In this document: one piece after another, positions 1 through 64,000 of the stretch
How the letters are laid out: every line of letters begins with the position of its first letter
Numbering within the stretch: the first letter of the stretch is position 1
NCBI GenBank assembly: GCA_001664005.1
Contig: CP016093.1
Location: forward strand, 1,123,001-1,187,000
Length of the DNA: 64,000 bases
From: Rhizobiales bacterium NRL2
GTDB lineage: Bacteria; Pseudomonadota; Alphaproteobacteria; Minwuiales; Minwuiaceae
Direction: 5' to 3'
Position numbers and translations under genes: made by a program
Notes under the pieces: generated by a model
The model's database searches: none
What the model was told of the DNA's origin: nothing
What the model saw: the letters and a program-made list of their open reading frames with translations, nothing else

Positions 1-133
1 CGTTCCAGGCCTTCTCCACCTCCAGCAGCAGCGGCATCAGGGTCTCGGCGGCGTAGCGTCCGCCGTACGCCCCGAAATGGCCGCGCTGGTCGGGGCCGTT
101 CCGGAAGGAGTTGGGGTTGTTCTGCACGTTCAT
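1..133 (-). CDS. trpB: Tryptophan synthase beta chain, N-terminal part (runs off window)
   Basis: Only the first 44 codons are in the window. The reading begins [20 protein letters not shown] and continues with [20 protein letters not shown], the characteristic TrpB N-terminus. TrpB is the PLP enzyme that condenses indole with serine in the last step of tryptophan synthesis. It starts 13 bp after trpF on the same strand, so pyrF-trpF-trpB reads as one transcription unit. The catalytic domain lies outside the window and cannot be checked. Confidence 0.93.
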
Positions 134-146
134 GCTCGGTCCTCTT

Positions 147-791
147 TCAGAGGGATTTGACGGCGTCGAGGAACTTCGCGATCCGCGCGGGATCCTTCGT
201 CCCGGGGGCGCTCTCGACGCCGGAGGAGACATCGACCCAGGCCGCGCCGCTGATGCGGACCGCCTCGGCCACGTTCTCCGCGTCCAGTCCGCCCGAAAGC
301 ATCCACGGGCGGTTCCACTTGCGTCCGGCCAACAGGCGCCAGTCGAACGCGACGCCGTTGCCGCCCGGCAGGCCATGACCCTGGCCCTTCTGCGGCTTGG
401 CGTCGAACAACAGCCAGTCGGCGGCGCCGTCATAGGCGTCGACGGCGCCGAAATCCTCCGGTCCACGGATCCTGATGGCCTTCATCACCGGCAGGCCGGT
501 GCGGGAGCCGATGGCGGCCGCGCGCTCGGGCGATTCCGAGCCATGGAGCTGGATCATGTTCAGCGCCGCATCCGTCAGCACCGCGTCGAGCCAGCCATCG
601 TCCGGGTCGACGAACAGGCCGACCCGGGTCGCCCGGCCGGCCTGGCGGCCGAGGCCACCGGCGGTTTCCGGTGAGATGCTCCGCGGCGACGGCGGATAGA
701 AGACGAAGCCGATGGCGTCGGCGCCGCCGCGCACCGCCGCATCGACCACCTCGGGGGTGTTCAGCCCGCAGATCTTGGCCTGCAGCTTCAT
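147..791 (-). CDS. trpF: Phosphoribosylanthranilate isomerase
   Basis: A 214-residue protein of the usual TrpF length. It opens with KICGLNT, which carries the conserved catalytic cysteine, and ends with the phosphate-binding DVSSGVE motif of the (beta/alpha)8 barrel; IQLHGSE is also conserved. It isomerises phosphoribosylanthranilate to the carboxyphenylamino-deoxyribulose phosphate in tryptophan synthesis, in the cytoplasm. Its ATG overlaps the pyrF stop by four bases (ATGA), which indicates translational coupling. trpB follows 13 bp downstream. Confidence 0.96.
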
Positions 792-1507
792 GCTGTGCCT
801 GCCTCCGCCGCCACCCGCCGCGCGGCGGCGCGGCGGTCTTCGGCGGCGGTGATCGAACGGCCGACCACGATATAGGTCGCGCCGGCGGCCATGGCGTCGC
901 GCGGCGTCATGATCCGCTTCTGGTCGCCGCGCGCGTCGCCGGCCATGCGGATGCCCGGCACGACAAGCATCGGGTCCGGTCCGAGCGCTTCGCGCAGGGG
1001 AGCGATTTCCTTCGGACTGCAGACCAGGCCGTCCGCCCCCGCCTCGATGGCCAGCCGGCCCAGACGGACGACCTGATCGGTCGCGCCGCCGGCGACGCCC
1101 ATCGCTTCCAGGTCCGCATCATCGAGGCTGGTCAGGACAGTTACTGCGACGATGGCCGGACGCGCTGCGCCGAAGGCTTCGGCGGCCTCCCGCGCGGCGC
1201 GGATCATCGCCGCCCCGCCCTGGGCGTGGACGGTCAGCAGGTCGGGCCGGCAGGCGCTTGCGGCAGAGGTCACCGCCCCGGCGACCGTGTTCGGGATGTC
1301 GTGCAGCTTCAGGTCCAGGAACAGCCGCCGCCCGGCGGGCGCGGTCTCGCGCACGCGCTGCGGGCCGTGTGCCGCGAAGAACTCCAGCCCGAGCTTGAAG
1401 CCGCCGACCTCGTCCTGAAGTTCGGCGACGATGCCGCGCGCCTGCCCGACGTCGTCGGTGTCGACGGCCAGCAGGACCGGATTCTCGGATGGGCTTCCAT
1501 CAGACAT
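788..1507 (-). CDS. pyrF: Orotidine 5'-phosphate decarboxylase
   Basis: A 239-residue class I OMP decarboxylase, which converts OMP to UMP in pyrimidine synthesis. The catalytic DLKLHDIPNTV segment (Lys and Asp charge network) is intact. The C-terminal PGIRM and YIVVGRSIT phosphate-binding elements are also present. The open frame extends further upstream, but the ATG at 1507 (MSDGSPSENP) gives the family length; the upstream extension has no homology and runs under the divergent PAS gene. It is first in a pyrF-trpF-trpB transcription unit. Confidence 0.95.
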   Translation of the reverse strand: MSDGSPSENPVLLAVDTDDVGQARGIVAELQDEVGGFKLGLEFFAAHGPQRVRETAPAGRRLFLDLKLHDIPNTVAGAVTSAASACRPDLLTVHAQGGAAMIRAAREAAEAFGAARPAIVAVTVLTSLDDADLEAMGVAGGATDQVVRLGRLAIEAGADGLVCSPKEIAPLREALGPDPMLVVPGIRMAGDARGDQKRIMTPRDAMAAGATYIVVGRSITAAEDRRAAARRVAAEAGTA

Positions 1508-1591
1508 GCGCGCGGTATAGCAGTTGGGATCGCCGCGTTGTAGATGCCTTGATGCGTCGCATTCGTTGCCAGAGAGGTTGGCGATCCACCC

Positions 1592-2134
1592 ATGTCCATC
1601 GTGCAGGCCCATATATCCATCGACGATGTCGCGGAGGCAGGATTCCGGGAGCACCTGCGGCGCTGGTTCGATCAGCGCGACGCCGCCGGGGGACTGCCGG
1701 ACCGCAGCCTGATCGATCCGTTCATGGTGCCCGCGCTGGCCGAGTCGGTCATCCTGTTCGAGGTCGGCGAGGATCTGTCGCCGACCTATCGGCTGACGGG
1801 CGAGGCCATGCGCCGCGCGGTCGGCCGGCCCACCGTCGGTCTCACGCCCTATGACCTGATGGGACGCACGCCCTATGCCGAGCTGATCGTCGAGCAATTG
1901 CGGGACTGCGCGCGGGCCGTGGAGCCGATCTACTCCAGTCACGATTTCGTGGTTGCCCAGGACGAGATCGCGCGTGAATCGCGCCGGATTGCGATGCCCT
2001 ATGGCCAGGACGGAAAAGTGAACCGGCTGCTGTGCTTCCAGGTCGTCTCCGAGAAGCTGGAACTGAAGGAAGGCGCCGCCTACCGCATCGACGACTGGTC
2101 GCTCAACCAGCTTGCCTTCGTCGATCCGGTCTGA
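1592..2134 (+). CDS. PAS_5-like small regulatory protein
   Basis: A 180-residue cytoplasmic protein without membrane segments. Residues 25-150 resemble the alphaproteobacterial PAS_5 domain: an LPDRSLIDPFMVPAL lead-in, an LSPTYRLTGEAMRRAVGRPTVG core, and a PYAELIVEQLR helix. No kinase, cyclase or DNA-binding domain is attached, so it is probably a stand-alone sensor or adaptor; its ligand is unknown. It diverges from pyrF across an 84-bp gap. A second protein of the same type lies at 3355-3921. Confidence 0.72.
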   Translation: MSIVQAHISIDDVAEAGFREHLRRWFDQRDAAGGLPDRSLIDPFMVPALAESVILFEVGEDLSPTYRLTGEAMRRAVGRPTVGLTPYDLMGRTPYAELIVEQLRDCARAVEPIYSSHDFVVAQDEIARESRRIAMPYGQDGKVNRLLCFQVVSEKLELKEGAAYRIDDWSLNQLAFVDPV

Positions 2135-2235
2135 TCGCCGCCTCCGGCCTTCAATCAGGCGCCCGCCGGCCCTACATCCATCCGATCGGCGGACCACGCC
2201 CCGCGCCGTCCGCCACCACGCGGCAGGAGGATTTC

Positions 2236-3348
2236 ATGCGAGCGAGCCTGTTTACCGTGGCCCTGGCGCTGATCGCGCTGCCGGCCTTCGCGGCGGATGT
2301 TCATGACACCTCGGCCGGCAAGGTCAGCGTCGAACGGGTCGTCGGCGATCTCAGCCGGCCCTGGGCCGTGGACTTCCTTCCCGGGGACGGCATGCTGATC
2401 ACCGAACGGGACACCGGGGTGCTCTGGCGCGTCGCCCGCAATGGGAACGGCCGCAACGAAGTCGCGGGGGTGCCGGAGGTTTCGCCCGAAGGGCAGGGCG
2501 GTCTGCTCGATCTCGTGGTTGCGCGTGATTTTGCGGACAGCCGGGAGATATTCCTTTCCTACGCCGAACCGCGTCCCGAAGGCCAGGCGACGGCGCTGGC
2601 GGTGGCGCGGCTGTCGGAAGATGGCGAACGGCTGGAGAATGTCCGGGTGATCTTCCGTCTCGACCGCGCCAGCGGGCGGGGGCAGCATTTCGGCGGCCGC
2701 ATCGTCGAGGCCCCGGACGGCGAGCTGTTCCTCACGATCGGCGATCGCGGCCGCAGCGACGCGGCGCAGGATCTCCAGGCCCACAACGGCAAGGTCATCC
2801 GGATCGGGCGCGACGGCTCCATACCGGCTGACAATCCCTTCGCCGACGGCGGCGGCCTGCCCGAAATCTGGTCCCTGGGCCACCGCAATCCGCAGGGCGC
2901 GGCCCTGGACGCCGAGGGCCGCCTCTGGACCAACGAACACGGCGCCAGGGGCGGCGACGAGATCAACCGGCCACAGAAGGGCCTCAACTACGGCTGGCCC
3001 CGCATCTCTTATGGCACCCACTATTCGGGCGCCAAGATCGGCGTCGGCACCCACGCGCAGGGCCTGGAACAGCCCGTCTACTACTGGGATCCGTCGATCG
3101 CGCCGTCGGGCATGACCATTTATTCCGGCCGGCTGTGGCCCGAATGGGAGGGCGACATCTTCGTCGGCTCCCTGAAGTTCGATTTCATCAGCCGCCTGGA
3201 GCGCGACGGCGACGAGATCACGGGAGAGGAGCGGCTGTTCGAGGGCGACTACGAACGCATCCGCGACATCGCCGAGGGGCCCGACGGCGCGCTCTGGTTC
3301 CTAACGGAAGGCGAGGGCGCTCTTTACCGTATGTCACCCGCCGAGTAG
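2236..3348 (+). CDS. PQQ-dependent aldose sugar dehydrogenase family protein, secreted
   Basis: A 370-residue soluble glucose/sorbosone dehydrogenase-family beta-propeller. It starts at an ATG preceded by GGAGG and opens with a clean signal peptide (LIALPAFA, cleaved near residue 20), so it acts in the periplasm. Family motifs include SRPWAVDFLP, GGRIVEAPDGELFLTIGDRG, SLGHRNPQGAALD, NEHGARGGDEINRP and a C-terminal EGPDGALWFLTE. Homologues such as E. coli YliI oxidise aldoses with PQQ. No PQQ-biosynthesis gene is in the window, so cofactor supply is unproven. The longer upstream frame is rejected because it would bury the signal peptide. Confidence 0.88.
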   Translation: MRASLFTVALALIALPAFAADVHDTSAGKVSVERVVGDLSRPWAVDFLPGDGMLITERDTGVLWRVARNGNGRNEVAGVPEVSPEGQGGLLDLVVARDFADSREIFLSYAEPRPEGQATALAVARLSEDGERLENVRVIFRLDRASGRGQHFGGRIVEAPDGELFLTIGDRGRSDAAQDLQAHNGKVIRIGRDGSIPADNPFADGGGLPEIWSLGHRNPQGAALDAEGRLWTNEHGARGGDEINRPQKGLNYGWPRISYGTHYSGAKIGVGTHAQGLEQPVYYWDPSIAPSGMTIYSGRLWPEWEGDIFVGSLKFDFISRLERDGDEITGEERLFEGDYERIRDIAEGPDGALWFLTEGEGALYRMSPAE

Positions 3349-3354
3349 GGGCGC

Positions 3355-3921
3355 TCAGCCGGCGTCGAACACCGGACGCCAGTCGCCCGCGACATTGCCG
3401 GCCAGAACGCGCTGGACCGACCCGTCGTCGCCGGCGAGCGGCAGTAGCAGCCGGTCCCAGGTCCGCACCGATACGTGGGCCGCAGGATTGTGGCGCGTGT
3501 AGACCGCCTCCCGGCGGATCATCGCCGCGCGGTACATGCACAGGAAAAAGACCGAGACATAGTTGCTCGAGCCGATCTCGGACGTCTTCTTGCCGGTCAT
3601 GTCGAATCCGGAATGCTGGGCGATCCTGCTGCCATAGACGCGGTAGCGGAAATCCGCGCCGCCATCCAGCACGTCGAGCAGCATGATGTAGCCGAGCGCC
3701 GGCTTCATCGCCAGCGGATCGACCGCGCGCGCCTGCGGCAGGCCGCCGGTCTTCGGCAGGTCCCGCCAGTAGTCGTTGAGAAACCTGAGTGGCGCGGCCG
3801 GCAGTTCGTTGGTCGCCGGCGACCATGTGATCAACGGCGGCTCCAGTCCTTCGTCTGCGAACAGCCGGTTCAGGCCAAGCTGGTCGCCTCCGGCGACCGC
3901 TGTCGCGAGAGCATCCTCGAA
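3355..3921 (-). CDS. PAS_5-like protein, second copy
   Basis: From the ATG at 3921 (MFEDALATAVAGG; GGAAG eight bases upstream) the protein has 188 residues, close to the 180 of the other PAS_5-type protein in this region. It keeps the family pattern: ITWSPATNELPAAPL, LNDYWRDLP, a PALGYIMLLDVL(D) strand, FRYRVYGSRIAQHSGFDMTGKKTSEI, then a C-terminal RVLAGN strand. A longer form from 4044 is possible, but its first 41 residues do not look like the family. It is convergent with the sugar dehydrogenase, six bases apart. The ligand and partner are unknown. Confidence 0.7.
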   Translation of the reverse strand, partial: FEDALATAVAGGDQLGLNRLFADEGLEPPLITWSPATNELPAAPLRFLNDYWRDLPKTGGLPQARAVDPLAMKPALGYIMLLDVLDGGADFRYRVYGSRIAQHSGFDMTGKKTSEIGSSNYVSVFFLCMYRAAMIRREAVYTRHNPAAHVSVRTWDRLLLPLAGDDGSVQRVLAGNVAGDWRPVFDAG

Positions 3922-4015
3922 CATCGCGGGCTTCCACGGCGAACACGGTTCCGCGCCGATGATAGCAAGCCCGCCTGCATCCGGCCCAATGAAATCCACG
4001 GCGAGGGCTTCTGGG

Positions 4016-4160
4016 CGCCAGGTGGACTTGCCGGCCAGCGACAAACACAGCCGCGACCCTGGGCGCGGCGTCCGGAAATGTCTCGACCGCGATCACATCG
4101 GCACGGAGCCCCGGCCGGAGTTCGCCTCGGTCGACCAGGCCCGCCGCCTCGGCGGCGCTG
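4016..4160 (-). pseudogene. Remnant of a PhnM-like amidohydrolase C-terminus
   Basis: One minus-strand frame reads SAAEAAGLVDRGELRPGLRAD and then VIAVETFPDAAPRVAAVFVAG. This matches the closing segment of PhnM-type amidohydrolases (AAGL-DRG-I-PG-RADLV...VxAVxxxGR). No upstream metal-binding barrel is present; the same strand is occupied by the start region of the CmcJ-like gene. The fragment is therefore a leftover of a lost gene, probably from phosphonate metabolism. The match is by eye over about 48 residues. Confidence 0.45.
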
Positions 4161-4285
4161 CATCGCCGGCACGTCCTACGCACTAGCAAAGCTAGGCCGG
4201 CGGGCGAGAACTCCTCGCTGGAAAAGCCGGACCCGCCGGACAATCTTGTCCGTCAGCGAACAAACGCCCCGGAGGAACGAGCAAC

Positions 4286-5131
4286 ATGCCGGATACCGCG
4301 CTGAAGCAGGACGCCGCCAGCCGCGACATCGTCGAGGCGGACATCGTCTACACCCCGATCGACGGCAGGCGCCACAAGGTCTTCATCCCGCCCATGGGCG
4401 GCGGCGTATCGAAGCGGACCCATCCGGACCAGCCGGTGCGCGTCGCCATCCGCAACGGCCGGCATGCGGCCGGCGGCTTCGATCTGGATCGGGACGGCTT
4501 CGCGCTGCGCGAGGCGCCGAGCGCGGTGCGGAACTTCTATGACGAGGCCGAGGTGGAGGACGTCTACTACCGGGAACTCGAGGCATTGCTGAAGCGGGAG
4601 ACGGGCGCCCGCCGGGTGCTGATCTTCGATCACACCATCCGCATCGACGACGGTGCGCGCAGCCGGGAGCTGGGCAAGCGCGAGCCCGTGCGCCGCGCCC
4701 ATGTGGACTACACGGAGAAATCCGGACCCGAGCGCGTGCGTCAGCTTGCCGGCGCCGAGGCGGACGATCTGCTGTCGCGCCGCTTTGCCGAAGTGAACGT
4801 CTGGCGTCCGATCACGGGCCCGGTCAACCGCGCGCCGCTGGCCGTGGCCGAAGCCGGCAGCCTCGCGCCCGATGATCTTATCCCGACTGACCTCGTCTAT
4901 GACGACCGGGTGGGCGAGATCTACGAGACCGCGCACAATCCCACCCATCGCTGGGTCTGGTTCCCGGACATGAGCGTCGACGAGGTGCTGTTCCTGAAGA
5001 GCTACGACTCGGCCACCGACGGGCGCTCGCGGTTCACGCCGCACACCGCTTTCGACGATCCGGCAACGCCAGCCGGCGCCCCGGCGCGGGAAAGCATCGA
5101 GGTCCGGGCCTTCCTGTTCTTCGCCGACTGA
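4286..5131 (+). CDS. CmcJ/NvfI (GA4 desaturase) family oxidoreductase-like protein
   Basis: A 281-residue soluble protein. It has the layout of the CmcJ/AsaB/GA4-desaturase family: YTPIDGRRHKVFIPPMGG near the N-terminus, VLIFDHTIR, AHVDYTEKSGPERVR (HxD), FAEVNVWRPITGPVNRAPLAVAE, then YETAHNPTHRWVWFPDMSVDEV and a C-terminal RFTPHTAFDDP with ESIEVRAFLFF. The HxD and late His are arranged like an Fe/2-oxoglutarate site, and an Arg sits where 2-oxoglutarate would bind. Substrates of bacterial members are mostly unknown. It stands alone, with no biosynthetic cluster around it. Confidence 0.75.
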   Translation: MPDTALKQDAASRDIVEADIVYTPIDGRRHKVFIPPMGGGVSKRTHPDQPVRVAIRNGRHAAGGFDLDRDGFALREAPSAVRNFYDEAEVEDVYYRELEALLKRETGARRVLIFDHTIRIDDGARSRELGKREPVRRAHVDYTEKSGPERVRQLAGAEADDLLSRRFAEVNVWRPITGPVNRAPLAVAEAGSLAPDDLIPTDLVYDDRVGEIYETAHNPTHRWVWFPDMSVDEVLFLKSYDSATDGRSRFTPHTAFDDPATPAGAPARESIEVRAFLFFAD

Positions 5132-5225
5132 CACGCCAGAGCTCCGGCCCACAGGGCCGTCGTTAACCGGGCGTTATGAAAGTCGTGGTCTGCTGCCGGT
5201 TCGACCCCGTGCGGGAGACCACTTC

Positions 5226-5705
5226 ATGACCGACCAAGTTCCGGCGCTCTGGCGACATGTGCTCAACGCGACGATCGGCGTGACCGCGCTGTTCGCGGCC
5301 GGTCTGGTTCTGCTGCCCTCGACGATGCAGCTTCTGTTCCTGCCCATGTTCTACGGGGTCATGGTCCCGCCGCCCGAACTCGGTCCCGAGGCGATGCGCT
5401 ATGCCCACTTCGCCTTCGCGATGACCGGCTGCATCATGCTGGCCTGGCTGATGGCGCTGGCCATGGTCGTCAACGGCCCGTTCCGGCGCGGCGAGCCCTG
5501 GGCCTTTGTCCTGGTCGCCGGCACCATCGCGCTCTGGTACGTCATCGACAACATCTGCTCGTGGTTCATGGGCTACGAGGCCAATGTCGCCTTCAATACG
5601 GCAGCGGTATTTCCCGCGGCCCTGGCGTTGGCCCGCACCTGGCGCTGCTTCTTCCCGCGCCGCGCCGCCGCACCGGCAGCCGCCGCCCTCCGCGAGAGCG
5701 CCTGA
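5226..5705 (+). CDS. Conserved-looking four-helix membrane protein, unknown function
   Basis: A 159-residue protein with four hydrophobic segments (about residues 13-35, 60-80, 93-110 and 122-138). The C-terminus is basic and alanine-rich (RRAAAPAAAALRESA). An upstream GGGAGACC could serve as a ribosome site. No catalytic motif is visible. It lies between the CmcJ-like gene and the acyl-CoA ligase on the same strand, without close coupling to either. I do not recognise the family. Confidence 0.6.
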   Translation: MTDQVPALWRHVLNATIGVTALFAAGLVLLPSTMQLLFLPMFYGVMVPPPELGPEAMRYAHFAFAMTGCIMLAWLMALAMVVNGPFRRGEPWAFVLVAGTIALWYVIDNICSWFMGYEANVAFNTAAVFPAALALARTWRCFFPRRAAAPAAAALRESA

Positions 5706-5870
5706 CCCCCTCGCCATCTCCCCCGCCGACCCGCCGCGCCGTTCCCGCCGGCGTGTTGCGCCGCCTTTGCGTGTTGCGACGTTCTGGCGCACACTGTATG
5801 GAGTGCGCAATTCACTCGAGCGCCCGCCGTCCAGGGCGCAGGCGGCGGCGACATGATTGGGAGGACCGTT

Positions 5871-7577
5871 TTGGCCGAGCATCCGTGGCTCAAATCATAC
5901 CCGGCGGGCGTTCAGTGGGACGCGCCGATCGAGACCTTTCCGGTCTACCGGATCCTCGACGACGCGGTTAAGGCCTGGCCCGACAGCAACGCCCTCGACT
6001 TCATGGGCAGGAAGACGACCTATGCCGAGCTGTCCGACATGGTCGACCGCGCCGCGAAGGGGTTCCAGGCGCTGGGTGTCGGTCCCGGCGTGCATGTCGG
6101 ACTGTTCCTGCCGAATACCCCGCACTACGTGGTGAGCTTCTACGGCATCCTGAAGGCCGGCGGCACGGTGGTGAACTATTCGCCGCTCGATGCCGCGAAG
6201 GAGCTGGAGCACAAGATCGAGGACAGCCAGACCGACATCATGGTCACCCTCGATCTGGTCGCGCTCTACCCGCAGATGGCCAGGATGCTGGGCAATACCC
6301 GCCTGAAGAAGATCATCACCGGCAGCCTGACCGACGTGCTGCCCTGGCCGAAGAACTGGCTGTTTCCGCTCGCCAAGGGCAAGGAGATCGCCAAGGTGCC
6401 GTCCGACGAGCGGCATCTGACGTTCAGGAAGCTGATCGCCAATGACGGCCGCTTCGCCCCTCATCAGGTGGCGAACCTGGACGAGACAGTGGCGGTGCTG
6501 CAGTACACCGGCGGCACCACCGGCCTGCCCAAGGGGGCAATGCTGACCCACGCCAACCTGACCGCGGCCACCAGCATGTACGTGACCAACAATTCGGCGG
6601 GCGAGCGCGCGCTGGAGGAGGGCCGGGAGCGCATCCTGGCCGTGCTGCCGCTGTTCCACATCTACGCCCTGCAGATCAACATGCTGCTGGCCATGCGCTT
6701 CGGCGCGGAGATCATCCTGCATCCGCGCTTCGAGCTGGAGGCGGTAATGAAGGATCTGGAGGCCAAGAACCCGACCATGTTCGCGGGCGTGCCGACCATG
6801 TTCAACGCCATCGTGAACTATCCCGGCATCGAGAAGATGGACCTCTCCTCGCTGAAATTCTGCGCATCCGGCGGCGCGCCGCTGCCCGTCGAGGTGGCGC
6901 AGAAGTTCGAGAAGCTCACCGGCTGCAAGCTGGCCGAGGGCTGGGGCATGACCGAGACCAGCCCCGCCGGCGTCTCCACGCCGATGGAGGGCAAGGCCAA
7001 GCCCGGCTCCTGCGGCATTCCCATGCCCGGCATCGAGCTCAAGTTCGTCGACGTTGACGACCCGGCGAAGACCCTGCCCATGGGCGAGCGCGGCGAGATC
7101 TGCATCAAGGGCGCCAATGTCATGAAGGGCTACTGGAACAAGCCCGAGGAGAACGCCAAGGCCTTCACCGAGGACGGTTTCTTCCGCACCGGCGACGTGG
7201 GCTACATGGACGAGGACGGCTATCTGTTCATCGTCGACCGCACCAAGGACATGATCCTCTGCGGCGGCTTCAACGTCTATCCGCGCAACATCGAGGAAGC
7301 CATCTACCAGCACCCCTCGGTCGACGAGGTGTCGGTGATCGGCATTCATGACGACTATCGCGGCCAGTCGCCCAAGGCCTTCATCAAGCTGAAGGAAGGC
7401 GCCTCCGGTTTCACGCTGGAGGAGCTCAAGGACTTCCTGAAGGACAAGCTCGGCAAGCACGAGATGATCTCCGACATGGATATCCGCGCCGAACTGCCCA
7501 AGACCCTCGTCGGCAAGCTCTCCAAGAAGGAGCTTTACGAGGAGGAGGAGAAGAAGCGCCAGGCCGCCGCGGCCTGA
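5871..7577 (+). CDS. fadD: Long-chain fatty acid--CoA ligase (AMP-forming)
   Basis: ANL-superfamily ligase of about 570 residues that activates fatty acids to acyl-CoA via acyl-AMP. All core motifs are present: QYTGGTTGLPKGAMLTHANL (P-loop, around residue 215), GWGMTETSP, RTGDVGYMDEDGYL, DRTKDMILCGGFNVYPR, and the catalytic lysine in LPKTLVGKLSKKEL. An ATG lies at 5853, but a GGGAGGA ribosome site at 5859-5865 falls inside that version. It sits five bases before an in-frame TTG at 5871, which I therefore favour (568 residues). Confidence 0.92.
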   Translation: MAEHPWLKSYPAGVQWDAPIETFPVYRILDDAVKAWPDSNALDFMGRKTTYAELSDMVDRAAKGFQALGVGPGVHVGLFLPNTPHYVVSFYGILKAGGTVVNYSPLDAAKELEHKIEDSQTDIMVTLDLVALYPQMARMLGNTRLKKIITGSLTDVLPWPKNWLFPLAKGKEIAKVPSDERHLTFRKLIANDGRFAPHQVANLDETVAVLQYTGGTTGLPKGAMLTHANLTAATSMYVTNNSAGERALEEGRERILAVLPLFHIYALQINMLLAMRFGAEIILHPRFELEAVMKDLEAKNPTMFAGVPTMFNAIVNYPGIEKMDLSSLKFCASGGAPLPVEVAQKFEKLTGCKLAEGWGMTETSPAGVSTPMEGKAKPGSCGIPMPGIELKFVDVDDPAKTLPMGERGEICIKGANVMKGYWNKPEENAKAFTEDGFFRTGDVGYMDEDGYLFIVDRTKDMILCGGFNVYPRNIEEAIYQHPSVDEVSVIGIHDDYRGQSPKAFIKLKEGASGFTLEELKDFLKDKLGKHEMISDMDIRAELPKTLVGKLSKKELYEEEEKKRQAAAA

Positions 7578-7674
7578 CGGTTTCCCGCCGCCCTGCCATG
7601 CTGCCGTCCTCGGTTGAGGGTCGCGGCCATTCGCCTAGAATGGCGTGGTGACCATCACCGAGGGGAGGCGGAGA

Positions 7675-8535
7675 ATGGCGGAACGACAGGACATCTCATT
7701 CCGGGCCAACGGCGTCGATCTGGCCGCCTGGTTCTATCCGGCGGCGGCCGGCGCGCCGGTCGTCGTCATGAGCCACGGGCTCTCGGCGATCCGGCGCATG
7801 AACCTGGACGACGTGGCGCGGGTGTTCCAGCAGGCCGGTCTGGCCGTGCTCTGCTACGACCATCGTTGCTTCGGGGACTCGGGCGGCGAGCCGGCCTGCG
7901 AGGCCGATCCCTGGGCGCAGGTCCGCGACATGCGCGACGCTATCAGTTTCGCCCGGACGCTGGACGGCATCGATCCCGAGCGCCTGGGCATCTGGGGCAC
8001 CAGCTATTCGGGCGGGCACGTGCTGACCGTCGGCGCCCTTGACCGGCGGGTGAAGTGCGTCGTCTCCCAGGTCCCCTTCACCCACGGCGCGCGCACCTTC
8101 GAGGCCTGGGTGCCGGAGAAGGCGCGGGCCCGCACGCTGGAGCGGATGACGAAGGACCGCGAGGCACGCTACGCCGGGAGCGCCCCTGAAACCGTTCCCG
8201 CCGCCATGGAGGGCTCGGAAACCGAGGAATGGGCGAAGGCCTCGGACAAGGAGGGCAGGTATCCCAACAAGCTGACCTTGCGCAGCCTGGAGATGATCCG
8301 GGAATACGAGCCGCACCAGTTCGCCGCCCGTGTCGCACCGACGCCGCTGATGATGATCGTCGCCGACCGCGACACCCAGACGCCGGTCGAGGGGCAGATC
8401 GAGACCTACGAACTGGCCGGCGAGCCGAAGAAGCTCGTCCGGCTCGACTGCCGCCATTACGATCCCTATCTCAGTCATATCGATCAGGCCGCCGGCGCCG
8501 CCCGCGACTGGTTCGTCGAGCATCTCCGGCCTTGA
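7675..8535 (+). CDS. Alpha/beta hydrolase (S9/X-Pro peptidase-like)
   Basis: A 286-residue soluble hydrolase. VVVMSHGLSAIRRMNLD is the oxyanion strand-loop. The nucleophile elbow is GTSYSGG (Ser110, as in CocE-type GxSYxG), the acid is in IVADRDTQTP, and the His is in CRHYDPYL. A large insertion (about residues 125-215) forms the lid. The start is the ATG at 7675, preceded by GGGGAGGCGG. The substrate is unknown. It follows the acyl-CoA ligase by about 100 bp on the same strand. Confidence 0.8.
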   Translation: MAERQDISFRANGVDLAAWFYPAAAGAPVVVMSHGLSAIRRMNLDDVARVFQQAGLAVLCYDHRCFGDSGGEPACEADPWAQVRDMRDAISFARTLDGIDPERLGIWGTSYSGGHVLTVGALDRRVKCVVSQVPFTHGARTFEAWVPEKARARTLERMTKDREARYAGSAPETVPAAMEGSETEEWAKASDKEGRYPNKLTLRSLEMIREYEPHQFAARVAPTPLMMIVADRDTQTPVEGQIETYELAGEPKKLVRLDCRHYDPYLSHIDQAAGAARDWFVEHLRP

Positions 8536-8850
8536 GCCGACGGCGCGCGGGGGATCGATAGGCTGTCAAACGGACCCCCTCCCGACCCGCTGGCGCGGGC
8601 AACCCTACCCCTTCGGGAAGGGGGAGGGACGGGGGTGGGGGATGCATCCACCGATGGCGTCGCAGCCCCTTTCATTGGTGACATAGTCCGCCGCTGGCGG
8701 TGCGCGGGCATCGGGCCGCGGCAGTACGCCGGAGTCCGGCTTCACCCGATCCCCGAGCGAGCGCCCCTGCTGGCCGTCGGGGATGACGTTACTGTCGGTG
8801 ACGCTCGGACGAACGCCTCATGATCCGGTTCCGTCACTTCGCTGATGGGT
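8536..8850 (+). other. Non-coding gap between convergent genes
   Basis: A 315-bp interval between the 3' ends of the convergent hydrolase and penicillin-binding-protein genes. Its first part holds a C/G-rich palindromic unit (listed separately). No credible reading frame, tRNA or promoter was seen in the rest (8650-8850). Confidence 0.6.
8568..8642. repeat. REP-like palindromic intergenic unit
   Basis: The segment runs CCCCCTCCCGACCCGC, then a short CCCGC/GCGGG stem, then a perfect 7-2-7 hairpin (CCCCTTC GG GAAGGGG, 8608-8623), then GGGAGGGACGGGGG. This C-run / hairpin / G-run layout is that of REP-like or small MITE-like repeats scattered between genes in many alphaproteobacteria. Only one copy is seen in this window, so repetitiveness is inferred. 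It may also act as a bidirectional terminator. Confidence 0.45.
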
Positions 8851-10800
8851 TCAGGGCGACGACTGGACCTCGTAGTCGGATCCCGGATAGCTTTCCTCCC
8901 GGCTTCCCGCCTTGCCGCTGCCGCGGTCCTTGCTGCCGGCGCGGCCATCGAGGAAGTCCCGTATGCGGCCCCAGAGACCACCGGCCTCGTCGTCCGCGCG
9001 CGCCGGCGGGTCGACCGTGTCCCGCAGCGTCGCCAGTACGCCCGGCGCATCGGGCAGGGGCCGGGCCGGCATGCCCCGGTGTGCGGCCAGCATGACGTCG
9101 CGCCAGATCCTGGCCGGCAGGCCGCTGCCGGTGACGCTCTGCATGGGCGCATTGTTGTCGTTGCCGACCCAGACGGCGGCGGTCATGTCGGCGGTGACGC
9201 CGACGAACCAGGCGTCGCGGTTGTCCTGGGTCGTGCCCGTCTTGCCTCCTGCCGGCCGGTCGATCCTGGCGCCCTGGCCGCTGCCATAGGTCATCACCGC
9301 CTGCAGCATCGCCGCCATCCGGGCTGCCTCCCGTTCCGCCAGCACGCGGCCCGGGCCGCCGCCCCGGCGGCGCATCAGCACCTTGCCGTCCTCATCCTCG
9401 ATACGCAGCACGATGTGCGCCAGCACGCCCTGGCCGCCATTGCCGATCGGCGCATAGGCGGCGGCGAGTTCCAGCACGTTGACCTCAGCCGTGCCCAAGA
9501 CGACCGAAGGATGGTCCGGGATGTCGGAGTTGATGCCGAGCCGATGGGCCATCTCGATGCCCTTGTCGCGTCCGATGGACTCCGACAGTCGCACCGAGGC
9601 GGTATTCGCCGAACGCGCCAGCGCCTCGGTCAGAGTCACGCGGCCGAGATACTTGTCGCCGTAGTTCTGCGGCCGCCAGTCGCCGACGGCGACGGGTGAA
9701 TCCTCGATGACGTCGTTCGGCGACCAGCCGTTCTCCAGCGCCGCCAGATAGACGAAGGGCTTGAAGGCCGAGCCGGGCTGCCGCCGCGCCCGGACAGCGC
9801 GGTTGTACTGGCTGCGGCCATAGTCCTTGCCGCCCACCATGGCGCGGACGGCGCCGTCCTGGTCGAGCACGACCACCGCGCCCTGGCCGGCGTTGCGTTT
9901 CTGCCCCTCGCCGCCGAGGTGCCGCGCCAGCGCGTCCGCCGCCGCCGACTGGATGCGCCGGTCGATGGTGGTCCAGACCTTGATGTCGCCCGACCAGTCG
10001 CCGGCCAGAAGGGCGACCTGTTCGCGCGCCCAGTCGGTCGCGTATTGCAGGTTGTCCTGGCGCGGCCGGGCCACCGGGACGGGCGGGGACTGGAGCACGG
10101 CCTTCGCCTCTTCCGCAGACAGCCGTCCGGCATCGACCATGGATTCCACGACCAGGCGCATGCGCTCGGCGGACCCGCCGGGGTTGCGGGTCGGGTCATA
10201 GCGGCTTGGCGCCTTCAGCAGACCGGCGATCAGCGCCGACTCGCGCAGCGTCAGCCGGGCCGCCGGCTTGGCGAAATAGCGCTGCGCCGCCGCCTCGACG
10301 CCATAGGTGCCGGCGCCCAGATAGACCCGGTTGAGATAGAGTTCCAGGATGCGGTCCTTGCTGAAGCGCGCCTCCAGCAGCAGCGCCAGCACTGCTTCCT
10401 GCGCCTTGCGCTTCAGGGTCCGGTCGGACTCGAGATAGAGGTTCTTGGCGAGCTGCTGGGTGATCGTGCTGCCGCCCTGGACGACGCGCCCCGAGGTGAC
10501 GTTGGTCCATGCCGCCCGGGCAATGCCCAGCGGGTCGAGACCGAAATGGCTGTGGAAGCGTCTGTCCTCGATGGCGATGACGGCGTCGATCAGGTGTTGC
10601 GGCAGGCGTTCCAGCGGCACCGCGCGGCTGCCGGGGGCGCCGTACACGGCCAGCTCCTCGCCCTCGCGGTCCAGCACGGCGACCGTGCCGCCGGTGATGG
10701 GCTCCTTCGGCGCGGGGAGGTCGTGCAGCAACAGGACGAGCAGCACCGCCAGGGCGCCAACGCCTGCCAGGCCGCCCCACTTCAGGATCCAGCGAAACAT
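8851..10800 (-). CDS. Class A penicillin-binding protein (PBP1 family)
   Basis: A 649-residue bifunctional peptidoglycan synthase. One N-terminal membrane anchor (about residues 9-26) is followed by a GT51 glycosyltransferase domain (catalytic Glu in AIEDRRF, residue 78; QGGSTITQQLAKN, 108-120). The transpeptidase domain has SxxK at 344-347 (GSAFKPF), SxN at 397-399 (SANT) and KTG at 520-522 (GGKTGTT). The C-terminus carries a charged tail rich in Asp, Gly and Ser. It polymerises and cross-links peptidoglycan in the periplasm. It lies 101 bp downstream of gyrB on the same strand. Confidence 0.93.
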   Translation of the reverse strand: MFRWILKWGGLAGVGALAVLLVLLLHDLPAPKEPITGGTVAVLDREGEELAVYGAPGSRAVPLERLPQHLIDAVIAIEDRRFHSHFGLDPLGIARAAWTNVTSGRVVQGGSTITQQLAKNLYLESDRTLKRKAQEAVLALLLEARFSKDRILELYLNRVYLGAGTYGVEAAAQRYFAKPAARLTLRESALIAGLLKAPSRYDPTRNPGGSAERMRLVVESMVDAGRLSAEEAKAVLQSPPVPVARPRQDNLQYATDWAREQVALLAGDWSGDIKVWTTIDRRIQSAAADALARHLGGEGQKRNAGQGAVVVLDQDGAVRAMVGGKDYGRSQYNRAVRARRQPGSAFKPFVYLAALENGWSPNDVIEDSPVAVGDWRPQNYGDKYLGRVTLTEALARSANTASVRLSESIGRDKGIEMAHRLGINSDIPDHPSVVLGTAEVNVLELAAAYAPIGNGGQGVLAHIVLRIEDEDGKVLMRRRGGGPGRVLAEREAARMAAMLQAVMTYGSGQGARIDRPAGGKTGTTQDNRDAWFVGVTADMTAAVWVGNDNNAPMQSVTGSGLPARIWRDVMLAAHRGMPARPLPDAPGVLATLRDTVDPPARADDEAGGLWGRIRDFLDGRAGSKDRGSGKAGSREESYPGSDYEVQSSP

Positions 10801-10901
10801 GCGCGCTTCATTTCACATCCGCCGTGGCGAGGGTGTGGCAAATGCCCGGCCTGGCCGGAACCGGGCGCTGCGCTGCCGCCTCAATTTCGCTCGGACACCG
10901 C

Positions 10902-14493
<3,592 letters not shown>

Positions 14494-14503
14494 CGCCGCC
14501 GGC

Positions 14504-15616
14504 TCAGACCCGCATCGGCATCAGGACGTAGAGCGCCGAAGCATCCTGCGGATCGCGGATGATGGTGGGCGCCGCGGCGTCGGAAAGCTCGAAAAGTGCG
14601 CTCTCGCCGTCGATCTGCGACGCGATCTCCATCAGATAGCGCGAGTTGAAACCGATCTCCATGGCCGGCGCGTCGTAACTGACCGCGATCTCCTCGGAGG
14701 CGCTCCCGGCGTCGGGACTGTTGGCCGACAGCACCAGCCGCTCGCTCTCCATGGAGAGCTTCACCGCCCGCGATTTCTCGGTCGAGATGGTGGAGACCCG
14801 GTCCACCGCGCTGGTGAAGATCTTCGCGTCGACCTCCAGGCGGCGTTCGTTGTTCGACGGGATCACCCGCTCGTAGTCGGGGAAGGAGCCATCGATCAGT
14901 TTCGACGTCAGCACCGACCGGCCCAGCGCGAAGCGGATCTTGGTCTCGCTGACGGAAATGGCGACGTCCTTGTCGGCGTCGCCCAGCAGCCGGTGGATCT
15001 CGGCGATCGCCTTGCGGGGCACGATGACGCCTGGCAGGGCCTCCGCCCCCGACGGGGCGTCGATCTCGAAGCGCGCCAGCCTGTGACCGTCCGTGGCGAC
15101 GGCGCGCAGCTTCTTGCCGTCATCGCTGGCGTGCATGTAGACGCCGTTCAGATAGTAGCGGGTTTCCTCGGTCGAAATCGCAAACCGCGTGCGCTCGACC
15201 AGGGTGCGCAGTTCCTCGGCCGCCATGTGAAAGCTGTGCGGCAGCTCGTCATCCTCGAAGGTCGGGAAGTCCTCGTTCGGCAGGCAGGCCAGCGCGAAGC
15301 GGGAACGGCCCGACTGCAGCACCAGGCGGCGGCGTTCCTGATCCAGGCTCAGTTCCACGTCCGCGCCGTCAGGCAGCTTACGCACGATATCGTAGAGCGT
15401 GTGCGCCGGCGCCGTCGCGGTGCCCGGCGTGTCGACCCTGGCGTCGTTCTCCTCGACAATGGCCAGCTCCAGGTCGGTGGCGCGAAACCTGACCGCGTCC
15501 GAGCCCGCCTCGATCTGCACGTGGCTCAGGATCGGGATGGTATTGCGCCGTTCCACCACGCTCTGCACATGGCCCAGCGTGGACAGGAGAGCGGCGCGTT
15601 CAATGGTCAGTTTCAT
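14504..15616 (-). CDS. dnaN: DNA polymerase III beta sliding clamp
   Basis: A 370-residue clamp with the family ends: MKLTIERAALLSTLGHVQSVVERRNTIPIL at the start and YVLMPMRV at the end. Three clamp folds can be followed (residues about 1-120, 125-250 and 250-370). The C-terminal MPMRV closes the third fold near the hydrophobic pocket that binds polymerase and loader. The gene follows dnaA by about 150 bp and precedes recF by 10 bp. Confidence 0.97.
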   Translation of the reverse strand: MKLTIERAALLSTLGHVQSVVERRNTIPILSHVQIEAGSDAVRFRATDLELAIVEENDARVDTPGTATAPAHTLYDIVRKLPDGADVELSLDQERRRLVLQSGRSRFALACLPNEDFPTFEDDELPHSFHMAAEELRTLVERTRFAISTEETRYYLNGVYMHASDDGKKLRAVATDGHRLARFEIDAPSGAEALPGVIVPRKAIAEIHRLLGDADKDVAISVSETKIRFALGRSVLTSKLIDGSFPDYERVIPSNNERRLEVDAKIFTSAVDRVSTISTEKSRAVKLSMESERLVLSANSPDAGSASEEIAVSYDAPAMEIGFNSRYLMEIASQIDGESALFELSDAAAPTIIRDPQDASALYVLMPMRV

Positions 15617-15765
15617 CGGTAATGTCTTGCCAGAACTGGTTCGAACGGGAACCTGACGGCAAGCAGCCGCCAGAGCAGTTCTCTATAGCACGCAGGCGTC
15701 ACGATTCGCCAACGATTCCATGGATTTTACGGGCCTGCGGCGGGGCCGGTCCGCAGCCTGCCCGC

Positions 15766-17226
15766 TCAGTTGGAAAGTGCGGCCTCCAGCAGGCGCACGT
15801 CCTCGGCCAGGCTGGAGTCGCTCTGGATGAGTTCCTCGATCTTCCGCACCCCGTGCAACACCGTCGTATGATCGCGGTTGCCGAAGCGCCGGCCGATGTC
15901 CGGCAGGCTGCGCGTGGTCAGCTTCTTGGAGAGATACATGGCGACCTGACGCGGCCGGGCGACGGCGCGAGCGCGGCGGCTGGACGACATCTCGGTGACC
16001 TTGATGGAGAAGTGCTCGGCCACCTTCTTCTGGATTTCGTCGATGGTGATCTTGCGCGAATTGGCGCGCAGCAGATCGGCCAGCACGTCCCGGGCGAGGT
16101 CCAGCGTGATCTCCCGGCCCATCAACTCGTGATGGGCGATGACCCGCTTCAGTGCGCCTTCCAGTTCCCGCACGTTGGAGGTGATCCTGTGCGCCAGGAA
16201 CTGCAGCACATCCTCGGGAACATGGACGCCGGGGTTCATCGCCATCTTCTGCTCCAGGATGCCGACGCGGAGCTCGAAATCGGTGGGATGGATGTCGGCC
16301 ACCAGCCCCCAGCCCAGCCGGGAACGCACGCGCTCCTCCATGCCGTCCAGGTCGGAGGGCGAACGGTCGGCGGAGATCACGACCTGGTGCTTGCGGTCCA
16401 CCAGCTCGTTGAAGGTGTGGAAGAACTCTTCCTGGGTGGAGTTCTTGTCGGTGAAGAACTGCAGGTCGTCGATCATCAGCACGTCGACGGAGCGGAACTG
16501 CTCCTTGAACGCCATGGTGTCCTTGAAGCGGACCGCGCGGATGAACTGGTACATGAACTTCTCGGCCGACAGGTACATCACCCGGCGCCCGGGTTTGGCG
16601 CGCACGATGTGCCAGGCGATGGCCTGCATCAGATGGGTCTTGCCCAGGCCGACGCCGGAATAGAGGAACAGCGGGTTGAAGGCCACGTCGTCGGAATCCG
16701 CGACTCGCCGCGCCGCGGCGTAGGCCAGTTCATTGGCCTTGCCGACGACGAAGTTGTCGAAGGTCAGGGCGGCGTCCAGAAGGCCGGTCAGGCCCTCGAC
16801 GGCCGTGTCTTCGCGTGCCGGTTCGGCCGGCCGCGCGGTGGTGGCCACAGCCTCGGCTTCGTCGCCACCGGCCTCTCCGGCGGCCAGGCCCTCCTTCGCC
16901 GTCCCGCGGCCAGCAGCTTCCAGGCCGACATGGATGGCGATCTCGCGGATGTGCGGCACATCGCGCTGGAATTCGCGCAGCAACAACTGTTGGTAGTTGT
17001 TCCTCACCCAATCTTTCAAGAACGCGGTCGAAGCGAGCAGTACGGCGCGGTCATCGTGAAGCGCCACGGGGCGCAGCGGCGCCAGCCAGCTCTTGAAGGC
17101 TGCGTCCCCGACAGCCTTGCGAACGCGCCCGCCGACCCGCTGCCAAAGCAGATGCAGCGCTTCGCTGTCGTCCACGGCCGGCGCGTCGTCGATGTCCTCG
17201 GAAATCCTGTCCACCTCGAAAGTCAA
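15766..17226 (-). CDS. dnaA: Chromosomal replication initiator protein DnaA
   Basis: A 486-residue AAA+ initiator. Domain I (residues about 23-105) contains LWQRVGGRVRKAVGDAAFKSWLAPLRPV. A poorly conserved linker rich in Ala, Glu and Gly follows (about 106-150). The AAA+ core has Walker A GVGLGKTH (191-198) and Walker B VLMIDDLQF. Domain IV carries the DnaA signature RFGNRDHTTVLHGVRKIEEL. It binds DnaA boxes and melts the replication origin. No cluster of consensus boxes was seen on either side, so the origin may be elsewhere. Confidence 0.97.
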   Translation of the reverse strand: MTFEVDRISEDIDDAPAVDDSEALHLLWQRVGGRVRKAVGDAAFKSWLAPLRPVALHDDRAVLLASTAFLKDWVRNNYQQLLLREFQRDVPHIREIAIHVGLEAAGRGTAKEGLAAGEAGGDEAEAVATTARPAEPAREDTAVEGLTGLLDAALTFDNFVVGKANELAYAAARRVADSDDVAFNPLFLYSGVGLGKTHLMQAIAWHIVRAKPGRRVMYLSAEKFMYQFIRAVRFKDTMAFKEQFRSVDVLMIDDLQFFTDKNSTQEEFFHTFNELVDRKHQVVISADRSPSDLDGMEERVRSRLGWGLVADIHPTDFELRVGILEQKMAMNPGVHVPEDVLQFLAHRITSNVRELEGALKRVIAHHELMGREITLDLARDVLADLLRANSRKITIDEIQKKVAEHFSIKVTEMSSSRRARAVARPRQVAMYLSKKLTTRSLPDIGRRFGNRDHTTVLHGVRKIEELIQSDSSLAEDVRLLEAALSN

Positions 17227-17590
17227 CTTCGCGCTCCCGTGTTGTCGAATACTGCGGCTGGCGAGGCCGAAAACGCAAAAAGGCCTGTTCAGACCGATGT
17301 ACAGTCTGTTGACGCAACGCTGATTTTGACATCAGGACTCGAGAAGGCAGACGGTCTGTGAGGCTCGTCCGAATTTATCCGGATCTGTTCTTGTCTCGGC
17401 CCACTCCGTCATCTCCCGGTCTGTCCCGCGAAGCGAACTTTAGATCGGATGGCGGGCGGCTTTCAAGAGGCCTTGGTTGAGAGAAAACTCCGCAATTAGG
17501 AAGAAATCCCGCTTCTCGGCGCTCTGCGGTTGGAATCATTGGCGATTCGATTTTCGCCGCTCGGCAAAAAAAATGTCACTGAAATGAAAT
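17227..17590. other. dnaA-rpsT intergenic region; no clear oriC
   Basis: This is the upstream region of dnaA and the downstream region of rpsT. I looked for DnaA boxes (TTATCCACA and variants). I found only one weak form (TTATCCGGA at 17375-17383, two mismatches) and no clustered boxes or long AT-rich unwinding element, apart from an A8 run near 17566-17573. It probably holds the dnaA promoter, but no strong -35/-10 pair stands out. Confidence 0.5.
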
Positions 17591-17615
17591 GTGCCGCGGA
17601 CGGGGTCCGCGGCAC
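17591..17615 (-). terminator. Terminator-like hairpin after rpsT
   Basis: A perfect 11-bp stem with a 3-base loop (GTGCCGCGGAC / GTCCGCGGCAC). It lies 32 bp beyond the rpsT stop. Downstream on the minus strand comes a T-rich stretch including TTTTTTTT, though not directly next to the stem. It probably separates rpsT from dnaA. Confidence 0.7.
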
Positions 17616-17647
17616 ACCAGAAACGGGAATTTCTTCCGGAAGATCGA

Positions 17648-17917
17648 TCAGGCGGAAGCCAGGGCCCTGGTCCGCGCGTTGAGGCGGGAGACCTTCCGGG
17701 CGGCGGCGTTGCGCTTGATGACGCCCTTCTGCGCGGCCTTGTCCAGTTCGCTCTGCGCGATCTGGAGGGCCTTGTTCGCGGCCTCGGCGTCGCCGGCGGC
17801 CAGTGCGACCTCGACCCGCTTGACATAGGTCCGCATCCGGCTGCGCCGGGCCACGTTGCGCGCGGTGCGCGTCGCCGTGCGGCGGATGTCTTTCTCGGAT
17901 GATTTGATGTTTGCCAT
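17648..17917 (-). CDS. rpsT: 30S ribosomal protein S20
   Basis: An 89-residue basic helical protein starting MANIKSSEKDIRRTATRTAR, the typical S20 opening. NALQIAQSELDKAAQKGVIKRN and RKVSRLNARTRALA follow the family to the end. An ATG four codons upstream is rejected because S20 begins MANI. A strong promoter lies 42-70 bp upstream (17959-17987) and a hairpin follows the gene. It lies beside dnaA, an arrangement also found in other proteobacteria. Confidence 0.97.
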   Translation of the reverse strand: MANIKSSEKDIRRTATRTARNVARRSRMRTYVKRVEVALAAGDAEAANKALQIAQSELDKAAQKGVIKRNAAARKVSRLNARTRALASA

Positions 17918-17958
17918 GTCCAGTCCCAAAGGCGGATTCAGTCAATTCGAAGGCCGGG

Positions 17959-17987
17959 CTTATAGACGCGCCGTCCCGGTGCGTCAA
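17959..17987 (-). promoter_or_regulatory. Sigma70-type promoter of rpsT
   Basis: On the minus strand TTGACG (17987-17982) and TATAAG (17964-17959) are separated by exactly 17 bp, one mismatch from consensus in each box. The -10 ends 42 bp before the rpsT ATG. It lies in the 84-bp gap after hyuB, so rpsT need not depend on the catabolic operon upstream. Confidence 0.75.
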
Positions 17988-18001
17988 GCGCCGCGCCGCG
18001 C

Positions 18002-19762
18002 CTACTCCGCCGCCTGCGGATGCGCGCGCCGCCGCGCCGTGGCCGCCATGTCCACGTCCCGGCCGGAGGGATCGAGCACGACGCCGAAGAGCTCCCGTGC
18101 CTGGTCCGATGTGTAGTAGCCAAGGCGGATGTCGGCCAGCACTTTCGCGGCGGGACGCCGGAAGGGGTCGCCATAGCCGCCGCCGCCGGGCGTGCCGACC
18201 TCGATCCTGTCGCCCGCGGCAACCCGGATGTCCTGGTCCTTCGAGAGATGCTCGGGCACGTAGGAGCGGCCGCCGCGATGGACGGTGACGCTGTTGGGCA
18301 TTCCGTCGCAGCCGCCCAGAACCCCCTGCGGACCGAAGCGGCCGTGGTCCATGACGAAGGAGGCGGTGGCCTCCCCGCGACGCACTTCGACGGTGTATTT
18401 CAGGCCGAAGCCGCCGCGCTTCTCCCCGGCGCCGCCCGAACCTTCCCGCAGGCCGTATTCGTGGTACAGCACGGGATAGTACTGCTCCATGACCTCGATC
18501 GGCGCCGTCTTGGAGATGCCGATGGTCGAGCAGCCGTTGGTCAGTCCGTCATGGTCGGCATTACCGCCATAGCCGCCGCCGGAAATCTGGTACATGACGT
18601 AGGAGCGTCCCCGGGCCGGATCATGCCCGCCCAGGGCGAAGTTGCCGCTCGATCCCGCGGGGGCAGCCGTGACCCTGTCGGGCAGGGCCTGCACCAGCGC
18701 GGCGAAGACCGCTTCGGCGATGCGCTGGCTGACCTCCGCCGCGCAGCCCGATACCGGCCGCGGATAGCGCGCGTAGAGAAAGGTGCCCTCCGGATCCTCG
18801 ATCTCCAGGGGCTCGAAGGCGCCGGCGTTGATCGGCACGTCGGGAAAGATGTGGCGCATGGCCAGATAGACCGAGGACCGGGTGGTGGCGATCACCGAGT
18901 TCATCGGCCCCTGGCAGGGCGGGCTGGAGCCGGCGAAGCTGAAGCGCAGGGCGCCGTCCCGCTTCTCGACCGTCAGCTTGATGACCAGCGGTTCGTCGAC
19001 CACGCCATCGGAATCGACGAAGGCCTCGGCCCGGTAGACCCCTTCGGGTATCTCGGCGATCTTGGCGCGCATCTGCTGGGCGCCGCGGCGCTTCAGTTCG
19101 GCGATCGCCCGCTTCACCGTCTCGTCTCCGAATCGGTCGAGCAGTTCGTTCAGCCGCGCCCGTCCCACCAGCAGGGCGGCCTCCTGGGCGCGGATGTCGC
19201 CGATCCGCTGGTCGGCGATGCGGATGTTGGAGCAGATGATGGCGTAGATCTCCGGATCCATCTCGCCGTGCTTGAACAGCTTCACCGGCGGCAGACGCAG
19301 TCCTTCCTGCTCCACCGCGGTGGCGTTGGCCGAAAAGCCGCCCGGCACCGCGCCGCCGATGTCGGGCCAGTGGCCGGTGTTCGACAGCCAGCAGAAGATC
19401 TCGCCATTGCGGTAGAAGGGCATGGCGAAGCGCACGTCCATCAGGTGCGTGCCGCCCAGATAGGGATCGTTGACGATGTAGATGTCGCCGTCTTCGGGCG
19501 GCCGGGCGCGGCCGTCGCGGATGAACTCGATCAGGTTCCGCGTCGATTCCTGCATGGTGCCGACGAAGACCGGCAGGCCCATCAGCCCCTGGGCGATCAG
19601 TTCGCCGTTGTCGGCGGCGTAGATACCGTCCGAGCGGTCGTTGGCCTCCGCGATCACCGGTGAGAAGGCGGAGCGGGAGAAGCTCATGTCCATCTCGTCG
19701 CAGACCTGCTGCAGGCCGTTCTGGATGACGCTGAGCGTGATGGGGTCGAGTGGCTCGGTCAT
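18002..19762 (-). CDS. hyuB: Hydantoinase B / acetone carboxylase alpha-type subunit
   Basis: A 586-residue HyuB-family protein. Conserved segments include DPITLSVIQNGLQQVCDEMDMSF, FSPVIAEANDRSDGIY, DGDIYIVNDPYLGGTHLMD, LSNTGHWPDIGGAVPGGFS, and a C-terminal GGFGLKYTVEVRRGE followed by GTPGGGGYGDPFRR. HyuA/HyuB pairs hydrolyse cyclic amides (N-methylhydantoin, 5-oxoproline) with ATP. The start at 19762 overlaps the hyuA stop by four bases (ATGA), so the subunits are coupled. It is the last gene of the operon; rpsT follows with its own promoter. The true substrate may not be hydantoin. Confidence 0.88.
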   Translation of the reverse strand: MTEPLDPITLSVIQNGLQQVCDEMDMSFSRSAFSPVIAEANDRSDGIYAADNGELIAQGLMGLPVFVGTMQESTRNLIEFIRDGRARPPEDGDIYIVNDPYLGGTHLMDVRFAMPFYRNGEIFCWLSNTGHWPDIGGAVPGGFSANATAVEQEGLRLPPVKLFKHGEMDPEIYAIICSNIRIADQRIGDIRAQEAALLVGRARLNELLDRFGDETVKRAIAELKRRGAQQMRAKIAEIPEGVYRAEAFVDSDGVVDEPLVIKLTVEKRDGALRFSFAGSSPPCQGPMNSVIATTRSSVYLAMRHIFPDVPINAGAFEPLEIEDPEGTFLYARYPRPVSGCAAEVSQRIAEAVFAALVQALPDRVTAAPAGSSGNFALGGHDPARGRSYVMYQISGGGYGGNADHDGLTNGCSTIGISKTAPIEVMEQYYPVLYHEYGLREGSGGAGEKRGGFGLKYTVEVRRGEATASFVMDHGRFGPQGVLGGCDGMPNSVTVHRGGRSYVPEHLSKDQDIRVAAGDRIEVGTPGGGGYGDPFRRPAAKVLADIRLGYYTSDQARELFGVVLDPSGRDVDMAATARRRAHPQAAE

Positions 19763-21822
19763 GTGTGGACCTCGATGATCAGGTTGCCGTCCGCGTCGCC
19801 CGTGGCCCGGGCGCCGGGATCGATGACGACGGTTGTGTCGATCTGCTCGATGATCGCCGGGCCGTCGATCGTCACGTCCGCCGGCAGGTGGTCGCGCCAG
19901 TAGACCGGAGTCTCGGCCCATGCGCCGTCGAAGAAGATGCGCCGGCTGCCGCTCTGTGCCGCCGCCAGACTCCCGCGCCGGCCGGCCGGGTCGATCAGAC
20001 TGGCGAGATCGATCTCGCCGCGGCGGCCGATGACGGACGTGTTGAGGTTCACCAGGTTCGCCCGAATCTCGGGCAGCGCGACGTGGAAGCGCTCGTAATA
20101 GGCGCGCTCGAAGCGCGCCTGCAGGTCTTCCCGGGTCACTTCGGGGCCGTCCAGCGGTACCGACAGGATGTGGGTCTGGCCGATGAACTGCATGTCCGCG
20201 GAATGGCTGATGCGGACATCGTCGACCTCGACCGGCTCCTCGGCGACCAGACGGCGGCCGGTCTCGATCTGGCGGGCCAGGATAGCGCGGCAGTCGGCGA
20301 TGTCGACGCCGTCCAGCGGGTGGTTCACCGTGTTGACGAAATCGTGGCGGACGTCGGCGACGACGCAGCCCAGCGCGTTGGTGATGCCGGGCCGCGGCGG
20401 CACCAGCACGCGCGGGATTCCGAGCTCGCGCGCGATCGAGACTGCGTGCAGTGGCCCGCCGCCGCCGAAGGCCAGCAGGGCGAAATCGCGCGGGTCGTGG
20501 CCTCTGGCGATGGAGACCATGCGCACGGCGCCTGCCATCTTCATGTTGGCGATGCGCAGCACCGCCGCCGCCGCTTCGGCCGCGTCCAGCCCCAGCGGTG
20601 CGCCGATGACCGCGGCGAAGACCTTCGCGATGTCCTCCGCGGTGGCGCCCCCGCCGCCGGAGAGCAGATGTGCGGGATTGATGCGGCCGAGCACGAAATG
20701 GGCGTCGGAGATCGTCGGCTGCCGTCCGCCGCGGCCATAGCAGATCGGCCCCGGATCGGCGCCGGCGCTCTCGGGCCCGACCTGCAGCAGCCCGGCCTCG
20801 TCGATCCGGGCGATGGAGCCGCCGCCCGAGCCGATGGTCTGCACGTCGACCATGGGCACGTGGATCGGCAGGGCGTACTCGATCTCCAGTTCGTGGCTCA
20901 CCGGCGGGGCGGTGTCGCGGACCAGCGCCACGTCCGTCGAGGTGCCGCCCATGTCGTAGGTGATCAGGTTGCGGAAGCCGGCGCGCCGTCCCGTGTAGGC
21001 CGCGGCCATGACGCCCGACGCCGGCCCCGACATCACCGTCTTGGCCGCTTCCCGGGCCACGGTGCGGGCGGAGACCATGCCGCCATTGCCGTTCATGACC
21101 AGCAGATCGCGGCGGAAGCCTCTGGATTTCAGCTCGCTCTGCAGCCGGTCGACATAGCGGTGCAGGATCGGCTGCACGGCTGCGTTCACGGCCGCCGTGA
21201 CGCCGCGCTCGTATTCGCGGAATTCCGACAGCAGCGAATGGCCCGTGGTGATGTGGTCAGTGGGCCAGATCCCGGCGGCGATCTCCGCGGCGCGGCGCTC
21301 GTGAGCCGGGTTGGCGTAGGCGTGCAGGAAGTGGATCACCAGCGAGGTGCAGCCCTTCGCCTTCAGCGCCTCGACCGCTTCGCGCACCTCGTTCTCGTCC
21401 AGCGGGGTGACGACATTGCCGTCGGCGTCGGAGCGCTCGGTCACTTCCAGGCGCAGGTCGCGCGGGATGACGGGCCGGAAGACGCCGGTCATGCCATAGG
21501 GCTGCGGCCGGGTGCGCCGCCCGACCTCGAGCACGTCCCGGAAGCCGCGCGTGGTGATCATGCCCGTGGGCGCCAGCTTGCGCTCCAGGATGGCGTTGGT
21601 CGTCGTCGTGGTGCCGTGAACGATCAGGTCGACCGAAGGCAGATCCGCCTCGACGGCCTCCAGCGCGGCGATGACGCCACCCGCCTGGTTCTCCGGCGTG
21701 GTCGGCACCTTGGCGACGCGGACGCGGCCCCGCCCCCGGTCGAACAGCAGGATGTCGGTGAAGGTGCCGCCGACATCGACGCCGACAATGATCTCGCCCT
21801 TGTTCTCGCCGGCATCGCCCAT
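19759..21822 (-). CDS. hyuA: Hydantoinase A / 5-oxoprolinase-type ATP-dependent subunit
   Basis: A 687-residue HyuA-family ATPase. The N-terminal phosphate-binding motif GVDVGGTFTDILLFD is followed by VHGTTTTTNAILERK, RTRPQPYGM, SLLSEFREYERG, and the actin-like core MNGNGGMVSARTV, ITYDMGGTSTDVALV, TIGSGGGSIARID, GADPGPICYGRGG. It couples ATP hydrolysis to ring opening of a cyclic amide by HyuB. It starts four bases after the marR stop and overlaps hyuB by four. In this operon it could open the reduced lactam ring produced by the reductase upstream (inference). Confidence 0.9.
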   Translation of the reverse strand: MGDAGENKGEIIVGVDVGGTFTDILLFDRGRGRVRVAKVPTTPENQAGGVIAALEAVEADLPSVDLIVHGTTTTTNAILERKLAPTGMITTRGFRDVLEVGRRTRPQPYGMTGVFRPVIPRDLRLEVTERSDADGNVVTPLDENEVREAVEALKAKGCTSLVIHFLHAYANPAHERRAAEIAAGIWPTDHITTGHSLLSEFREYERGVTAAVNAAVQPILHRYVDRLQSELKSRGFRRDLLVMNGNGGMVSARTVAREAAKTVMSGPASGVMAAAYTGRRAGFRNLITYDMGGTSTDVALVRDTAPPVSHELEIEYALPIHVPMVDVQTIGSGGGSIARIDEAGLLQVGPESAGADPGPICYGRGGRQPTISDAHFVLGRINPAHLLSGGGGATAEDIAKVFAAVIGAPLGLDAAEAAAAVLRIANMKMAGAVRMVSIARGHDPRDFALLAFGGGGPLHAVSIARELGIPRVLVPPRPGITNALGCVVADVRHDFVNTVNHPLDGVDIADCRAILARQIETGRRLVAEEPVEVDDVRISHSADMQFIGQTHILSVPLDGPEVTREDLQARFERAYYERFHVALPEIRANLVNLNTSVIGRRGEIDLASLIDPAGRRGSLAAAQSGSRRIFFDGAWAETPVYWRDHLPADVTIDGPAIIEQIDTTVVIDPGARATGDADGNLIIEVHT

Positions 21823-21826
21823 CGTG

Positions 21827-22261
21827 TCAGCCCAGCTTCGCCAGCAGGTCGAGCAGGCGCCGCTGTTCGGCTGCGTTGAGCGGCCCCAGCGTCTCCTCGG
21901 TGATGATGCGCCCGGCCGCGATGGCCTCTGCAGCAACGCGCTGGCCTTCCGGCGTCAGCGCCACCAGCAGCCGCCGGCCGTCCGCGGGGTCGCGCCGTGT
22001 CTCCGCGAAGCCCCGCTCGCGCAGCCGGTCGATCACGCCCTTGATGGTCGCCGCGTCCATCGCCGTGCGTCGGCCCAGCAGGTTCTGGGAGGCGGGACCC
22101 AGTTCGCGCAGCTTCGCCATGGCCGCGAACTGCGTCGGCGTCAGTCCCGCGACCATGCGTTCGGCGAAGATGGCCGTGTGGCGCTGGGTCGCCTGACGCA
22201 GCCGGAATCCGACCTGGTCGTCCAGGCGGTAGTCGTCGGCCAGGGCCATGGTCTCGCTCAT
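21827..22261 (-). CDS. MarR-family transcriptional regulator
   Basis: A 144-residue winged-helix protein. TPTQFAAMAKLRELGPASQNLLGRRTAMDAATIKGVIDRLRERGF is the recognition region and RRDPADGRRLLVALTPEGQ the wing, followed by the C-terminal dimer helix. MarR proteins usually repress nearby catabolic genes and release DNA on binding an aromatic ligand. The gene lies inside the operon: its ATG overlaps the oxygenase stop by four bases (22258-22261), and hyuA begins four bases after its stop. Self-regulation through the inverted repeat at 29339-29352 is an inference. Confidence 0.88.
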   Translation of the reverse strand: MSETMALADDYRLDDQVGFRLRQATQRHTAIFAERMVAGLTPTQFAAMAKLRELGPASQNLLGRRTAMDAATIKGVIDRLRERGFAETRRDPADGRRLLVALTPEGQRVAAEAIAAGRIITEETLGPLNAAEQRRLLDLLAKLG

Positions 22262-23298
22262 TCCGCGGCCTCCGCGCTGTTCTGTTCCGCCGCCAGCATC
22301 TCGCCGACGATGCGGCGGTAGTGGTTGGAGCCGGCGTCGAGTGCCACGCGGACCGGCGCCCGGTCATATGGCTTCAACTCGTTGCGCTGGATCGCCTCCA
22401 GGATCGCCTTGTCCTCGGCGAAGGCGACGCGCAGCAGGTCGGATATCTTCTCGCCGGCCGCCGGCTCGTCCGTCGCGGTATTCCTGAGGTGCATCCAGCG
22501 GTCGATGGTCGTGGTCGCGTCGACCGGTGTCATGAAATGCAGAGCGAAGATCTGCACGCCCTCGCCGCGTCGGTCCTCGGTCAGTTCCAGGGTCGCGTCG
22601 GCGCTGCCGAAGTCGATCACGGCGATGCAGGGCGCGTGCAGGTAGTAATAATGCCACCGGTCGACATTGCCTTCGAAGCCGCCCCAGGCCTGGAAGAAGC
22701 CGATGGGCGGGCCGTTCCGGATCCAGCGCGAGATCTCGACCACCTCGCCCCGGCGGCGCGCCTTGAGCGGTACGTCCTCGCTCGCCGCGTTGCCGAGCGT
22801 CGTCGGGTGAACGAAGCTGACATGGGCCGGGTCGCAGAGATTGTCGGCGACGTTGAGATAGTTCGAGGCAATGCGGAGCGCGTCGCCCTGGACTGCCGCC
22901 CAGCCGGGATCGGAGAGCTGCGGCAGATCGAAGATGTCGGCGGGGTCGGCCAGCGCGGCGTCGCCCATCCAGATCCAGACGATGCCGTGACGCTCATGCG
23001 TCGGGAAGCGCCGGACCCAGGCCTGGGGCGGGATCGAGCGTTGACCGGGCACGCGGACGCAAGCTCCGTCCCGTCCGAACGTGAGGCCGTGATAGCCGCA
23101 CTGGATGGTGTCGCCGATCCGCTTGCCCATGGAGAGCGGCAGGGCGCGATGGGGGCAGCGGTCCTCGAAGGCGACGACCTCGCCATCCGCGGCGCGATAG
23201 AGCACGAGATCCTGTTCCAGGATCGTCGCTGTGGTGAAGTTCTCGCCGAATTCCGACGACCACCCGGCGACGTACCAGTGATTGTGGACATAGGTCAT
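22258..23298 (-). CDS. Rieske non-heme iron oxygenase, alpha subunit (VanA/Pdm type)
   Basis: A 346-residue aromatic-ring-hydroxylating or demethylating oxygenase. Rieske ligands are C48-x-H50 (CPHRALPLS) and C67-x2-H70 (CGYHGLTFG). The mononuclear iron motif is D152NLCDPAHVSFVH164, including the bridging Asp and facial His residues. Length and layout fit the VanA-like group. No ferredoxin reductase partner is in the operon, so electrons must come from elsewhere. The start at MTYVHNHWYVAGW overlaps the UPF0280 stop by four bases. The upstream extension (MGCCGCKQEESP) is rejected. Confidence 0.9.
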   Translation of the reverse strand: MTYVHNHWYVAGWSSEFGENFTTATILEQDLVLYRAADGEVVAFEDRCPHRALPLSMGKRIGDTIQCGYHGLTFGRDGACVRVPGQRSIPPQAWVRRFPTHERHGIVWIWMGDAALADPADIFDLPQLSDPGWAAVQGDALRIASNYLNVADNLCDPAHVSFVHPTTLGNAASEDVPLKARRRGEVVEISRWIRNGPPIGFFQAWGGFEGNVDRWHYYYLHAPCIAVIDFGSADATLELTEDRRGEGVQIFALHFMTPVDATTTIDRWMHLRNTATDEPAAGEKISDLLRVAFAEDKAILEAIQRNELKPYDRAPVRVALDAGSNHYRRIVGEMLAAEQNSAEAAE

Positions 23299-24281
23299 CG
23301 GGCTTTCCTCTTGTTTGCACCCGCAACAGCCCATTTCGCGTCATGCCCGCCTTGTGCGGGCATCCGGAATCTGAACCCGGGCTTGTCGCGAAAGTTCCGG
23401 GCAGTCGTCAGGCGCTTGACCGGACCCCCGCACAGGGCGGAGGTGGCGGCTTCGGTGTGCACCGAATGCCCGCGCAGCCATAGAGCCGCGGAACGGATCA
23501 CCCCCCGCCGGACCATGACCTCGGCGACGTCTCGGCCCGCCGCCAGCGCGGCTTCGATCTCGCGGCCTGACAGCCGGCCCACCTCCACGACCACGGGCCG
23601 TTCGCCGAGATCGCTGTCCGGGTCGATCCCGCGGGCGGGTGCGCGTTCGACCGCCGGGTGATCGGGCAGGTCGACTTCGTTGGCGATCAGGGTCGCCGCC
23701 GCATCCGCCGCCGCCGCACTCGGTGCCAGCACCGTCACGGAATCGGCGATGCCGAGGCTCAGGCTGCGCCCGTGGCGGCCGGAGGTGGCGATGCCGCCCA
23801 CGCCGTCCGCGGCCGTCAGCCGCGCCGTGCCCACCTGCCGGCCGTCGCGCGGGTCGGCGACGAGGCCGACGTCATAGATCTCGCCCGCCGCCAGCCAGAG
23901 CGCGATGTCGCCGCCATTGTTCACGTGAATGCGCCTGAGCGCCGGCGCAGCGTCCCGCATGACGGCCAGCACCTCGTCGGCAACCGAACCGGCGACCGCC
24001 GCCATGGGCGTGACGAAGACGTTTCCGTGCGGCGCGACCGCTTCGGCCATGCGCCGCGCAACCGGCCCCGCCGGCCAGGCGCCGTCTTCGAGCGGACGGC
24101 GCAGGACGGTCAGTTCCTCGACCAGTCCGGGAAGGATCGTCTCGAAACGGTCGCGTGCGGCGCGGTAGGCGTTGCGGACATCCGCCGTCTCCCCGTCCGC
24201 CCCGATGACGAGGTCGATGGGGCCGTGCTGCAGGTGCAGGCGGCGGCCGTCGGGCAGCATGGCGGCCTGGGGTCCGTTCAT
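23295..24281 (-). CDS. UPF0280 family protein (ApbE-like fold)
   Basis: A 328-residue protein of the UPF0280 family, recognised by LPDGRRLHLQHGPIDLVI, the HGNVFVTPMAAVAGSVADEVL segment, RIHVNNGGDIALWLA, GIATSGRHGRSLSLGIADSVTVLA and the C-terminal HSVHTEAATS. These ApbE-like motifs (V-NNGGDI, GIATSG) suggest flavin-related chemistry, but the function is not established. It is coupled by 4-bp overlaps both to the reductase upstream (24278-24281) and to the Rieske gene downstream (23295-23298), so it probably serves the reductase, perhaps as a flavin-insertion factor (inference). Confidence 0.82.
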   Translation of the reverse strand: MNGPQAAMLPDGRRLHLQHGPIDLVIGADGETADVRNAYRAARDRFETILPGLVEELTVLRRPLEDGAWPAGPVARRMAEAVAPHGNVFVTPMAAVAGSVADEVLAVMRDAAPALRRIHVNNGGDIALWLAAGEIYDVGLVADPRDGRQVGTARLTAADGVGGIATSGRHGRSLSLGIADSVTVLAPSAAAADAAATLIANEVDLPDHPAVERAPARGIDPDSDLGERPVVVEVGRLSGREIEAALAAGRDVAEVMVRRGVIRSAALWLRGHSVHTEAATSALCGGPVKRLTTARNFRDKPGFRFRMPAQGGHDAKWAVAGANKRKAR

Positions 24282-25714
24282 CGGCGGCGCCATTCGACGC
24301 GGTAGCCGCCGCGCCCGACCACCTCGTCCAGGCGTTTGACCTCTCCGCCATGGCCGCCGAGCTCCAGGTAGTCGTCCAGGCGCAGCGTGAACTCGATCGG
24401 TGCGACGATGGCCGGCGTCGGGACGTAGCCGAAGGAGTTCGCCGGCATTGCCGTCACGTCGACCATCACCGTGATGCCGCCGCCGGGCCAGCGATAGGCC
24501 GGCGCGCCGCCGCAGGTGACCCGCGTCAGCGCCTGCTGCACCGAGCGGGTGAGCCGCACGGGGTTCTCGGTGACGCCCGCGCGCAGCGAGCCGCCGGCGC
24601 CGCCCATGAACAGCACCGAGCAGAGCGCCGGCTCGCAGTTCTCCTCGATCAGTTCGACCGAGTGGCGGAGGCTTTCGGGCAGGTCGTGTTCGACGGGCTT
24701 CAGGTCCTCGTCGAGGGTGAAATAGGCCCATTGCTCGCCAGTGGTTGAAACCATGAGCATGGATTGACCCGGCTTCGCGAACTTCGGATTGAAGCCCTCG
24801 ATGATGGTCAACGGGTCGGTGACGTCCGTGCCGCCCCAGCCGGTGCCGGGCTCGGCCACCTGAAAATAGCGGCCGGGCGTCGACTTGCGGCCGCGGATGC
24901 GGATCCCCGTGTCTTCCCAGCCCAGCACCTTGCCGGCCTGGTGCTCGGAGATGACGCCGGTGATGTGGTCGTCGACCACGACCACTTCGTCCACCAGGCC
25001 GTGCCACTGCTTCGCGAACATGCCGATGGTGGCGGAGCCGCAGCCGACGCGCATGCGCTCCTCGGCGTGGCCGTTGACCACGGGCGGCCGGCCCGCCTGC
25101 ACCGTGACCTCGGCGCCGCCGTCGACGGTCATGTCGACCGCTTCGCCATTGCAGAGATCCATCAGCGTCCGGCAGGTGACGCGGCCTTCCATCTTGCCGC
25201 CGCCGGTCAGATGATGGACGCCGCCCAGCGAGAACATCTGGGAGCCGTACTCGCCGGTCGTGACATGGCCGACGGGCTCGCCGTCGACGCGGACAAGGTT
25301 CCGCTCCGGTCCCAGCCAGCGGTCGGTATCGATCTTCACCTTGGCGCCGCAATAGCTGAAGATTCCTTCGGTCACGACGGTGACCATGTCGACGCCCTCG
25401 GTCTCCTTCGCGACGATGAAGGGCGCGGGCTTGTAGTCCGGATAGGTCGTGCCCGCGCCGATGGCCGTGATCGTGGCGTCTTCCGTGCGGATGATCTCGC
25501 CGTCCCAGTCCTCGGCCCCGTCCAGGAAGGGCACGAACCGTCCGCCCTGGGCCTCGACATTGGAAACGATGGTCAGCGGATCGAGGCGGATCAGTTCCCC
25601 GTCCCTCACCGCATAGCGGTCGCAGGCGCCGGACTTGCCCTCGGCGATGAAACACATGACCGGACAGGCGTCGCAGCGGATCTTGCCGTCCTTCTTCACG
25701 ACCTGATCGTTCAT
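24278..25714 (-). CDS. 6-hydroxynicotinate reductase-like Fe-S protein
   Basis: A 478-residue protein. The N-terminal cluster C14-x2-C17-x3-C21-x9-C31 (KIRCDACPVMCFIAEGKSGACDRY) is followed by a large domain with SYCGAKVKIDTDRW, TTGEYGSQMFSLGGVHHLTGG, VGCGSATIGMFAKQW and a GGTDVTDPL segment. This matches proteins annotated as 6-hydroxynicotinate reductase, which partially reduce the pyridone ring in nicotinate fermentation. The start ATG at 25714 has GGGAGCG upstream. It lies 22 bp after the molybdenum dehydrogenase gene, the enzyme class that would supply its hydroxylated substrate. The real substrate is unproven. Confidence 0.72.
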   Translation of the reverse strand: MNDQVVKKDGKIRCDACPVMCFIAEGKSGACDRYAVRDGELIRLDPLTIVSNVEAQGGRFVPFLDGAEDWDGEIIRTEDATITAIGAGTTYPDYKPAPFIVAKETEGVDMVTVVTEGIFSYCGAKVKIDTDRWLGPERNLVRVDGEPVGHVTTGEYGSQMFSLGGVHHLTGGGKMEGRVTCRTLMDLCNGEAVDMTVDGGAEVTVQAGRPPVVNGHAEERMRVGCGSATIGMFAKQWHGLVDEVVVVDDHITGVISEHQAGKVLGWEDTGIRIRGRKSTPGRYFQVAEPGTGWGGTDVTDPLTIIEGFNPKFAKPGQSMLMVSTTGEQWAYFTLDEDLKPVEHDLPESLRHSVELIEENCEPALCSVLFMGGAGGSLRAGVTENPVRLTRSVQQALTRVTCGGAPAYRWPGGGITVMVDVTAMPANSFGYVPTPAIVAPIEFTLRLDDYLELGGHGGEVKRLDEVVGRGGYRVEWRRR

Positions 25715-25736
25715 CGTTGCGCTCCCGCCCGTTCCG

Positions 25737-28493
25737 TCATTTCCGTGCCTCACGGATGGCGGCGAGGACGCGCGGCGGCGTCGCGGGCGTGCGGCGGATG
25801 ACGGCCCCCGTGGCGTCGCGGATGGCGTTCAGGATCGCCGGCGCGGTCGGGATCAGCACGTGCTCGCCCAGCCCCTTGGCGCCGTAGGGACCTTCCGGGT
25901 CGGGCTCCTCGATGATGATGGATTTCACCGGGGGCATGTCGCCGATGGTGGGGATCAGATAGTCGTGCAGGTTCTCCGTGACGCCCGGCACGTATTCCTC
26001 CATCAGCGCCATGCCGAGACCCTGGGCGATGCCGCCCTCGATCTGCCCCTCCACCAGCACCGGATTGATCGCCCGGCCGACATCGTGTGCGGCGGTGATC
26101 CGGTCGGCCTTCACCGTGCCGAGAGTTGTGTCGACCGTCAGTTCCACGAGTTGCGCGCCATATCCGTAGACCGCGTAGGGGCTGCCCTGGCCGTTCTCGT
26201 CCAGCGGCGTGGTCGGCGGGTCGTAGCTTTCCTCGACCAGCATGACGAAGCCGGCCGCGTCGGCGGGCAGGGCCGCGAGGTCGAGATCGTGATCGACCTT
26301 CTTTTCGCGCAGGACGATGTGCCCGTCCTCGACGCGCAGCGCCGCTGCCTCGGAGACATTGGCGTGGCGCAGGATCGCCTGGCGCAGCGCCGCGCCCGCT
26401 GCCATGGCGGCCCGGCCGGAAACGAAGGTCTGGCGCGATGCCGAGGTCTTCCCGGCGTCCGGCGTCACCGAAGTGTCGCCGACGACGATCTGCACATTCC
26501 CGACCGGCAGGCCCAGGGCGTCAGCAAAGATTTGCGCGATGACCGTCGTGGCGCCCTGGCCGATGTCCACCGCGCCCTGATGCAGCACCACGGCGCCGTC
26601 GCGGGTGACGCCGGCCTTGATGGTCGAGGGGTTGGGCAGGGCGGTGTTGCCGCAGCCGTACCAGCAGGTGCCGAGCCCGACCCCGCGGCGGAAGGGCGCA
26701 GCCGCATGTTCGGTGTTGAAAGCCGCCGCCTCCCGCTTCGCCCGCGCCCAGTCGTCGCGCAGGGCCTCCAGGCAGGGGCCTATGCCGACCCCGCTTTCGA
26801 AGCGCTGACCGGTCACCGTCGGGTCGCCGTTCGCGAGCGCATTCCGGATGCGGAATTCCAGCCGGTCGATTCCGCAGGCGTCGGCCAGACGGTCGTAGAG
26901 GCATTCCTGTGCGATTGCGGCCTGCGGCACGCCGAAGCCGCGGAAGGCGCCGCCCACGGGGTTGTTGGTATGCACTGCCACTGTCCGCGCGCGGTAGTTG
27001 GGTGTGAGATAGGGCCCGGAGGCGTGGACGGGCACGCGGTTCGCCACCGTCGGCCCCCACGAGGCATAGGCGCCGGTATCGAAGACGCCGTCGAAGCCGA
27101 GCCCGGTGATCCGGCCGTCCGCGTCGGCGCCGATCGCCACCTCCATCTCGGCGGGGTGCCGCTTGGTCGTGGAGGCCATGGACTCGGGTCGGGTGTAGGC
27201 GATGCGCGCCGGCCGGCCCAGCCGCAGGGCGGCAAGGGCCAGGATCGGCTGCACGGAAATGTCCAGCTTCGAACCGAAGCCGCCGCCGACGCCGGTCGGC
27301 ACGATGATCACCTGTTCCTCGGGCAGTCCGAGGATCGCCGCAACCGCCTCGCGGTCCATGTGCGGCGCCTGGGTGCAGGCGTGGATGACGACCTTCTCGC
27401 CATCCATCCGGGCGAACCCGGCCTCCGGCTCGATATAGGCATGCTCGACGAAGCCGGTGCGGAAGCTGTCCCGGACGACATGGGCGGCGCCGGCGAGGGC
27501 GCTCTCCACGTCGCCGCGCTCCACGAAGCCCTTGACGAGGATGTTGCCGGCGCGGTCTCGATGGACCTTCGCGGCGTTTGTGGCCCGGGCGGAGGCCGGA
27601 TCGAGCAGGGGTTCGAGTTCTTCCCACTCGACGGGGAAATCGGCCGGATCCAGCGCCTGCACGGCGTCGCGCTCGCCGACGACGGCGGCGACGGCTTCGC
27701 CCCGGAAGCGCGCCTGCCCGTTCGTCGCGAAAACCGGCTGGTCGGCGAAGGGCGGGATCACGCCGAAGCGGTTCTCGCCCGGAATGTCGTCCGCCGTGAA
27801 AACCCGCCTCAGTCCCGGGTTGGCCAGCAGGAAGCCGTCCAGATCGCCGAATCGGAAGCGCGCGCGGTGGTGTGGCGAGCGGATGATGCGGATCAGCAGG
27901 GCGTCGCCGGGGGCCGCGTCATCGCCGAACTGTTCGCGGCCCAGCACCTTGGGGGCGCCGTCGAGACGCGGGATGGCGCGGCCGACGGAGGAGCCGTCGT
28001 GCCGGACGGCCGGCGGCGCGGCGTCGAGGACGGCGTCGATGATCTTGCGGTAGCCGGTGCAACGGCAGAGCACGCCGCCCAGCGCGTCCATCGCTTCGGC
28101 CTCGGTGGGCGACGGGTTGGCTCGGAGCAGCGCCGCCGCGCTCATCAGCATGCCCGGCGTGCAGATGCCGCACTGGGCCGCCCCATGGTCGAGAAAGGCG
28201 CGCTGCAACCGGTTCATGCCGCCGTCGCCGGCGAGGCCCTCGACCGTCTCCACCCGGCGGCCGTCGACCTGTCCCAGCGCGGTCATGCAGGCGCAGACGG
28301 GCTCGCCGTCGAGCAGCACGGTGCAAGCGCCGCAGTCGCCGGCGTCGCAGCCGACCTTGGTGCCCGTCAGGCCCAGCCGTTCGCGCAGGGCCTCGGTCAG
28401 GCGGGTGGCGGGATGGTCCGGCAGTTCCACTGCGCGGCCGTTGACCCGGAACCGCGTGACCTCGCTGGTATCGACGGTGCTGGCGACGCTCAT
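25737..28493 (-). CDS. Xanthine-dehydrogenase-family hydroxylase, fused [2Fe-2S] and molybdopterin domains
   Basis: A 918-residue fusion. Residues 1-165 form the small subunit with two [2Fe-2S] sites: C49, C54, C57, C69 and C108, C111, C143, C145 (GCDAGDCGACTVLL; CGICTPGM; CRCTGY). Residues 180-918 are the molybdopterin subunit, with VGGGFGSKLDISVQ, GGAFRGFGVPQAA, IGQGATTVIAQI and the active-site Glu in GPYGAKGLGEHVL. Such enzymes hydroxylate N-heterocycles (nicotinate, purines, quinoline) or oxidise aldehydes with water. Separate subunits are more common. It overlaps the FAD-subunit stop by four bases. Confidence 0.9.
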   Translation of the reverse strand: MSVASTVDTSEVTRFRVNGRAVELPDHPATRLTEALRERLGLTGTKVGCDAGDCGACTVLLDGEPVCACMTALGQVDGRRVETVEGLAGDGGMNRLQRAFLDHGAAQCGICTPGMLMSAAALLRANPSPTEAEAMDALGGVLCRCTGYRKIIDAVLDAAPPAVRHDGSSVGRAIPRLDGAPKVLGREQFGDDAAPGDALLIRIIRSPHHRARFRFGDLDGFLLANPGLRRVFTADDIPGENRFGVIPPFADQPVFATNGQARFRGEAVAAVVGERDAVQALDPADFPVEWEELEPLLDPASARATNAAKVHRDRAGNILVKGFVERGDVESALAGAAHVVRDSFRTGFVEHAYIEPEAGFARMDGEKVVIHACTQAPHMDREAVAAILGLPEEQVIIVPTGVGGGFGSKLDISVQPILALAALRLGRPARIAYTRPESMASTTKRHPAEMEVAIGADADGRITGLGFDGVFDTGAYASWGPTVANRVPVHASGPYLTPNYRARTVAVHTNNPVGGAFRGFGVPQAAIAQECLYDRLADACGIDRLEFRIRNALANGDPTVTGQRFESGVGIGPCLEALRDDWARAKREAAAFNTEHAAAPFRRGVGLGTCWYGCGNTALPNPSTIKAGVTRDGAVVLHQGAVDIGQGATTVIAQIFADALGLPVGNVQIVVGDTSVTPDAGKTSASRQTFVSGRAAMAAGAALRQAILRHANVSEAAALRVEDGHIVLREKKVDHDLDLAALPADAAGFVMLVEESYDPPTTPLDENGQGSPYAVYGYGAQLVELTVDTTLGTVKADRITAAHDVGRAINPVLVEGQIEGGIAQGLGMALMEEYVPGVTENLHDYLIPTIGDMPPVKSIIIEEPDPEGPYGAKGLGEHVLIPTAPAILNAIRDATGAVIRRTPATPPRVLAAIREARK

Positions 28494-29320
28494 GCCGAGC
28501 CTCCCAGGCAGGCGACAGCACGGCGCACCGCTTCTGCTGCGGCAATCCGGCGATAGGGGGCGTCGGCGCGGACGTCGTCGATCGGGCTCAACGCTTCGAG
28601 ATGCACCGGCGTCGGCCAGTCGCCCGGCAGCGTTCTGACCAGCATGTCGCGCTCCAGCGCCGGCAGGCGCTGCGCGACCTCGGAGCAGGCGCCGACCGAG
28701 ATCGCGGCATCGGTCAGATCATCGCCGTTGCGCGCCAGCCGCGCCGCGACCATGACGATGGAGATGACCAGATACCTGCGCGCGCCGAGCTTGAGAAACG
28801 TCGAGCGGCCTGTCGCCGCCTGCCGGGGCACGTGGACGGCGACCAGCAGTTCATCGGCGCGGCGCGCGGTACGGCGGTTGCCGTGAATGAATTCGGCCAG
28901 CGGCATGCGGCGGCGCCCGGCCGCCGAAGCCAGTTCCACCTCGGCGTCGAGGATCAGCAGCGGCGGCACGCCGTCGGCGGCGGGGGAGGCGTTGCAGAGA
29001 TTGCCGGCGACGGTGCCGGCGTTCTGGACCTGCACCGAGCCCACCTCGCGCGCGGCGAGCTTCAGGGCGTCGAAGGCCGGCGGCAGGTCTGCGCGCAGAA
29101 TGTCGGTCCAGGTGGTCAGCGCGCCGATGCGGAAGCCTTCCGCCGTCGTCTCGATGCCGCGCAGGCCGCGGATCGCCGTGACGTCCATGACCGATTCCGA
29201 GACCGCTCGGCCGACGCGCGCGGGGTAGAAGTCGGTGCCGCCCGCCAGGACCGTCCAGACGCCGCCTGACAGGCGCTCCAGCGCTTCCTCCAGTCCGGCG
29301 GGTCTGACGAATTCCGGCAT
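28490..29320 (-). CDS. FAD-binding (CoxM-type) subunit of molybdenum hydroxylase
   Basis: A 276-residue medium subunit. It opens MPEFVRPAGLEEALERL and has the FAD-binding VLAGGTDFYP motif; AGTVAGNLCNASPAADGVPPLL follows the second flavin motif (here GN-CNASPA). It passes electrons from the [2Fe-2S] centres of the fused partner to an acceptor. First gene of the operon: an upstream TTG frame (from 29350) runs into the operator-like repeat, so the ATG at 29320 is preferred. Its stop overlaps the start of the dehydrogenase gene (28490-28493). Confidence 0.9.
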   Translation of the reverse strand: MPEFVRPAGLEEALERLSGGVWTVLAGGTDFYPARVGRAVSESVMDVTAIRGLRGIETTAEGFRIGALTTWTDILRADLPPAFDALKLAAREVGSVQVQNAGTVAGNLCNASPAADGVPPLLILDAEVELASAAGRRRMPLAEFIHGNRRTARRADELLVAVHVPRQAATGRSTFLKLGARRYLVISIVMVAARLARNGDDLTDAAISVGACSEVAQRLPALERDMLVRTLPGDWPTPVHLEALSPIDDVRADAPYRRIAAAEAVRRAVACLGGSA

Positions 29321-29338
29321 CCGGCGGGTCCCAAATTC

Positions 29339-29352
29339 GTTTGTGTACAAAC
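29339..29352. promoter_or_regulatory. Operator-like inverted repeat before the catabolic operon
   Basis: GTTTGT-GT-ACAAAC is a perfect 6-2-6 inverted repeat (TTGTnnACAA core), 18 bp upstream of the first ATG. Just upstream on the minus strand is a possible -10 (TAGCAT, 29359-29354) with a weak TTGCGT 18 bp before it, so the repeat would cover the transcription start. TTGTnnACAA palindromes are typical targets of GntR/FCD and some MarR repressors. The internal MarR protein is the obvious candidate (inference). Confidence 0.55.
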
Positions 29353-29408
29353 AATGCTAATCGGGCCCCGCCAGCGGACGCAACCGGATTTCGCAACGTC
29401 AATCCGGT

Positions 29409-30338
29409 TCAGACGGACTGTTCGCCGTAATAGAGGGTCATGGCGTGCTTCGCTTCGGCGAAGAACAGCCAGCGTTCGACCATCAGACCGGCGATCGTCA
29501 GCAACGCCGCCAGCCAGACCGCGGCATGCGGCAGACCGGCCAGCACGCCGCCGATGATCGCCCCGGGCAGGACGCCGCCCACCGCGACGGCAAGGATACG
29601 CAGCTTCATGGCGTGGCGGCGCGCGACGCGGAAGCCCATTTCCGACGTCAGCCAGTTTTCGGTGACGTGGGGCCGTTCGAACAGGCGAACGTCGTCATGG
29701 TCCCCGAGGCCCGTGGCCGAGCCCACCGTCGCCGTGGGTTCCAGACGGTCGACGCGGGACCAGATCACGGCCTTGAAGTACCAGGCCACGAACAGGAAGA
29801 AGAGAGCCACGCCATAGGCCATGTTCGACGACGGTCCGGCGGCGGCGAGTGCGATCAGACCGCCGGAAGTTGCGGCGAAGATCAGGAACATCAGGCTGGT
29901 CGGCTGTGTCGACCAGGCCGGCACCGCCTTCAGCGACTGGTAGATCATGCCGGTGGCGCGGACCGTGGCGAAGCAGAGCAGGGCAACGGCGATGCCCGAA
30001 ATGCGCCACGCGCCGAAGCCTTCATGAGCCTGGATCGGCTGCAGCAGGTGGCCGACGATCACGATGAAGGCCAGCACCATGGTGGCGAGGGCGAAGACGC
30101 CTTCCCGGCTCAGCCAGCTCGTCCGCCACTGGCTGAGCGAATAGCGCGCGCGCCAGGGCGACTGCAGGTGCAGCACCGAGCCGCCCAGCCCGATGCCGGC
30201 CAGCACGAAACCCAGGATCATCGTGATGTCGAAGCCCAGTACGCCCAGGTAACTCACCAGCAGCGTCGCGGCCGCCATGGCTCCGAAGCCGGCGCCCGAC
30301 AGCACGGTGAAAACGATGATGGAGAAGGCAGGGTACAT
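29409..30338 (-). CDS. soeC: Sulfite dehydrogenase membrane subunit SoeC (DmsC family)
   Basis: A 309-residue polytopic protein with about eight membrane segments, starting MYPAFSIIVFTVLSGAGFG as DmsC/SoeC anchors do. GLGGSVLHLQSPWRARYSLSQWRTSWLSREG is the conserved quinol-site region of the DmsC family. It would anchor the SoeAB catalytic pair on the cytoplasmic side and pass sulfite electrons to quinone. It follows soeB by 57 bp on the same strand. Alternative: the anchor of another DMSO-reductase-type enzyme. Confidence 0.78.
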   Translation of the reverse strand: MYPAFSIIVFTVLSGAGFGAMAAATLLVSYLGVLGFDITMILGFVLAGIGLGGSVLHLQSPWRARYSLSQWRTSWLSREGVFALATMVLAFIVIVGHLLQPIQAHEGFGAWRISGIAVALLCFATVRATGMIYQSLKAVPAWSTQPTSLMFLIFAATSGGLIALAAAGPSSNMAYGVALFFLFVAWYFKAVIWSRVDRLEPTATVGSATGLGDHDDVRLFERPHVTENWLTSEMGFRVARRHAMKLRILAVAVGGVLPGAIIGGVLAGLPHAAVWLAALLTIAGLMVERWLFFAEAKHAMTLYYGEQSV

Positions 30339-30395
30339 GTCACGCAGTCCGATACAGTCTCAGGCGGCAAGCTTTGCCCCGGAAACACATGGATG

Positions 30396-31130
30396 TCATC
30401 CCAGCTTCTCCAGCGCGCCGTCGAGCCATTTCCAGAACCCGGTCAGCCCTTCGCCGGTCTCCGCAGGGGCCGGAACCGGCGGTGGCGTCTCGCGCCGGCG
30501 CGGCGGCAGGTACTTGTTGACCGGCCTGGTGCCCATTTCGGCCATGAGGTCGATGCCGCCACGCTCGGCGACCAGCCGGCTGACATCCGAATCCGGGTCG
30601 GCGAGATCGCCGAAATGGCGCGCATTCGCCGGGCAGGTGCGGACGCAGGCGGGGATGCGGTCTTCCTCCGGCAGGTCTTCCGAATAGATGCGGTCGACAC
30701 AGAGCGTGCACTTCTTCATCACCCCGGCCGCCGGGTCCATTTCGCGCGCGCCATAGGGGCAGGCCCAGGCGCAGAGGCCGCAGCCCATGCAGCGGTCCTC
30801 GTCGACCAGCACGATGCCGTCCTCGGCGCGCTTCAGCGACGCGCCGGTCGGACAGACGGTGACGCAGGGCGCGTCGTCGCAGTGCAAGCAGGACTTCGGG
30901 AAGTGCACCAGCCGCGTGTCCTCGCCCTGGCGGCATTCGAAACTGTGGATGCGGTTGAGCCAGGCGCCCGAGACAGCCGCGCCATAGGGGTCGGCGTCGG
31001 CAAGCGGGACCAGGTCGCCGCCGGTGTTCCATTCCTTGCAGTTCACGGCGCAGGCGTGACAGCCGACGCAGGTGTCCAGGTCGATCACCAGACCGAGCTT
31101 CTTGTCTGTGCTTTCGGGCAGCCCCGTCAT
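30396..31130 (-). CDS. soeB: Sulfite dehydrogenase iron-sulfur subunit SoeB
   Basis: A 244-residue DmsB-like electron-transfer subunit with four [4Fe-4S] cysteine groups: CVGCHACAVNCKEWN, CLHCDDAPCVTVCPTGA, CMGCGLCAWACPYGA and CTLCVDRIYSEDLPEEDRIPACVRTCPANA. No Tat or Sec signal is present, so it is cytoplasmic, as in SoeABC and unlike DmsABC. The start at 31130 overlaps the soeA stop by four bases. The C-terminus (residues 195-244) is proline-rich and holds an amphipathic WKWLDGALEKLG end. Confidence 0.82.
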   Translation of the reverse strand: MTGLPESTDKKLGLVIDLDTCVGCHACAVNCKEWNTGGDLVPLADADPYGAAVSGAWLNRIHSFECRQGEDTRLVHFPKSCLHCDDAPCVTVCPTGASLKRAEDGIVLVDEDRCMGCGLCAWACPYGAREMDPAAGVMKKCTLCVDRIYSEDLPEEDRIPACVRTCPANARHFGDLADPDSDVSRLVAERGGIDLMAEMGTRPVNKYLPPRRRETPPPVPAPAETGEGLTGFWKWLDGALEKLG

Positions 31131-33970
31131 CGTTTCACCGGGCGGGTCGGGTGCCAGGCCTGCATCGCCGGCGCGGGTTCCGCGCCGGGTGCGGGTTGCT
31201 GCGCCGGGAAGCGGGGCAGGGTGCGGGCGAGATCGTGCTCGGCGACCTTCTCCAGACGGACCCGCAGATCGAACCACGCCGCCTGGCCGGTGATCGGGTC
31301 GGAGTTGCCGATCCGGTGGCCGCCCTCGCCATCGGGCAGGAGTTCGTGGATCAGGTGGTTGAGCAGGAAGCCCCGCTCGGCCTCTGGCGCGTCCGGATCG
31401 AGCCGCCAGGCGCCGGGCCGCTTGCCGATGGCATTCCAGGTCCAGACGGTCGATCCATTGACCGCCGCCATGCGCTGCACGGCGACGCGGATGCGGTTGT
31501 GGTGGGAGACGACGTCGACCAGATCGCCGTCGGCCAGATCCATTTCGCGGCAGATATCGTCGGGCACGAAGAGCGCGTTGGCGGTGTGAATCTGCCTGAG
31601 CCAGGCGTTCTGGGAGCCCCAGCTGTGGTACATGGCCATTGGCCGCTGGGTCAGCGCGTGCAGGGGAAACGCCTCGCCGTCGATCATCTCGCCCTCGTGC
31701 GGCGGATACCAGATCGGCAAGGGGGCGAAAGCGTCGGCGATCCGTTGTCTCAGATGTTCCGGCGGCTGCCGTTCGCCATGACCCTCGGCGGCGAGGCGGA
31801 ATTTCTGCAGCGGCTCCAGCCAGAGCTGGAAGGTCACCGGCTGTGGCGTGTCGTAGAAGCCCATCTCCACGGCGAAGTCCTGATACGCCCGGTTGGCGAA
31901 CTTGAAGAAACGGGCCTCCTCGGGGATCTCCGCGCTCCAGTAGCCGCCGTTGGCGATATAGCGGTCGATCTGATCGGGATTGGGTTCGCCGCGCCCGCTC
32001 TGCTGGCCGTCTTCGCCGCGCCAGCCGGCCAGCGGGCCGACTCCGGGCCGGCGCTGGTGGTTCACCATGTAGTCGGCGTAGTCGGCATAGGCCGGCGCGC
32101 CGGTCTCGGCGATGAAGCCCGGCAGGCCGAGGCGCGAAGCCAGATCGATCAGCACCGACTGAAAGCCGCGCACCTCACGGTCGGGTTCGAGCACCGGCCA
32201 GCGGATCGCGTCCGCCACCAGCTCCGGCTCCCCGATCGGCCGGTCGAGCAGGGAAATGCAGTCGTGGCGCTCCAGATAGGTCGTATCGGGCAGGATCAGG
32301 TCGGCATAGGCCGTCATTTCCGACTGGTAGGCGTCGGAGAGGATGATCTTCGGAATGCGGTATTCGCCGGTCTCCTCGTCGACGGCGGTCAGCATCTCGA
32401 TGGTCCCGGCCGTGTTCATCGACGAGTTCCAGGCCATGTTGGCCATGTAGAGGAACAGGACGTCGATGGGGTAGGGATCGCCCTCGAACGCATTGGCGAT
32501 GACCATGTGCATCATGCCGTGGGCGGCCAGCGGCGCGTCCCAGGAGAAGGCCTTGTCGATACGCAGCGCGCCGCCCGCTTCGTCCAGCAACAGGTCTTCC
32601 GGTCCCCGCGGGAAACCCAGATGCGGCCCGGCCAGGGGCTGGTGCGGCGTGATCGCGCCGACCACGCTGGCGCCCGTCGGTTTCGGGTGCGCCTCCATCG
32701 GCTTGGGGTAGGGCGGCTTGAAGCGGAACCCGCCCGGGCATTCGATGGCGCCGAGCAGGATCTGCAGCAGGTGCAGCGCCCGGCAGGTCTGGAAGCCGTT
32801 GGAATGGGCCGAGATGCCGCGCATGGCGTGAAAGCTCACGGGCCGGCCGACAAAGCGTTCGTGGCGCTCGCCGTTCATGTCGGTCCAGGGCTGCTCGATC
32901 GAGATTTCCTCGTCGAAGGCGACGCGGCCGATCTCGTCGGCCAGCGCACGGATCGTGCCGGCGTCTATGCCGGTGCGTCCGGCCACCGCATCGGGCGTAT
33001 AGGCGTCGTCCAGATAGGTTTCGGCGATGCGCTCGAAGACCGGCCGGGCGCTGCGGCCGTGGCCCAGGTCCACGCGTCCGCGGAGCGCGGGCGCTCTGGC
33101 CTGTTCCTTCGGGGCCGCCTCGCCCGATCGCCGGTCCAGCACCATCTCCGCGCCTTCGGCGTCGCGCAGGAACAGGCCGTCGTCCGCTTCGCCCGGCGCG
33201 TCGATCACCAGCCAGGGGGCGTTGGTGTACCGGATCAGATAGTCCAGATCGATCCGGCCGGCCTTGAGTATTTCGTGGATCAGCGACAGCACCAGCAGTC
33301 CGTCCGAGCCGGGACGGATGCCGAGCCACTGGTCGGCGATCGCCGAGTATCCGGTGCGGATCGGGTTGACCGAGACGATGCGCGCGCCGCGTTCCTTCAG
33401 CTTCGCCAGCCCCATCTTGATCGGGTTGCTGTCGTGATCCTCGGCGACGCCGAAGAGGAGGAACAGTTTCGTGCGCTCCCAGTCCGGCTGCCCGAATTCC
33501 CAGAACGACCCGCCCATGGTGTAGATGCCGGCCGCCGCCATGTTGACCGAGCAGAAACCGCCATGGGCGGCGTAGTTGGGTGTGCCGAACATCTGCGCCC
33601 AGTAGCTGGTCAGCGACTGGCTCTGATCGCGGCCGGTGAAGAAGGCGAATCGTCTTGGGTCGGTGGCGCGGGCGCGGGCCAGCCAGGCGGTCGCCGTGTC
33701 CAGCGCTTCCTCCCACTCGATCTCCTCGAAGCGGCCCTCGCCGCGCGGCCCGACACGCTTCAGCGGCTTCCTCAGCCGCGCCGGCGAATAGTGCTGCATG
33801 ATGCCCGCGGAGCCCTTGGCGCAGAGCACGCCCTTGTTCACCGGATGATCACGGTTGCCGCCGATATAGCGGATGCGTCCGCCCTCCAGATGCACGTCGA
33901 TGCCGCAGCGGCAGGCGCACATGTAGCAGGTGGTCTTGGCGATACGCCTGTCGGGCGCGTTGTCGGGCAC
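31127..33970 (-). CDS. soeA: Sulfite dehydrogenase molybdopterin subunit SoeA
   Basis: A 947-residue DMSO-reductase-family protein. The N-terminal [4Fe-4S] motif is CYMCACRCGIDV with a late cysteine in VLCAKGSAG, and the likely molybdenum ligand is the Cys in HGGFCSVNMAA. No twin-arginine leader is present, which points to the cytoplasmic SoeABC sulfite dehydrogenase rather than periplasmic polysulfide or thiosulfate reductases. It starts with GTG, preceded by GGAGG. The gene order soeA-soeB-soeC matches sulfur-oxidising proteobacteria. It would oxidise sulfite to sulfate and reduce quinone. Confidence 0.8.
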   Translation of the reverse strand: MPDNAPDRRIAKTTCYMCACRCGIDVHLEGGRIRYIGGNRDHPVNKGVLCAKGSAGIMQHYSPARLRKPLKRVGPRGEGRFEEIEWEEALDTATAWLARARATDPRRFAFFTGRDQSQSLTSYWAQMFGTPNYAAHGGFCSVNMAAAGIYTMGGSFWEFGQPDWERTKLFLLFGVAEDHDSNPIKMGLAKLKERGARIVSVNPIRTGYSAIADQWLGIRPGSDGLLVLSLIHEILKAGRIDLDYLIRYTNAPWLVIDAPGEADDGLFLRDAEGAEMVLDRRSGEAAPKEQARAPALRGRVDLGHGRSARPVFERIAETYLDDAYTPDAVAGRTGIDAGTIRALADEIGRVAFDEEISIEQPWTDMNGERHERFVGRPVSFHAMRGISAHSNGFQTCRALHLLQILLGAIECPGGFRFKPPYPKPMEAHPKPTGASVVGAITPHQPLAGPHLGFPRGPEDLLLDEAGGALRIDKAFSWDAPLAAHGMMHMVIANAFEGDPYPIDVLFLYMANMAWNSSMNTAGTIEMLTAVDEETGEYRIPKIILSDAYQSEMTAYADLILPDTTYLERHDCISLLDRPIGEPELVADAIRWPVLEPDREVRGFQSVLIDLASRLGLPGFIAETGAPAYADYADYMVNHQRRPGVGPLAGWRGEDGQQSGRGEPNPDQIDRYIANGGYWSAEIPEEARFFKFANRAYQDFAVEMGFYDTPQPVTFQLWLEPLQKFRLAAEGHGERQPPEHLRQRIADAFAPLPIWYPPHEGEMIDGEAFPLHALTQRPMAMYHSWGSQNAWLRQIHTANALFVPDDICREMDLADGDLVDVVSHHNRIRVAVQRMAAVNGSTVWTWNAIGKRPGAWRLDPDAPEAERGFLLNHLIHELLPDGEGGHRIGNSDPITGQAAWFDLRVRLEKVAEHDLARTLPRFPAQQPAPGAEPAPAMQAWHPTRPVKR

Positions 33971-34060
33971 CGTGGCCTCCCCGAATTTCCCCGGTCCGGA
34001 TTTACCAGATTTCAGGTGGAGTTTCGCCGATCCGGATGCGGCGGCGCAATGGCCGTGACC

Positions 34061-34804
34061 TCAGCCGATCTCGCCCAGCACCGGAAAGGCCTCCAGCATC
34101 CAGATGGCGATGACCTGCAGACGGTTCGTGAAGATCAGCACGCCCGTCGCGATCAACAGCAGGCCGGTGACGATCTCGACGGTGCGCAGGTGTCGCCGGA
34201 AGCGGACGAGGAATCCCAGAAAGGCCTGCACGCCCACCGCGGCCAGAATGAAGGGAATGCCAAGGCCGAGCGCATAGACCGCCAGCAGCGAAGCGCCGGC
34301 GGCAATGTTCTGTTCGCTTGCCGCCAGCGCCAGGATGGTCGCCAGGATCGGGCCGATGCAGGGTGTCCAGCCGAAGCCGAAGGCCATGCCGAGCACTACG
34401 GCGCCCGGCGCCCGCAGCCCCCTGGTCGCCGTTTCCAGCCGCGCCTCCCGGTTCAGGAAGGCGATCCGGAAGACGCCAACCATGTGCAGGCCGAAGACGA
34501 TGATGATGGCGCCGGCGATCTTGCCCAGCAGATCGAGATTCGGCCGGAGGAACTGCGTCACCGCGCTGGCGCCGGCGCCGAGGGCGACGAAGACGATCGA
34601 GAAGCCCAGGACGAAGAAGACCGACATCCACACGACCCGGCGGGTCACGGCGCGGTCGCGGCCGGCCTTCTCCGACAGTTCCTCATAGCTGGTGCCGGCA
34701 AGATAGCAGAGATAGGCGGGCACAAGGGGCAGGACGCAGGGACTGAGGAACGAGATGAATCCGCCCCCCGCCGCCGTGAGATATTCGCCGAAGCCCGCCG
34801 CCAT
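34061..34804 (-). CDS. ccdA: Cytochrome c biogenesis protein CcdA
   Basis: A 247-residue six-helix membrane protein of the short CcdA/DsbD-beta type. The redox cysteines lie in FLSPCVLPLVPAYLCYLAG (Cys23) and GFGWTPCIGPILA (about residue 147). It carries electrons from thioredoxin across the membrane to reduce apocytochrome heme-site cysteines or other periplasmic thiols. It lies 90 bp upstream of soeA on the same strand. It could also serve the multiheme cytochromes encoded at 52-59 kb. The start at 34804 is chosen because the upstream extension has no CcdA similarity. Confidence 0.9.
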   Translation of the reverse strand: MAAGFGEYLTAAGGGFISFLSPCVLPLVPAYLCYLAGTSYEELSEKAGRDRAVTRRVVWMSVFFVLGFSIVFVALGAGASAVTQFLRPNLDLLGKIAGAIIIVFGLHMVGVFRIAFLNREARLETATRGLRAPGAVVLGMAFGFGWTPCIGPILATILALAASEQNIAAGASLLAVYALGLGIPFILAAVGVQAFLGFLVRFRRHLRTVEIVTGLLLIATGVLIFTNRLQVIAIWMLEAFPVLGEIG

Positions 34805-34930
34805 GTACCGCCCGCCCTGTGTGCCGAGGAACGCACCGTTACCGGGCGCGGGAGCTATCGCGCCAATCACATGGCCGTCAAGCGCCGCCTGCGCTTCCAC
34901 CATCCGCGCCAGCGCCTATAGTGCGGTCCC

Positions 34931-35905
34931 ATGAAGGCGATGATTGTGAACGAACTCGGCCCGCCCGAGATCATGAAGCTGCAGGATCTGCCGGCGACCT
35001 CGGCGGGGCCGGGCGAGATTCGCGTGCGTGTGCGCGCCGCGGGACTGAATTTCCCGGACATCCTGATGATTGCGGGCAAGTACCAGTTCCGGCCCGATCC
35101 GCCTTTCGTCCCCGGCATGGAGGCCGCGGGCGAGATTCTGGAGACGGGCGAGGGTGTTGAAGCGTTCGCGCCAGGCGACCGGGTGATCATCCACGCGCGC
35201 AATGGCCTGTATGCGGAGGAAGCGGTGGTGCCGGCCGAATGGGCGGTGCCGCTTCCCGAAAGCTGGGACTTCGCCGAAGGCGCCGCCTTCTGGTCAGCTT
35301 ACAACTCGGCCTATGTCGGGCTGGTCAGCCGCGGTGGCCTGAAGGCCGGCGAATGGGTTCTGGTCCATGGCGCGGCCGGCGGAGTCGGGCTGGCTGCGGT
35401 GGAACTCGCCCATGCGCTGGGCGCCCGCGTCGTCGCGGTCGTGGGCAGCGATGCGAAGGCCGAGGCTGTACGGGCCAAGGGTGCGGAGGTGGTCGTCGAT
35501 CACCGCAGCGAGAATTTCCGGGACCGCGTGCAGGAGGTCACCGGCGGCGCCGGCGCGGACGTGGTCTACGACCCGGTGGGCGGAGACGTCCTGTTCCAGT
35601 CCCTGCGCTGCATCGCCTGGGGCGGGCGGTTTCTGGTCATCGGCTTCGCGGGCGGCACCATCCCGGAGGTGCCGGCGAACTACGCGCTGCTGAAGAGCTG
35701 TTCGGTGATCGGGGTCAGGGCCGGGGAATATGGCCGCCGTGATCCTGCGGCGGGCCGGGCGATCATCGCCCACATGCTGGACCTCGCGGGCGCGGGGCGG
35801 ATCAATCCTCACGTTCATGCCCGTCTTCCGCTGGTGGACGCGGCCCGGGCGCTGGCGCTGCTGTCACGGCGGGAGGTCATCGGCAAGGTGGTGCTCACGG
35901 TCTGA
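34931..35905 (+). CDS. NADPH:quinone oxidoreductase-like zinc-free MDR protein
   Basis: A 324-residue medium-chain dehydrogenase/reductase of the quinone oxidoreductase group. The N-terminal MKAMIVNELGPPEIMKLQDLP and FPDILMIAGKYQFRPDPPFVPGMEAAGEI are typical. The nucleotide site is VHGAAGGVGLAAVELAHALGARV, and the sequence ends HVHARLPLVDAARALALLSRREVIGKVVLTV. The zinc-binding cysteines of alcohol dehydrogenases are absent. It probably reduces quinones or enones with NADPH in the cytoplasm. It diverges from ccdA across a 126-bp gap. Confidence 0.88.
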   Translation: MKAMIVNELGPPEIMKLQDLPATSAGPGEIRVRVRAAGLNFPDILMIAGKYQFRPDPPFVPGMEAAGEILETGEGVEAFAPGDRVIIHARNGLYAEEAVVPAEWAVPLPESWDFAEGAAFWSAYNSAYVGLVSRGGLKAGEWVLVHGAAGGVGLAAVELAHALGARVVAVVGSDAKAEAVRAKGAEVVVDHRSENFRDRVQEVTGGAGADVVYDPVGGDVLFQSLRCIAWGGRFLVIGFAGGTIPEVPANYALLKSCSVIGVRAGEYGRRDPAAGRAIIAHMLDLAGAGRINPHVHARLPLVDAARALALLSRREVIGKVVLTV

Positions 35906-36257
35906 TTCGTGGACGCGGTAGGGCAATGATAATATGATAGGCCTCGGTGGCATGGCGGAGGGACGGTTTGTTGCGGAGCGGGTCGCAACAGCTTGTTAAC
36001 CGACGGGCCGTATCTTTGCCTCTCCATGCCCGCGAAAGCGCCGCGGGCGGAATGCGTTTGACGAGGGGACTGCAGGGCGACTGGAACGGCGGATCGGCAG
36101 CGGATGCAAGAAATGGCGATGCTGCAAATTCGCAACAAGACGCAAGTTTAGGGAATCCTTGGCCCTTCGGGCTTGTTGTTAACCCCTTTTGCGGCTATCC
36201 AGTCGAGCTAACTGCGGGTCGCAGTAACAGGTTGGGTGAATTTGAAGGTGTCGACGG
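35906..36257 (+). other. Intergenic region upstream of truncated outer-membrane gene
   Basis: 352 bp without a convincing gene. A locally AT-rich stretch (AATGATAATATGATA) follows the quinone oxidoreductase stop. Near the right end there is a weak promoter candidate, TTGTTG (36173-36178), 17 bp, TATCCA (36196-36201), about 57 bp before the next ATG. No RNA gene was recognised. Confidence 0.4.
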
Positions 36258-36980
36258 ATGATCGAGCTTCGTAAGCACAAGAAAACGATGTCGGCCGGAG
36301 GGGCGATCTTCGCGGCGGCCTTGGGGCTGTCGGCGGTGACCAGCGGCGCCGGCGCCGCGGACTGGTCGACCACTTTCCTGTCCATCAATCAGGCCGAATA
36401 TCTCGACAACTTCGTGGCGGACGAGCTCAACGCCGCGATCCGGGAGAGTGACGTTCGGCTTTCGACCAATAATCGCGTGACCATACGGGGGCGGCTGGAC
36501 AACAACGTTTCCGTGCGCGTCGGCGGCAATCTGCTCTATTTCCAGCACATTGACCGCACCGATCAGGATTCGCTGGGCGTCGGCGGTTTCGCCGACGTGG
36601 CCAAGCGCTTCGGTGCGCTGACGGCACGTGCCGGCTATTTCGGCAACTACCGCCGCAAGGATGGTGTGAACCAGTTCGTCGAGAATGGCGCGCTGCTGAG
36701 CCTGACCTACAACCCGAGCCGGGTTTACACGCTGTCGGCCCAGAGCCGCATCGCCTATCGTGATTTCGATGACCAGAACTTCGGTGGTCTGGACCAGGTG
36801 CGCGGCGACGTCTTCCTGCGCGCCTACTGGTATCCGTTCGAGGACGCGACCTATCTCGGCGCCGAGCTCGGCGCCATCCGGGAAAATGCCGAGACCGATT
36901 TCAACGCGACGACATCCTTCCTGGCCGGCGTCCGTGCGAGCCATCATGTGACGGAGCGTACATCTGCTCCCTTGGCGTAG
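36258..36980 (+). pseudogene. Outer-membrane beta-barrel protein, 3' end lost at integration junction
   Basis: The remaining 240 codons encode a signal peptide (cleaved near residue 33, GAGA/ADWS) and repeating amphipathic strands ending in aromatic residues, such as VSVRVGGNLLYFQH, LTARAGYFGNYRRK and DVFLRAYWYPFED. The frame ends abruptly in RASHHVTERTSAPLA without a C-terminal Phe/Trp closing strand. A tyrosine integrase begins 118 bp further on. I read this as a barrel gene cut by insertion of the mobile segment. The family is not recognised, and no second half is visible in the window. Confidence 0.6.
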
Positions 36981-37098
36981 CTGATCGTCTCAGGCTGTCT
37001 CAAACTCCACGATTTCTGCCACTTTCCTGTCTCATCCTGTCTTGCATTGTCGCTGGCGATCGCAGAGGATATGTACGTGAAATCGTGGGTAACGGCAT

Positions 37099-38331
37099 AT
37101 GGCGGACACAATCAATCGCCTCAACGCGAGGCAGGTTCAGACACAACCCGTGGGGCGTCATCACGACGGCGGCGGGCTCTATCTGCAAGTCATCGAGAGC
37201 GGCGCGCGCACATGGCTGTTCCGTTACATGCTCGACGGTAAACAGCGATGGATGGGATTAGGCAGCGCGCGCGATGTGCCATTGAAGGAAGCGCGGGAGA
37301 AGGCGATGGAGTACCGCCGCCTCCGTGCCGAAGGCATCGATCCCATAAAGTACCGTGACCGCGAGCGGCAACGACGACGCGAAGACCTGCTTAGCTCCGT
37401 AACGTTCCAGAAGGCCGCTGAAGAGTACATTCGCTCTCACGAAGCAGGCTGGTCCAATCCAGCACACGCTTCGCAATGGGCAAATTCGCTGCGGGACCAC
37501 GCCTATCCGATCATTGGCGATAAGGATGTTGCAGAAATTTCAATGTCGGACGTGTTGCGGGTTCTTGATCCAATCTGGCTAACGAAGACGGTAACCGCGA
37601 CACGTGTCAGAGGCCGGATCGAGAAGATACTTGATTGGGCGAGAGTGCGGGGCCATCGAGTTGGTGAGAACCCGGCACGATGGCGAGGCAATCTCGAAAC
37701 GCAGCTGGCCCCACCGAACCGGGTGCGCCGTGTCGAACATCATAAGGCGCTCCCATGGTCTGAGATCGGCGACTTCATGGCGGAGCTGCGCGAGCGCAAA
37801 AGCATCGCAGCATATGCGCTTGAATTCATGATCCTGACAGCGTTACGCACCAGCGAGGTTGTCGACGCGCGCTGGGAGGAGTTCGACCTGGGTAATGCCG
37901 TTTGGACGGTCCCAGCCGAGCGCATGAAGATGAAGAATGAGCATCGCGTTCCGCTCACCGCGCGCGCCATTGATATTTTGCGCGAGCTGGAGAGGTCGTC
38001 GACCGGAGATCATGTGTTCACCAGTGGTGATGGCAGGTCGCTGCACAAGAACACCATGCTGGCGCTCGTGAGGCGGATGGGCCGTAAGGACATCACGGCG
38101 CATGGCTTCCGTTCCACATTCCGTGATTGGGCCGCTGAGATGACAGCGTATCCGTCGGACGTCGTGGAGATGGCCTTGGCACATGCCATCCGCAACAAGG
38201 TCGAGAGTGCCTATCGGCGCGGTGATCTGTTTGAGAAGCGGAAGCGCCTAATGGATGAATGGGCCCAGTTCTGCAATACACCGTCACGGAATGAGGTTAG
38301 GTCGGCGAATGTGGTCTGGATAAATCAGTAG
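37099..38331 (+). CDS. Tyrosine-type site-specific integrase (P4-like)
   Basis: A 410-residue phage/island integrase. The N-terminal arm-binding domain (DUF4102 type) contains GGGLYLQVIESGARTWLFRYMLDGK and RWMGLGSARDVPLKEAREKA. The catalytic residues are intact: Arg250 (LTALRTSEV), His335/Arg338 (HGFR), His362 (ALAHA) and the nucleophile Tyr372 (VESAYRRG). It would integrate and excise the surrounding island, acting at an attachment site just upstream, probably within the truncated barrel gene. The longer C-terminus (KKRLMDEWAQFCN) is usual for this group. Confidence 0.93.
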   Translation: MADTINRLNARQVQTQPVGRHHDGGGLYLQVIESGARTWLFRYMLDGKQRWMGLGSARDVPLKEAREKAMEYRRLRAEGIDPIKYRDRERQRRREDLLSSVTFQKAAEEYIRSHEAGWSNPAHASQWANSLRDHAYPIIGDKDVAEISMSDVLRVLDPIWLTKTVTATRVRGRIEKILDWARVRGHRVGENPARWRGNLETQLAPPNRVRRVEHHKALPWSEIGDFMAELRERKSIAAYALEFMILTALRTSEVVDARWEEFDLGNAVWTVPAERMKMKNEHRVPLTARAIDILRELERSSTGDHVFTSGDGRSLHKNTMLALVRRMGRKDITAHGFRSTFRDWAAEMTAYPSDVVEMALAHAIRNKVESAYRRGDLFEKRKRLMDEWAQFCNTPSRNEVRSANVVWINQ

Positions 38332-38470
38332 AGCGCCCGTTCAGAGGACGGTGGTGTGGTGCCGGCAATCGCGGGCTCGCAGAGATCGTCGTTGCGCTCC
38401 AGCAAGCTTCGTAGGGGGTTCCCATCCGCCTGTCACGTGCTGATACAGCGGCGCGGCGACTGGACGTGAC

Positions 38471-39436
38471 CTAGCCGCGAATTCTCTCTCGGAAACGGTC
38501 GATCATCCTCGTTAATGCGCCTCTGGCGGGAAGCGAAGTTCGAATATAACGTGGTTGACTGGGGTTAGATGAACGAGGTCGCACGATATGTACATCCTCC
38601 CATTCTTGAATAGTCCGCTCCATCTGAAATACGTATTTCTGAACGACCTTACTTCCGTAGGTTCCATTTGCAATGGTCAGCATTTCTGCCGCGGCGTATA
38701 GGTAGGCTGTGGCAGCAGTTGAGGTACTGTAATCTAAAAAAACGGTTCTCTTTGTTTCGGCCGCGATATCGAACGCATCGCTGTATGGAATTTCGGATAT
38801 GAGTGTCCGCGCATTATACTGGGCTCGGAACTCGTTGACCCGGTCTTTGCTCTTTGTTGACCATGGCGGCACTCGCGTAATTAACACGAATGGGTCATCA
38901 GCATGGGCCCTTCCTGAATTGCGCAAACGTTTGACCGTTGTGTCGAGGCGTTGGAAACCGTCCAGCGCGAAACGCTCCGGCGGCAACGGAGCCAGTATAT
39001 AGTCCGCCAGAGAGAGCGCATTGACGCTCAAGATACCGAGGGAGGGCGGACAGTCGAAAACGACCCAATCAAATGTTGTGGCAATGTCTCTGATATTGGG
39101 TCCCAGTCGCAAAAAATCATCTTCGTCTGCATTAACTTCCAGCTCGACACCCGCCAGTTCCAGCGAAGAAGGCAGCACGTAGAGATCGGGAAAAATTGTC
39201 GGCAGGCACGATTGTTCCGTGATCGGCGTGTTCCCTGCGACGGCTTCATAGGCTCCGGGAAACTCGCTATCGTCCGTTCCATCGAGACCGACGGCGCTCG
39301 TGGCGTTGCCCTGAGCATCGAGGTCGACGAGCAGGACGCGTTGGGAAGCCGCGGCGAAGGCGGCTGATAGATGAACAGCGGTTGTCGTCTTGCCGACACC
39401 GCCCTTCTGGTTGGCGACTGCTAAGAAGTTGGCCAT
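38471..39436 (-). CDS. ParA-family ATPase
   Basis: A 321-residue MinD/ParA ATPase. The deviant Walker A is KGGVGKTTT (residues 11-19), followed by VLLVDLDAQGNATSAVG, VVFDCPPSLGILSVNAL and TRVPPWSTKSKDRVNEF. ParA proteins position plasmids, islands or protein complexes on the nucleoid. No ParB or parS site was recognised nearby, so it is an orphan here. It is convergent with the integrase. The last 50 residues are basic and not typical of ParA. Confidence 0.88.
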   Translation of the reverse strand: MANFLAVANQKGGVGKTTTAVHLSAAFAAASQRVLLVDLDAQGNATSAVGLDGTDDSEFPGAYEAVAGNTPITEQSCLPTIFPDLYVLPSSLELAGVELEVNADEDDFLRLGPNIRDIATTFDWVVFDCPPSLGILSVNALSLADYILAPLPPERFALDGFQRLDTTVKRLRNSGRAHADDPFVLITRVPPWSTKSKDRVNEFRAQYNARTLISEIPYSDAFDIAAETKRTVFLDYSTSTAATAYLYAAAEMLTIANGTYGSKVVQKYVFQMERTIQEWEDVHIVRPRSSNPSQPRYIRTSLPARGALTRMIDRFRERIRG

Positions 39437-39562
39437 TAGCGATGCATTATAGTGCCGATACTCTGCAGAAATAGCATAATTTTCTGCTAGATGATCGCCG
39501 GGGGAGTTTTGCGAGAAACTCGCAACTCATGTGACATGTCCATGCTGTTGCAGGCATGGTAA

Positions 39563-39850
39563 ATGCGGATGAGGCGAACGGTTGTTGCGGCGATTGCCGT
39601 CCTACTGTTCCCAGCGATTGCGAATGCTGAACGGCTCAATGATGCCGAGATCAAAAGGCAGATGATTGAGCAATCAATCGCCAGCTACTCGGGGAACTGT
39701 CCTTGTCCCTACAATCGAGCGCGGGATGGCAGCCGGTGTGGCCGCCGTAGCGCCTACAATCGGCCAGGTGGCGCAGAGCCGCTTTGCTACCCACAGGATG
39801 TGACGCAGGGAATGGTTCAGCGTTACCGGCAACAGCATGGGCTTCGATAG
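39563..39850 (+). CDS. Small secreted cysteine-containing protein, unknown function
   Basis: A 95-residue protein with a signal peptide (VVAAIAVLLFPAIANA, cleaved after residue 22). The mature part has a conserved-looking core SIASYSGNCPCPYNRARDG followed by GRRSAYNRPGGAEPLCYPQDV, with four cysteines. The same NCPCPYN / RRSAYxRPGG pattern occurs in small exported proteins of many proteobacterial islands (from memory). The function is not known. It sits alone between the divergently oriented parA and exonuclease genes. Confidence 0.65.
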   Translation: MRMRRTVVAAIAVLLFPAIANAERLNDAEIKRQMIEQSIASYSGNCPCPYNRARDGSRCGRRSAYNRPGGAEPLCYPQDVTQGMVQRYRQQHGLR

Positions 39851-39978
39851 GATGCCACGGACGGGCGATTGCTGGATGACACGGCGAACGGAACCCAGTG
39901 ACCGAGGGATGTTATCGGAAAATTCGTCGTTTCTTTGGTTGGCGAGGAAGGGCTGGCTATCCCCTATACGTCAGCCGC

Positions 39979-40557
39979 TCATCCTCTTAGCCGCATCAGT
40001 TTGTCGTAGACAAGCAAGGCTGCATGGGCATCGCTGAGCGCTCTATGGTCAGCAGTGACGTCAACGCCTAGGTGTTTGGCGACGTTGGCGAGCTTGTACG
40101 ATCTAAGCGAGACCGTCGTTCGCGCCATCTCCAGAATATCGTGATATTCGTTTGTGGCTCTGATCCCGATCCGCGACCACTCCGCCGATAGGAATTTTGC
40201 ATCGAAGGCGGCGTTGTAGGCGATCAAGGGCAAATCACCGATAAATTGACGAAGGTCTCGGAAGACCTGTTCGGATGGCGATCCTTCCGCTCTGATCTGC
40301 TCGGTTGTGATGCCGGTAATCTGAGTGATTTTCCGAGGAAGATCGACGCCCGGATCGACGAGCGTCTGAAACGTCTTATGCACTTTGTTCGATGGGTTCA
40401 CCCGGATCGCGCCGACCTCAATGACACGCGATTTCAGCGGATCAAGTCCCGTTGTCTCGAAATCGATGCAGACGAAGAGGTCGCCCAGTTCCGGAGATGG
40501 AATTCGCGGGGCGGGTTTCTCTGGTCCAGCGAATAACCGTTTCAGCCAACTTGCCAT
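39979..40557 (-). CDS. DnaQ-like 3'-5' exonuclease (DEDDh)
   Basis: A 192-residue exonuclease. Exo I is CIDFETTGLDP (Asp32, Glu34), Exo II is IAYNAAFDAKFL, and Exo III is DHRALSDAHAALL, giving the DEDDh set. It resembles the epsilon-type proofreading or repair exonucleases without a polymerase domain. Being on an island it may process DNA during transfer or act in repair; the target is unknown. It lies 59 bp downstream of the lipoprotein gene on the same strand. Confidence 0.87.
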   Translation of the reverse strand: MASWLKRLFAGPEKPAPRIPSPELGDLFVCIDFETTGLDPLKSRVIEVGAIRVNPSNKVHKTFQTLVDPGVDLPRKITQITGITTEQIRAEGSPSEQVFRDLRQFIGDLPLIAYNAAFDAKFLSAEWSRIGIRATNEYHDILEMARTTVSLRSYKLANVAKHLGVDVTADHRALSDAHAALLVYDKLMRLRG

Positions 40558-40616
40558 GTCGCAGTCCGCCTGTTTCAGAAGTCCCGGGGGCGGTGGGCGT
40601 CACTATGCGGTATACC

Positions 40617-40898
40617 TCATTGAGCGCATCTGATGTCCCAGACATATCTCGGCGCACCAAACGACCCCCGACCTTCTGCCGCTTCACGTGTTTTGAGATA
40701 TCCAGCTGGGCACAGCTCCATCGCCTTCTCCGCCAAGGCCGCTTGAAGGATGGCATAGCTGTCTATCGCGCCGTACTCATAGTGAAGCCGATACTCGGCG
40801 GGCGCACCCGTTGCGGAGGAAGATAGGCGGGAGCTTTCGACACCGCCACAAGCCGTCAGCATCACCGCCATCCCGGATACAATCAAAGCTCGGCCCAT
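40617..40898 (-). CDS. Small lipoprotein, unknown function
   Basis: 93 residues from the ATG at 40898, which has a good AGGGGGAG ribosome site. The N-terminus MGRALIVSGMAVMLTACGG is a lipoprotein signal with lipobox LTAC (Cys17). The mature part contains YRLHYEYGAIDSYAILQAALAEKAMELCPAGY and ends YVWDIRCAQ, with two further cysteines. The frame is open for another 45 codons upstream, but that would bury the signal. Its family is not recognised. Confidence 0.6.
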   Translation of the reverse strand: MGRALIVSGMAVMLTACGGVESSRLSSSATGAPAEYRLHYEYGAIDSYAILQAALAEKAMELCPAGYLKTREAAEGRGSFGAPRYVWDIRCAQ

Positions 40899-41234
40899 CG
40901 GCTCCCCCTTAGTCCAGGCTATCCGGGCATGGACCTGCCGCACAAGTACGCGGCGATTTCCTTCGCTCATTGATGAAATGTCGTCCAGTAGCGCGTCGAA
41001 CCGAGACAGTTGAACTCGATTTGACATAAGCAAAAACTCTTATAAACTATTGGTATAATTGCATAATGCCCCGAAGTGCAGCAGCAAATGCTGCCGTCTG
41101 CAAGTGGACTTGCAGCCAAAGTCGGCCTCCTACGCGCGCCCGCGATCACGAATTTCGCCAAGGGCGAATGGCATCCGCCCCGCGTTCCCCCGCATGTTTG
41201 AGCGACGAGGCTCCAACAATTGTTGATGCCCCCC
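40899..41234 (-). other. Gene-free gap in the island
   Basis: 336 bp between the lipoprotein gene and the IS element. It contains an AT-rich stretch with a perfect TTGACA (41021-41026) and a perfect TATAAT (41054-41059) on the plus strand. They are 27 bp apart, so they do not form one promoter. Two adjacent hairpins follow (listed separately). No gene was seen. Confidence 0.5.
41081..41115. repeat. Two adjacent inverted repeats
   Basis: GCAGCA-AA-TGCTGC (41081-41094) is followed three bases later by the perfect 8-2-8 repeat CTGCAAGT-GG-ACTTGCAG (41098-41115). Such paired palindromes can be recombinase or partition-protein sites or transcript hairpins. Nothing here decides which. Confidence 0.45.
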
Positions 41235-41247
41235 TGACCAGCCCCCA
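41235..41247 (+). repeat. IS3 left terminal inverted repeat
   Basis: TGACCAGCCCCCA, matching the right end at 10 of 13 positions. It begins 34 bp beyond the orfB stop, the spacing expected for IS3 elements. Confidence 0.65.
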
Positions 41248-41268
41248 GCGATTGATCCGGGTGGAATG

Positions 41269-42168
41269 TTAGTGCATGGGCGGCTTTGCCGCCAGGCCGG
41301 CCGGCTGGTGAAGCGGAGCGGAGCCTGACGGCCAGCCTGGCGGAATGATGACCTCCGGGGCCGGTGGTCGGTAGCCGAGACGGCTGTGCGGTCGGATCGT
41401 GTTGTAGTTACGGCGCCATTGTTCGATGACCACCTGCGCCTCCTTCATCGTGTAGAAGATTTCCCCGTCGAGCAGCTCGTCCCGGAACCGGGCATTGAAG
41501 CTCTCGATAAAACCGTTCTCCCAGGGCGAGCCCGGCTCGATGAACGCCGTTCTGGCGCCCACCGCTGATATCCAGCGCCGCACGGCCTCGGCGACGAACT
41601 CGGGGCCATTGTCGGAGCGAACGAAGGCCGGTGGACCGCGGAGAATGAACAGGTCCGTCAGGACGTCGATCACATCGACCGACGAGAGCTTCCGGCGAAC
41701 CCGGATCGCCAGGCTCTCGCGCGTGAACTCGTCCAGCACGTTCAAGGTCCGGAAGGTCCGGCCATCATGTGTCCGGTGGTGGACGAAGTCATAGGACCAG
41801 ACATGGTTGGGCCGTTCTGCCCGCAGCCGCATGCAGGATCCGTCGCCCAGCCACAGCCGCCGCCTCTTCGGCTGCCGGGCCGGTACCTTCAACCCCTCGC
41901 GCCGCCAGAGGCGCTCGACCCGCTTGTCGTTGATCTGCCAGCCGGCCTCCCGAAGCAAGGCCGCGATCCGGCGATAGCCGTATCGGCCATACTGACGGGC
42001 CAGCTCGATCATGTCCGCCACCAGCCGGGCCTCGTCATCACGTCCACGCGGGAGATGGCGCTGCGTGGAGCGGTGCTGGCCGAGAACCCGGCAGGCCCGG
42101 CGCTCCGATATCCGGAGACGCCGGCGGACATGATCGATGCAACGTCGGCGGCGCGAGGGGCTCAGAAG
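41269..42168 (-). CDS. IS3-family transposase OrfB (DDE catalytic part)
   Basis: The orfB frame is open from just inside the orfA end (KLLSPSRRRRCIDHVRRR) to the stop at 41269. It encodes HTH_21 (YGYRRIAALLREAGWQIN) and an rve integrase core with the DDE residues: Asp in HVWSYDFVHH, Asp in VRSDNGPEF, Glu in ENGFIESFNARFRDEL. It is expressed as an OrfAB fusion by a -1 slip near the GGGAAAC stretch at the orfA end. An internal ATG at 42021 is not needed. The enzyme appears intact. Confidence 0.88.
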   Translation of the reverse strand, partial: LLSPSRRRRCIDHVRRRLRISERRACRVLGQHRSTQRHLPRGRDDEARLVADMIELARQYGRYGYRRIAALLREAGWQINDKRVERLWRREGLKVPARQPKRRRLWLGDGSCMRLRAERPNHVWSYDFVHHRTHDGRTFRTLNVLDEFTRESLAIRVRRKLSSVDVIDVLTDLFILRGPPAFVRSDNGPEFVAEAVRRWISAVGARTAFIEPGSPWENGFIESFNARFRDELLDGEIFYTMKEAQVVIEQWRRNYNTIRPHSRLGYRPPAPEVIIPPGWPSGSAPLHQPAGLAAKPPMH

Positions 42169-42440
42169 TTTCCCTTCGCAGCTTCACTCAGAATCTGCTT
42201 GTCCAGGGTCAGGTCGGAGACCGCCCGGCGCAGCCGCTCGTTCTCCTTCTCGAGCTCCTTCAGACGCCGCAGCTGATCGCCGCTCATGCCGCCATATTCC
42301 CTGCGCCATCGGTAGAAGGTGACTTCGCTGATACCCAGCTGCCGGATCGCATCCGCCATCGACATGCCCTGGCTGTGCAGGACGTCCGCCTGGCGGAGCT
42401 TGCCCACGATCTCCTCAGGCTTGTGACGCTTCCTTGCCAT
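42162..42440 (-). CDS. IS3-family transposase OrfA (HTH part)
   Basis: A 92-residue protein starting MARKRHKPEEIVGKLRQADV, with a strong AAGGAGG ribosome site. The helix-turn-helix (SMADAIRQLGISEVTFYRWRREYGG) binds the IS ends, and a leucine-zipper helix follows (QLRRLKELEKENERLRRAVSDLTLDK). The C-terminal EAAKGNF overlaps the orfB frame (…KLLSPSRRR), as required for programmed -1 frameshifting. Confidence 0.9.
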   Translation of the reverse strand: MARKRHKPEEIVGKLRQADVLHSQGMSMADAIRQLGISEVTFYRWRREYGGMSGDQLRRLKELEKENERLRRAVSDLTLDKQILSEAAKGNF

Positions 42441-42484
42441 CTCTGATCCTCCTTGTTCCAAAACATCAGGATGGACCAATTCAA

Positions 42485-42497
42485 TGGGGGAGGCTCA
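42485..42497 (-). repeat. IS3 right terminal inverted repeat
   Basis: On the minus strand TGAGCCTCCCCCA, the counterpart of the repeat at 41235. It lies 45 bp upstream of the orfA start. Confidence 0.65.
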
Positions 42498-42498
42498 G

Positions 42499-42576
42499 GA
42501 TGCCGGCGTCTCGACGGAGCGGGCGGCGGAAGCGTGGGTGGCGGATGTTGTCCGCCTTGCCGGGGCCGCCGCGTGA
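42499..42576 (+). pseudogene. C-terminal remnant of a gene truncated by the IS3 element
   Basis: Directly after the IS a frame reads DAGVSTERAAEAWVADVV and ends RLAGAAA-stop. Its TGA overlaps the GTG start of the next gene by GTGA, the coupling normally found inside an operon. The high-GC codon use matches the flanking genes, not the island. I infer that an upstream gene of the glycosyltransferase operon was lost except for its last 25 codons. Its identity cannot be told. Confidence 0.55.
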
Positions 42577-43667
42577 GTCGCACCGTCGCCTTTGTCTGCA
42601 TCAACGGCACGGGTATGGGCCACGCCACGCGGATCCTCGCTATCGCGCGTCGGCTGCCGGCCGACGTCACCCCGGCCGTGATCTCGAATTCGCCCGCGCT
42701 TGACGCCTTCGACATGCTGCCGGGTGCGGTGGTCGAACACATCCCCGGTCATGAAGTCCTCGAGATCTCCCGCAACGCATGGATTGCGCAACTCCGCCAG
42801 GAGTTCGACGGCCTGATGCGCTTCTATGATTGCCGGGTGATCGTGCAGGACGGCACCGCCATTTTCCCATGGGTGCAGGATGCCGTGACCGGATCGGACG
42901 AGGGGCGCAGGCTGGCCTGGATCCGGCGGCCGATGTGGCGCGACCGCCGCCAGGTCTACAAGAACCTCCAGGCCCAGGCCTTCTGCGATCTCGTCGTCGA
43001 GCCCGGCGAGCTGGCGGCGGAGAAGGACCACGGCCCCACGACCCGCGCCAACGAACTGGCGCCGCCGCCTTTCGCCTTTGTCGCGACCGCGCCGATCCGG
43101 CTGCTGGATACAGGGGAACTTCTCGACCGCGCGACAGCGCGCGCCCGCCTCGGGATCGCCGACGGTGAACGCGCGGTGCTGATCCAGCTCGGCGCGGGCG
43201 TGGAGCGGAACTGGAACGCCGCCGCCGCCGCCATTGCCGCGGCCCGCCATGTGCGTAATACCCGCATCTTCCTCGCGCGCTGGAAGATCGCCGGCGCCCA
43301 GCCGCACTACGGCGAGGATGTGACCGTGCTCGACACCTATCCTCTGGCCAGGTTCTTCAACGCCTTCGACCTGGTCACCAGCGCCACCGGATACAATTCC
43401 TTCCATGAGATCATGGCCTCCGACCTGCCGGCGGTGTTCGTGCCCAATCAGATGGAAGTGGACGATCAGGCGCTCCGGGCCTCCTATGCCGCGGAACGGG
43501 GGGAAGCCGAGCTTGTTCCGGCAAACCCCGGACAGGACCTGGCCGAGCGTCTCGGCGCAGCCTTCTCGCGCGTGATGACGCGACGTTCGCCGCCCCGGCC
43601 GGCGCACTACCGCGACAACGGCGCGCAAGCCGCCGCCGATGCGATCGCCGCGCTGGTGCCCGATTGA
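42573..43667 (+). CDS. MurG-like (GT-B fold) glycosyltransferase
   Basis: A 364-residue protein starting with GTG (VSRTVAFVCINGTGMGHATR). The GMGHATR loop at residues 14-20 is the acceptor-site glycine motif of MurG/MGT-like GT-B enzymes. The C-terminal donor domain has VLIQLGAGVERNW, VTVLDTYPLARFFNAFDLVTSATGYNSFHEIM (the G/S-T-S-E-like nucleotide site) and PAVFVPNQMEVDDQALRA. It is probably cytoplasmic, and its substrate is unknown. A large TPR-glycosyltransferase follows 31 bp downstream. The frame upstream of the GTG is IS-derived and rejected. Confidence 0.82.
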   Translation: MSRTVAFVCINGTGMGHATRILAIARRLPADVTPAVISNSPALDAFDMLPGAVVEHIPGHEVLEISRNAWIAQLRQEFDGLMRFYDCRVIVQDGTAIFPWVQDAVTGSDEGRRLAWIRRPMWRDRRQVYKNLQAQAFCDLVVEPGELAAEKDHGPTTRANELAPPPFAFVATAPIRLLDTGELLDRATARARLGIADGERAVLIQLGAGVERNWNAAAAAIAAARHVRNTRIFLARWKIAGAQPHYGEDVTVLDTYPLARFFNAFDLVTSATGYNSFHEIMASDLPAVFVPNQMEVDDQALRASYAAERGEAELVPANPGQDLAERLGAAFSRVMTRRSPPRPAHYRDNGAQAAADAIAALVPD

Positions 43668-43698
43668 GGTTTTCGCCGGCGCGGCCGAAACTGGACCG

Positions 43699-45936
43699 AT
43701 GAACCGCACCACAACCCACGGACAGCCCGGCGCCGACGGCGCCGCCATCCGGCGCACCCTCGACATCGCCGAGCATCTGCGCCTGAGGGGGCGGTTTGCG
43801 GAGGCGTTGCCTCTCTACCGCCATGCGCTGGAGAAGGGCGTCAGCGACGAGACGGTGTTGGAAGCGCTCCGGACCTGCTGTACGCGGCTTTCGGTGCCCG
43901 CCGCGGCGGAGTTCGAGCGCGTGCTCGCCGCCCGGCCGGACTTCGACGGTCTCCGGCTGCATCTGCTCGAGGAGCACCGCCGCAGCCGCAATCATCCCCG
44001 CGTGCTGGAGATCGCGCTCGCCGCGCCGGAGCCCCGTCTCCCGCTCATCACCGAACGCGCGGCCGAATCGGCGCTGCAGCTCGGACGCGACGATCAGGCC
44101 CGCCAACTGTTTGAGGAACTGCTGGTCCAGGACCCGGACAACCCGGTCGCGCGGCGCGGCCTGGCCCGTCTGGAGGCGCGCGTGCGCCGTTTCGACAAGG
44201 TGCTCGACGCCCTCGACGAGGCTGAGGGCGAGGCGGGGCCCGACATCCAGACCCTCGACCTTTCCGTTTCGGCGCATCGACGTCTGGGGCAGACGGCAGA
44301 GGCCGCCAGGACCGCAGCGAATGGCGTCGCCGCTCTGTTGCGAGCGGATGAGGGGCTTGCCGTGGCGCGGCTGTTGGACCGCTTCCGCTTTCCGCGTGCG
44401 GCGGCGGAACTGCGTGAGCGGACGATCGGAACGGAGGGACAGGAGTCGCTGCGCCGCCGCCGCCGCGCCGCCGGCCATTTGTTGGCCGACGGCCGGGTTT
44501 CCGATGCGCTTTTGCTGTATCGCGGCAGCGGCGACCCGCGCTGGCGCAGGCAGGTGCCCCAGACCCAGCGCCGCCGGTTCGAGGACATCGCGCGCGCCCT
44601 CGGAACGGTCGAGCCGGAAGCCTGGCCGTATCTCGCGGACCACGTTGTGGTCCTGCCCGATATCGTGCTGAGGTGGCTGGTCGGCATGTGCGACCGCATC
44701 CGTCCCTATGGGCCGCCCGGGCGCGGTGTCGTGCTCGTCTCCGGCACCCTTGGGGCAGGCGGGGCAGAACGACAGCTGGCCAAGACAGCGTTGGGCCTGG
44801 CGCGGCGGCGCGCCGGCGACGCGCCGGAACTTGCGGTTGCAACGCTCCAGGACCCGGGCCGGTCGGGAAATGCGGCCTTCGGCGAAGAACTCGCCGCGGC
44901 GGGCGTCGAGGTTCTGGATCTCTTCGCCGGCCGGAATGGCGGGGCGATCGAGCTGCCCGTGCCGATGGCGCCGGCGGAGCCTCTTCTGGCGCTGCTGCCG
45001 GCCAATCTCGCCGAACCGATCGCCGGGCTCTGCCGTCTGTTCGAGCGCCGCCGCCCCGCAGTGGCCCATGGCTGGCAGGACATGACCGGCGCGATGACGG
45101 CCCTCGCGGCACTGCTGGCAGGCGTCCCGCGCATCATCATCGGCACGCGCAGTCTTGCCCCCGACCGCAAGGAAGGACGGAACCGGCCCTATCTCAGGGA
45201 CTGGATGCGTCTGCTGGCCGCAAACCCGCGGGTCACCCTGCTCAACAACAGCCTGGCGGGCAGGCGCGACTATGCCCGCTGGCTGGGGGCGCCGGTGACC
45301 GCGATCCGGCATCTGCCGAACGGCTACGACTTCGACGCCATGCGCCACGATATCGGTCCGGCACTGCCCTCGGGCGGGCGCGTGGTTATCGGCGGGGTCA
45401 TGCGGATGACCGAGGAGAAGCGGCCGGAACTCTGGCTGGAAGCGGTGATCGAACTCTGCCGGCGGCACCGGCATGTGGACGGCAGGCTGGTCGGCGACGG
45501 ACCGATGCGGGCGCGGCTGGAGGGACGCCTGGCCGAATCGGGATTCGGCGACCGCATCGTCCTGGCCGGCCGGCGCAGCGACATGTGGGCTCAGTATGCC
45601 GCCATGGATCTTCTGCTGCTCACCTCGCGGACCGAAGGGCTGCCCAACGTCCTGATCGAGGCACAGTCCTTTGGCCGGCCGGTGGCGGCAACGCCTTCGG
45701 GCGGCGCGGCCGAGACCTTCGTCGACGGCGAGACCGGCATTCTGCTGCCGCGCGACGGGCCCGGCGGGATCGCCGATGCGCTCGAAGCTCTGGTGAGCGA
45801 CGCCGACATGCGTTACCGCTTCGGCGAGAGAGCGGCTGCTTTCGTACGCCGCGAGTTCGGCCTTGAAGCCATGATCGACCGGACACTGGCGCTTTACGGC
45901 TGGCCGGCAAGGGACGGGGACAGACGTGACGGCTGA
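43699..45936 (+). CDS. TPR-containing glycosyltransferase, GT4 family
   Basis: A 745-residue protein. Residues about 15-260 form helical TPR-like repeats (AEHLRLRGRFAEALPLYRHALEKG, ALQLGRDDQARQLFEELLVQDPDNPVARRGLA). Residues about 340-745 are a GT-B domain with SGTLGAGGAERQLAKTALGL at its N-lobe and VIGGVMRMTEEKRPELWLEAV, DLLLLTSRTEGLPNVLIEAQSFGRPVAAT at the donor lobe (the E-x7-E motif). It probably adds sugars to a surface glycan. The next gene begins 11 bp before its stop. Confidence 0.85.
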   Translation: MNRTTTHGQPGADGAAIRRTLDIAEHLRLRGRFAEALPLYRHALEKGVSDETVLEALRTCCTRLSVPAAAEFERVLAARPDFDGLRLHLLEEHRRSRNHPRVLEIALAAPEPRLPLITERAAESALQLGRDDQARQLFEELLVQDPDNPVARRGLARLEARVRRFDKVLDALDEAEGEAGPDIQTLDLSVSAHRRLGQTAEAARTAANGVAALLRADEGLAVARLLDRFRFPRAAAELRERTIGTEGQESLRRRRRAAGHLLADGRVSDALLLYRGSGDPRWRRQVPQTQRRRFEDIARALGTVEPEAWPYLADHVVVLPDIVLRWLVGMCDRIRPYGPPGRGVVLVSGTLGAGGAERQLAKTALGLARRRAGDAPELAVATLQDPGRSGNAAFGEELAAAGVEVLDLFAGRNGGAIELPVPMAPAEPLLALLPANLAEPIAGLCRLFERRRPAVAHGWQDMTGAMTALAALLAGVPRIIIGTRSLAPDRKEGRNRPYLRDWMRLLAANPRVTLLNNSLAGRRDYARWLGAPVTAIRHLPNGYDFDAMRHDIGPALPSGGRVVIGGVMRMTEEKRPELWLEAVIELCRRHRHVDGRLVGDGPMRARLEGRLAESGFGDRIVLAGRRSDMWAQYAAMDLLLLTSRTEGLPNVLIEAQSFGRPVAATPSGGAAETFVDGETGILLPRDGPGGIADALEALVSDADMRYRFGERAAAFVRREFGLEAMIDRTLALYGWPARDGDRRDG

Positions 45937-46798
45937 CGATCGGAAGCGCGGCGACGAGGATGAACAGGCGGTCGTGGCGGGATTGCGCGACGCCTTTCGC
46001 CGGGGCTACGCCGCGCTCGCCAGCGAGAACGAGAGGCTGCGCCAGCAGGTGGAACGACAGGCGCAGCTTCTGGCCGGCTATTCCGTGCGCGAGCGCAATC
46101 ATCGACGGCTGGTGGAGGATCAGCACCATCTGCTGACCGCGGCGCGGGACGGCGGCGGGGAAGGCGCGCTGCTGCGGATTCCGGTCCGGGAGGCCATGGA
46201 TCTCCCGCCGGCCACGTCCGCTCCGGCGCCGGAGCCGGCGCCCGCTGTGGCCGAGCCGCGGCGCGGGTTGTGGAACTGGATGCGGCGCGGCGCGCCGACC
46301 GACACCGTTCCGGCCGTGGAGACGGACGGGACGGCAGGCGACGAGGACGCACGTCGGGCGGCGGCGATCTTCGACCGGATCCGCCGACCCTCTGCCCTGA
46401 GCTACCGGCCCTCGCCCGGGCTTGCAGCCTTCAGCCTGCCGCGCGGCGAACTGCGGACCATCGCCTTCAATCTGATCGAGACGCCGGAGGATCAGATCGA
46501 CGGGCTGGCCGAAGAGATCGGCGAAGCTGTCGCGATCAACCGTCGCTTCGCGCCACTGATCGTGACTACTTCGCGCAGCGAACTGGGCGCCCTGCGCCGC
46601 CGCCGTCTGACCTACGAATCCCTGCCGCCGTTCGGTCCCGCGATCAGCCGGCTGACGGGGCTCGAGGACCCGCGCTTCTACTACGACCTCCGCTTCCGCT
46701 ACCTGCTCCGCAAATGGCGTGCGATCTCGGTGGTGAACATGTCGCCCGTCTATGCCTATGGCGGCGAGGATCAGTCCGCCGGAAGCCCCGATTCGTAG
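45926..46798 (+). CDS. Coiled-coil protein of unknown function in glycosyltransferase operon
   Basis: A 290-residue protein from a GTG that overlaps the upstream glycosyltransferase by 11 bp. Residues 15-70 form a coiled coil (ALASENERLRQQVERQAQLL), 90-150 are Pro/Ala-rich, and 160-290 form a compact domain with IAFNLIETPEDQIDGLAEEI and AINRRFAPLIVTTSRSELGALRRRRLTYESLPP. I do not recognise the domain. The overlap says it belongs with the glycosyltransferases, perhaps as a membrane-glycan assembly partner (inference). Its 3' end overlaps the convergent DadA-like gene by 28 bp. Confidence 0.65.
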   Translation: MTADDRKRGDEDEQAVVAGLRDAFRRGYAALASENERLRQQVERQAQLLAGYSVRERNHRRLVEDQHHLLTAARDGGGEGALLRIPVREAMDLPPATSAPAPEPAPAVAEPRRGLWNWMRRGAPTDTVPAVETDGTAGDEDARRAAAIFDRIRRPSALSYRPSPGLAAFSLPRGELRTIAFNLIETPEDQIDGLAEEIGEAVAINRRFAPLIVTTSRSELGALRRRRLTYESLPPFGPAISRLTGLEDPRFYYDLRFRYLLRKWRAISVVNMSPVYAYGGEDQSAGSPDS

Positions 46799-48045
46799 TC
46801 CGAGGGATCCAGTTCGCCGCTCCGGCCCTCGAGCAGATCGGCGATCAGGACCGCCGATCCGCAGGCCATGGTCCAGCCGAGCGAGCCGTGCCCGGTGTTG
46901 AGATACACGCGGTCCACCGGGCTCCGGCCGATGATCGGCACCCCGGTCGGCGTCATGGGGCGCAGGCCGGCCCAGAACTCCGGCGGCCCGTCATGGTCCA
47001 GGTCGGGATAGATCCGCCGCAGGTCCCGGACGAGTTGCCCGGCCCGCCCCTGGTCCAGCCGCGGATCATGACCCACGAGGTCGGCCTTGCCCGCGACGCG
47101 GATGCGGTCGCCCAGGCGGCTGACCACCATCCGCCGGGTCTCGTCGGTCACGCTGACCCGCGGCGCGCTGTTCGTCGCGGCCAGACGCAGGGTCGCCGAG
47201 TAGCCCTTCAACGGATAGATCGGCAGGTCGAAGCCGAGGCTGCGGGTGAGCGGCGGCGTGTCCAGCCCCAGGCAGATCACCAGATGGTCGGCCATGTGCC
47301 GGACGCCGCCCGCCACGACCGAATGGAAGCGGTCGCCATGCGTGTCGATGCGCTCCACCTGCTGACCCAGGACGGTGCGAACGCCAAGCCCTGCGGCGGC
47401 GTGCGCCAGGGCGCGGGTGAAGGCCTGGGCGTCGCCGCTTTCGTCGCCTTCGGCGTAAAGTCCGCCGGCCACTGCCCTGTTGGCGACCGCTGCACCGAGC
47501 GCCGGCTCGATGTCCAGGATCTCGTCGGGTCCGACGGCGCGCAGTCCGACGCCGAGCGGCGCCATGAAGTCGACGATCCCCTCCGCCTCGCGCAGCGCCG
47601 CGTCACTGTCGTAGACGCGCAGTATGCCCCGGCGTTCGCGGTCGAACTCGGGGCGGACCTCCTCCACGATCTCGTGGAGCCGATGCTGGCTGGCCAGCGC
47701 AAGCCGCACCATGCGCCGTGCGTTGCGCCGCCAGACATCGTCGCGGCAGCTCGCCAGGAAGCGCAACAGCCACCACCATTGCCGCGAATCGGCGGTCAGA
47801 CGCAGTTTGAAGGGACCATCGGCCTGACGCATCCACGCCAGCGCCAGGCGCAGGTTCGACGGACTGGCCCACGGCACCGCCTCGGAGGGGCTGATCTGCG
47901 CGCCGTTCGCGTGGCTGGCGCCGGTCGCGGGCTCGGTCTGGCGGTCGATCACCGTGACGCCGTGGCCCCGGCGCGCCAGTTCCCAGGCGGTGGTGATTCC
48001 GACGACGCCGGCGCCGAGGACAATGATGTCGGATCCTTCGGTCAA
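46771..48045 (-). CDS. dadA: D-amino acid dehydrogenase-like FAD oxidoreductase
   Basis: A 424-residue DAO-family flavoprotein. The Rossmann motif is IIVLGAGVVGITTAWELARRGHGVTVID. ATGASHANGAQISPSEAVPWA and the C-terminal GLRPMTPTGVPIIG and NTGHGSLGWTMACGSA segments are typical of DadA. It deaminates D-amino acids and passes electrons to the respiratory chain. The frame is open to an ATG at 48111, but that overlaps the divergent gene. The TTG at 48045, with GAAGG upstream, gives the family length and is preferred. Confidence 0.85.
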   Translation of the reverse strand: MTEGSDIIVLGAGVVGITTAWELARRGHGVTVIDRQTEPATGASHANGAQISPSEAVPWASPSNLRLALAWMRQADGPFKLRLTADSRQWWWLLRFLASCRDDVWRRNARRMVRLALASQHRLHEIVEEVRPEFDRERRGILRVYDSDAALREAEGIVDFMAPLGVGLRAVGPDEILDIEPALGAAVANRAVAGGLYAEGDESGDAQAFTRALAHAAAGLGVRTVLGQQVERIDTHGDRFHSVVAGGVRHMADHLVICLGLDTPPLTRSLGFDLPIYPLKGYSATLRLAATNSAPRVSVTDETRRMVVSRLGDRIRVAGKADLVGHDPRLDQGRAGQLVRDLRRIYPDLDHDGPPEFWAGLRPMTPTGVPIIGRSPVDRVYLNTGHGSLGWTMACGSAVLIADLLEGRSGELDPSDYESGLPAD

Positions 48046-48100
48046 ATCGCCTTCAAGCTGTCTGCTTGCCTCGTGATCGTTCCTCGCCCATCGTTCGCGC

Positions 48101-49123
48101 ATGAAGGTCATATACAGTTCCGATCAGCAAGAACATGCGCCGCGCGCATTTATCTCGAGCGGCCGCCTGCTCGACAGTCCCGAACGTCCCGAACGGGCCG
48201 AGCGCTTCCTGGAGGCGGTCCGCGCCGCCGGCCACGACATCGAGGCGCCGGGAAATTTCGGCCGGCGGGAAATCGCGGCGGTGCACGGCGTCGATTATCT
48301 CGAGTTCCTCGAAACCGCTCATGAACGCTGGTCGGCGCTGCCCGACGCCAGCCCGGAGGTCGTGGCCAACGTTCACCCGGGCCGCCACATGGCGCACCGG
48401 CCGGATCACGTGGTCGGTCAGGCCGGTTGGCACATGGCCGACACCGCCTGCCCCATCGGCGCGGGCACCTGGAAGGCGGCTCGATCGGCGGCGCACTGCG
48501 CGCTGACCGGGATGCGCTTCCTGCTGGAGAACGAGACCCCGGTCTACGCGCTCTGCCGCCCGCCCGGGCATCACGCCTTTGCCGACATGGCCGGCGGATT
48601 CTGCTTTCTCAACAACGCCGCCATCGCCGCGCAGCAGGCCGTGGCCGCCGGGCGGACGGTCGCGATCCTGGATATCGACGTCCACCACGGCAACGGCACG
48701 CAGGGCATCTTCTACGGCCGGCGGGACGTGATGTTCATCTCGGTCCATGCGCATCCGGGCGACTTCTATCCGTTTTTCAGCGGTTATGCCGACGAGCGGG
48801 GACGGGGCGAAGGCGAAGGCTACAACCTCAACCTGCCGCTGGCCCGCGGGGCGGGCGACGAGGACTATCTCGCGGCGGTGGAGAAGGGTCTGGCGGCCAT
48901 CCGCCGTTACGGTGCGGACTGCGTTGTGGTTTCGCTCGGCCTGGACGCGCAGGAGAACGATCCCCTCGGCATATTATCGGTCACGACGGAGGGCTTTCGC
49001 CGCGCCGGCCGGCTGATCGGCCGCGCGGCCACGCCGGCGCTGATCGTGCAGGAAGGCGGATATCTCTGTCCCGAGCTCGGCGCTAACCTGGCCGCGTTTC
49101 TTTCCGGCTATCTGGACCGATAG
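48101..49123 (+). CDS. Histone deacetylase-family / acetylpolyamine amidohydrolase
   Basis: A 340-residue class II-like deacetylase. The active-site motifs are intact: RPPGHH (His157/His158), DIDVHHGNGTQGIFY (Asp193 and His195 as zinc ligands) and SLGLDAQENDP (Asp282, third zinc ligand). It begins MKVIYSSDQQEHAP and ends in an EGGY motif, as bacterial AphA enzymes do. It probably deacetylates acetylpolyamines or related amides; nothing in the neighbourhood names the substrate. It diverges from the DadA-like gene. Confidence 0.9.
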   Translation: MKVIYSSDQQEHAPRAFISSGRLLDSPERPERAERFLEAVRAAGHDIEAPGNFGRREIAAVHGVDYLEFLETAHERWSALPDASPEVVANVHPGRHMAHRPDHVVGQAGWHMADTACPIGAGTWKAARSAAHCALTGMRFLLENETPVYALCRPPGHHAFADMAGGFCFLNNAAIAAQQAVAAGRTVAILDIDVHHGNGTQGIFYGRRDVMFISVHAHPGDFYPFFSGYADERGRGEGEGYNLNLPLARGAGDEDYLAAVEKGLAAIRRYGADCVVVSLGLDAQENDPLGILSVTTEGFRRAGRLIGRAATPALIVQEGGYLCPELGANLAAFLSGYLDR

Positions 49124-49142
49124 CGGCCGGCGGCCTGCGGAT

Positions 49143-49799
49143 CTACCAGTCGCTGGCCGGGCACCTGGCGTGCTCCTCGCGATAGCTGGACGGGGTGTCG
49201 AGGCGCGCGTTGTCCCGCGCCATCTCCTCGCTGTTCTTGCGCCGGGCATCGGAGACGACCGTGTCGACCGCGACGCGGAAGCGCTCCATCGCCTGCTCGA
49301 TACTGGCGGCGGGGATGGCGCGCAGCAGGGTCGAACCGCCCAGCGCCGTCTCCAGTTCCTCCTTCAGCCGCCGCACCCCGGAGCGGTAGATCTCAACATG
49401 GCGTTGTTCGTGCGCCATGGTGACCCGATAGGGGCAGGTGCCCGGGACGAGTTCGGAAGCGATGAAGACGTCGAGCTGCAGCACGTCGAGGCGGATGTCG
49501 AGCCGTTTCAGCCGGAAACAGTCGCGGCGCTGCTCGGCCGCGGCGACCGACATGCGCACCTCCGTGTTCAGCGTGAAGGCCGTGGCGCCGACCTGGCGCA
49601 CCGCGCCGGCGCGCGCCCCGCGGCCATGCGCCCGCATCGCCTGCGGGATCTCGTCGGAGGCGAGTTCATGGCTGATGCCGGGGGCGGGAAAGGCGAGCGC
49701 GATCCCGATCTGCGGCGCCGATGCGCCGCAGGCCGCCTGGACCGTCCCCAGAAACGCGGAGAGGAGAACGGTCACGATACTCAGGCCAGGAAAACGCAT
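49143..49799 (-). CDS. DUF922-type secreted putative zinc protease
   Basis: A 218-residue exported protein with a signal peptide (IVTVLLSAFLGTVQA, cleaved after residue 22). The HEQRH motif at residues 130-134 (MAHEQRHVEIY) fits the HExxH-like site of the DUF922 family of predicted secreted metalloproteases. The C-terminal half is helical and rich in Glu and Arg. Substrate and activity are unproven. It is convergent with the deacetylase gene. Confidence 0.75.
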   Translation of the reverse strand: MRFPGLSIVTVLLSAFLGTVQAACGASAPQIGIALAFPAPGISHELASDEIPQAMRAHGRGARAGAVRQVGATAFTLNTEVRMSVAAAEQRRDCFRLKRLDIRLDVLQLDVFIASELVPGTCPYRVTMAHEQRHVEIYRSGVRRLKEELETALGGSTLLRAIPAASIEQAMERFRVAVDTVVSDARRKNSEEMARDNARLDTPSSYREEHARCPASDW

Positions 49800-49900
49800 G
49801 GGCGATTCATGCGCCGAAGTGCGCGGCCACGCAACCCGCCTTGCATCCGGGTCGGTGGCGCGGCCACCGTCCGGCGGCCGGGACAGGCCGTTCAGGCAAC

Positions 49901-49928
49901 AAAAAAGGGCGACCGCGAGGCCGCCCTT
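49901..49928 (-). terminator. Rho-independent terminator after the lipoprotein gene
   Basis: AAGGGCG / CGCCCTT stem with a ten-base loop (49905-49928). On the minus strand it is followed at once by a T6 run. It ends the porin-lipoprotein transcription unit about 28 bp after the lipoprotein stop. Confidence 0.85.
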
Positions 49929-49955
49929 CTTCGTGACACCGGCCGGAGCCGGCGA

Positions 49956-50144
49956 TCAGTAATCGCGCTTCTTCTTGCCCCCGAGAATGACGAACTTGCC
50001 GTCCGCGCCGGTGAAGACGCCCGGACCGGGCTTCAGTTCCCCATGCATGGGCGGTGGATCGTCAAGCGGCTGGTGGGGGCCGCAGCCGGCCAGAAGGCCG
50101 ACCGCGACACCAACCAACAGAAGAGGGCGAAGAAGCCGAGACAT
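49956..50144 (-). CDS. Small lipoprotein coupled to the porin
   Basis: A 62-residue protein with a lipoprotein signal (LLRPLLLVGVAVGLLAGCG; lipobox LAGC, Cys21), a Pro-rich linker and a basic end (LGGKKKRDY). Its ATG shares one base with the porin stop (TGATG), so the two are translationally coupled. A terminator follows. It may be a small outer-membrane partner of the porin (inference). The family is not recognised. Confidence 0.7.
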   Translation of the reverse strand: MSRLLRPLLLVGVAVGLLAGCGPHQPLDDPPPMHGELKPGPGVFTGADGKFVILGGKKKRDY

Positions 50145-51265
50145 CAGAACCGGATGATCATGCCGGCCATGACGGTCTGGGCGCTGTCGACGGCATCGCC
50201 GCCGAAGTTGTGCCCGACACCCACATAGGCGTCAGCACCCGCGGCCACGCCCTGGACCAGGCCGACACCGAGGCGCGCGTTGTTGTTGCCGTTGGCAACG
50301 CCGCCGTTGTTCATCTGGAAGTCGACGCCCAGCGAAGTCGGGCCCATGTCGGAGTAGTTGCCCTTGTGGGCCAGGCCGACATAGTACATGAAGTCTTCTT
50401 CGGCGTTGTTGTTGTCCGCGTAGCCAAGTGCGGCATTCACGGCGATGCCGCCGAAGTTCAGGCCGAACGAACCCGCATAGGTTTCATTGTCGAAGTTCGA
50501 GTCGTACCCGACACCCGCCAGCACGCCAACGCCGCCGACCTGACCCGAGTACCGCAGTGCACCGGTGATCTGGCCGTTGACGGCATGTGACACCGACGCC
50601 GCGGCGCCGCCGAAGGACGGGGTCGTGTAGCGGACCGCGTCGACACGGTCGCCATCGCCGATCGACAGGAAATTGACGCCGGCATTGGCGATGCCCGTGG
50701 TGTTCTCCGGGTTGATACCCGCGACACCCGCGAAATTGAACGAGTTGTGGACGATGCCGTCCGTCGCCTCGCTCTGATGGCCCATCGCCAGGGTGCCGAA
50801 GCCGCCCTTCACGAACACATAGGCCTGGCGCGTGGCGAAGGTGTCTTCGACCACCTCGTTGTCCAGAACCGCCTGGGCCGAGGAGTTCGATTCCATTTCC
50901 ATCTCGAGGCGCGTGCCGACCGTGGTGCTGTCGGAAACAGGCGCATCGGCGTCGAAGCGGATGCGGGATGACGCGGCGTCGTTGTCGACGTGCGTCAGGG
51001 TGGCGTTGTCGTTCGCGTCGGAGATGAACATCATGGCGCGGTTGATGTGACCGGAAATGGTCAGCTCGACGCCCTTGACGCCCTGGCCGATGCCCTGCTC
51101 GACGGTCGAGTTCTTCAGAGCCTCGACTTCCTTCGACAGCGCGTCGATCGCAGCGGACTGCGCCTTCAGCTGGTCTTCCACGCTGCCATGAGCAGCAGCA
51201 TAGGCGTTACCGGCGGTCAACAGAGCCGCAGCGGCCACACCGGCGAGTAGATATTTGTGGTTCAC
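50144..51265 (-). CDS. Coiled-coil outer-membrane porin
   Basis: 373 residues from a GTG at 51265 with a strong AAGGAGG site. The signal peptide (LLAGVAAAALLTAGNAYA) is followed by a heptad-rich segment (VEDQLKAQSAAIDALSKEVEALKN). A 16-strand-like barrel follows, with many Gly, Asn and Asp turns, ending in the outer-membrane signature MAGMIIRF (terminal Phe). The coiled coil suggests trimer contact or periplasmic anchoring. It resembles the general-diffusion porins of marine alphaproteobacteria. An ATG ten codons upstream is rejected on the ribosome site. Confidence 0.82.
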   Translation of the reverse strand: MNHKYLLAGVAAAALLTAGNAYAAAHGSVEDQLKAQSAAIDALSKEVEALKNSTVEQGIGQGVKGVELTISGHINRAMMFISDANDNATLTHVDNDAASSRIRFDADAPVSDSTTVGTRLEMEMESNSSAQAVLDNEVVEDTFATRQAYVFVKGGFGTLAMGHQSEATDGIVHNSFNFAGVAGINPENTTGIANAGVNFLSIGDGDRVDAVRYTTPSFGGAAASVSHAVNGQITGALRYSGQVGGVGVLAGVGYDSNFDNETYAGSFGLNFGGIAVNAALGYADNNNAEEDFMYYVGLAHKGNYSDMGPTSLGVDFQMNNGGVANGNNNARLGVGLVQGVAAGADAYVGVGHNFGGDAVDSAQTVMAGMIIRF

Positions 51266-51556
51266 CTTGTTTGCCCTCCTTAAGGAAAAACGCACTTCCT
51301 TCGCCGCCGTTCCGATGAGGCTTGTGCCCTCCGAATTGCGACTTGTTGTCTGTTACGCCAGCAAAGCCGCGGGTGCAAGCGGTTGCGGCCCGGTCCACCG
51401 CCGCGTGCGACGGGCCCCCGAGCGAGCATGGCGGGATTCTAACAAATTGATACTAAAGGAAAAAACCAATTGTGAAGCTGGTTCTGCGGGCGCCGGCAAG
51501 TCCGGTGTCCCGCCAGTTTCCGCCACTCTGTTGCGCGTTGGCCACATGGTCGCCGA

Positions 51557-51865
51557 TCAGCGCGCGGCGCCGGCGAGGTCGCGCAGGGCCGCGATCACCT
51601 CCCGGTCGCGGGGCGCGAGACGCGCGGCGCGGATATAGGCGGTCACCGCCGCCTGGGGGCGGCCGGCGGCGCGATGGGCCCGGCCCAGCGCCTTCCAGGC
51701 CTCCGCATTGTCCGGCGCGCGTTCGACAGCGGCTTCGAGAGCGGTAACGCCACTGGCGCCGACCGGCGATCCGGTTTCTCCGGAGAAGCGGTTGAAGCCG
51801 TAGACCGCCATGGCGGTGGAGGCTGCGGCGGCGCAGACGGCGATGATGGCGAAGGAGCGCTGCAT
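51557..51865 (-). CDS. Small TPR protein with N-terminal membrane anchor or signal
   Basis: A 102-residue protein. Residues 5-22 are hydrophobic (FAIIAVCAAAASTAMAVYGF) and the rest holds two TPR-like helical pairs (NAEAWKALGRAHRAAGRPQAAVTAYIRAARLAP). It resembles the TPR part of CcmH/CcmI, the cytochrome c maturation factors. It sits divergently next to the multiheme cytochrome cluster at 52 kb, where it could help assemble those proteins (inference). Confidence 0.6.
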   Translation of the reverse strand: MQRSFAIIAVCAAAASTAMAVYGFNRFSGETGSPVGASGVTALEAAVERAPDNAEAWKALGRAHRAAGRPQAAVTAYIRAARLAPRDREVIAALRDLAGAAR

Positions 51866-52064
51866 GGTCGTGGTCCATGGCTTTGAAGGGGCAAGCGATT
51901 CGAAAGGCTTATCCTCACTGAACCGTCATGAATCAACTCTTTCATCGCGACGGGGTGCTGCTACACTGCCGTCGGGGTCGCATCGATAAGCGTACCGTAA
52001 AAGAACGCGCGCAGGGACGGCCCGTGAGACCGTGCAAGGCATTACAACTCAAGAGGTGACAGAC

Positions 52065-53048
52065 ATGCTGATGTCTGGGCTGAGACAACTGGGGTTGGCC
52101 GTGGCTGCCGCCATGGCCCTCATGATCGCCGGCAGCGCCGCCCAGGCCGCGCCGGAGAACGTCGGACCGGAAGAGTGCAAGGATTGCCACTCGCCCGAAT
52201 ATGCCGTGTGGGAAAAGACCCCGCACGCCGAATCCTACAAGGACATCCACAAACGCGACCTGGCGGACAAGGTCACCGATGCGCTTGGCGAGCGTTCGAT
52301 GAAGCGCTCCGACACCTGCGGGCAGTGCCACTACACCGAGGCGCCGAATCGCCCGGGCGGCCGCGTGGGCAACAATTTCGGCGTTTCCTGTGAGAGCTGC
52401 CACGGCCCGGGGTCGGAATACATCAACATCCACAATGTCTACGGGCCGAAGGGCACGAAGAAGGAAGACGAGACCCCGCTGCACAAGGCCGAGCGCTTCT
52501 CCAAGTCGCGCGAGGCGGGCATGCGGCTGCCGCGCTGGCGCGAGGACGTGCCGGACATGCCGACCGACGTGAACTATGACGTGGCGGCGAACTGCTTCAA
52601 CTGCCACGGCATGGCGCGCGAGACCCTGGAAGGCGATACGGCGGGCAAGATGCTGGACGCCGGCCATCCGCTGAACCCGGACTTCGAACTGGTCAAGTAC
52701 AGCCAGGGCACGATTCGCCACCGCTTCTACCAGAGCCAGAGCGAGAACATGGAAATGACGCCGGCCGAGCTGTCGCGCTGGTTCGTCACCGGTCAGGCGG
52801 CCTCGCTGGTGCAGGCGGCGAACGCCATGCAGAAGACCCAGCACGCCAAGTACATCGCCGCGCAGGAGGCCCGGGCCGAGAAGGCGCGGGCGGCCCTGGG
52901 GGCGCTGGATCTGGCGGAAGCCAAGGCCCTGCTGGCCCAGCCCACCGAGGCGAACGCCAAGGCGCTGGTCGGCAAGATCTATGGCGACAAGATGGACCTT
53001 TCCGGCCAGGTCGGGTCCATGATTCCGCCGAAGAGCGAGTACAAGTGA
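52065..53048 (+). CDS. Tetraheme c-type cytochrome (cytochrome c554-like)
   Basis: A 327-residue exported cytochrome. The signal peptide (AMALMIAGSAAQA) is followed by four CXXCH heme motifs: CKDCH, CGQCH, CESCH and CFNCH, all in the first two thirds. The pattern resembles the cytochrome c554 family. The last 80 residues are helical and Ala/Glu-rich (AAQEARAEKARAALGALDLAEAKALL), which is unusual for a small cytochrome. The ATG at 52065 has AGAGGTG upstream. It is first in the electron-transfer cluster and probably a periplasmic shuttle. Confidence 0.82.
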   Translation: MLMSGLRQLGLAVAAAMALMIAGSAAQAAPENVGPEECKDCHSPEYAVWEKTPHAESYKDIHKRDLADKVTDALGERSMKRSDTCGQCHYTEAPNRPGGRVGNNFGVSCESCHGPGSEYINIHNVYGPKGTKKEDETPLHKAERFSKSREAGMRLPRWREDVPDMPTDVNYDVAANCFNCHGMARETLEGDTAGKMLDAGHPLNPDFELVKYSQGTIRHRFYQSQSENMEMTPAELSRWFVTGQAASLVQAANAMQKTQHAKYIAAQEARAEKARAALGALDLAEAKALLAQPTEANAKALVGKIYGDKMDLSGQVGSMIPPKSEYK

Positions 53049-53193
53049 GGGGTATGCTCTTGCGATAGAAGGCTGATCGCCACATCGACCGCCGCCGGGG
53101 GGCTTGCCTTCCGGCGGCGGTTCGGCGATTCTTACCGGGGGATCGGTTCGGTGGCGTCCGGGAGGCGTCGCGACTGAGAGGGGCAAGGCAAAC

Positions 53194-54864
53194 ATGGTAA
53201 CAGCCGTCGAAACGATGGCCCGGCCGCAACGGTGGGCCACGCCATTCGGACCGGACATGACGGAAGCCGTCGTCGACGAGCTGATGACGTTTCCGATCTT
53301 CCGCGACATCGACGAAGATCGGTTTCCGGGCAATACGCCGCTCCGCGGCATCCTGCTCAACGACACCCGCGTGACGACCTATCAGCCCGGCGAGATCGTG
53401 GTCCGCGAAGGCGACTACGGCAATTCCGCCTTCCTGATCCTGGACGGCCATCTCCGGGTGGTGCTCAACCCCAACCTGCCGCAGAACATGCTGGGCCGCC
53501 TGAGCGTCAAGAAGAAGGGCTTCTTCGAGGCGCTGGGACAGCTCTGGACGAACAACTGGCGGCCCGAGGTCCGGGATCCCGAACGCTATCAGAACACGCA
53601 GGCCGCCAGCGCCTCCGGCGCCATGGCCGGCGTCTACCTGCAGGACATCCCGGCCATCCTGGACGAACACCAGACCGCGCAGCTCGGCCCGGAGATGATC
53701 TTCGGCGAGCTGGCCGCGCTGGGCCGCGTGCCGCGCACCGCCTCGATCTTCGCCGAGACGGAAGCGCGCGTGCTGGAAATCCGCTGGCAGGGCCTGCGGG
53801 AACTCCGCCGCTTCGACACCACGTGGAAGGAAAAGATCGACCTCGCCTACCGCCGAAACGCGCTGCACAACGCGTTGAAGGAAGCGCCGATGTTCCGCCA
53901 CCTCACCGGCGAGCAGCTCAAGGCGGTCGAGGATGCGACGCTGTTCGAGACCCATGGCGCTTTCGACTGGCACACCAGCTACAAGCGGATGCTGGCCCAG
54001 GGACGCGAGATGGAGCACGGCACGCCGATCGCGCGCGAAGGCGACTATCCCGACGGCATCCTCATGGTCCGCGCCGGCTTCGCGCGGGTTTCCGCCCGCA
54101 TCGGCAATGGCGAGCGGACGCTGACCTATCTCGGCGCCGGCGATGTCTACGGTCTGGAGGAGCTCTACCGGGCCTGGAAGGACAAGGACGACAGCATCGT
54201 CCTGGAGACTTCGCTCACGGCGCTCGGCTATCTCGACATCCTGCGCATTCCGCGGCAGGTGCTCGAGGAATTCGTCTTCAAGGAAATGGACCCGCCGCAG
54301 ACCAAGCTGCGGCATCTGGCCGGCAACGAGATCAGCGCCGACGCGCTCAAGGAATGGGCCGTTGGCCGGCGCTTCATCAACGGCACGCGGGCAATGCTGA
54401 TCGACCTCAACCGCTGCACCCGCTGCGACGATTGCGTGCGCGCCTGCGCCGCCACCCACGGCGGCAATCCGCGCTTCATCCGCCACGGGGCCACCTTCGA
54501 CCACTGGATGGTGGCCAACGCCTGCATGCACTGCGCCGACCCGGTGTGCATGATCGGCTGTCCGACGGGCGCCATCCACCGCTCGATCTCCGACGGTTCG
54601 GTGGTGGTCAACGACGACACCTGCATTGGCTGCGGCACCTGCGCGGCGTCCTGTCCCTATGACAACATCCGCCTGGTCCAGGTCGCCAATCAGCGCGGCG
54701 AGCCGCTGGTCGACGGCGAGCACAAGCCGATCATGAAGGCGACCAAGTGCGATTTCTGCTCCAGCAACCCCGGCGGACCGGCGTGCCAGCGGGCCTGTCC
54801 GCACGACGCGCTGCGCCGGGTTGATTTCCGGGGACCGGATCCGTTCAGGGGGGGCTACCAATGA
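53194..54864 (+). CDS. Cyclic-nucleotide-binding / four-[4Fe-4S] ferredoxin fusion protein
   Basis: A 556-residue soluble protein with no signal. Residues 60-200 form a cNMP-binding fold with a phosphate cassette (FGELAALGRVPRTASIFA, Glu172 and Arg181), interrupted by an insertion (100-165). Residues 233-365 form a second, degenerate fold. Residues 395-540 carry 16 cysteines in four groups (C408/411/414/418; C444/447/452/456; C477/480/483/487; C519/522/531/535), as in DmsB/PsrB subunits. It looks like an electron-transfer subunit gated or anchored by cNMP domains. It overlaps the next gene by ATGA. Confidence 0.85.
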   Translation: MVTAVETMARPQRWATPFGPDMTEAVVDELMTFPIFRDIDEDRFPGNTPLRGILLNDTRVTTYQPGEIVVREGDYGNSAFLILDGHLRVVLNPNLPQNMLGRLSVKKKGFFEALGQLWTNNWRPEVRDPERYQNTQAASASGAMAGVYLQDIPAILDEHQTAQLGPEMIFGELAALGRVPRTASIFAETEARVLEIRWQGLRELRRFDTTWKEKIDLAYRRNALHNALKEAPMFRHLTGEQLKAVEDATLFETHGAFDWHTSYKRMLAQGREMEHGTPIAREGDYPDGILMVRAGFARVSARIGNGERTLTYLGAGDVYGLEELYRAWKDKDDSIVLETSLTALGYLDILRIPRQVLEEFVFKEMDPPQTKLRHLAGNEISADALKEWAVGRRFINGTRAMLIDLNRCTRCDDCVRACAATHGGNPRFIRHGATFDHWMVANACMHCADPVCMIGCPTGAIHRSISDGSVVVNDDTCIGCGTCAASCPYDNIRLVQVANQRGEPLVDGEHKPIMKATKCDFCSSNPGGPACQRACPHDALRRVDFRGPDPFRGGYQ

Positions 54865-55676
54865 GGTCGGTGCATCGCGCAACGGTCCTGTTCTGGCTGG
54901 TCGCCGTCGCGGCCTTCGTCTTCCTGATCTGGAATTCGTGGAAGACCTGGCTGGCAAATGGCGAGCCGGCGATCGTCACCGGCTACACCCTGGCCGGCCT
55001 GATGGTCTTCCTGTTCATCTTCAACTGGCGCAAGAAGCTGTCGATGGTGCCGCTCGGGCGGTCCGCCTACTGGACGATGGCTCACGCCGTGTTCGGGACG
55101 CTGACCATCGCCGTGTTCTTCGTTCACACCGGCTCGTTCTGGCCGAACGGCGTCTACGAACAGGTCCTCGCGGTCTTCTTCTATCTGGCCAGCCTGTCGG
55201 GGATCCTGGGCTACTGGATGCAGCGGGTCATCCCGCGTCGCCTGACGGAGAACGGCCTGGAGGTGATCTGGGAGCGCATCCCCTACGAGGTCGCCGAGAT
55301 CCGCAACCGGGCCGAAGCGATCGTCGTCGAATCAGCGGAGAAGACGGCCTCCGATACCCTGCCGCGGTTCTACGCCGAAACCCTGTCGTGGTACTTCCGG
55401 CGGCCGCGCTACCTGGTCAGCCATTTTTTCGGTTTCCAGTCCGGCCGCGCCTTCATCCGCCGCGAAACCGCCGCCATCTCGCGCTATCTCGATGAGACCG
55501 AGCGCGGCTATCTGGGCGAGCTCGAAGAGCTGGCTCACATCAAGAACCGGCTTGATTTCGCCTGGGCCGTCAACGGCGCGGCAAAGATCTGGCTTCTCTT
55601 CCACGTGCCCATGGCCGCCGGCGTGCTCGTATTGATGGTCTGGCACATCATTCTGGTTCACGTGTACCTGCTATGA
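54861..55676 (+). CDS. Membrane protein resembling a b-type cytochrome subunit
   Basis: A 271-residue protein with five or so membrane segments (about 7-25, 41-55, 75-95, 106-122 and 240-265). Histidines sit in or next to these (MAHAVFGTLTIAVFFVHTGSF; LLFHVPMAAGVLVLMVWHIILVHVYLL) in a way that could bind two b hemes. A soluble helical loop (residues 130-235) lies between. The four-base overlaps on both sides (54861-54864 and 55673-55676) couple it to the ferredoxin and the decaheme genes, so it is the likely membrane link between cytoplasm and periplasm. Confidence 0.75.
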   Translation: MRSVHRATVLFWLVAVAAFVFLIWNSWKTWLANGEPAIVTGYTLAGLMVFLFIFNWRKKLSMVPLGRSAYWTMAHAVFGTLTIAVFFVHTGSFWPNGVYEQVLAVFFYLASLSGILGYWMQRVIPRRLTENGLEVIWERIPYEVAEIRNRAEAIVVESAEKTASDTLPRFYAETLSWYFRRPRYLVSHFFGFQSGRAFIRRETAAISRYLDETERGYLGELEELAHIKNRLDFAWAVNGAAKIWLLFHVPMAAGVLVLMVWHIILVHVYLL

Positions 55677-57691
55677 TCACGGACTCCGATCGCTACAGCT
55701 ACCAGAAGAGCACGTATGAGCGGCCGACATTTCCCTATGTCTGCGGCCGTGCGTGCAGCTTCGGACAGCCCTGTCCGAACGGGCCGAACTTCGACGGTTC
55801 ATGCGGGGGCACGACGGAATGCACGCCGTTCCGCAACGGCGACCGCTGGGAGTGCCGGCGGTCGCCGTCCGCGGGCGGTCCCTGCGCCGACGGACCGCTG
55901 CCCGACGGCACATGCTGCATGCAGCATCCGCCCTGCACGCCCCAGCCGTCCCTGCGCCGGCGGCGTTTCCGGATCTCGACCCTGGTGGCGATCCTGGTGG
56001 TCGCCGCGATCTTCGCGGTGCTGCGGTTCGAGCCTTCCGCGTTCCAGGGCGACCAGGCCAATCTGTCCTCGCTGATGCCGGGCCCCTTGTCGCGGGCGCA
56101 TTCGAACTTCGCGCTGGAGGAAACGGGCTGCACCTCCTGCCATGAAGCGCACGGCAAGGGCGTGATGGCCTGGGCTGAGGCCTTCGTGACCCATCAGACC
56201 GTCGGCGAGAGCTGCACCGACTGCCACGCGTTCGGCGGGCCGGCCACCACCGCCCACAACGCGGTCTTCGACGGCGGGGGCGGTTTCGCGACCGATTCGC
56301 CGAGCGCGGAGACGCGCACCGACTGCGTGATGTGCCACACCGAGCACAAGGGCAAGGACGCGAACATCGCGCCGATGAAGGACGCCCAGTGCAACAGCTG
56401 TCACCAGAGCACCGTCAGTTCCTTCTCCCGGGATCATCCGGCTTTCGCCGCCGGTTTTCCGCATGACCGCCGCGGCGCCATCCAGTTCAATCACGTCAAT
56501 CACTTCAGCCAGCATTTTCCGAAGGAACTGGCCGAGGACAAGCAGCCGACCTGCGTGACCTGCCACGATGTTCAGCGTGCCGGGCTCGACGTGCCGCCGG
56601 GCAGCTTCGAGCAGAACTGCGCCAGCTGCCATCTGGAGGGCATCACCGACCGTTCGCTGCGTCTGATCACCCTGCCGTATCTCGAGGAAGACCCGTTCGA
56701 CATGGATCAGGTGGCGGAGGTCTGCGGGCCGACGCCGGATCAGGTCGCGTTCCTGAGGGCGCGCGCCGAGGGCGGCGACCCGGACGAAGTCGAATTCGAC
56801 GAGTTCTTCTACGAGGACTGGGGCGACTATCTCTCGCCGCCCATGGCGCTGATGCTGGGCGCGCCGCCGGACGACAACTACGAGTACCACGAGCCCGTCG
56901 GCGAGTTCTTCATGGCGCTGGCCGAATCGGGCCTCGAACCGATGGTCGAGCGGCTGGAGGCGGTGCCGGGCGACGCCCGTCCGGAACGTCTGCTGGCCGG
57001 CCTCGATGGCGAGCTCCTGCGCCGCGCGGCCTGCGCCTGGATGCAGAAGAGGGAGTACGAGGCGCCGAGTGAACTGACCGGCGGTGGTTGGCAGTCCGAA
57101 GGGGTGTCGGTCAGCTACCGCCCGACGGGCCACGCCGATCCGATCGCCCGGGCCTGGTTCGATTTCGCCGTGAACGCGCCGCGGGCAGCCGAAGCGGCGG
57201 GCGCTGACGAGATTGTGATCGAGCAGGCGGAACTGCTCCAGACCACACTTCTGGGCGATACTGGCCTGGGCAACTGCGCCAAGTGCCACGCTGTGACTGA
57301 GGTCACCGACAAATCAGGCGAAGGTGGAGAAGATGCGACTAAGCTGATGGTCGAATGGGGTTATCAACCAGTGGAAGATCGTCCCTACGTGCAATACGAC
57401 CACGGCCCCCATGTCAATCTGCTCGGTCCGGGAACGCTATGCGCCACATGTCACAAGTTGAATCCCGAAGCGAACTACGCCGCGTCGTTCAAGCATTTCG
57501 ATGCGACGGACTTCGCACCCGGATTCAAGCCGATCGGCAAGGAGACTTGCACCCAGTGTCATACCGAGGCAAAAGTCAGACAGGACTGTCAGCTTTGCCA
57601 CGAATACCATCTGGAGCCGGGTTTCATTCGGACGATGGGCTTTCAGCAGACAGCACAAGAACCCGAACGGCCCGGCCAGGACGGAGGTTGA
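55673..57691 (+). CDS. Decaheme c-type cytochrome with Cys-rich N-terminal domain
   Basis: A 672-residue protein. Residues 1-98 form a domain with ten cysteines (C24 to C88) built from two similar units (C-x2-G-P-x2-D-G-S/T-C), followed by RRRR and one membrane segment (101-117). The rest carries ten CXXCH motifs: CTSCH, CTDCH, CVMCH, CNSCH, CVTCH, CASCH, CAKCH, CATCH, CTQCH and CQLCH. The basic stretch before the anchor predicts a cytoplasmic cysteine-rich domain and a periplasmic decaheme domain. It is coupled to both neighbours and is probably the membrane-to-periplasm electron carrier. Confidence 0.88.
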   Translation: MITDSDRYSYQKSTYERPTFPYVCGRACSFGQPCPNGPNFDGSCGGTTECTPFRNGDRWECRRSPSAGGPCADGPLPDGTCCMQHPPCTPQPSLRRRRFRISTLVAILVVAAIFAVLRFEPSAFQGDQANLSSLMPGPLSRAHSNFALEETGCTSCHEAHGKGVMAWAEAFVTHQTVGESCTDCHAFGGPATTAHNAVFDGGGGFATDSPSAETRTDCVMCHTEHKGKDANIAPMKDAQCNSCHQSTVSSFSRDHPAFAAGFPHDRRGAIQFNHVNHFSQHFPKELAEDKQPTCVTCHDVQRAGLDVPPGSFEQNCASCHLEGITDRSLRLITLPYLEEDPFDMDQVAEVCGPTPDQVAFLRARAEGGDPDEVEFDEFFYEDWGDYLSPPMALMLGAPPDDNYEYHEPVGEFFMALAESGLEPMVERLEAVPGDARPERLLAGLDGELLRRAACAWMQKREYEAPSELTGGGWQSEGVSVSYRPTGHADPIARAWFDFAVNAPRAAEAAGADEIVIEQAELLQTTLLGDTGLGNCAKCHAVTEVTDKSGEGGEDATKLMVEWGYQPVEDRPYVQYDHGPHVNLLGPGTLCATCHKLNPEANYAASFKHFDATDFAPGFKPIGKETCTQCHTEAKVRQDCQLCHEYHLEPGFIRTMGFQQTAQEPERPGQDGG

Positions 57692-57693
57692 GG

Positions 57694-59481
57694 ATGATGA
57701 ACGCATCAGGACGACGGACGGAATTCCGCGCCCTGGTCGCACGCTTCGGCGGGCTGGCCATGGCAGCGCTTCTGGCCTTCGGGGTCTCCAGCGCGCAGGC
57801 GCAGAGCGACACCGAGGCGCAGAAGATTGGCGACGAGGCGCATACGGAACTGTTCAGCGAGGACATGTTCCCCAGCGCGTCCAAATGCGCCGCTTGTCAT
57901 GAGGAGATCTACAGGGAGTGGTCGTCTTCGAACCACGCCTACGCGTCGATCTCGCCCATGTTCCACAAGTTCGAGCAGGCGATCACGAACCTGACTCAGG
58001 GCACGATCGGCACCTTCTGCGTGCGCTGCCATCAGAGCGTCGGCACGACGCTGGGCGAATCGCGCGCCGCGCCGCTGTGGGAGCGGAGCCAGGTGGCGCG
58101 CGAGGGCATCACCTGCATCACCTGCCACCGCGTCAACAACACCTATTACAAGGTGAACGGCGAGCGGCGGATTGAGCCCGGCCGCATCTATGCGCCGGTC
58201 TACACCAACTCCGACGGCGAGACGCTCAAGAAGGTCATCAAGGACAAGAGCTTCTACCGCGTCGCCACCTCCGACGAGGAGCGCGGCAACCAGATCCACA
58301 CCGAGGTGGTCAAGTTCGAGCAGATCTCGAAGTCCGAGTTCTGCGCCAGCTGCCACCAGGTGGCCGTGAACCTGGGCATCAAGCTGGAGGTGGTCTGGGA
58401 CCAGTACCGCGACAGCCCGGCGCTGCGTGAGGGCATCACCTGTCAGGAATGCCACATGGGCAAGGTTCCGGGCAAAGCCGAAGGCTATGCCACGGGCCCC
58501 GCCGCCGTGGTGAACGGCGAGGAGATCAATCCGGACCGCCGCCGCAGCAATCACGCCTTCTACGGTCCGGGCTACCCGATCGCCCATCCGGGCATCTTCC
58601 CGCACAATCCGGTCGCCGAGAACTGGACCATCGAGGAATGGCTGCAGTTCGACTGGCGCGCCGGCTGGGGCACCGAGGAGTTCGAGGACAAGATCTACAA
58701 CGGCGAGATCGAGGTCGATTTCCCCGAGGTCTGGTCGTCCGAGGACGATCGTTTCGAAGCCCGCTACATCATCGAGGAAAACCTCGAAGGGCTGGAATAC
58801 AAGAAGGAGCTGCGCCGGGCGGTGATGGAGAACGGCAGCCATCTCGACGGCCCGTTCTTCGACGGCACCCCGCGTGCCGGTCAGGACTTCGAGTTCGCCT
58901 ACAAGGTCACCAACACGAACTCGGGTCACAACCTGCCTTCGGGCAGCCTGGGCGCCCAGCCGGAGATCTGGCTGAACGTCGCGCTGACCGATCCGGACGG
59001 CAACCGCATCTGGGAATCGGGTTATGTGGACAGTGCCGGCGACATGGCCGACCTTCATTCGGAGGACGTCCAGCAGGGCAAGATCGAGCATGACCGCCAG
59101 CTGTTCAATCTTCAGACCAAGTTCCTGACGACCAATCTGAAGGGAACGGATCGGGAGATGTTCCTGCCGGTCAACTTCGACGTCGATCAGCGGCCGTTCC
59201 TGCGGCAGCCGAACATCCCGACGACGGTGTTGAACCATCCCGCCTTCGTGCGGATGGAAGCCCGCTCGATCCCGCCGCTGTCGTCCCGCGACGCCGAGTA
59301 TTCGGTGCCGGGCGAACTGCTCACCAAGCCGGGCACCTACAAGCTCTCGGCCAGGATGCGCAGCCGCGCGGAACCCATCTACTTCATGCGCTTCGTCGGC
59401 GCGACGAAGGAGATGGAGCAGTCGATGAACCAGTGGATGCTGGACATGCATCCCTACACTGTGGAGATCGAGGTCCAGTAG
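57694..59481 (+). CDS. Pentaheme c-type cytochrome (c554-related)
   Basis: A 595-residue exported protein. The signal peptide (LAMAALLAFGVSSAQA) is followed by five CXXCH motifs, CAACH, CVRCH, CITCH, CASCH and CQECH, all before residue 260. A large C-terminal beta-rich domain (about residues 390-595; FAYKVTNTNSGHNLPSGSLG, TYKLSARMRSR) has no heme motifs, which suggests a substrate- or partner-binding role. The first ATG starts two bases after the decaheme stop. The following barrel gene may receive it as a plug or partner. Confidence 0.85.
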   Translation: MMNASGRRTEFRALVARFGGLAMAALLAFGVSSAQAQSDTEAQKIGDEAHTELFSEDMFPSASKCAACHEEIYREWSSSNHAYASISPMFHKFEQAITNLTQGTIGTFCVRCHQSVGTTLGESRAAPLWERSQVAREGITCITCHRVNNTYYKVNGERRIEPGRIYAPVYTNSDGETLKKVIKDKSFYRVATSDEERGNQIHTEVVKFEQISKSEFCASCHQVAVNLGIKLEVVWDQYRDSPALREGITCQECHMGKVPGKAEGYATGPAAVVNGEEINPDRRRSNHAFYGPGYPIAHPGIFPHNPVAENWTIEEWLQFDWRAGWGTEEFEDKIYNGEIEVDFPEVWSSEDDRFEARYIIEENLEGLEYKKELRRAVMENGSHLDGPFFDGTPRAGQDFEFAYKVTNTNSGHNLPSGSLGAQPEIWLNVALTDPDGNRIWESGYVDSAGDMADLHSEDVQQGKIEHDRQLFNLQTKFLTTNLKGTDREMFLPVNFDVDQRPFLRQPNIPTTVLNHPAFVRMEARSIPPLSSRDAEYSVPGELLTKPGTYKLSARMRSRAEPIYFMRFVGATKEMEQSMNQWMLDMHPYTVEIEVQ

Positions 59482-59494
59482 CCGATAAAACCGG

Positions 59495-59523
59495 CCGGCC
59501 GCCGCCGACAACGCGGCGGCCGG
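59495..59523. terminator. Hairpin between pentaheme and barrel genes
   Basis: Perfect 11-bp stem with 7-base loop (CCGGCCGCCGC / GCGGCGGCCGG), 14 bp after the pentaheme stop, with TTGTTT a little beyond. It may attenuate rather than end transcription, because the barrel gene follows on the same strand. Confidence 0.5.
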
Positions 59524-59577
59524 TCAGGACCTTGTTTCGATTTAGGGCCGGAGGGTGGGCCCGAGGGGGTTGGGAAG

Positions 59578-61086
59578 ATGAATCGAGTGCGTCTTGGCAG
59601 GAAACTCGTCGCCGGCGCGACCGCCGCCGCGGCGATACTGGTTTACGCCGCCGGCGGATCGTGGGCGGCGGAAGACTACAATCCGGAAATGTCCGCGGGC
59701 GCCAAGCGCGTGCCGCTGGAGGAGGGGGCCTTCAAGGCCGATCCGAACTACGAGGACACCGAATACGACATCGAAGCGCAGCTGGCGATCTACGGCGGCA
59801 AGTCTGAGGTCGAGGCGCCGAGGCCGCTCTTCGAACTCGGTCAGCCCCAGTACGTCTCCGGCCAGCTCGACGAGCCGAGCTACGTCTTCGGCAAGCTCAA
59901 TCCGACGCAGTTCGCCGTCCAGGCCTTCGGTGATATCCGGACCGCCATCGCCTTCAATGACAACGGCAATGCGGAAGTCGGCCAGATTGCCACGCGTCTG
60001 AACCTCGACATCGATTTCAAGATCACCTCGACGGAGCGGATTCACACGTTCCTGCGCCCGCTCGACAACGGCGGTCAGTTCACCCGCTGCGAGTTCTTTG
60101 GCGGCAACAGCGCCGACAAGTGCGACCTGCAGACGGACCTGAATCTGGAGACCCTGTTCTTCGAGGGCGACGCGGGCGCCATCGCGGCGGGCTTCACGGG
60201 CCGCTACTATGACGGCGACTATCCGTTCTCCTTCGGCCTGGTGCCGCTGTTCTACCAGAACGGCATCTGGATGGACGACCAGATCCTGGGCATCGCCTAT
60301 GCGATCCCGGCGCTGAACTCGCCGGAGCTCGACATCTCCAACATGGACATCTCGTTCTTCGCGGGCTTCGACGACGTCGAGAACAACGGCATCGTCAACG
60401 GCGCGGGCGTGCGCAACGAGCACAATTCCAACGTCTACGGCACCAACATCTTCATCGAGGCGCTGGAAGGTTATTTCGAAGGCGGTCTGGGCTTCATCGA
60501 CGTCGACGACGACAAGCTGGGCGATCAGGACCTGCTCAGCATCGGCCTGTCATGGTCGACCCGCTATGAGAACATCCTGTCCTACTCGGTCCGGGGCTAT
60601 TACAGCCACCAGAACCGCGATGACGGTCAGCCGACGCTCGGTCAGGGCGCGGCCCTGCTGTTCGAAACCAGCTGGATGACGAGCAAGCCCTATACCCTGA
60701 TCCCCTACGCCAACTTCTTCGTCGGCTTCAAACGGCCGCAGGCGCTGGCCAATGCAGAAGGCCTGCTGATCAACACCGGCATCAACTTCGAGACCGACGG
60801 CCTGACCGGTTTCCCGTTCCTCGACGACACCGCGGCCGGCACCTACGGCGGCGCCATCGGCGTGCAGTATCTGTTCAATCTGGACCAGCAACTCGTGCTC
60901 GAGGCGGCGACCGTCCAGGAGCACGCCGACAACACGAACATCAACGGCGACCAGTACGCGCTCGGCGTGCGCTGGCAGCTCCCGGTCACGAAGGCATGGA
61001 TTCTGCGGGCCGACGCGATGTACGGTATCCGCCAGAATGACGATGACGTCAGCGGCATCCGCTTCGAGGTGCGCCGCAAGTTCTGA
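59578..61086 (+). CDS. Outer-membrane beta-barrel of the multiheme cluster
   Basis: A 502-residue protein with a signal peptide (VAGATAAAAILVYAAGGSWA) and a series of alternating amphipathic strands, such as AYAIPALNSPELDISNMDISFFAGFDD, YSVRGYYSHQ and YALGVRWQLP. It ends VSGIRFEVRRKF, with the C-terminal Phe of outer-membrane proteins. No CXXCH is present. Length and context fit a porin that would sheathe or accompany a cytochrome, as MtrB does for MtrA, but I see no MtrB signature such as the CXXC. It stands between cytochromes and a reductase. Confidence 0.78.
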   Translation: MNRVRLGRKLVAGATAAAAILVYAAGGSWAAEDYNPEMSAGAKRVPLEEGAFKADPNYEDTEYDIEAQLAIYGGKSEVEAPRPLFELGQPQYVSGQLDEPSYVFGKLNPTQFAVQAFGDIRTAIAFNDNGNAEVGQIATRLNLDIDFKITSTERIHTFLRPLDNGGQFTRCEFFGGNSADKCDLQTDLNLETLFFEGDAGAIAAGFTGRYYDGDYPFSFGLVPLFYQNGIWMDDQILGIAYAIPALNSPELDISNMDISFFAGFDDVENNGIVNGAGVRNEHNSNVYGTNIFIEALEGYFEGGLGFIDVDDDKLGDQDLLSIGLSWSTRYENILSYSVRGYYSHQNRDDGQPTLGQGAALLFETSWMTSKPYTLIPYANFFVGFKRPQALANAEGLLINTGINFETDGLTGFPFLDDTAAGTYGGAIGVQYLFNLDQQLVLEAATVQEHADNTNINGDQYALGVRWQLPVTKAWILRADAMYGIRQNDDDVSGIRFEVRRKF

Positions 61087-61097
61087 CGGTCCGACAA

Positions 61098-61119
61098 GGC
61101 GGGGCCCATGGGCCCCGCC
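61098..61119. terminator. Perfect hairpin after the barrel gene
   Basis: GGCGGGGCCC-AT-GGGCCCCGCC, a perfect 10-2-10 palindrome, 12 bp after the barrel stop. It has no T run. It may stabilise the 3' end or reduce transcription into the reductase gene. Confidence 0.5.
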
Positions 61120-61169
61120 GGTCCGGGCGGGGGGATCCGCCGCCGTCTTACAGGGAGGGATAGGGCAGG

Positions 61170-62453
61170 ATGGAACTGGGAGCCGTGAACTACGTCGCGA
61201 TAGCCGTGCTGGCCCTGCTAGGCCTGTACGTCATGTCCCTGATCTACAACAACTTCCGTGCCGCCGGCGTCACCGACCGGGGCATCCAGGCCGAGATCGC
61301 CTATCTGCGCGAGCGGGTGGACCGCATCAAGGCGGCGCGTGAATTCGACAAGCAGAAGAACGAGCTGTCCTGGAACGGCGTGCGCAAGTTCCGCGTCGAG
61401 CGCAAGAACCCGGAGAACAAGGACATCTGTTCCTTCTACCTCCGCCCGCACGACGAACGGCCGCTGCCGCCCTTCGAACCCGGACAGTATCTGACCTTCA
61501 AGCTCAACCTGCCGTCGGGCAAGAAGGTGACGACCCGCTGCTACTCGCTCTCCGACAGCCCGAGGAGCGAGTACTACCGGGTGTCGATCAAGCGTAACCC
61601 GCCGCCCAAGGATCCGGCCAAGGCCGATGTGGGCAAGTCGTCGTCCAACTACTTCCACGACCTCGTCAACGAGGGTGACATCCTCGACGTCCAGGCGCCC
61701 AACGGCGACTTCTTCCTCGACATGCACCGCCAGACCCCGGTCGTGCTGATCGGCGGCGGCATCGGGATCACGCCGGTGCTTTCGATGCTGAACGCGATCG
61801 TGGAATCGGGTTCGAAGCGGGAGACCTGGTTCTTCCTCGGCGTCCGCAACAGTGTGGAGCATGTCTTCCGCGAGCATCTGGAGCGGCTGGACCGGGAGAA
61901 CGAGAACGTCCATGTGCGTATCGTCTACTCCAAGCCCGATGACAACGACGAGCAGGGCAAGGACTACCACCTGGAGGGCCGGGTCGGCGCTGACCTGTTC
62001 CGTGAGGTTCTGCCGTCCAACAACTACGACTACTACTTCTGCGGCCCGCCGCCGATGATGGAGAGCCTGTTCCACGGGCTGCGCGAATGGGACGTGCCGG
62101 AATCGCGCATCCACTTCGAGGCCTTCGGTCCCGCAACGGTGAAGTCGAAGAAGACCGCGGACACCGAGGACGGGGCCGCCGCGCCGGTGTCCGGCTCCGG
62201 CTTCAAGCTCAAGTTCACCCGTTCCGAGAAGGAACTGGTGTGGGACGGGTCGGCCGACACCATCCTGGAGTTCGCCGAGGCCAATGACATCGACATGGAT
62301 TCGGGCTGCCGCGCCGGCGCCTGCGGCACCTGCATCACTGCGGTGCTGGCCGGCGAGGTGAACTACGCCACCGAACCGAGCGCCGATGTCGACAAGGGCT
62401 CCTGCCTGACCTGCATCTCGGTGCCGAAGACGGACATGGAACTGGACGCCTGA
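61170..62453 (+). CDS. Membrane-anchored flavin/[2Fe-2S] reductase (FNR-type)
   Basis: A 427-residue protein. One N-terminal membrane anchor (residues 8-26) and a short coiled region are followed by an FNR module: FEPGQYLTFKLNLPSGKKVTTRCYSLSDSP (FAD), VVLIGGGIGITPVLSMLNAI (NAD(P)H) and YYFCGPPPMMESL. The C-terminal ferredoxin domain has CRAGACGTCITAVLAGEVNY and CLTCI, giving four cluster cysteines. It would move electrons between NAD(P)H and the other proteins of the cluster. It is the last gene of the block, and a strong terminator follows. Confidence 0.88.
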   Translation: MELGAVNYVAIAVLALLGLYVMSLIYNNFRAAGVTDRGIQAEIAYLRERVDRIKAAREFDKQKNELSWNGVRKFRVERKNPENKDICSFYLRPHDERPLPPFEPGQYLTFKLNLPSGKKVTTRCYSLSDSPRSEYYRVSIKRNPPPKDPAKADVGKSSSNYFHDLVNEGDILDVQAPNGDFFLDMHRQTPVVLIGGGIGITPVLSMLNAIVESGSKRETWFFLGVRNSVEHVFREHLERLDRENENVHVRIVYSKPDDNDEQGKDYHLEGRVGADLFREVLPSNNYDYYFCGPPPMMESLFHGLREWDVPESRIHFEAFGPATVKSKKTADTEDGAAAPVSGSGFKLKFTRSEKELVWDGSADTILEFAEANDIDMDSGCRAGACGTCITAVLAGEVNYATEPSADVDKGSCLTCISVPKTDMELDA

Positions 62454-62480
62454 TTGGCGCCACATTTCCGCGTCATTGAG

Positions 62481-62510
62481 CGCGCCGGTCCTCGGGGCCG
62501 GCGCGTTTTT
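62481..62510 (+). terminator. Rho-independent terminator of the electron-transfer cluster
   Basis: CGCGCCGG / CCGGCGCG stem with a nine-base loop, followed directly by TTTTT. It lies 27 bp after the reductase stop and marks the end of the 52-62.5 kb cluster. Confidence 0.92.
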
Positions 62511-62530
62511 CATTGAGACATGGCGGATCG

Positions 62531-63112
62531 TTGAGCGACGAACTGGAGATCTTGCTGGCGGAAATCCGGGCCTGCCGGAAATGCGCCGACCTGCCGGCCG
62601 GGCCGCGGCCGGTGCTGCGCGCGGCGCCGTGCGCGCGCATCCTGCTCGCCGGTCAGGCGCCGGGCATACGGGTGCACGAAACCGGCATCCCCTGGAACGA
62701 TCCTTCGGGGGACCGGCTGCGGCAATGGCTCGGCGTCGAACGTGACGTCTTCTACGATCCGGCGCGCATTGCCATCGTGCCCATGGGCTTCTGCTATCCC
62801 GGCACCGGGCGGTCCGGGGATCTGCCGCCCCGGCCCGAATGTCGGACCACCTGGCATTCGCGGCTGGTGCCGATGCTGGGCGAGGTGGAGCTGACCATCT
62901 GCATCGGCCAGTACGCGCAGGCCTGGTACCTGGGTGACCGACGCTGCGCGACGCTGACCGAAACCGTCGGTGCGTGGCGGGATTACGCGCCCGGGCTCCT
63001 GCCTCTGCCGCACCCGTCCGGGCGCAACAATGGCTGGCTGAAACGCAATCCATGGTTCGAGGACGATGTACTGCCCCATCTTCGGGCGCGTGTCGCCGCA
63101 TTGCTTCAGTGA
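62531..63112 (+). CDS. Uracil-DNA glycosylase family protein
   Basis: 193 residues from a TTG at 62531 (SDELEILLAEIRACRKCADLP). The glycosylase superfamily pattern is visible: ARILLAGQAPGIRVHETGIPWND (motif A) and LPLPHPSGRNNGWLKRNPWF (motif B with HPS). Only two cysteines (C15, C18) resemble the Fe-S site of families 4 and 5, so a cluster is doubtful. No ATG lies nearby; an earlier TTG is at 62513. Its 3' end overlaps the convergent gene by 7 bp. Confidence 0.8.
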   Translation: MSDELEILLAEIRACRKCADLPAGPRPVLRAAPCARILLAGQAPGIRVHETGIPWNDPSGDRLRQWLGVERDVFYDPARIAIVPMGFCYPGTGRSGDLPPRPECRTTWHSRLVPMLGEVELTICIGQYAQAWYLGDRRCATLTETVGAWRDYAPGLLPLPHPSGRNNGWLKRNPWFEDDVLPHLRARVAALLQ

Positions 63113-63519
63113 ACGGCGCCCGACGGCCCCCGCCCGGGTTCGCGCCGGTCCTCGGCCAGCACCGGACCGGCCTGGTGGAGCACCATGCGCCAGGCCTCGC
63201 CATCCCATTCGAAGGCGTTGGTCGCGGCCAGGCGGTTGTTGCCGATGGCTTCGGTGCAGGTGACCAGTCCGGCCTGTCCCAGCGGCACGGCGCGCGCGTC
63301 CGCGGTTCTGACCGGCGGGGGGTTCTCCAGGATCGCGAACCAGCTCGCCAGTACCGGGCTGCGCCCCGTGAGCCGTTCATGGCCCGGGTGGATGCAGACC
63401 AGGTCGTCGTGGTCGGCCCACAATTCGGTCATGGCCTGCAGGTCGCCATCGGCGAAGGCGCGGTAGAACGCGGCGTTCGCCTCGATCAGGCCTTTGCCCC
63501 TAATATCGTCCCATGACAT
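63106..63519 (-). CDS. SnoaL/DUF4440-like protein
   Basis: A 137-residue NTF2-fold protein: an IEANAAFYRAFADGDLQAMTELWADHDDLVCIHPGH opening, then TGRSPVLASWFAILENPP, NRLAATNAFEWDGEAWRMVLHQAGPVL. This fold covers ketosteroid-isomerase-like enzymes and binding proteins; no catalytic residues can be assigned. The start (MSWDDIRGKG) overlaps the start of the divergent hydrolase gene by seven bases, which is unusual and may mean one start is misplaced. Confidence 0.78.
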   Translation of the reverse strand: MSWDDIRGKGLIEANAAFYRAFADGDLQAMTELWADHDDLVCIHPGHERLTGRSPVLASWFAILENPPPVRTADARAVPLGQAGLVTCTEAIGNNRLAATNAFEWDGEAWRMVLHQAGPVLAEDRREPGRGPSGAVH

Positions 63520-64000
63520 CGACAACAGACCTCGAGAACTCAAGCCGGCGGCGCGGGCTTCACCGCGTCCTGCGGTTCCTTGCGATAGTCCCGGTCCTCG
63601 GCCTGCTTGTCCAGATCGGCGCTTGCGGTCCGACCTATCAGACGGCCGGGCCGCCGCGGACGGAGGCGGCGCTGACCGGAGACGCCCTGATCATGGCCGA
63701 CGGCTATAGTCTGCCGGTCCGCGTTCACCGCGCCTTGGGCCCGGAGCCTCTTGCGGTGGTGGTCGCGTTGCACGGCTTCAATGACTACAGCCACGCCTGG
63801 GCGGAATCGGCCGGACGCTGGTCCACCAACGGCCTGACGGTCTACGCCTATGATCAGCGGGGCTTCGGGCAGGCCGACCGGCCGGGTATCTGGCCGGGCG
63901 TCGACACGTTGACGGGGGATCTGCGCCAGGTCATCGGCGTGGTCAGGGAGCGTCATCCCGGCAAGCCGCTCTACCTCGTCGGCGAGAGCATGGGCGGCGC
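63513..64000 (+). CDS. Alpha/beta hydrolase (monoacylglycerol lipase-like), lipoprotein; runs off window
   Basis: 162 codons are present. A hydrophobic N-terminus with a lipobox-like QIGAC (Cys38) suggests membrane anchoring. VVALHGFNDYSHAWAESAGRW is the oxyanion region, YAYDQRGFGQADRPG the following strand, and LYLVGESMGGA the nucleophile elbow (GESMGG). The C-terminal Asp and His lie beyond the window. It is probably a monoglyceride- or lysolipid-type lipase. The ATG lies within the divergent SnoaL-like start. Confidence 0.82.
   Translation, partial: MTSTTDLENSSRRRGLHRVLRFLAIVPVLGLLVQIGACGPTYQTAGPPRTEAALTGDALIMADGYSLPVRVHRALGPEPLAVVVALHGFNDYSHAWAESAGRWSTNGLTVYAYDQRGFGQADRPGIWPGVDTLTGDLRQVIGVVRERHPGKPLYLVGESMGG

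Follow-up and report, generated by a model that had tools for sequence, protein, structure and literature searches.

Nicotinate fermentation in Eubacterium barkeri relies on nicotinate dehydrogenase, 6-hydroxynicotinate reductase (Hnr) and enamidase. An eight-gene operon of Rhizobiales bacterium NRL2, found in the 64,000-nucleotide stretch of DNA analysed here (the window), encodes a molybdenum hydroxylase and an Hnr-family protein together with a HyuAB-type hydrolase, a Rieske oxygenase and a UPF0280 protein, which raises the question of whether it serves a different ring or opens the same ring with another enzyme. The sequence evidence points, with a probability of roughly 0.7, to a 6-hydroxynicotinate-responsive operon for catabolism of nicotinate, or of a nicotinate precursor, by the reductive route, HyuAB standing in for enamidase. 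The gene set is probably a variant of the proteobacterial Hnr route and not a new ring pathway, since the Mo-hydroxylase and Hnr are orthologous, the MarR regulator keeps three of the four ligand residues of BpsR and the palindrome is shared. Direct observations are the gene set, the palindrome, the patterns of co-occurrence and exclusion and a modelled fold, while the enzymatic roles and the regulation are predicted.

Organization of the operon and the predicted first two steps

All eight genes are carried on the minus strand, spanning 18002–29320 (Table 1). ATGA overlaps join the FAD and Mo genes (28490–28493), hnr and the UPF0280 gene (24278–24281), the UPF0280 and Rieske genes (23295–23298), the Rieske and MarR genes (22258–22261) and the HyuA and HyuB genes (19759–19762), and intergenic gaps of 22 bp and 4 bp separate Mo from hnr and MarR from HyuA, respectively. 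The layout given in the preliminary description (eight genes, five overlaps, two gaps) is thus borne out by the coordinates, and its view of a single co-regulated catabolic operon is supported. Pfam and NCBIfam models back HyuB, HyuA, MarR, the Rieske protein with its VanA_C domain, FAD_binding_5 and the fused 2Fe-2S/Mo protein. The core of the operon was found again in neighbourhoods of many families of Alphaproteobacteria, and the gene order is therefore far beyond chance. For the FAD gene the most probable start codon is the ATG at 29320; a TTG start at 29350 was set aside because the perfect palindrome at 29339–29352 overlies it. A DmsABC-type gene set lies 88 bp upstream of this ATG.

Table 1. 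Features of the operon in window coordinates.
Feature	Coordinates	Strand	Evidence
HyuB, hydrolase partner subunit of HyuA	18002..19762	-	PF02538, 2.9e-159; nearest CapB, 326.4 bits, below cutoff
HyuA, predicted ATP-dependent lactamase subunit	19759..21822	-	Hydantoinase_A families; nearest NCBIfam CapA, 519.8 bits
MarR-family predicted repressor, BpsR-related	21827..22261	-	PF01047
VanA/DdmC-type Rieske oxygenase, Hnr-linked subfamily	22258..23298	-	Rieske and VanA_C above cutoffs
UPF0280 (DVU1097-like, ApbE fold predicted)	23295..24281	-	NF003322
Hnr, 6-hydroxynicotinate reductase family	24278..25714	-	plasmid relatives 60.7–72.3% identical
Fused 2Fe-2S/molybdopterin subunit, proposed nicotinate 6-hydroxylase	25737..28493	-	MoCoBD_1/2, Fer2_2
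FAD subunit of Mo-hydroxylase (xanthine dehydrogenase family)	28490..29320	-	PF00941, 4.5e-39; PF03450, 3.7e-6
Candidate palindromic operator GTTTGT-GT-ACAAAC	29339..29352	.	18 bp upstream of FAD-gene ATG

The fused Mo subunit matches three chains of nicotinate dehydrogenase 3hrd (258.5, 219.9 and 142.5 bits); among single PDB chains aldehyde oxidoreductase 1sij scores highest (411.5 bits), which counts against the nicotinate reading. Judged by homology, the FAD subunit and the fused FeS/Mo protein would hydroxylate nicotinate at C6. Neither Pfam nor NCBIfam has a model that Hnr matched at E ≤ 1e-3, and the protein takes its name from the annotation of its near full-length plasmid relatives (Table 1), many of which are annotated as 6-hydroxynicotinate reductase. 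It is present in 68 of 385 alphaproteobacterial genomes, a count that leaves out five matches of 18.5–22.6 bits, and in some relatives a ferredoxin-NADP reductase gene adjoins hnr. Cysteines C14, C17, C21 and C31 in the N-terminal region are invariant in the alignment, and the AF2 model (pLDDT 76.7) gave no PDB fold match. Following the family annotation, Hnr would reduce 6-hydroxynicotinate to 1,4,5,6-tetrahydro-6-oxonicotinate (THON), with a ferredoxin as the probable electron source. The order proposed earlier, in which the ring is hydroxylated and reduced before the lactam is opened, is upheld.

UPF0280 as a genomic partner of Hnr

The UPF0280 protein, which presumably belongs to COG2122, scores 373.4 bits against NF003322 (curated cutoff 290). 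The genomes with UPF0280 proteins (>30 bits) are precisely the 68 of 385 that have Hnr, six matches below 30 bits being left out; three of these (in G143, G323 and G099) span much of the profile, and remote relatives may therefore exist in genomes without Hnr. In a phylum sample of 195 genomes, with one 22-bit Hnr match dropped, the two families again occur in the same 14 genomes, of which five are shared with the first sample. In neighbourhood L057 hnr stands without a UPF0280 gene in the flank examined. This apparent tie to one specific enzyme of the nicotinate route looks new. In the homocysteine pathway of sulfate reducers and methanogens, the partner of COG2122 is DUF39, whereas that of the window protein is Hnr. 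Among 14 control genomes NF003322 matched two methanogens, both also DUF39-positive, and Synechococcus elongatus had a DUF39 match without UPF0280; DUF39 was not found in the window genome, and Hnr itself had no HcyBio/DUF39 (PF01837) match at E ≤ 10. PMC5764234 likewise describes a one-partner tie, with a COG2122-DUF39 fitness correlation of 0.98, and leaves the role of COG2122 open as of 2018.

The predicted UPF0280 model superimposes best on DVU1097 (2o34, a Desulfovibrio protein; Z 20.1) and on ApbE, Ftp and FmnB (Z 14.8–17.0 over 204–222 residues), the next fold scoring Z 8.2, and Foldseek ranks 3 to 41 are all ApbE/FmnB/Ftp-type proteins. Alignment with ApbE by hhalign (95.3% probability, E 2.1e-8), in which 9 of the 18 ApbE rows were picked by motif, brings GGD, ATSG and AD-x-x-x-T into register; the last motif we take to be Mg-binding, and in 45 UPF0280 rows its D193 is invariant and T197 at least 90% conserved. 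The HxxDP loop of ApbE is deleted in the UPF0280 alignment, and for this reason UPF0280 is not classed as ApbE. The window protein had no Pfam ApbE match at E ≤ 10, and 22 of the 45 alignment members matched at E ≤ 0.1 (best 2.2e-5). Structure 6nxj is an H257G mutant, His257 presumably being the histidine of the HxxDP loop.

We infer that UPF0280 matures Hnr, most simply by serving the covalent flavin that Hnr presumably carries. There is nearly an even prospect that it is not a flavin transferase and modifies Hnr otherwise, for example by persulfide or metal-site maturation: the HxxDP loop is absent, and according to PMC5764234 a persulfide role for COG2122 with DUF39 has been put forward by others and the ApbE homology seemingly stops short of the flavin-binding region. 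The uniformly ApbE-type Foldseek ranks and the aligned motifs, with half of the ApbE rows chosen by motif, speak against such a role. So does that covalent flavin on Hnr.

Proposed ring opening by HyuAB in place of enamidase

Enamidase acts on THON without ATP, and no homologue of it was found in the window genome at E ≤ 1e-60 (query, a 2vun homologue with E 6.7e-105 over its length); the operon is consequently regarded as a variant and not as the canonical THON pathway. Enamidase is present in 29 of the 68 Hnr genomes and HyuA(B) in 37, none having both; in the remaining two genomes, where neither was found, the assembly is incomplete (G226, 70%; G313, 86% complete) and the contigs end 149 bases after and inside the UPF0280 gene, respectively. 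The two enzymes are thus mutually exclusive in each of the 66 genomes that gave a call, the best three (HyuA) or best five (enamidase) first-look candidates per genome having been scored. On the strength of this genome-wide exclusion, HyuAB appears to take the place of enamidase in the Hnr route, a substitution that looks new as an assignment and proves widespread already, in 37 of the 68 Hnr genomes sampled. The position given to HyuAB in the preliminary description therefore stands, and its "new route" is retained for this one substituted step, itself common, and not otherwise.

Even the window's own genus is mixed, with HyuAB in G000 and enamidase in G197 and G290. On the Hnr tree enamidase-type and HyuAB-type proteins are intermixed without forming two substrate clades, the switch requiring 8 changes (7–8 over bootstrap trees), of which well supported branches force at least three. 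Within 15 kb of Hnr lie 22 of the 37 HyuA and 18 of the 29 enamidase genes; in G197 enamidase is 369 kb away from Hnr, and G082 has enamidase without Hnr. Four Hnr-less genomes of one family (G114, G217, G307 and G383) likewise have HyuA orthologues (≥800 bits), which in the two genomes examined lie beside other Mo proteins (about 30% identity); HyuAB is therefore not exclusive to THON.

HyuA matches PF05378, PF01968 and PF19278, and HyuB PF02538, all above gathering scores. Their best NCBIfam matches within the Hydantoinase A/B family, which includes acetophenone carboxylase, are the caprolactamase subunits CapAB, near full length; the scores in Table 1 are well below the equivalog cutoffs (1000 each). 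CapAB opens a saturated lactam, unlike the pyridone-derived lactam expected here. HyuAB would open the THON lactam with ATP, yielding an enamine whose hydrolysis gives 2-formylglutarate and ammonia; THON and enamidase chemistry is treated in PMC9304392. ATP spending on THON, a step that enamidase performs ATP-free, counts against this reading.

It is unlikely, though consistent with that ATP-free reaction on the cyclic enamide and with the closeness to ATP-dependent CapAB, whose substrate is saturated, that HyuAB of the same regulon works at a later step, or on a lactam reduced further (such as 6-oxopiperidine-3-carboxylate), with a lower pathway different from the enamidase type; exclusion in 66 of 66 genomes is most simply explained by the same step, and Hnr does not split by substrate. 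A comparable gene set is found on Sagittula and Pseudosulfitobacter plasmids (HyuBA-Mo-FAD plus Fpr-Hnr-UPF0280-AA_synth x2-Rieske-ABC-MarR), whose HyuA proteins are 67% and 66% identical to that of the window and whose stretches have no enamidase. The E. barkeri and Azorhizobium/Bradyrhizobiaceae clusters share with the window the Mo-hydroxylase and Hnr, as well as the sequence of reactions; the window differs in having HyuAB for enamidase, a fused FeS/Mo subunit and a Rieske gene, and in that no AA_synth (PF06684), common in relatives, was found in the operon, the control genomes giving no match either.

Regulator, substrate and the Rieske oxygenase

The palindrome GTTTGTNNACAAAC, directly upstream of the first gene, has no second exact copy anywhere in the 4.70-Mb genome, and the same palindrome stands upstream of nicAB/hnr in Bradyrhizobium-type clusters. 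In 154 Hnr neighbourhoods all 35 matches to the strict motif fall in the 300 bp that precede a pathway gene, stretches that make up 10% of the bases, against a Markov expectation of 0; one neighbourhood (L092) also has a relaxed copy 72 bp before HyuA. No relaxed copy was found near a pathway gene in 100 of the 154. The three nearest relatives (L043, L154 and L155) belong to these 100, and their stretches gave no MarR homologue either. The window MarR protein (best match 2nnn, 1e-40) is homologous over most of its length to BpsR, the 6-hydroxynicotinate-responsive repressor of Bordetella (6pcp, 3.5e-25; 6pco, 6.4e-25), and keeps the equivalents of Tyr15, Arg26 and His32 at the ligand site, with Phe where BpsR has His23. 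The pocket Tyr and Arg occur in all 101 aligned rows and the second His in 82, the window protein being counted twice. Positions 29339–29352 are proposed as a putative MarR/NicR-type site at the start of the operon, which the MarR protein would bind and from which 6-hydroxynicotinate would release it. BpsR controls the aerobic nic cluster (PMC6837509), whereas the window MarR protein would act on an Hnr operon.

The Rieske protein falls, by sequence, into a subfamily linked to Hnr: all 11 plasmid records at ≥58% identity are among the 26 Hnr plasmids, the next level being about 42%. The subfamily co-occurs with enamidase in Sulfitobacter pontiacus and with HyuAB in Sagittula and Pseudosulfitobacter (L266, L267 and L268, respectively), and its gene adjoins an ABC importer in several relatives; a feeder step therefore fits better than the later step suggested earlier. 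Its likeliest role may be to demethylate a methylated feeder compound, such as an N-methylated nicotinate.

A different pyridine or pyridone acid as the substrate of the operon (a pyridine carboxylate bearing a methyl or methoxy group, for instance), nicotinate being incidental, would suit the link between this subfamily and hnr in part of the genomes, the 1sij match and the one changed BpsR residue; it is rather improbable, since nicAB-containing clusters share the palindrome, MarR, Hnr and UPF0280, and a related proteobacterial cluster with an ABC transporter and two unknown proteins belongs to a strain able to break down both nicotinate and 6-hydroxynicotinate (PMC3511419). The "different ring" of the preliminary description is likewise disfavoured by the intermixed Hnr types, a palindrome common to nicAB-hnr-enamidase clusters and the three of four pocket residues that MarR keeps. 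A chance stack of catabolic genes without a single pathway, to which the missing AA_synth and ABC importer and the nearby DmsABC-type set might point, is very improbable given five ATGA overlaps, a palindrome unique in the genome and the recurrence of this set, enlarged by further genes, in Sagittula and Pseudosulfitobacter.

Tentatively, and with some doubt, UPF0280/COG2122 proteins may be client-specific maturation factors on an ApbE fold minus the HxxDP loop, each with one unusual client (Hnr and, extending the idea, DUF39 of homocysteine synthesis) on which a covalent flavin or analogous group is installed, and HyuAB an ATP-driven enamidase that took over from the metal enzyme on several occasions. 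Of the 68 Hnr alphaproteobacteria sampled, 39 (two of them incomplete) gave no match to the enzyme that usually opens the ring in reductive nicotinate catabolism, and HyuAB is a specific ATP-dependent candidate in 37 of these. The palindrome can be used to define the regulon, and Hnr, as a strict genomic partner, gives UPF0280/COG2122 a testable function.

Organization and surroundings of the operon

The host genome consists of one contig of 4,700,671 bases, and among the loci listed, the closest named relative as judged by Hnr, the protein of the 6-hydroxynicotinate reductase family, is Minwuia thermotolerans (81%). The eight minus-strand genes, their five four-base ATGA overlaps and the gaps of 4 and 22 bp, as reported in the preliminary description, were all borne out. 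The ATG at 29320 is taken as the first start codon in place of an upstream TTG, since a palindrome covers that TTG. Domain calls agreed with the proposed gene names except that of Hnr. At E ≤ 1e-3 this protein has no match among Pfam and NCBIfam models, and it was named after the annotation of plasmid relatives of 60.7–72.3% identity.

Of the DmsABC-type set upstream, the last two genes share an ATGA overlap and the set ends 88 bp before the FAD ATG, beyond the palindrome; no such set was seen in the Hnr neighbourhoods of the relatives examined. A scan of the window against Rfam gave no match at gathering thresholds, and a terminator/promoter scan at the operon ends yielded nothing useful. Since the operon lies beside apparent gyrB, recF, dnaN, dnaA and rpsT genes, it is probably close to the replication origin. 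A gene of the AA_synth family (PF06684), present in one or two copies, is a common neighbour of hnr-UPF0280 in relatives (loci L037–L042, plasmids L266–L268 and regions of the sampled genomes) and was not found in the genome studied here.

Coordinates of the operon and of neighbouring features in the window
Feature	Position	Strand	Remark
Apparent gyrB, recF, dnaN, dnaA, rpsT	10902-17929	minus	read from translations; directly adjoin the operon
Operon: FAD subunit, fused 2Fe-2S/Mo subunit, Hnr, UPF0280, Rieske, MarR, HyuA, HyuB	18002-29320	minus	
Palindrome	29339-29352		
DmsC-, DmsB- and molybdopterin-oxidoreductase-type genes	29409-33970	minus	directly upstream of the operon
Tyrosine integrase, ParA-like ATPase with lowered GC3, apparent IS3-type transposase genes	37099-42479		probable mobile island
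DAO-type FAD oxidoreductase and adjoining histone-deacetylase-family hydrolase	46771-49123	divergent	
Cytochrome c554-like protein, cNMP-binding + 4Fe-4S protein, 502-aa ORF without Pfam match, NAD/2Fe-2S reductase	52032-62453	plus	all in the same orientation; may form an unusual electron-transfer cluster

HyuAB and enamidase among genomes with Hnr

In Sulfitobacter S190, the amidohydrolase encoded close to hnr is homologous over its full length to enamidase 2vun, for which a structure has been solved (E 6.7e-105). Among 385 alphaproteobacterial genomes, Hnr is present in 68, enamidase at ≥550 bits in 30 (29 with Hnr) and HyuA at ≥800 bits in 41 (37 with Hnr), both thresholds having been chosen after the scores were seen (the next scores being 304 for enamidase and, in a genome without Hnr, 788 for HyuA). 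The 68 Hnr genomes comprise 29 with enamidase only, 37 with HyuA only, none with both and two with neither; the latter two are 70% and 86% complete, their contigs ending 149 bases past UPF0280 and inside UPF0280, respectively. The zero overlap (hypergeometric P 3e-17, relatedness ignored) is unchanged wherever the HyuA threshold is set between 645 and 800 bits. Under 645 bits, paralogues of 45–48% appear in at least six of the enamidase genomes among the matches listed, which extend to E 1e-180, and remote enamidase paralogues (37–38%) occur in two HyuAB genomes, G104 and G289. Strict linkage is counter-indicated by HyuA without Hnr in four genomes and enamidase without Hnr in one (G082), and also by the 15 of the 37 HyuA and 11 of the 29 enamidase genes that lie more than 15 kb from Hnr or on another contig.

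On an Hnr tree of 64 of the 68 genomes (two fragments and two genomes without an enamidase/HyuA call were left out), the state changes eight times (7–8 over bootstraps), with at least three changes forced by supported branches; the independent pairs number eight on all branches and three on supported branches (sign test 0.25 for the latter). Both types are found in the window's own genus, G000 having HyuAB whereas G197 and G290 have enamidase. HyuA of at least 66% identity was found at nine of the 86 named or plasmid loci, and enamidase at none of the nine within the flank examined; locus L039 holds enamidase together with HyuAB paralogues of 39–45%. The pattern also holds on three additional plasmids: in the stretches examined, L267 and L268 carry HyuA (67% and 66%) without enamidase, and L266 carries an enamidase, 84% identical to the one used as query, without HyuA. 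We infer that HyuAB would replace enamidase, whose reaction on 1,4,5,6-tetrahydro-6-oxonicotinate (THON) is given in an excerpt of PMC9304392, by opening the THON lactam with the use of ATP; the nearest curated model of HyuAB is caprolactamase, with a score below the cutoff.

UPF0280 and its relation to Hnr

UPF0280 (NF003322) occurs in exactly the same 68 of the 385 genomes as Hnr, five Hnr matches of 18.5–22.6 bits and six UPF0280 matches of 19.7–29.5 bits having been dropped; three of these six UPF0280 matches extend over a large part of the profile. In a phylum sample of 195 genomes, both proteins are found in the same 14 and UPF0280 without Hnr in none, five of the 14 being already part of the larger sample and one 22-bit Hnr match having been dropped. 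Plasmid records with UPF0280 number 27 and those with Hnr 26; on the extra plasmid, from Hydrogenophaga BPS33, an apparent remnant of the hnr 3' end (E 2.5e-5) stands just before UPF0280, beside IS1071. This plasmid (L265, NZ_CP044550.1, from Hydrogenophaga sp. BPS33) has four places found by tblastn for UPF0280. Two of them lie between IS1071 copies, in repeat units that also contain MarR, a VanB-type reductase, a Rieske protein of a different kind and what appears to be a remnant of the hnr 3' end. Of 80 named genome loci, two gave no UPF0280: at L047 the contig ends, and L057 is an exception of local extent.

The AlphaFold model of UPF0280 (pLDDT 87.7) has DVU1097 (2o34) as its best match, followed at ranks 3 to 41 by proteins of the ApbE/FmnB/Ftp type; Z scores to this type are 14.8–17.0, the next fold scoring 8.2. 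In a profile alignment with nine ApbE rows, picked by motif from 18 found, the GGD, ATSG and AD-x-x-x-T motifs are kept, whereas the HxxDP loop of ApbE is missing in UPF0280; an earlier hhalign comparison with three ApbE rows gave a probability of 81.6%. From the work of Alhapel in 2006, the Hnr of E. barkeri is said to carry a covalent flavin. The simplest common reading is that UPF0280 would mature Hnr; because the HxxDP loop is missing, flavin transfer by UPF0280 itself is uncertain. According to an excerpt of PMC5764234, homocysteine synthesis requires COG2122 along with DUF39 (r = 0.98), COG2122 is distantly related to ApbE, and a persulfide role has been suggested for it by others. Among open-licence full texts, no text naming UPF0280 was found and four name COG2122.

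DUF39 was considered as a possible distant relative of Hnr; neither Hnr (at E ≤ 10) nor the genome gave a HcyBio match, and the phylum sample held no genome with UPF0280 alone. Invariant serines and threonines of Hnr include S227, T153 and S323-T325, and T170 is nearly invariant. A Foldseek search of the PDB with the predicted Hnr fold gave no match (best E 0.25). Its residues 124–209 have a weak fold similarity to the C-terminal barrel of the glycine cleavage T-protein (Z 4.7), and by profile 37 of 46 members match PF08669 in this segment at E ≤ 0.1 (best 3.2e-4), a weak and repeated signal.

Regulation, Rieske protein and identity of the pathway

The palindrome GTTTGTGTACAAAC has a single mismatch-free copy in the whole genome, at the operon. 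The 154 Hnr neighbourhoods (2.83 Mb), made up of the 86 named or plasmid loci and of 68 unnamed regions, window included, come from overlapping samplings, are partly related and are not independent. In them the strict motif has 35 copies, each of which precedes a pathway gene by no more than 300 bp, in stretches making up 10% of the bases; none was obtained in three Markov resamplings. The relaxed motif gave 71 matches, 63 of them near pathway genes (54 of 154 loci), 1–3 being expected. The palindrome precedes nicA/hnr in Bradyrhizobium-type clusters and the FAD gene or an importer elsewhere; in locus L092 it is also found before HyuA. In the three nearest relatives (L043, L154 and L155) it was not found near pathway genes, and neither a MarR homologue nor HyuAB was found in their stretches; the window combines all three elements. 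The operon MarR is related to the Bordetella repressor BpsR, the ligand of which is 6-hydroxynicotinate according to an excerpt of PMC6837509, and keeps three of the four ligand residues (Tyr15, Arg26 and His32), Phe replacing His23. Across the 101 rows of MarR proteins encoded in Hnr neighbourhoods, of which two are the window's, the tyrosine and arginine are invariant, the second histidine is found in 82 and the first in 14.

The Rieske subfamily of the operon (≥56% identity) was detected in 13 of the 154 neighbourhoods, window included, with relatives of 39–47% in seven further ones; among plasmids, all 11 records with ≥58% are Hnr plasmids (11 of 26), the next being at about 42%. It accompanies enamidase in five genomes (G335, G287, G194, G290 and G197) and on plasmid L266, and HyuAB in the window and on plasmids L267 and L268; in several relatives the gene adjoins an ABC importer. 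In L043, a Minwuia thermotolerans MAG and close relative, the Rieske gene (12326–14045) is disrupted or interrupted, its two pieces (residues 1–153 and 146–335) lying about 0.7 kb apart with no N bases between them; in L045 it is cut by the contig end. Solved relatives of the protein include dicamba demethylase and methylxanthine demethylases, and with low confidence the Rieske protein would be assigned the demethylation of a feeder compound.

Because of marine relatives, a possible pathway for homarine (N-methylpicolinate) was also considered. A different ring, suggested in the preliminary description by the ATP-driven amidase and the oxygenase in the later places, was ruled out as the main reading, since Hnr, MarR and the palindrome also occur in nicAB clusters. 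An enamidase-type cluster of proteobacteria is already known, as stated in an excerpt of PMC3511419; among open-licence full texts, none joining 6-hydroxynicotinate and hydantoinase was found. We place the probability of the main reading, i.e. nicotinate catabolism by the Hnr route in one regulon under predicted MarR/palindrome control, with HyuAB for enamidase and UPF0280 maturing Hnr, at about 0.70, lowered from 0.72 because the palindrome is missing in the nearest relatives. Beyond this route, loci L224 and L225 (in G114 and G217) lack Hnr and have HyuAB orthologues of 61–65% next to other Mo-hydroxylases, which are about 30% identical; HyuAB may serve further heterocycle pathways.
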